16,610 nucleotides of DNA from Candidatus Desantisbacteria bacterium CG1_02_49_89 (GTDB taxonomy: Bacteria > Desantisbacteria > UBA1551). Position 1 is the first letter of the stretch; each line of letters starts with the position of its first letter. This document shows positions 1 to 16,610 of this stretch, in pieces. The DNA lies in assembly GCA_001871075.1 (NCBI GenBank), contig MNUP01000004.1:1-16610 (forward strand). The letters are read 5' to 3'. A program made the translations under genes and the position numbers. The notes beneath the pieces were generated by a model. It was not told the DNA's origin, did no database searches, and saw only the letters and a list, made by a program, of their open reading frames with translations.

Positions 1-1
1 A

Positions 2-2257
2 AAACACCCGGATGTTTTTGAGGATATTAAAAAATACGTAAAGAACGGGCAGTGGGAGATAACAGGCGGCACCTGGGTTGAAGGCGATATGAACATGGCA
101 TCGGGTGAAGCCATTGTGCGCCAGATACTTTACGCGAAAAGATACTTTAAGGAAAAATTCAATACGGACGTGGAGATCTGCTGGTCGCCTGACACGTTCG
201 GCCACGCATGGACAGTGCCCCAGATACTCGCGAAGAGCGGGATAAAATATTATTATTTCTGCAGGTGCGGCAAAGGGATACCCGCGTTCTGGTGGGGGTC
301 GCCTGACGGGTCAAGGGTGCTTGCGTTCAACTGGGACTGGTACAACCTTGAAGTGAAGCCCGGGACTGTAAGGAACGCGGTTAGCGCGGCAAGGAAGGCC
401 GGGCTGAAAGACTGGATGTATGTTTACGGGGTGGGTGACCACGGCGGCGGGCCGAGGAAAGAGGACATAGATAAAGCAATAAGCTTTAACAGGCTGGACG
501 GTTATCCCAGGATGAAGTTCTCCACTGCCAGGGATTTTTACAAAACACTGGAGAAACAGGAGGGCCTGCCCGCGATAAACACAGAGCTTAACTTTGTGTT
601 CGAGGGATGCTACACAACGCACGCTGATATCAAGAAGTATAACCGTGTGCTTGAGAACGCGCTTCCGCAAGCGGAGATGCTTTCCGCCGCTGCCGCGCTT
701 TACGGGCGGAATTACCCGCAGGATGCTTTCACCGACGCCTGGAGAAAAACCTGCTTCAACCAGTTCCATGACATCTTTGACGGCTCAGCCATACACGGTT
801 CCTATGCATACTCAAAAAAATTGTTCAACATAGCTTATGAAACAGCGGTTCTCGAGCTTGACGGTTCTTTAAAAACAATGGGTTCTAAAATAAAGTTCCA
901 GGAGAAAACAGGGACACCGGTCCTTGTGTTCAACACTCTGTCCTGGCAAAGGGATGATATCTGCGAGATAAAGATCCCGGTAGGATCAGCGAAGGAAAAA
1001 TTCAGGATATTCGAGGGAAAAAATGAGGTGCCCTCCCAGTTCACAGGCATTGAAGAAGACGAGAACGGAAAGCTTTTCCTTAAAATCGTTTTTATCGCAA
1101 GGGACGTGCCGGCTGCGGGCTATAAAACTTATTACGCCTTGCAGGGATCCGGTCCTCAAATCGGCGGCGGAGAATCGTTAAGAGCGGGTGTGACCTCATC
1201 CACTATCAAGGCTGAGAACAAGTTCTATAAAATTACCATTGACCCGCTTACAGGCTGCATATCAGGCATCTTCGACAAAGAGAACAGTTACGAGATCCTG
1301 CCAACGCTGGAAAGCGCGAACATGCTGCAGCTGCTTTTTGAAAAACCGCACGATATGTCCGCCTGGAACATAGGCAAGATATCCAGGACCGAGGACCTCA
1401 GTTTGGACTGCACTGTCACGCTTGTGGAAGACGGGCCTGCAAGGATAAGGGTCCGCGTGTGCCGCGTTTTCGGCAGTTCTTCGTTCTGCCAGGACATTGT
1501 GCTTTACGACGGGATGCGGCGGATCGATTTCCCCTGCCGCGTAGACTGGCAGGAACAGGGAACAAAATTAATAGATAGCCCGATGTTGAAAGTCGCGTTC
1601 CCTTTTTCGCTGAAAGAAAGCTCAGCGCGGTTCGAGATACCGTTCGGCAGCATAACAAGGCCTGCGAACGGGCACGAATACCCGTCGCAGAAATGGATGG
1701 ACGTCAGCGGAATCACAGAATCCGGAATTGCATACGGGCTGAGCCTGCTGAACGACAGCAAATACGGATGCGACGTAAAAGAAGGCGTGATGCGCCTGAC
1801 CCTGTTGAGGTCCTCTTATGATCCGGACCCCAGGCCGGACAAAGGCATCCAGGAATTCACGTATTCTCTCTTTCCTCACAAAGGCAGGTGGGACGCGCGC
1901 ACTGTCCGCGCAGGTTACGAGCTCAATAACCCATTAGTTTGCATTCCCGTCGAACGTCGAACGTCGAACGTCGTACGTCAGGATCTGCCCGAGATACATT
2001 CATTTCTATCCCTGGAACCGCAGAATCTGATACTTACCGCTTTCAAAAAAGCTGAGGATTCGGACGATATCATAATAAGATTTTACGAAAGCGAAGGCAG
2101 GGAAACCAGTGCGGAGATAAAATTCGGGTTTCAGGTGAAGGAAGCGGGGGAAACCGACCTTATGGAAAAGGAAATACGCGGCATACCCTTGCAGGACGGC
2201 AAAATAACGCTGAAAACCGGGAAATACGAGATCAAAACACTCAGATTAAAGATGTAA
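2..2257 (+). CDS. Alpha-mannosidase, glycoside hydrolase family 38 (5' end outside window)
   Basis: The enzyme hydrolyses terminal alpha-mannosides with retention of configuration at a zinc-containing active site. The frame is open to the left edge, and residues before the first ATG (position 89) already match the family (WEITGGTWVEGDMN), so the true start lies upstream. 751 residues are visible. The catalytic nucleophile is the Asp of WSPDTFGH (residue 64 of the visible part, nt 191-193). GVGDHGGGP and the zinc-ligand His of NQFHDIFDGSA (residue 256) follow, then the family's beta-rich C-terminal region. The N-terminal HxD zinc ligands are missing; by analogy with shorter bacterial homologues at least about 60 residues are cut off. 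A heptanucleotide repeat array lies inside the frame at 1948-1982. No signal peptide can be judged. The preferred linkage cannot be told. It is separated from the next gene by 416 bp with its own promoter, so it is probably not part of the amidotransferase block. Confidence 0.93.
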   Translation, partial: KHPDVFEDIKKYVKNGQWEITGGTWVEGDMNMASGEAIVRQILYAKRYFKEKFNTDVEICWSPDTFGHAWTVPQILAKSGIKYYYFCRCGKGIPAFWWGSPDGSRVLAFNWDWYNLEVKPGTVRNAVSAARKAGLKDWMYVYGVGDHGGGPRKEDIDKAISFNRLDGYPRMKFSTARDFYKTLEKQEGLPAINTELNFVFEGCYTTHADIKKYNRVLENALPQAEMLSAAAALYGRNYPQDAFTDAWRKTCFNQFHDIFDGSAIHGSYAYSKKLFNIAYETAVLELDGSLKTMGSKIKFQEKTGTPVLVFNTLSWQRDDICEIKIPVGSAKEKFRIFEGKNEVPSQFTGIEEDENGKLFLKIVFIARDVPAAGYKTYYALQGSGPQIGGGESLRAGVTSSTIKAENKFYKITIDPLTGCISGIFDKENSYEILPTLESANMLQLLFEKPHDMSAWNIGKISRTEDLSLDCTVTLVEDGPARIRVRVCRVFGSSSFCQDIVLYDGMRRIDFPCRVDWQEQGTKLIDSPMLKVAFPFSLKESSARFEIPFGSITRPANGHEYPSQKWMDVSGITESGIAYGLSLLNDSKYGCDVKEGVMRLTLLRSSYDPDPRPDKGIQEFTYSLFPHKGRWDARTVRAGYELNNPLVCIPVERRTSNVVRQDLPEIHSFLSLEPQNLILTAFKKAEDSDDIIIRFYESEGRETSAEIKFGFQVKEAGETDLMEKEIRGIPLQDGKITLKTGKYEIKTLRLKM
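1948..1982 (+). repeat. Heptanucleotide CGTCGAA array inside the mannosidase gene
   Basis: Five consecutive 7-base units starting CGTC: three exact CGTCGAA, then CGTCGTA, then CGTCAGG. They are read in frame as VERRTSNVVRQD, a residue run unlike the surrounding GH38 C-terminal domain. The same unit fills the guaA-pyrG gap at 6075-6203. Confidence 0.85.
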
Positions 2258-2300
2258 TATTTATCTATTGATGTTCGCTTAATTGATTGACTTCTTTTGA

Positions 2301-2410
2301 TGTCATTGCAACCCGCCCTTGTCCGCCAATTCTTATGGTGGAAGTATTCGTGGCGGGGAAGCAATCCCGTCGTTAAAAACGAGATTGCTTCGCTATTGCT
2401 CGCAAAGACA
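2301..2410. repeat. Short element with imperfect terminal inverted repeats, copy 1
   Basis: The element starts TGTCATTGC and ends GCAAAGACA, which are inverted repeats matching at 8 of 9 bases. Inside is a hairpin with perfect 9-bp arms (GAAGCAATC at 2358-2366, GATTGCTTC at 2383-2391) and an inner CGTT/AACG stem. It contains no ORF. A second copy with the same ends and the GATTGCTTCG block lies at 13121-13212. It looks like a non-autonomous MITE- or REP-like element. Confidence 0.7.
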
Positions 2411-2451
2411 ACTGTCAAGATATTACGCAATACTCAGTAACTATATTATAT

Positions 2452-2479
2452 TTGACAATTTTTATTTTTATGCTATAAT
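2452..2479 (+). promoter_or_regulatory. Sigma70 promoter with perfect -35 and -10 boxes
   Basis: TTGACA (2452-2457), a 16-bp spacer and TATAAT (2474-2479), with an extended -10 TGC directly before the -10 box. Transcription should start near 2486. It is the best promoter in the window and lies upstream of hisH, with a leader of about 190 nt. The -10 box is only 16 bp ahead of a terminator hairpin, so the promoter appears to feed an attenuated leader. Confidence 0.85.
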
Positions 2480-2495
2480 TATATTATAAAGCAAC

Positions 2496-2529
2496 GGCGC
2501 TTTTTCAATGGAGAAGAAGCGTCTTTTTT
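2496..2529 (+). terminator. Leader intrinsic terminator with ANTAR-like hexaloop
   Basis: An 11-bp stem (GGCGCTTTTTC 2496-2506 with GAAGAAGCGTC 2513-2523, two G-U pairs) closes a six-base loop AATGGA (2507-2512). Six T residues follow directly (2524-2529). This is the form of an intrinsic terminator. The loop has A at position 1 and G at position 4, the pattern described for RNA hairpins bound by ANTAR antiterminators. The predicted start site is only about 10 nt upstream, so there is no room for the usual first hexaloop hairpin. Confidence is high for the terminator and moderate for ANTAR recognition. Confidence 0.75.
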
Positions 2530-2541
2530 GTTTAAAAGACG
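2520..2541 (+). promoter_or_regulatory. Hairpin that competes with the leader terminator
   Basis: CGTCTTTT (2520-2527) pairs perfectly over 8 bp with AAAAGACG (2534-2541) around a six-base TTGTTT loop. It uses four bases of the terminator's 3' arm and four of its U-tract, so the two folds exclude each other. It could act as an antiterminator stem, though it is AT-rich and weaker than the terminator. Confidence 0.5.
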
Positions 2542-2576
2542 ATTACGGTGATTATTAAAAGATGATTACAGTGATT
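2541..2576. repeat. GATTACGGTGATT dispersed repeat, two units
   Basis: GATTACGGTGATT (2541-2553) and GATTACAGTGATT (2564-2576) are two direct units of a family that recurs upstream of the GAF-ANTAR gene (9585-9620), between pstC and pstA and between pstB1 and pstB2. No gene is visible in 2577-2673 before hisH. Confidence 0.75.
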
Positions 2577-2623
2577 GTCTAAAGAAGATGCTTGATAAAG
2601 TAATTTTAATATTTTTAACTAGG

Positions 2624-2648
2624 ATCCAGGATCTAGCATCCAGGATCT
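2624..2648. repeat. ATCCAGGATCT direct repeat before hisH
   Basis: The 11-base unit ATCCAGGATCT occurs at 2624-2634 and again at 2638-2648, a 14-base period. It lies in the hisH leader, about 25 bp ahead of the start codon. Confidence 0.75.
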
Positions 2649-2673
2649 GAGCGAACAGTCTTCGGGAGACGGC

Positions 2674-3288
2674 ATGATAGCGGTAATAAACTACGGGGCG
2701 GGAAACCTATACAGCATAAGCAAGGCACTCGAAGGGCTGGGCGCGAGCGTAAAAATAACCGACTCCCCTTCTGTTCTTAGTTCTGCTTCCGCGGTCGTGC
2801 TTCCGGGTGTCGGCGCTTTTGACGAAGCTATGGCTATTCTGCGGAAAACCGGGCTGGCGGATGCCATAAAAAGATCTGCCGAAGGCGGCAAGCCGTTTTT
2901 GGGCATATGCCTGGGCATGCAGCTCCTGTTCAGCGGAAGCGAAGAAGGCAAAAGCAAGGGCCTTGGTATTTTTAAAGGCACGGTCAGGCAGTTCAGCCGC
3001 AAACTGAAGGTACCGCACATGGGATGGAATGTTGTCAGGCAAAGAAATCAGTCACCGTTATGGAAAGGCTTGCCTGGCCGAAGGTGCTGGATGTATTTCG
3101 CGCACTCTTTCTACCCAATACCAGCGGATAAGGAAGTTATCGCCGCAACAACCGATTACGGCGTTAAATTCGCCTCGATGGTCCGCAGGGATAACGTGTT
3201 AGGGACCCAGTTCCACCCGGAAAAGAGCGGCACTTACGGGCTTATATTCCTTAAGAACTTCCTTGAACTAATTCATACGAAAGAATAA
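2674..3288 (+). CDS. hisH: Imidazole glycerol phosphate synthase, glutaminase subunit
   Basis: HisH hydrolyses glutamine and channels ammonia to HisF for the histidine pathway step that makes imidazole glycerol phosphate and AICAR. The 204-residue protein has the normal family length. It shows the class I amidotransferase triad: Cys79 in the nucleophile elbow GICLGMQ, and His181 and Glu183 in QFHPEKSG. The N-terminal NYGAGNLYS and the LPGVGAFD oxyanion region are typical of HisH. The start ATG has GGGAG (2664-2668) five bases upstream. The partner hisF follows after 92 bp. No other his genes are present, so this is a split-off pair or a cluster arranged by glutamine use. The paralogous HisH/HisF pair of surface-sugar pathways is less likely because HisF keeps both catalytic aspartates. 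Confidence 0.95.
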   Translation: MIAVINYGAGNLYSISKALEGLGASVKITDSPSVLSSASAVVLPGVGAFDEAMAILRKTGLADAIKRSAEGGKPFLGICLGMQLLFSGSEEGKSKGLGIFKGTVRQFSRKLKVPHMGWNVVRQRNQSPLWKGLPGRRCWMYFAHSFYPIPADKEVIAATTDYGVKFASMVRRDNVLGTQFHPEKSGTYGLIFLKNFLELIHTKE

Positions 3289-3313
3289 CCACGGAGACAC
3301 AGAGGCACAGAGA
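3287..3313. repeat. CCACGGAG-type dispersed repeat
   Basis: A unit rich in CACGGAG and CACAGAG begins in the hisH stop codon. Close relatives are at 7806-7833 (same strand) and 4476-4496 (opposite strand). Shorter CCACGGAT forms occur near 7843 and at 9440-9560. Confidence 0.8.
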
Positions 3314-3328
3314 AATTCTTGGTTTTAA

Positions 3329-3360
3329 ACTTGACCCTTGATACTTGACCCTTGATACTT
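3329..3360. repeat. Perfect 14-bp tandem duplication before hisF
   Basis: ACTTGACCCTTGAT occurs twice head to tail (3329-3342, 3343-3356), followed by the first four bases of a third copy. It ends about 10 bp before the hisF ribosome binding site. Confidence 0.9.
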
Positions 3361-3380
3361 TATTTAAAAAAGGAGAGGAT

Positions 3381-4322
3381 ATGCTGGCAAAAAGGATAAT
3401 ACCGTGCCTGGACGTGAAGAATGGCAGGGTTGTCAAGGGCATACACTTCAGGAACCTGCGGGATGCCGGTGACCCTGTGCAGAACGCGGCTTTCTACAGC
3501 AAAGAAAGCGCTGATGAGCTTGTATTCCTGGATATCACGGCTACGATTGAAAACCGCAAAACTGTCGTTAATATGGTCAGGAAAACAGCTGCCAGGGTAT
3601 TTATCCCTTTCGCGGTCGGCGGTGGGATCAGGAACATCAAAGACATCGGGGTCCTGCTCAGATCAGGCGCGGACAAGATCTCCATAAACACCGCGGCTAT
3701 AAAAGACCCCCTGCTGATAAAAAGGGCTTCCCGCAAATTCGGGAGCCAGTGCGTGGTGGTGGCGATAGACGCCAAAAGAATCACCAAAGTCAAAAGTCAA
3801 ATTGCAAAATGTAAAATGTCCCCCCTTGCCCTTAATGGGCAGGCAGAGGGGATTTCGCTGCCAGCTCAACAAAAGTTTAAAACCCTTACACGTAACACGT
3901 TATCCGCCCCGATGAATATCGGGGCGAGACCTCGCCCCAGTGCTTACTGGGGCGGGCACCTTACACCGTCTTCAAGGTGGGAAGTTTACGTCAACGGCGG
4001 GAATACACCGACCGGCATAGACGCGGTGAAGTGGGCGAAGAAAGCGGAAAAACTGGGGGCCGGCGAGATACTTCTGACAAGCATGGACAGGGACGGAACT
4101 TTAGACGGGTACGACATCCCCCTTACGCGCGCTGTCAGCGAAGCCGTGAATATCCCGGTGATAGCGTCCGGCGGAGTGGGAAACCTGAAACACCTGTATG
4201 ACGGCATAGCGAAGGGAAAGGCGGACGCTGTGCTTGCCGCTTCCATATTCCACTATAGAAAATATTCGATACGCCAGGCAAAGCAATACCTTAGAAAACG
4301 GGGCATACCCGTGAGAATATAG
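3381..4322 (+). CDS. hisF: Imidazole glycerol phosphate synthase, cyclase subunit, with a 66-residue insertion
   Basis: HisF condenses PRFAR with ammonia from HisH to form imidazole glycerol phosphate and AICAR. It is a TIM barrel. The two catalytic aspartates sit at the standard positions Asp11 (PCLDVKNG) and Asp130 (VVVAIDAKR). [19 protein letters not shown] and AASIFHY complete the barrel. The start is the ATG at 3381, with AGGAG at 3371-3375; an upstream in-frame ATG (3345) lies in repeat DNA and adds non-family residues. The protein is 313 residues against about 250 for the family. The excess is residues 134-199, directly after AIDAKR and before WEVYVNGG, encoded by palindromic repeat-like DNA (3780-3977). 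The frame is intact on both sides. The insertion falls in the loop after strand 5, on the active-site face, where a hairpin tip could tolerate it. Activity is likely but not certain. Confidence 0.93.
3780..3977. repeat. Composite repeat inserted in frame into hisF
   Basis: These 198 bp (66 codons, no stop) have no counterpart in normal HisF. They contain three overlapping perfect palindromes: CGCCCCGAT/ATCGGGGCG (3905-3926), GGGGCGAG/CTCGCCCC (3921-3938) and CCCCAGT/ACTGGGG (3935-3952). Bases 3848-3875 match 9347-9374 of the purF-ANTAR gap at 25 of 28 positions. GTCAAAAGTCAAAT (3789-3802) is the exact reverse complement of 4455-4468 in the hisF-guaA gap. The segment is thus built from the same repeats that fill the spacers. 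Confidence 0.85.
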
Positions 4323-4328
4323 GAAAAG

Positions 4329-4360
4329 CGTGTCAACGTGTCAACGTGTCAGCGTGTCAG
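4329..4360. repeat. Octamer CGTGTCAA array after hisF
   Basis: Four head-to-tail 8-base units: CGTGTCAA twice, then CGTGTCAG twice. They begin seven bases after the hisF stop codon. The rest of the 208-bp gap (to 4530) holds a small palindrome (AGATTTC/GAAATCT near 4412-4429), a copy of the CCACGGAG repeat on the opposite strand (4476-4496), and no ORF of note. Confidence 0.9.
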
Positions 4361-4530
4361 AGTTTAAAAATAATCCTGGATTAAGGAATTTTACCTTTGA
4401 CTTTGTCCCCGCAGATTTCTTATGAAATCTAGACGCTGGGATCCCTTAGGGACGATTTGACTTTTGACCTTTGAGTTCTCCGTGCCTCCGTGGTAATTTT
4501 GTAAATCCGTATGCATCCGCAAAAACAAAA

Positions 4531-6066
4531 ATGCAAGAGACAATATTAATACTAAATTTCGGCTCGCAGTATGACCAGCTCATAGCCCGCAGAGTGCGGG
4601 AAAACAACGTATTCTGCCGTGTTGTCCCATACAATATCAATCCCCGCAAGATAAGGGAGATCTCACCCAAGGGCATCATTTTTACAGGCAGCCCTGCCAG
4701 CACCTACAAAAGCAACATCAAACCCAAATCTGAAATCTTTGATCTTGGGATCCCGATTTTGGGCATATGCTACGGAATGCAGGTCATCGCGCACATGCTC
4801 AAAGGGAAGGTCAGCAAAGCAAAAAAAAGGGAATACGGGAACACGCCCGTCTCAATCCTGCGCAACGAAAAATTATTCGCCGGGATCCCGAAAAAATTTA
4901 TCTGCTGGATGAGCCACGGGGACTATGTGGCAAAAATGCCCTGCGGTTTTGAAAGGATCGCATCCACAGGCAACACGGACATTGCCGCGATGGCGGATAA
5001 AAAAAGGAATATCTGGGCTGTCCAGTTCCACCCTGAAGTGATCCACACCCGGCACGGCAAACAGCTTTTCCGAAACTTCCTTTATAAAATATGCGGGTGC
5101 AGCGGCGACTGGACAATGGGATCATTAATCAAAGAGTCGATCGCTGATATCAGGGCAAGCGCAAAGGGCGGTAGGGTCCTTCTCGGCTTAAGCGGGGGCG
5201 TTGATTCGTCCGTGTGCGCGGTCCTTATTCATAAAGCGATAGGCAAGAAACTTACCTGTATATTCGTGGACAACGGCCTGCTGAGGAAAAACGAGGGAAA
5301 ACGGGTGCAAGACGTTTTCCGCAGGAATTTCAGGCTTAACCTGCGGTATGTCAATGCCTCCCGCAGGTTCCTGAAGAAACTCAAAGGCGTGCTTGACCCT
5401 GAACGCAAACGCAAGATCATAGGAATAGAATTCATCCGCGTTTTTGAGGCAGAGGCAAAAAAGCTGGGAAAGGCCGAATACCTCGCTCAGGGAACCCTGT
5501 ACCCGGACGTGATCGAATCCCGCTCAGCTCTTGGCGGGCCAAGCGCCCGCATCAAAACCCACCACAACGTGGGAGGCCTGCCGGAAAAAATGAAACTGAA
5601 ACTCATAGAACCGCTTAAATATCTTTTCAAGGATGAGGTAAGAAAGCTGGGCCTGGAACTCGGGATGCCCGAAGAGATCATATGGCGCCAGCCTTTCCCC
5701 GGGCCCGGGCTTGCGGTGCGGGTCATAGGTGAAGTCACAAAGGAACGCCTGGATATACTGCGGGAAGTTGACAGGCTGGTTGTGATCGCGATGAAAAAAG
5801 CAGGGCTTTACAGAAAATTATGGCAGTCATTCGCAGTCCTGCTGCCGGTAAAAAGCGTGGGAGTGATGGGCGATGAGCGGACCTATGAGAACGCGGCCGC
5901 CCTGCGCATGGTAACAAGCGAGGACGCGATGACAGCTGACTGGGCGCGCGTCCCCTACACCATCCTCGCTGAGCTTTCAAACCAGATAATAAACGAGGTT
6001 AAGGGCGTGAACCGGGTTGTATACGACATCTCTTCCAAACCGCCTTCCACGATCGAGTGGGAATGA
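4531..6066 (+). CDS. guaA: GMP synthase (glutamine-hydrolysing)
   Basis: GuaA converts XMP, ATP and glutamine to GMP, the last step of guanine nucleotide synthesis. The 511-residue protein has all parts in order. The N-terminal class I glutaminase has Cys80 in GICYGMQ, and His167 and Glu169 in QFHPEVIHT. The ATP pyrophosphatase domain has the PP-loop SGGVDSS (residues 221-227). The C-terminal dimerisation domain ends in the family's typical [14 protein letters not shown]. The start is the ATG at 4531 because [14 protein letters not shown] begins the family homology. An in-frame ATG at 4471 would add 20 residues encoded by the CCACGGAG repeat. No clear ribosome binding site is visible. It lies between hisF and pyrG on the same strand. 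Confidence 0.97.
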
Positions 6067-6074
6067 TTAATACA

Positions 6075-6203
6075 GTCGTGCGTCGGACGTCTTGCGTCGA
6101 ACGTTTCACTACGTCATGCATATAAATCTTTAAAACATACAACCCGCTAGGGCGATGTATGACGGTATTTTCGTACGACGCACGACTTACGACGTTCGAC
6201 GAA
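6075..6203. repeat. CGTCGAA-family heptamers in both orientations, guaA-pyrG gap
   Basis: The left half has units such as CGTCGGA, CGTCTTG and CGTCGAA in one orientation. The right half has the reverse orientation (TACGACG, CACGACT, TTCGACG). Between them lies an AT-rich core. The two halves share 11-12-base inverted matches but are not collinear, so they do not form one clean hairpin. The same heptamer is inside the mannosidase gene at 1948-1982. The array ends just before the pyrG ribosome binding site. Confidence 0.75.
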
Positions 6204-6216
6204 TACAGGAGAAAGA

Positions 6217-7800
6217 ATGGCAAAATACATATTCGTAACAGGCGGGGTTGTTTCTTCACTTGGCAAAGGGATCACTGCGGCATCCATAGGATGCCTGTTA
6301 AAGAACTGCGGGCTTAAGGTCAACATCCTCAAGATAGACCCTTATATCAACGTGGACCCGGGGACAATGAGCCCTTTCCAGCACGGCGAGGTTTATGTGA
6401 CTGATGACGGAGCTGAGACAGACCTGGACTTGGGCTATTACGAACGGTTTATGGACGTAAGCCTTACTCAGGATAACAATTTCACTACCGGAAGGATATA
6501 CGACACGATCATATCACGGGAAAGGCGGGGAGATTTCCTGGGCGGGACTGTCCAGGTGATCCCCCATGTTACCAATGAAATTATATCCAGGATCAGGAAA
6601 CTCGGGTCTAACTGCGACGTGGTCATCACAGAGATCGGAGGGACCACCGGAGATATAGAAGGCCTGCCTTTCCTGGAAGCTATAAGGCAGTTCAGGCTGG
6701 ACCTGGGAAGGGAAAACGCCTGCTACGTGCACGTGACACTTGTCCCCTACATACGCGCGGCTGATGAGATGAAAACAAAACCCACCCAGCAGAGCGTTGC
6801 GAAACTGAGGGAGATAGGCATCGAACCCCAGATCCTTATATGCAGGACCGAAAAAACCCTTCCGGAAAGCATGAAGAAAAAGATCGCTCTGTTCTGCAAT
6901 GTCCAGGAAAAAGCCGTTATAGAGGAAAAGGACGTATCTTTCAGCATTTACGAAGTCCCTGTGATGCTCAAGAAACAGGGAATGGACAGGCTCATACTTG
7001 AAATGCTGAATCTAAAAACCAGGCCCAGCAAGATGTCCGGCTGGGAAAAGATGCTTGACAAGATGAAACGGAGTAGAAAAAAGGTCACTATCGCCGTTGC
7101 GGGCAAATACACGAACCTGCGGGACGCCTATAAAAGCATATGGGAAGCGCTCTTGCACGCGGGAACCGCGAATTCCGCCAGCATCCAGGTAAAATACGTT
7201 GACGTTGAGACCAGGAACCTGAAAAAAGAGCTGAAGGGAGCGGACGGCATACTTGTTCCCGGAGGATTCGGGGACAGGGGCATAGAGGGAAAGATCGAGG
7301 TGGTCAGGTTCGCGAGGGAAAACAAGATACCGTTCCTGGGCCTGTGCCTGGGGATGCAGTGCGCTGTCATTGAGTTCGCCAGGAACGTATGCGGGTTGAA
7401 AGGCGCGAACAGCACGGAATTCAATCCCAAAACGCCCTTTCCTGTGATCGACATGATGCTCGAACAGAAAAAGCTGGCACAGAAAGGCGGGACAATGCGG
7501 CTGGGTGAATACCCCTGCGAGATAAAGAAAAATTCCCTGGCGCTGCGCGCGTATAAAAAGAACCTTGTTTTCGAACGCCACCGCCACAGGTACGAGCTGA
7601 ATAACGAATTCAGGGAATTGCTGGAATTAAAGGGGCTGAAAATAACCGGGGAATGCAGGGGCAGGAAACTTGTCGAGATCGTGGAGATCGAAAAGCACCC
7701 CTGGTTTGTCGCGGTGCAGTTCCACCCGGAATTTAAATCCAGGCCCAACCGCCCCCATCCCCTGTTCACGGATTTCATAAAGTCTGCAGTTAAGCGTTAA
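6217..7800 (+). CDS. pyrG: CTP synthase
   Basis: PyrG aminates UTP to CTP with ATP and glutamine. The 527-residue protein is full length. The N-terminal synthetase domain opens with [16 protein letters not shown], which contains the P-loop, and continues with [15 protein letters not shown] and [10 protein letters not shown]. The C-terminal class I glutaminase carries Cys377 (FLGLCLGMQ), and His503 and Glu505 ([10 protein letters not shown]). The ATG at 6217 has a good AGGAG (6207-6211) five bases upstream, right after the heptamer array. The neighbours guaA and purF are also glutamine amidotransferases of nucleotide synthesis. Nothing in the protein is unusual. Confidence 0.98.
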
Positions 7801-7805
7801 ATGAT

Positions 7806-7899
7806 AACCACGGAGACACGGAGGCACAGAGGAATACATTCAGCCACGGATAATACCTACTTGTCAACTTTGTAAACTTCTGTAAACTATGTAAACTGT
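7806..7899. repeat. CCACGGAG repeat and TGTAAACT tandem units, pyrG-purF gap
   Basis: 7806-7833 repeats the CACGGAGACACGGAGGCACAG-like unit also seen after hisH. At 7870-7899 an 8-base core TGTAAACT recurs three times at 9-10 base spacing. No gene is visible in this 115-bp gap. Confidence 0.75.
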
Positions 7900-7915
7900 A
7901 TTTTGTTAAGGAAAA

Positions 7916-9310
7916 ATGATTAAGCATTCGTGCGGGATTTTTGGGGTATTCGGGCACAGGAACGCGGCTGAGCTGACGTACCTGGGGCTTTATGCTCTTC
8001 AGCACCGGGGACAGGAAAGCGCCGGCATCGTTGTTTCGGACGGCCGAAGTATGAGGCACTGGCGCGGCATGGGCCTTGTCAGCGAGGTCTTTACCCCTGA
8101 GGTCCTCTCAGGCCTTCAGGGAAAAACAGCCATCGGCCATGTCCGCTATTCAACAACAGGCTCTTCAACAGCCAAAAACGTCCAGCCCTTCGTTGTCGAG
8201 TATTTCGGGACATCCCTGGCTGTGGCGCACAACGGCAATATAGTGAATGCCGCCGCTTTGCGCGAAAAACTTGAATCCTCCGGTTCCATATTCCAGTCCA
8301 CGATGGACAGCGAACTGCTCCTGCACCTGATAGCTAAATCCAGGGAATCTGATTTCAGAGATAAGGTCTCAGCATCGCTTGGAAAGCTCAAAGGAGCGTT
8401 CTCTATACTCCTGCTGACCGAGAACCAGTTCATTGCCGCAAGAGACCCGCACGGGTTCAGGCCGCTTTGCCTGGGCAGGATAGATGGGGCATGGGTGGTC
8501 TCTTCAGAAACCTGCGCGCTTGACCTTATCCATGCCGGTTACGTGAGGGACGTGGAACCGGGCGAGATCATTTTCTTTGATGAAAACGGCCTGCATTCCT
8601 TCAAACCCCCGACGGAAACAAAACACTCATTCTGCATTTTTGAAATGATATATTTCGCAAGGCCTGACAGTAATATTTTCGGGGGCAATGTTTCCACGGC
8701 AAGAGAATGCCTGGGCATGCGGCTCGCAAAGGAGCACCCGGCAAAAACGGACCTGGTGATGCCGGTCCCTGATTCAGGGACGTACGCGGCGCTTGGGTAC
8801 GCGCAGGAATCAGGCATCCCTTTTGATATGGGTTTTGTAAGGAACCACTACGTGGGCAGGACGTTCATCCAGCCGTCCCAGGAAATAAGGGACCTCGGTG
8901 TCAGGATAAAACTGAACCCCGTGCAGGAAACAGTCAGGGGCAAACGCATAGCCGTAATTGAAGACTCGATAGTCAGGGGTACAACCAGCAGCATAAGGAT
9001 GAAGGCTCTGCGGGAAGCAGGCGCGAAGGAGATACACATGAGGGTATCCTGCCCTCCCCTGCGCCACCCCTGTTTTTACGGGATAGATTTCCCGACACGC
9101 GCCGAACTCACCGCGGCATCGCACAGCGTTGAGGAGATACGCAGGCGCATTGGGGTTGACACCCTGGGTTACCTCAGCCTTGAAGGCATGCTTGGATCGA
9201 TGCCGGTGTCCGGAAAAAACTTCTGCACTGCCTGCTTTACCGGCAGGTATCCGGTGCAGGTGAAGAAAGAGCTCTCAAAATACGCATTCGAGAAAAAATG
9301 CAAAGATTAA
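7916..9310 (+). CDS. purF: Amidophosphoribosyltransferase (Fe-S type)
   Basis: PurF makes phosphoribosylamine from PRPP and glutamine, the first committed step of purine synthesis. The 464-residue protein begins MIKHSCGIFGVFG. Cys6 is the N-terminal nucleophile of the class II (Ntn) glutaminase, exposed after removal of a five-residue propeptide. The PRPP loop is VIEDSIVRGTTS. Four cysteines, Cys240, Cys386, Cys437 and Cys440 (FCIFEM, HPCFYG, CTAC), have the same spacing as the 4Fe-4S ligands of the Bacillus subtilis enzyme (236, 382, 433, 436 as I recall them), so this is the propeptide-processed, oxygen-sensitive form. AAGGA (7908-7912) precedes the ATG. The cluster suits an organism with at least partly anaerobic life, though PurF alone does not prove it. 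Confidence 0.97.
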   Translation: MIKHSCGIFGVFGHRNAAELTYLGLYALQHRGQESAGIVVSDGRSMRHWRGMGLVSEVFTPEVLSGLQGKTAIGHVRYSTTGSSTAKNVQPFVVEYFGTSLAVAHNGNIVNAAALREKLESSGSIFQSTMDSELLLHLIAKSRESDFRDKVSASLGKLKGAFSILLLTENQFIAARDPHGFRPLCLGRIDGAWVVSSETCALDLIHAGYVRDVEPGEIIFFDENGLHSFKPPTETKHSFCIFEMIYFARPDSNIFGGNVSTARECLGMRLAKEHPAKTDLVMPVPDSGTYAALGYAQESGIPFDMGFVRNHYVGRTFIQPSQEIRDLGVRIKLNPVQETVRGKRIAVIEDSIVRGTTSSIRMKALREAGAKEIHMRVSCPPLRHPCFYGIDFPTRAELTAASHSVEEIRRRIGVDTLGYLSLEGMLGSMPVSGKNFCTACFTGRYPVQVKKELSKYAFEKKCKD

Positions 9311-9638
9311 GATTTCCACCCCCGCAGCCCGTTATCGGGCTAACGCGGGGATTTCGCTTCCCGCTCAACGAAAGCACTCCGCCCGTCTTTCAGCGGGCGA
9401 GACTTCGCCCACCTGAAAGGATGGGCGAGGAAAGCACGAAAAATTCAGCCACGGATATCCACGGATAAATAATTTTTTAGCTTTTACAAATGGCTAAAAA
9501 CTAATGACAAATAACTGCCTTTTAACCACGGATGCACACGGATTTGCACGGATTAATCTTCTATCTGATACTTGACACTAAAAATAATCACCGTAATCGC
9601 AGTTAAAAATCACCGTAATCATGATTTTAGGGGGAACA
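9311..9638. repeat. 328-bp repeat-filled gap between purF and the GAF-ANTAR gene
   Basis: No gene is visible. From left to right there is a 12-bp stem with a 3-base bulge (9320-9350; no U-tract, so a poor terminator). Then comes the segment shared with the hisF insertion (9347-9374), followed by nested palindromes CGCCCG/CGGGCG (9380-9399), GGGCGA/TCGCCC (9395-9410) and CTTTCAG/CTGAAAG (9387-9419). Further right are CCACGGAT units near 9454-9553 and a TTTTTAGC/GCTAAAAA inverted pair (9474-9500). Two AATCACCGTAATC units lie at about 9587-9620. A TTGACA at 9572 lacks a matching -10 box. Confidence 0.75.
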
Positions 9639-10340
9639 ATGGCTGAGAAAAAAGTATCGTCGCAAATGAAGCAGATCGAAGCGCTGTCAAAAATAAGCCA
9701 GGCGATATCGTCGGATCTGTACCTTGAGGATATCCTGCGCCTGATAGTGACCGTTACAGCCGAGGTGATGAACTCCAAAATATGCTCCCTGATGCTCCTG
9801 AACGAGAGGGGCGAACTGGAGCTTAAAGCCACCCAGGCTGTAAGCGAGGCGTATAGGAAAAAACCTTCCCTGAAGCTGGGCGAAGGCATAGCCGGAAAAG
9901 CGGCGCGGGAGAACAAGCCGGTGATCGTCCCTGACGTGAAAGAAGAATCCAGCTATATGAGCCAGGATATTGCGGTGCGGGAAGGCCTTTGCTCGCTCTT
10001 AAGCCTTCCGCTTGCCGCGAAAGGAAAGGTCATAGGCGTCCTGAATCTTTATACCTCATCGCCGCACAAGTTCACGAAGAGCGAAATAGCAACACTCACT
10101 GCCGTTGCCAACCAGTCAGCTGTCGTCATAGAGAATTCCAGGCTCCTGGTGCAGACAAAAGTGGTGCAGGAAGAACTTGAAACAAGGAAACTCGTTGAGC
10201 GCGCGAAGGGAATACTCATGAAACAGGGACTCTCGGAGCAGGAGGCGTTCCGGAAGATCCAGAAGAAGAGCATGGACCTGCGCAAACCGATGAAGGATAT
10301 CGCCGAGGCAATAATCCTTACAAGCGAGATAGAAAAATAA
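9639..10340 (+). CDS. GAF-ANTAR transcription antitermination regulator
   Basis: Predicted cytoplasmic sensor and RNA-binding antiterminator. Residues about 15-165 form a GAF domain (LYLEDILRLIVTVTAEVM, then KLGEGIAGKAARENKPVIVPDV and the C-terminal VIGVLNLYT and AVVIENSRL). A short helix leads into an ANTAR domain at about 175-230 (LETRKLVERAKGILMKQGLSEQEAF followed by MDLRKPMKDIAEAII). Proteins with ANTAR bind paired hexaloop hairpins and prevent termination, often in nitrogen-metabolism operons. There is no receiver or kinase domain, so the GAF domain probably senses a small molecule; the ligand cannot be told. The ATG at 9639 is preferred over the one at 9621 because AGGGGG (9629-9634) sits four bases upstream. 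It lies between the amidotransferase block and the pst operon and could serve either. Confidence 0.88.
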   Translation: MAEKKVSSQMKQIEALSKISQAISSDLYLEDILRLIVTVTAEVMNSKICSLMLLNERGELELKATQAVSEAYRKKPSLKLGEGIAGKAARENKPVIVPDVKEESSYMSQDIAVREGLCSLLSLPLAAKGKVIGVLNLYTSSPHKFTKSEIATLTAVANQSAVVIENSRLLVQTKVVQEELETRKLVERAKGILMKQGLSEQEAFRKIQKKSMDLRKPMKDIAEAIILTSEIEK

Positions 10341-10344
10341 GAAC

Positions 10345-10394
10345 CTGAAGCTGCGCTTCAGAACCTTGTTGCTTGCCGACTAAAAGTCGAAGGT
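10345..10394 (+). promoter_or_regulatory. Two adjacent hairpins upstream of pstS
   Basis: Hairpin 1 is CTGAAGC, loop TGC, GCTTCAG (10345-10361). Hairpin 2 is CGACT, loop AAA, AGTCG (10377-10389), enclosed by ACCTT/AAGGT (10363-10367, 10390-10394) with a 9-base bulge. No U-tract follows. The loops have three bases, so they do not match the ANTAR hexaloop pattern. They may be a repeat or a pstS leader element. No promoter was found in this 87-bp gap. Confidence 0.45.
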
Positions 10395-10427
10395 ATGACG
10401 CAATGAAATCGCAGCAGAAACGGTAAA

Positions 10428-11240
10428 ATGATGGAAAAAGGTATCTTTAAATTAACAATTTGCTCCCTCGCTGTAATTTGCGCCTGCGGGTGCGCCAGAA
10501 GGCATTCCATAACCATGGCCGGGTCCACGGCATTCCTCCCCTTCGCCGAACAACTGGCTGAGGATTACATGAAAAAGTTCCCCGGGACAAACATAAACGT
10601 CCAGGGCGGAGGTTCTGCCGTAGGTATACAGTCCGCCCTGAACGGAACAGCGCAGATAGGAATGGCTGACTTGATAACACTCCCGGAATCGGCAAAGGAC
10701 CTGAAGAAATTCGTTGCCGCAAATGACGGAATATGCCTGATAGTGCACCCGTCCAATAAAGTGGAAAACCTGACAACCAAGCAGATAAGGGGAATTTATT
10801 CAGGCGAGATCAAAAACTGGAAGGAAGTCGGCGGGATCGACAAGCCCATAACGGTCGTGTCCAGGGAGGCAGGATCAGGCACGAGGTCCTCGTTTGAAGA
10901 CCTTATGTTCAAGGGCATAAAACTGGCGGGCAGCGCGATAATCGGTGATTCGAACGGCACTGTCCGCGAAATGGTCATCAACGATCCATACGCCATCGGA
11001 TATATTTCGCACGGCGTCGTTAATGAGAAGGTTAAAGCGTTGAAAGTTGACGGAGTTCCTCCGGAATACGACAACTTCGTATGCGGCAGGTACAAGCTGC
11101 TGCGCCCCATTTACCTGCTGATAAGGGCTGAATACGAAACCCAGACAAAAGAAATCCTTGAATATATATTAGGCCCGGAAGGACAGGACACTATTAAGGA
11201 ACAGGGACTAATTCCGGCCGGTGCCTGCGGCAAATACTGA
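10428..11240 (+). CDS. pstS: Phosphate ABC transporter, substrate-binding lipoprotein
   Basis: PstS captures phosphate outside the inner membrane and delivers it to PstCA. The 270-residue protein starts with a lipoprotein-type signal (KLTICSLAVICACGC) in which Cys22 (or Cys20) would be lipidated. The mature part shows the family's AGSTAFLPFAEQLAEDY, VQGGGSAVGIQSALNGTAQIGMADL and SREAGSGTRSSFED (from residue 145), which supply phosphate-binding residues. It opens the pst operon; pstC starts 13 bp after the stop. Two ATGs are adjacent (10428, 10431), and neither has a strong ribosome binding site. It is somewhat shorter than the E. coli protein but close to the compact PstS of many other bacteria. 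Confidence 0.93.
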   Translation: MMEKGIFKLTICSLAVICACGCARRHSITMAGSTAFLPFAEQLAEDYMKKFPGTNINVQGGGSAVGIQSALNGTAQIGMADLITLPESAKDLKKFVAANDGICLIVHPSNKVENLTTKQIRGIYSGEIKNWKEVGGIDKPITVVSREAGSGTRSSFEDLMFKGIKLAGSAIIGDSNGTVREMVINDPYAIGYISHGVVNEKVKALKVDGVPPEYDNFVCGRYKLLRPIYLLIRAEYETQTKEILEYILGPEGQDTIKEQGLIPAGACGKY

Positions 11241-11253
11241 CAGGAATAGGAAC

Positions 11254-12102
11254 ATGAAAAACGCAAAGGAAGTCGTGGTTGAAAAAAGCCTGATGCTGAT
11301 CGCGTTCTCCGCGATCTTCATGCTTTTCTTGATAGCCGTGTTTATTTTTAAAGAAGGCAGCCCCCTGATATTCAAGATCGGCTTGAAGAATTTCATATTA
11401 AGCGCAAAATGGTCGCCTCTGGAAGGGCAATTCGGCATTCTCGCGATGATCATTGGTTCGCTGTGGATCACAGCAGGAGCTCTTGTTATCGGCGTTCCCC
11501 TGGGCCTGGGGTGCGCGATACTCCTTTCTGAATTTTTGCCCCGCGGGATAACAGCATTCTTAAAACCTACCATCGAGCTGCTTGCCGGAATACCTTCTGT
11601 TGTTTACGGATTCATAGGCGTGGTCGTGCTTGTTCCATTCATAAGGGAACGCTTCGGCGGTCCCGGGCTATCTGTTCTTGCGGGATCGATCATTCTGGGG
11701 ATCATGATCCTGCCGACAATAATAAGTATTTCCATCGACGCGCTGCAGGCAGTGCCTCGCTCCTACAGGGAAGGTTCCCTCGCGCTCGGAGCGACACAGT
11801 GGCAGACGATCAGCATGGTTACGCTGAAGGCGGCGCGCTCAGGGATCCTGGCAAGCATCATACTCGGTATGGGAAGGGCTGTGGGCGAAACTATGGCGGT
11901 AATTATGGTGGCAGGTAACGCCGTGAAAATACCCAATTCCATTTTTAATCCCGCGCGCACGCTGACAACCAACATAGCGCTGGAAATGGGTTTCGCGACC
12001 GGTGACCACAGGGCTGCGCTTTTCGCCACAGGGGTAGTGCTTTTCGTCATAATAATGATCCTGAACATCCTGGCAAATTATGCATTCGGCAAACGCAAGT
12101 AA
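11254..12102 (+). CDS. pstC: Phosphate ABC transporter, permease subunit PstC
   Basis: Inner-membrane half of the phosphate channel, working with PstA. The 282-residue protein has about six membrane segments: an N-terminal helix (LMLIAFSAIFMLFLIAVFIF), then helices around ILAMIIGSLWITAGALVIG, IPSVVYGFIGVVVLV, LSVLAGSIILGIMILPTII, the GMGRAVGETMAVIMV region and a C-terminal one ending near FVIIMILNILANYAF. The cytoplasmic coupling loop EGSLALGATQWQTI (residues 173-186) contacts the ATPase. The ATG at 11254 is chosen because AGGAA (11242-11246) lies upstream; a GTG at 11221 would overlap pstS and add 11 residues unlike the family. Confidence 0.94.
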   Translation: MKNAKEVVVEKSLMLIAFSAIFMLFLIAVFIFKEGSPLIFKIGLKNFILSAKWSPLEGQFGILAMIIGSLWITAGALVIGVPLGLGCAILLSEFLPRGITAFLKPTIELLAGIPSVVYGFIGVVVLVPFIRERFGGPGLSVLAGSIILGIMILPTIISISIDALQAVPRSYREGSLALGATQWQTISMVTLKAARSGILASIILGMGRAVGETMAVIMVAGNAVKIPNSIFNPARTLTTNIALEMGFATGDHRAALFATGVVLFVIIMILNILANYAFGKRK

Positions 12103-12236
12103 ATATGATTACACCGATTGTTAACACAGATTACACCGATTACAAACTATACAACTAATTTCGTTATTTAATTGAATATTTTTAAATCTGTGTAATCGTT
12201 TTACAGAATCTGTGTAATCAAATCCGAAGGATTCTA
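12103..12236. repeat. GATTAC-family units in both orientations between pstC and pstA
   Basis: Two direct GATTACACCGATT units (12107-12119, 12129-12141) face two AATCTGTGTAATC units (12185-12197, 12207-12219) that are their reverse complement at 12 of 13 bases. The four can fold into a long hairpin. There is no ORF or promoter. The right end supplies the pstA ribosome binding site region (AAGGA at 12227-12231). Confidence 0.8.
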
Positions 12237-13073
12237 ATGAGGATAGATCCGAAGGTCTCCCAGAGAATTATGGTAACGGTCCTGAGCCTTGCCACGGGTT
12301 TAGCCCTGGTTATATTATTTTTTATTATCATTTTTATACTGAGCAAGGGGATTCCGGTGCTTAACTGGAAATTCCTTTCAACCTTTCCTTCAAAAATGGG
12401 CAAGGCCGGGGGGATCCTGCCCACCATAGCCGGGACGTTCATCCTGACCCTTGTCGCGTTAGTGTTCGCGGTCCCGCTGGGCGTGGGAGCCGCAATATAT
12501 CTTGCGGAATACATCCGGGAAGGGAAAACCACAAAAATCGTCAGGTTCGGAGCGGATTGCCTTGCCGGGATACCGTCTATCATTTTTGGGCTGTTCGGGT
12601 TCATATTGTTTGTTGTTATCCTCAAAATGGGATGGTCGATCCTGTCAGGCGGGCTGACCCTTGCTTTTATGGTCCTTCCGACGATCATCAGGACAAGCGA
12701 GGAGGCGGTCAAATCCGTTCCTTATTCCTGGCGGGAGGTAAGCCTGTCACTGGGAGCGACGAAGTGGGAGACCATAAGGAAGGTTGTGCTGCCGAATGCC
12801 GTTCCCGGGATCCTGACCGGCATCATACTCAGCGTGGGCAGGAGCATCGGGGAGACCGCGGCCATAATTTTCACCGCGGGCTCATCCCTGAGACTGCCAA
12901 CTTCTCTGTTCGATTCCGTGCGCACGATGTCCGTGCATTTCTATATACTCTCCCGCGAAGGCATTTCGATGAAAAACGCGTACGGCACAGCCGCGGTGCT
13001 CGTGATCCTTATACTCGCGATAAACCTTGCCGCTTACTGGATATTGCACAGGTTTACAAAGAGAAACACATAA
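12237..13073 (+). CDS. pstA: Phosphate ABC transporter, permease subunit PstA
   Basis: Second half of the phosphate channel. The 278-residue protein has about six membrane segments, including VTVLSLATGLALVILFFIII, TIAGTFILTLVALVFAVPLG, IPSIIFGLFGFILFVVI and a C-terminal VLVILILAINLAAYWIL. The coupling loop EVSLSLGATKWETI (residues 167-180) is intact, followed by VVLPNAVPGILTGIILSVGR and SIGETAAIIFTAGSS. AAGGA (12227-12231) lies five bases before the ATG. It is separated from pstC by 134 bp and from pstB1 by 185 bp of repeat DNA, wide for an operon whose subunits form one complex. Confidence 0.94.
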   Translation: MRIDPKVSQRIMVTVLSLATGLALVILFFIIIFILSKGIPVLNWKFLSTFPSKMGKAGGILPTIAGTFILTLVALVFAVPLGVGAAIYLAEYIREGKTTKIVRFGADCLAGIPSIIFGLFGFILFVVILKMGWSILSGGLTLAFMVLPTIIRTSEEAVKSVPYSWREVSLSLGATKWETIRKVVLPNAVPGILTGIILSVGRSIGETAAIIFTAGSSLRLPTSLFDSVRTMSVHFYILSREGISMKNAYGTAAVLVILILAINLAAYWILHRFTKRNT

Positions 13074-13120
13074 ATAGGACCACAAGATTCCACGAGATTC
13101 GCACGCGATACAGCCCTTGT

Positions 13121-13212
13121 TGTCATTGCGAACGATAGTGAAGCTCCGAAGGAGTCCCTTTGGGACAATCCGGCTTTTAGATTGCTTCGTCGTTCCACTC
13201 CTCGCAAAGACA
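13121..13212. repeat. Short element with imperfect terminal inverted repeats, copy 2
   Basis: It begins TGTCATTGC and ends GCAAAGACA like the copy at 2301-2410, and shares the internal GATTGCTTCG block. Two perfect small hairpins lie inside: CTCC-GAA-GGAG and GTCCC-TTT-GGGAC (within about 13143-13168). It sits between pstA and pstB1. The rest of that gap holds an ACAAGATTCCACGAGATTC unit and no gene. Confidence 0.7.
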
Positions 13213-13258
13213 AAAGAACAACCTTCTGGTGAAAATCTGTGTAATCTATGCGAATGAA

Positions 13259-14011
13259 ATGAGCAAAATCAGCGTGAAAAAACTTGACATATTCTTCGGC
13301 AAGACACACGCGCTCAAGAACGTCACCCTGGACGTAAGCGCAAACAAAGTTCTTGCGGCCATAGGCCCGGCCGGAAGCGGAAAAACGACATTCCTCAGGA
13401 GCCTTAACCGCCTCAACGACCTGAACCCGGATATGCGCTATACGGGAAAGATACTTCTTGATGGGAAAAATATATACGATGAAGATGTTAATCCCGTTGA
13501 ACTGCGAAGGAAGGTGGGGATGATCTTCGCTCTGCCTATTCCCCTGCCTATGAGCATCTGTGAGAATATCACTTACGGCCCGAAACTTGCGGGCACAAAA
13601 AACAGAGCGGAGCTCCGGGAACTTGTGGAAAAAAGCCTTGAAGATTCCTTCCTCTGGGATGAAGTGAAAGACAGGCTTGACGACCCCGCGATGAAACTGT
13701 CAGGAGGGCAGCAGCAGCGGCTGTGCATAGCCCGGACCCTTGCGCTTAAACCTGATGTGATACTTATGGACGAGCCCTGCTCCGGGCTTGATCCGATCTC
13801 CACAGCCAAAATTGAAGAGGCAATGACTGCGTTAAAAAAGGAATACACGATAATAATCGTCACAAATAACACCAAGCAGGCCGCAAGGGTCGGCGACAAC
13901 ACGGCGTTTTTCCTTATGGGCGAGCTCATCGAATACGGTGAAACTGGGAAGATGTTCACCGCGCCAAATGATAAAAGGACCGAGGAATATATATCAGGCC
14001 GCTTCGGATAA
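13259..14011 (+). CDS. pstB1: Phosphate ABC transporter ATPase, degenerate Q- and H-loop paralogue
   Basis: PstB ATPases power phosphate import. This 250-residue protein is family length and ends in the typical DKRTEEYISGRFG. Walker A is GPAGSGKTT (36-44, Lys42). The ABC signature is a perfect LSGGQQQR (147-154). Walker B is VILMDEPCS (Asp171, catalytic Glu172). Two key positions are changed. The Q-loop, normally VFQ before KPNPFP, reads IFALPIPLP, so Gln is Ala91. The H-loop, normally VTHN, reads VTNN, so His is Asn203. The aromatic A-loop residue is Phe (FFG) where PstB usually has Tyr. The ATG at 13259 (MSKISVKKLDIFFG) is chosen over an upstream GTG at 13229 that lies in repeat DNA; no strong ribosome binding site is visible. 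pstB2 follows 90 bp on. Its losses complement those of PstB2. Confidence 0.93.
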   Translation: MSKISVKKLDIFFGKTHALKNVTLDVSANKVLAAIGPAGSGKTTFLRSLNRLNDLNPDMRYTGKILLDGKNIYDEDVNPVELRRKVGMIFALPIPLPMSICENITYGPKLAGTKNRAELRELVEKSLEDSFLWDEVKDRLDDPAMKLSGGQQQRLCIARTLALKPDVILMDEPCSGLDPISTAKIEEAMTALKKEYTIIIVTNNTKQAARVGDNTAFFLMGELIEYGETGKMFTAPNDKRTEEYISGRFG

Positions 14012-14015
14012 AATA

Positions 14016-14093
14016 AGATTACGGTGATTTTATACTGATGATTACGGTGATTAAAAAATAATCACTGTAATCTCTTTTAAAATCACTGGAATC
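14016..14093. repeat. GATTACGGTGATT repeats forming a hairpin between pstB1 and pstB2
   Basis: One GATTACGGTGATT unit near 14017 is followed by an inverted pair: 14040-14053 pairs with 14059-14072 over 14 bp with one G-U, around an AAAAA loop. TCTTTTAAAA follows, a weak U-run. A further partial unit (AATCACTGGAATC) runs to the pstB2 ribosome binding site. It could act as a weak attenuator or RNA stabiliser inside the operon. Confidence 0.75.
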
Positions 14094-14101
14094 AGGAAGT
14101 A

Positions 14102-14857
14102 ATGATGAATGCGATAGAAGTTAAAAATCTATCTTTGCACTACGGCAGCTTCCAGGCGCTGAAAAACGTAAACGTCCAGTTCCAGGAAAAGATGATTACC
14201 GCTCTCATCGGCCCTTCGGGATGCGGGAAGTCCACCCTTTTGCGCTGCCTGAACAGGATGAACGACCTTATAGAGGGCGTAAAAATAACCGGCGTGGTGA
14301 ACTTCCGGGACATAAACATATATGCCCCCGGCACTGATGTAGTAGAGCTGCGCAGGCATGTCGGGATGGTGTTCCAGCGCCCCAACCCCTTTCCCCTATC
14401 CGTGTTTGATAACGTGGCTTACGGGTTGCGCGTCCACCAGGAGATGAAGAAAATACAGCTTTCCGCGATTGTGGAACGCAGCCTTCAGGCAACCGGACTG
14501 TGGGACGACCTGAAAGACAAACTTAGCGAAACAGCCACAGAGCTGCCGCTCTACCAGCAGCAGCTACTCTGCATTACAAGGCTGATCGCGATCGAACCTA
14601 AGGTGATCCTCATGGACGAGCCCTGCTCTGCCCTTGACCCCATAGCCACCGCGAAGATAGAGGAACTGATGCTTGAACTTAAGAAGAAGTATACCATAGT
14701 GATTGTCACGCACAACATGCAGCAGGCCGCAAGGGTGTCGGACTACTCCGGCTTTATGCTGATGGGCGAGCTCATAGAATTCAACAAGACAGGCAGGATA
14801 TTCACAAATCCTGACGATAAAAGGACCCAGGACTACATAACAGGCCGTTTCGGCTAG
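14102..14857 (+). CDS. pstB2: Phosphate ABC transporter ATPase, degenerate-signature paralogue
   Basis: Second PstB of the operon, 251 residues, clearly paralogous to PstB1 along its whole length. Walker [10 protein letters not shown] (37-45), Q-loop VFQRPNPFP (Gln92), Walker [10 protein letters not shown] (Asp172, Glu173), H-loop VTHNMQQ (His204) and A-loop Tyr14 are all canonical. The ABC signature is destroyed: where PstB reads LSGGQQQRLCIAR this reads [13 protein letters not shown] (148-160), so Ser-Gly-Gly became Pro-Leu-Tyr and the following Arg became Leu. The frame is open on both sides and the flanking sequence is normal, so this is not a simple frameshift. AGGAAG (14094-14099) precedes two adjacent ATGs; the second (14105) is better spaced. 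Alone it should not complete an ATP site; with PstB1 it should supply the competent one. Confidence 0.93.
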
Positions 14858-14905
14858 GGGACTGTCCCATTTACGGGCCGAAGGCCGTAGAATGGGACTG
14901 TCCCC
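14857..14905. repeat. Palindromic GGGACTGTCCC element between pstB2 and phoU
   Basis: The arms GGGGACTGTCCCA (14857-14869) and TGGGACTGTCCCC (14893-14905) are inverted repeats with a single central mismatch. Each contains the odd palindrome GGGACTGTCCC. A bulged inner stem (ACGGGCC/GGCCGT) lies between. The element starts on the last base of the pstB2 stop codon. It has REP-like form but no clear U-tract. Confidence 0.8.
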
Positions 14906-14923
14906 ACTAAACTGGAGGTTAAT

Positions 14924-15595
14924 ATGGAACGCCACTTTGACGAGGAACTAAAGGAACTTAAGAACAGGCTCCTGTACGCGGCAGGACTCGCTGAAACGAT
15001 GATCTCGGACTCTGTAAAAGCTCTTACCGAGCGCAGGGGTGTGATCATTGACGAGGTTAATAAGAAAGAAGATGAGCTGAACCTGCTTGAGATAGAGATA
15101 GACGACAGGGCGATAAAAATGATGGCCCTGCACCAGCCGGCAGCGGTTGACCTGAGGTTCCTTGTTTCAGCGCTCAAGATCAACACCGAGATCGAGCGCA
15201 TGGGAGACATGGCAATAAATATCTGCGACGCTGCCAGAGAACTTTTAAAACAGCCACCGCTTAAGCCCCTGATAGACATACCCAGGATGGCGCAGATTAC
15301 CGGTCAGATGATCAAAGACAGCCTTGATGCGTTCGTCAGGCAGGACGCGGAACTCGCCAAATCAGTCTGCAAAAGGGATGATGAAGTGGATGACCTGAAA
15401 GACCAGATCTTCAGGGAGCTCCTGACATATATGATGTCTGACCCCAACACGATAGAAAGAGCCATGGACCTGATCCTGGTCTCCCGCCATCTTGAGCGCA
15501 TAGCGGACCACACCACGAACATAGGCGAGGAAGTCATCTTCATGGTCCAGGGCAAGGACATCAGGCACCACATAGAAGAGAAGAAACAGAATTAA
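14924..15595 (+). CDS. phoU: Phosphate uptake regulator PhoU
   Basis: PhoU restrains Pst uptake and, where a PhoR-type kinase exists, links transporter state to signalling. The 223-residue all-helical protein has the family's two three-helix bundles, each with a metal-binding ExxxD motif: EIERMGD (Glu91 to Asp95) and LERIADHTTN (Glu191 to Asp195). MMALHQPAAVDLRFL and the N-terminal HFDEELKELKNRLL are typical. The ATG has a strong GGAGG (14914-14918) five bases upstream. It is the last classical pst gene, and arsM follows after only 13 bp, so the two are almost certainly cotranscribed. No phoR or phoB is in the window. Confidence 0.96.
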   Translation: MERHFDEELKELKNRLLYAAGLAETMISDSVKALTERRGVIIDEVNKKEDELNLLEIEIDDRAIKMMALHQPAAVDLRFLVSALKINTEIERMGDMAINICDAARELLKQPPLKPLIDIPRMAQITGQMIKDSLDAFVRQDAELAKSVCKRDDEVDDLKDQIFRELLTYMMSDPNTIERAMDLILVSRHLERIADHTTNIGEEVIFMVQGKDIRHHIEEKKQN

Positions 15596-15608
15596 AGCGA
15601 GGTGTAAA

Positions 15609-16451
15609 ATGAAAGAGGAAAAAATAAAGAAAGTGATAAGAGAGGGCTATGGCAGGATAGCGAAGGGAAAAAGCACCTGCTGCGGGCCGAAAAAATCCTG
15701 CTGCGAAGGCGGTTCCATAGCCGAGATTGTCAGTAAAAACATAGGGTACACCGACGAGGAACTCGGTTCGGTCCCTGAAGGCGCAAACCTGGGCCTGGGC
15801 TGCGGAAACCCCACAGCGCTTGCGTCCTTAAAGGAAGGTGAAACCGTCGTTGACCTCGGCTCAGGCGCCGGGCTTGACTGTTTCCTCGCAGCGGACAAGG
15901 TCGGCGCGAAAGACCGGGTCATAGGCATAGATATGACGCCTGAAATGGTCAAGAAAGCCAGGGAAAACGCAGGAAAAGGCAGATACGCGAACGTGGAATT
16001 CAGGCTGGGCGAGATAGAGAAACTGCCGGTTGACAGCAATTCCGTTGACGTTATCATTTCCAACTGCGTGATCAACCTTTCTCCGGACAAGCTAAAAGTC
16101 TTCGCAGAAGCGTTCAGGGTCTTAAAGCCCGGCGGAAGGCTGATGGTCTCGGACATCGTTTTATTAAAAGAACTTCCGGACCTGATCAAAAAGTCTGTGG
16201 CGGCATACGTCGGCTGCCTCGCGGGCGCGATGATGAAGGAAGACTACATTGAAGCGGTAAGGGGCGCGGGCTTTAAGGAAGTAAAAATATCGGGCGAGGC
16301 GGCTTTCCCGGTTGAGGACATAATCAGCGACCCGGTGGCGCAGGCGATCATCAAGACGATCAGGATGCCAGAGGAAAAAATAAAGGAATTCGCGAGCTCT
16401 GTCGTGAGCATAAAGATTTCGGCAATAAAGGGGACGGGTTCATTTAAATAA
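15609..16451 (+). CDS. arsM: Arsenite S-adenosylmethionine methyltransferase
   Basis: ArsM methylates As(III) with S-adenosylmethionine, giving methylated and volatile arsenicals. The 280-residue protein has the class I methyltransferase motif VVDLGSGAGLDCFLAA and a downstream IGIDMTPEMVKKAREN. The arsenic-binding cysteines expected for the family are visible: Cys65 (LGLGCGNP), Cys153 (SNCVINLS) and Cys203 (YVGCLAG), the last two 50 residues apart as in the well-studied algal enzyme. An N-terminal CCGPKKSCC (24-32) adds two vicinal cysteine pairs. GAGG (15599-15602) lies six bases before the ATG. It is 13 bp behind phoU. No arsR, arsC or arsenite pump is in the window. The last codons (GTGSFK) and the stop lie inside a perfect palindrome, so the C-terminal tail is partly repeat-derived. 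Confidence 0.93.
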   Translation: MKEEKIKKVIREGYGRIAKGKSTCCGPKKSCCEGGSIAEIVSKNIGYTDEELGSVPEGANLGLGCGNPTALASLKEGETVVDLGSGAGLDCFLAADKVGAKDRVIGIDMTPEMVKKARENAGKGRYANVEFRLGEIEKLPVDSNSVDVIISNCVINLSPDKLKVFAEAFRVLKPGGRLMVSDIVLLKELPDLIKKSVAAYVGCLAGAMMKEDYIEAVRGAGFKEVKISGEAAFPVEDIISDPVAQAIIKTIRMPEEKIKEFASSVVSIKISAIKGTGSFK

Positions 16452-16469
16452 ATGAACCCGTCCCCTTTT
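16427..16469 (+). terminator. Strong palindromic terminator spanning the arsM stop codon
   Basis: A perfect 20-bp inverted repeat (16427-16446 with 16449-16468) with a 2-base centre and a GGGGACGGGTTC core, ending in TTTT (16466-16469). The arsM TAA (16449-16451) is in its 3' arm. It should end the pst-phoU-arsM transcript. Its symmetry also lets it serve the opposite strand, and its form resembles REP palindromes. Confidence 0.85.
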
Positions 16470-16589
16470 AACAAAAGGCGCTTATCCCCTATAGTCCTAA
16501 TATTAAACCGGGACTAACATGGGGGACTTTACTTTTTGCGCATGAAAAACATGTCCGAAACATGCACATAAAAAATGCATATAAAAAAC

Positions 16590-16610
16590 TTGACAAAAAG
16601 AGATTATTAT
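16590..16610 (+). promoter_or_regulatory. Partial promoter (-35 box) at the right edge
   Basis: TTGACA at 16590-16595 is a perfect -35 box; a -10 box at 16-18 bp spacing would fall just outside the window. The 120 bp before it (16470-16589) hold no ORF, a TAGTCC/GGACTA inverted pair and several CATG/ATGCAT words. It probably serves a + strand gene beyond the edge. Confidence 0.45.

Follow-up and report, generated by a model that had tools for sequence, protein, structure and literature searches.

Reciprocally degenerate tandem PstB ATPases in a phosphate importer operon of Candidatus Desantisbacteria predict an asymmetric heterodimer

The phosphate importer PstSCAB of E. coli (PDB 9k3x, 9k3s) is the canonical counterpart of the locus described here and has the same gene set, TIGR00972 family, fold and operon order. 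In E. coli, the Q-loop Gln, the LSGGQ signature and the H-loop His are found in one PstB gene product, whereas the two PstBs of the present locus have diverged and show reciprocal losses. Pst operons with a pair of neighbouring pstB genes also occur in Bacillota, as PstB1/PstB2 in E. faecalis and PstBA/PstBB in B. subtilis. The authors of the E. faecalis study state that tandem pstB paralogues had not been studied earlier (PMC12096839). The tandem PstBs of E. faecalis and of Clostridium tunisiense (locus L067) are canonical in both copies, unlike the pair reported here.

That exporters can have degenerate ATP sites is well established (PMC7756269). TAP1/TAP2, TM287/288, BmrCD, CFTR and Pdr5 resemble the present pair in that one nucleotide-binding domain (NBD) has core losses and its partner has lost the signature, all on one composite site. 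They are exporters or a channel, whereas PstB1 and PstB2 are separate ATPase subunits of a type I importer. One degenerate ATP site has also been predicted for the importer ATPases RbsA/NupO (PMC11466899), but there a single polypeptide carries both NBDs in fused form, the second of them has no Walker A Lys, and the substrates are sugars or nucleosides.

The DNA analysed (16,610 nucleotides, hereafter the window) is from Candidatus Desantisbacteria bacterium CG1_02_49_89 (GCA_001871075.1, contig MNUP01000004.1, positions 1-16,610). It contains a pst operon with the order pstS-pstC-pstA-pstB1-pstB2-phoU, all genes lying on the forward strand:

10428..11240, forward strand, pstS, phosphate-binding protein (TIGR02136)
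11254..12102, forward strand, pstC, permease subunit (TIGR02138)
12237..13073, forward strand, pstA, permease subunit (TIGR00974)
13259..14011, forward strand, pstB1, PstB-type ABC ATPase, Q-loop and H-loop degenerate, signature intact (translation, TIGR00972)
14105..14857, forward strand, pstB2, PstB-type ABC ATPase, Walker A/B, Q-loop and H-loop intact, signature degenerate (translation, TIGR00972)
14924..15595, forward strand, phoU, phosphate signalling protein (TIGR02135)

For pstB2, the ATG at 14102 is as likely a start as that at 14105. PstB1 and PstB2 scored 364.6 and 377.7 bits against TIGR00972, and are members of the PstB family by this score as well as by their location in a pstSCA-phoU operon. 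Both scores exceed the curated cut-off of 343.2 bits, so annotation would flag neither protein; the presence of all motifs in one protein is true of canonical PstB but lies outside the TIGR00972 definition. No third PstB was found in the source genome (2.48 Mb, 93.5% complete), in which the next matches were ordinary ABC ATPases of about 30% identity.

Several other features of the window were recorded. The gaps at 12103-12236, 13074-13258 and 14012-14101 in the pst operon hold AT-rich repeats of the GATTAC/GTAATC type, also present at 9560-9620, and part genes which in relatives adjoin or overlap each other. An Rfam search of the window gave no match. Upstream, pstS is adjoined by the gene of a GAF-ANTAR protein (PF03861, 9621-10340), a putative RNA-binding antiterminator regulator. 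After phoU, a methyltransferase with a Cys-rich N-terminus is encoded at 15609-16451, which resembles arsenite methyltransferase (ArsM); phosphate importers are known to take up arsenate by accident. The hisF gene (3345-4322) has an in-frame insertion of about 60 residues, at about 3800-4000, built of dispersed genomic repeats, pieces of a 201-base stretch matching 44 places in the same genome. The His_biosynth domain is split by the insertion, with one half on either side, and the enzyme may tolerate it.

By ungapped register against E. coli PstB, in which the corresponding residues are Q98, G157 and H210, the motifs of both ATPases are located as follows:

13364..13387, forward strand, PstB1 Walker A, GPAGSGKT, fourth residue still Gly (translation)
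13529..13531, forward strand, PstB1 Q-loop position, Ala91 (codon gct) where the canonical residue is Gln (context GMIFALPIPLP)
13697..13711, forward strand, PstB1 signature LSGGQ, intact (LSGGQQQR; translation)
13865..13867, forward strand, PstB1 H-loop position, Asn203 (codon aat) where the canonical residue is His (context VTNN)
14210..14233, forward strand, PstB2 Walker A, GPSGCGKS, canonical (translation)
14375..14377, forward strand, PstB2 Q-loop Gln (codon cag), canonical (translation)
14543..14557, forward strand, PstB2 signature position, LPLYQ replacing LSGGQ (LPLYQQQLL; translation)
14711..14713, forward strand, PstB2 H-loop His (codon cac), canonical (context VTHN)

The PstB2 residues are Gln92 and His204 when numbered from the ATG at 14102, and Gln91 and His203 from 14105. 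Translation confirmed the preliminary description of this DNA, in which PstB1 was said to keep LSGGQQQR with Ala91 for Gln and Asn203 for His, and PstB2 to keep Gln, His and both Walker motifs with LPLYQ for LSGGQ. Neither protein carries the full ATPase motif set alone; the set is complete only in the pair.

The motifs were assigned to ATP sites by the composite-site geometry established for ABC proteins (PMC7756269). Site I consists of Walker A/B, Q-loop and H-loop of PstB2 with the PstB1 signature, and site II of the same elements of PstB1 with the PstB2 signature. All losses fall on site II and site I is intact, as in heterodimers with a degenerate site. That random decay would not favour losses on one site, as had been argued, is a weak point, because the chance of this outcome is 1/4 once the Q-loop, H-loop and signature losses are given. 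The strong evidence for the pattern is its conservation across relatives and not the argument from a single genome.

Among the relatives found, Ca. Desantisbacteria CG1_02_38_46 is the nearest, at 78-80% identity; its PstB1 has Ala, LSGGQ and Asn, and its PstB2 has Gln, LPLEQ and His. The changes in the window are therefore not assembly errors. A contig scan with a PstB2 query (80 loci), combined with the loci of a first survey, yielded 48 tandem pairs, 47 of them from titled records, and for comparison 61 other PstBs. The reciprocal losses were in opposite partners in each of the 48 pairs, PstB1 preceding PstB2 every time, and neither type occurred as a singleton; the co-occurrence proposed in the preliminary description was thus upheld. 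Relatives with both copies intact were looked for among the close ones, as these would have spoken against the pattern, and not found. The 61 other PstBs were all canonical and no intermediate class was seen.

At the PstB1 Q-loop position, Ala was found in 46 of the 48 pairs (47/49 with the window), with Ser and Pro once each, while the H-loop Asn and LSGGQ were both present in 48/48 (49/49 with the window). PstB2 kept Gln and His in all 48 pairs and never had the second signature Gly; its signatures were LSLEQ (26), LTGEQ (6), LTLEQ (5) and others. With the window included, this Gly was lost in 49/49, to Glu in 47 and to Tyr in two, one of them the window. Signature position 4 is the residue mutated in CFTR G551D. 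A further loss, missed by the preliminary description, affects Gly39 of the PstB1 Walker A, which is replaced by Asn, Arg, Lys, Ser or Gln in 44/49 and likewise belongs to site II; the window keeps Gly. Counted over 14 motif positions in the 49 pairs, deviations numbered 0 at site I and 255 at site II. The pattern is thus conserved among orthologues, as in ABC heterodimers with one degenerate site. Replacement of the Walker B Glu in the degenerate half, which is common but not universal in such heterodimers, was not found: all PstB1s keep the Walker A Lys, the Walker B Asp and the catalytic Glu (Glu172).

The 48 pairs carry at least 11 NCBI phylum labels, by title Omnitrophota, Elusimicrobiota, Planctomycetota, Firestonebacteria, Acidobacteriota, WOR-3 (Caldifarciminota), Aminicenantes, Bacteroidota, Desantisbacteria, Spirochaetota and Margulisbacteria; most of these labels come from metagenome bin names, and some mis-binning is possible. 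In a domain-wide survey of 386 genomes, 257 had a PstB match at E < 1e-85 and at least 20 had the pair, a lower bound since best matches and multi-copy genomes were inspected. This survey added about 15 loci to the 48, giving 63 distinct tandem pair loci and one further. Among the tandem pairs examined, in the set of 48 and in the survey, none had one intact and one degenerate copy. In further tandem PstBs that were looked at (L067 of Clostridium tunisiense, and those of genomes G061 and G201), both copies were canonical. An apparent PstB2-only exception in genome G238 was rejected, as its PstB1 is truncated by the contig end (L154). Genome G331 has a genuine unlinked pair, with pstB1 next to pstCA and pstB2 (L180, G331:C57, 4338-5093) on another contig, away from other pst genes and flanked by an RND efflux pump gene on one side and an RNase E/G-like gene on the other. 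Both keep their type, which indicates that the pair can persist after its physical linkage has gone.

Some divergent loci were also observed. Locus L183 (G039:C35, 3536-6760) encodes three PstBs and an extra PstA-like permease; two of the PstBs are a B1/B2 pair (Pro/Asn and LQLEQ), and the third has LSNGQ and VTNK. A similar divergent pair is found in G173 (L208). The PstB-like ATPases of L217, L218 and L219 have an LSLGQ/LSVGQ signature, VTHILRQ and a Q-loop whose context is shifted (LSQRP). They apparently form another PstB-related family, and no B1-type gene was linked to them in the stretches seen.

In a tree calculated by a quick search after removal of the motif columns, in which two long branches come from L033, the PstB1-type proteins formed one clade (SH-aLRT 100) and the PstB2-type proteins one side of a branch (88), with the tandem copies of Clostridium L067 outside both. 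Judged by this tree, the two types are two old clades. Given the single origin, the co-occurrence of the losses represents one ancestral event followed by retention, not many independent events. Identity is 45-80% within the clades and about 50% between partners, and the PstB1 and PstB2 distances are correlated (Mantel r 0.88, 0/2000 permutations). At least PstC-PstA-B1-B2 is visible at 47/49 loci, and the genes of the pair overlap by 1-4 nt in 24/48. Within the clades, at least 30 changes were counted at site II motif positions versus 0 at the matching site I positions, so continuing drift is tolerated at site II while site I is frozen. The coding sequences show purifying selection on PstB1 and PstB2: pN between the window and L038 was 0.12-0.13 for both, at the level of PstC, PstA and PhoU, with synonymous sites saturated. 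Strict retention of Asn203 (49/49) and of Glu at signature position 4 (47/49) argues for a selected function over free decay.

On these grounds, PstB1 and PstB2 very probably form an asymmetric heterodimer within one Pst importer, with site I catalytic and site II selected as degenerate. PstS-PstC-PstA-PstB1-PstB2 would be a single importer with two non-identical ATPase subunits. Its catalytic site would combine Walker A/B, Q-loop and H-loop of PstB2 with LSGGQ of PstB1; the degenerate site would combine Walker A/B and the Ala/Asn loops of PstB1 with the Lx(L/G)EQ-type signature of PstB2. Like its counterparts in Pdr5, TAP and CFTR, the latter probably serves as a gate or hinge that holds nucleotide, and would not hydrolyse at full rate. 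Transport may then proceed at about one hydrolysis per cycle, or about 1 ATP per phosphate; of the two engines of these importers, one would probably be working and the other idle or regulatory. From the motifs we infer the physical heterodimer, the site chemistry and the stoichiometry. The preliminary description had proposed an obligate heterodimer with a dead site; its reciprocal pattern stood in 48/48 pairs, while 'obligate' and 'dead' stand as inferences.

Site II may not be inert, because PstB1 keeps the Walker A Lys, the Walker B Asp and the catalytic Glu, and residual hydrolysis may occur there. A heterodimer with both sites catalytic, in which Asn and Ala stand in for His and Gln, the altered signature is tolerated and the asymmetry is kinetic, is nevertheless unlikely. 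The invariance of these three residues would fit it, as would the H-loop Asn (49/49), whose strict conservation suggests a kept role; in MRP1, His-to-Asn mutation of one H-loop is tolerated and transport is kept (PMC7756269). However, the deviations at this one site involve three or four motifs, and the second Gly missing from the signature is at the position of CFTR G551D. That mutation lies in LSGGQ and is linked to impaired ATP binding and hydrolysis (PMC10727502). In Pdr5, where NBD2 has LNVEQ, close to the LSLEQ found here, and the NBD1 H-loop is also altered (PMC7756269, PMC8421411), ATP is held at the degenerate site through the cycle and no hydrolysis occurs, although that site also lacks the Walker B Glu which PstB1 keeps (PMC8421411).

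Functional specialisation, with separate PstB1 and PstB2 homodimers doing different jobs such as transport and PhoU signalling, is very improbable. The roles of pstB1 and pstB2 in E. faecalis are indeed non-overlapping (PMC12096839), but both of those copies keep canonical motifs. In the present case neither homodimer would have even one canonical site, the source genome has no other PstB, and the losses all lie on a single composite site, in its opposite halves. Sequencing error, or decay of duplicates that are redundant, of which deviant catalytic motifs are the usual sign, has a negligible chance of accounting for a pattern that recurs in the relative of 78-80% identity and in over 60 further pairs, in proteins as constrained as PstC and PstA; as general explanations, pseudogene decay and assembly error are refuted by the relatives and the constraint.

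The putative asymmetric heterodimer was also modelled. As pstB1 and pstB2 are in frame, a read-through PstB1-linker-PstB2 was submitted to AlphaFold as a tethered dimer, with 13 paired rows. Each domain was well folded (1.2 Å to E. coli PstB 9k3x over 245 columns); the tethered two-domain model gave no dimer arrangement that could be relied on, with a pTM of 0.50 and a deviation of about 12 Å rmsd when both domains were matched to fused NBD pairs. The coupling-helix consensus in pair systems is EVSLSLGA in PstA and EGALALGA in PstC, versus EASLALGA for both in canonical systems. As a guide to which PstB docks on which permease subunit this difference may serve as a lead only, the within-operon identity test being not significant (p 0.09-0.10).

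Degenerate ATP sites have been studied almost entirely in exporters and CFTR, and the reason for site loss is debated. The preliminary description knew of no phosphate importer of this kind, and no prior description of degenerate or reciprocal tandem PstBs in a phosphate importer was found in the open-access literature either.

For annotation the finding is a warning, as TIGR00972 labels both halves as ordinary PstB. It is possible, though with somewhat less than even chances, that the pairs represent a widespread and overlooked importer class of little-cultured phyla, with a single catalytic site, about 1 ATP per phosphate and fixed subunit roles, each PstB being docked on its own permease subunit. 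The degenerate site, with its acidic signature residue and Asn H-loop, would then be a nucleotide-holding gate or an input for phosphate signalling. The canonical homologue in other bacteria offers a matched comparison, with the same substrate and architecture and two active sites versus one, by which the ATP cost per phosphate and the purpose of a degenerate site would become directly testable in E. coli.
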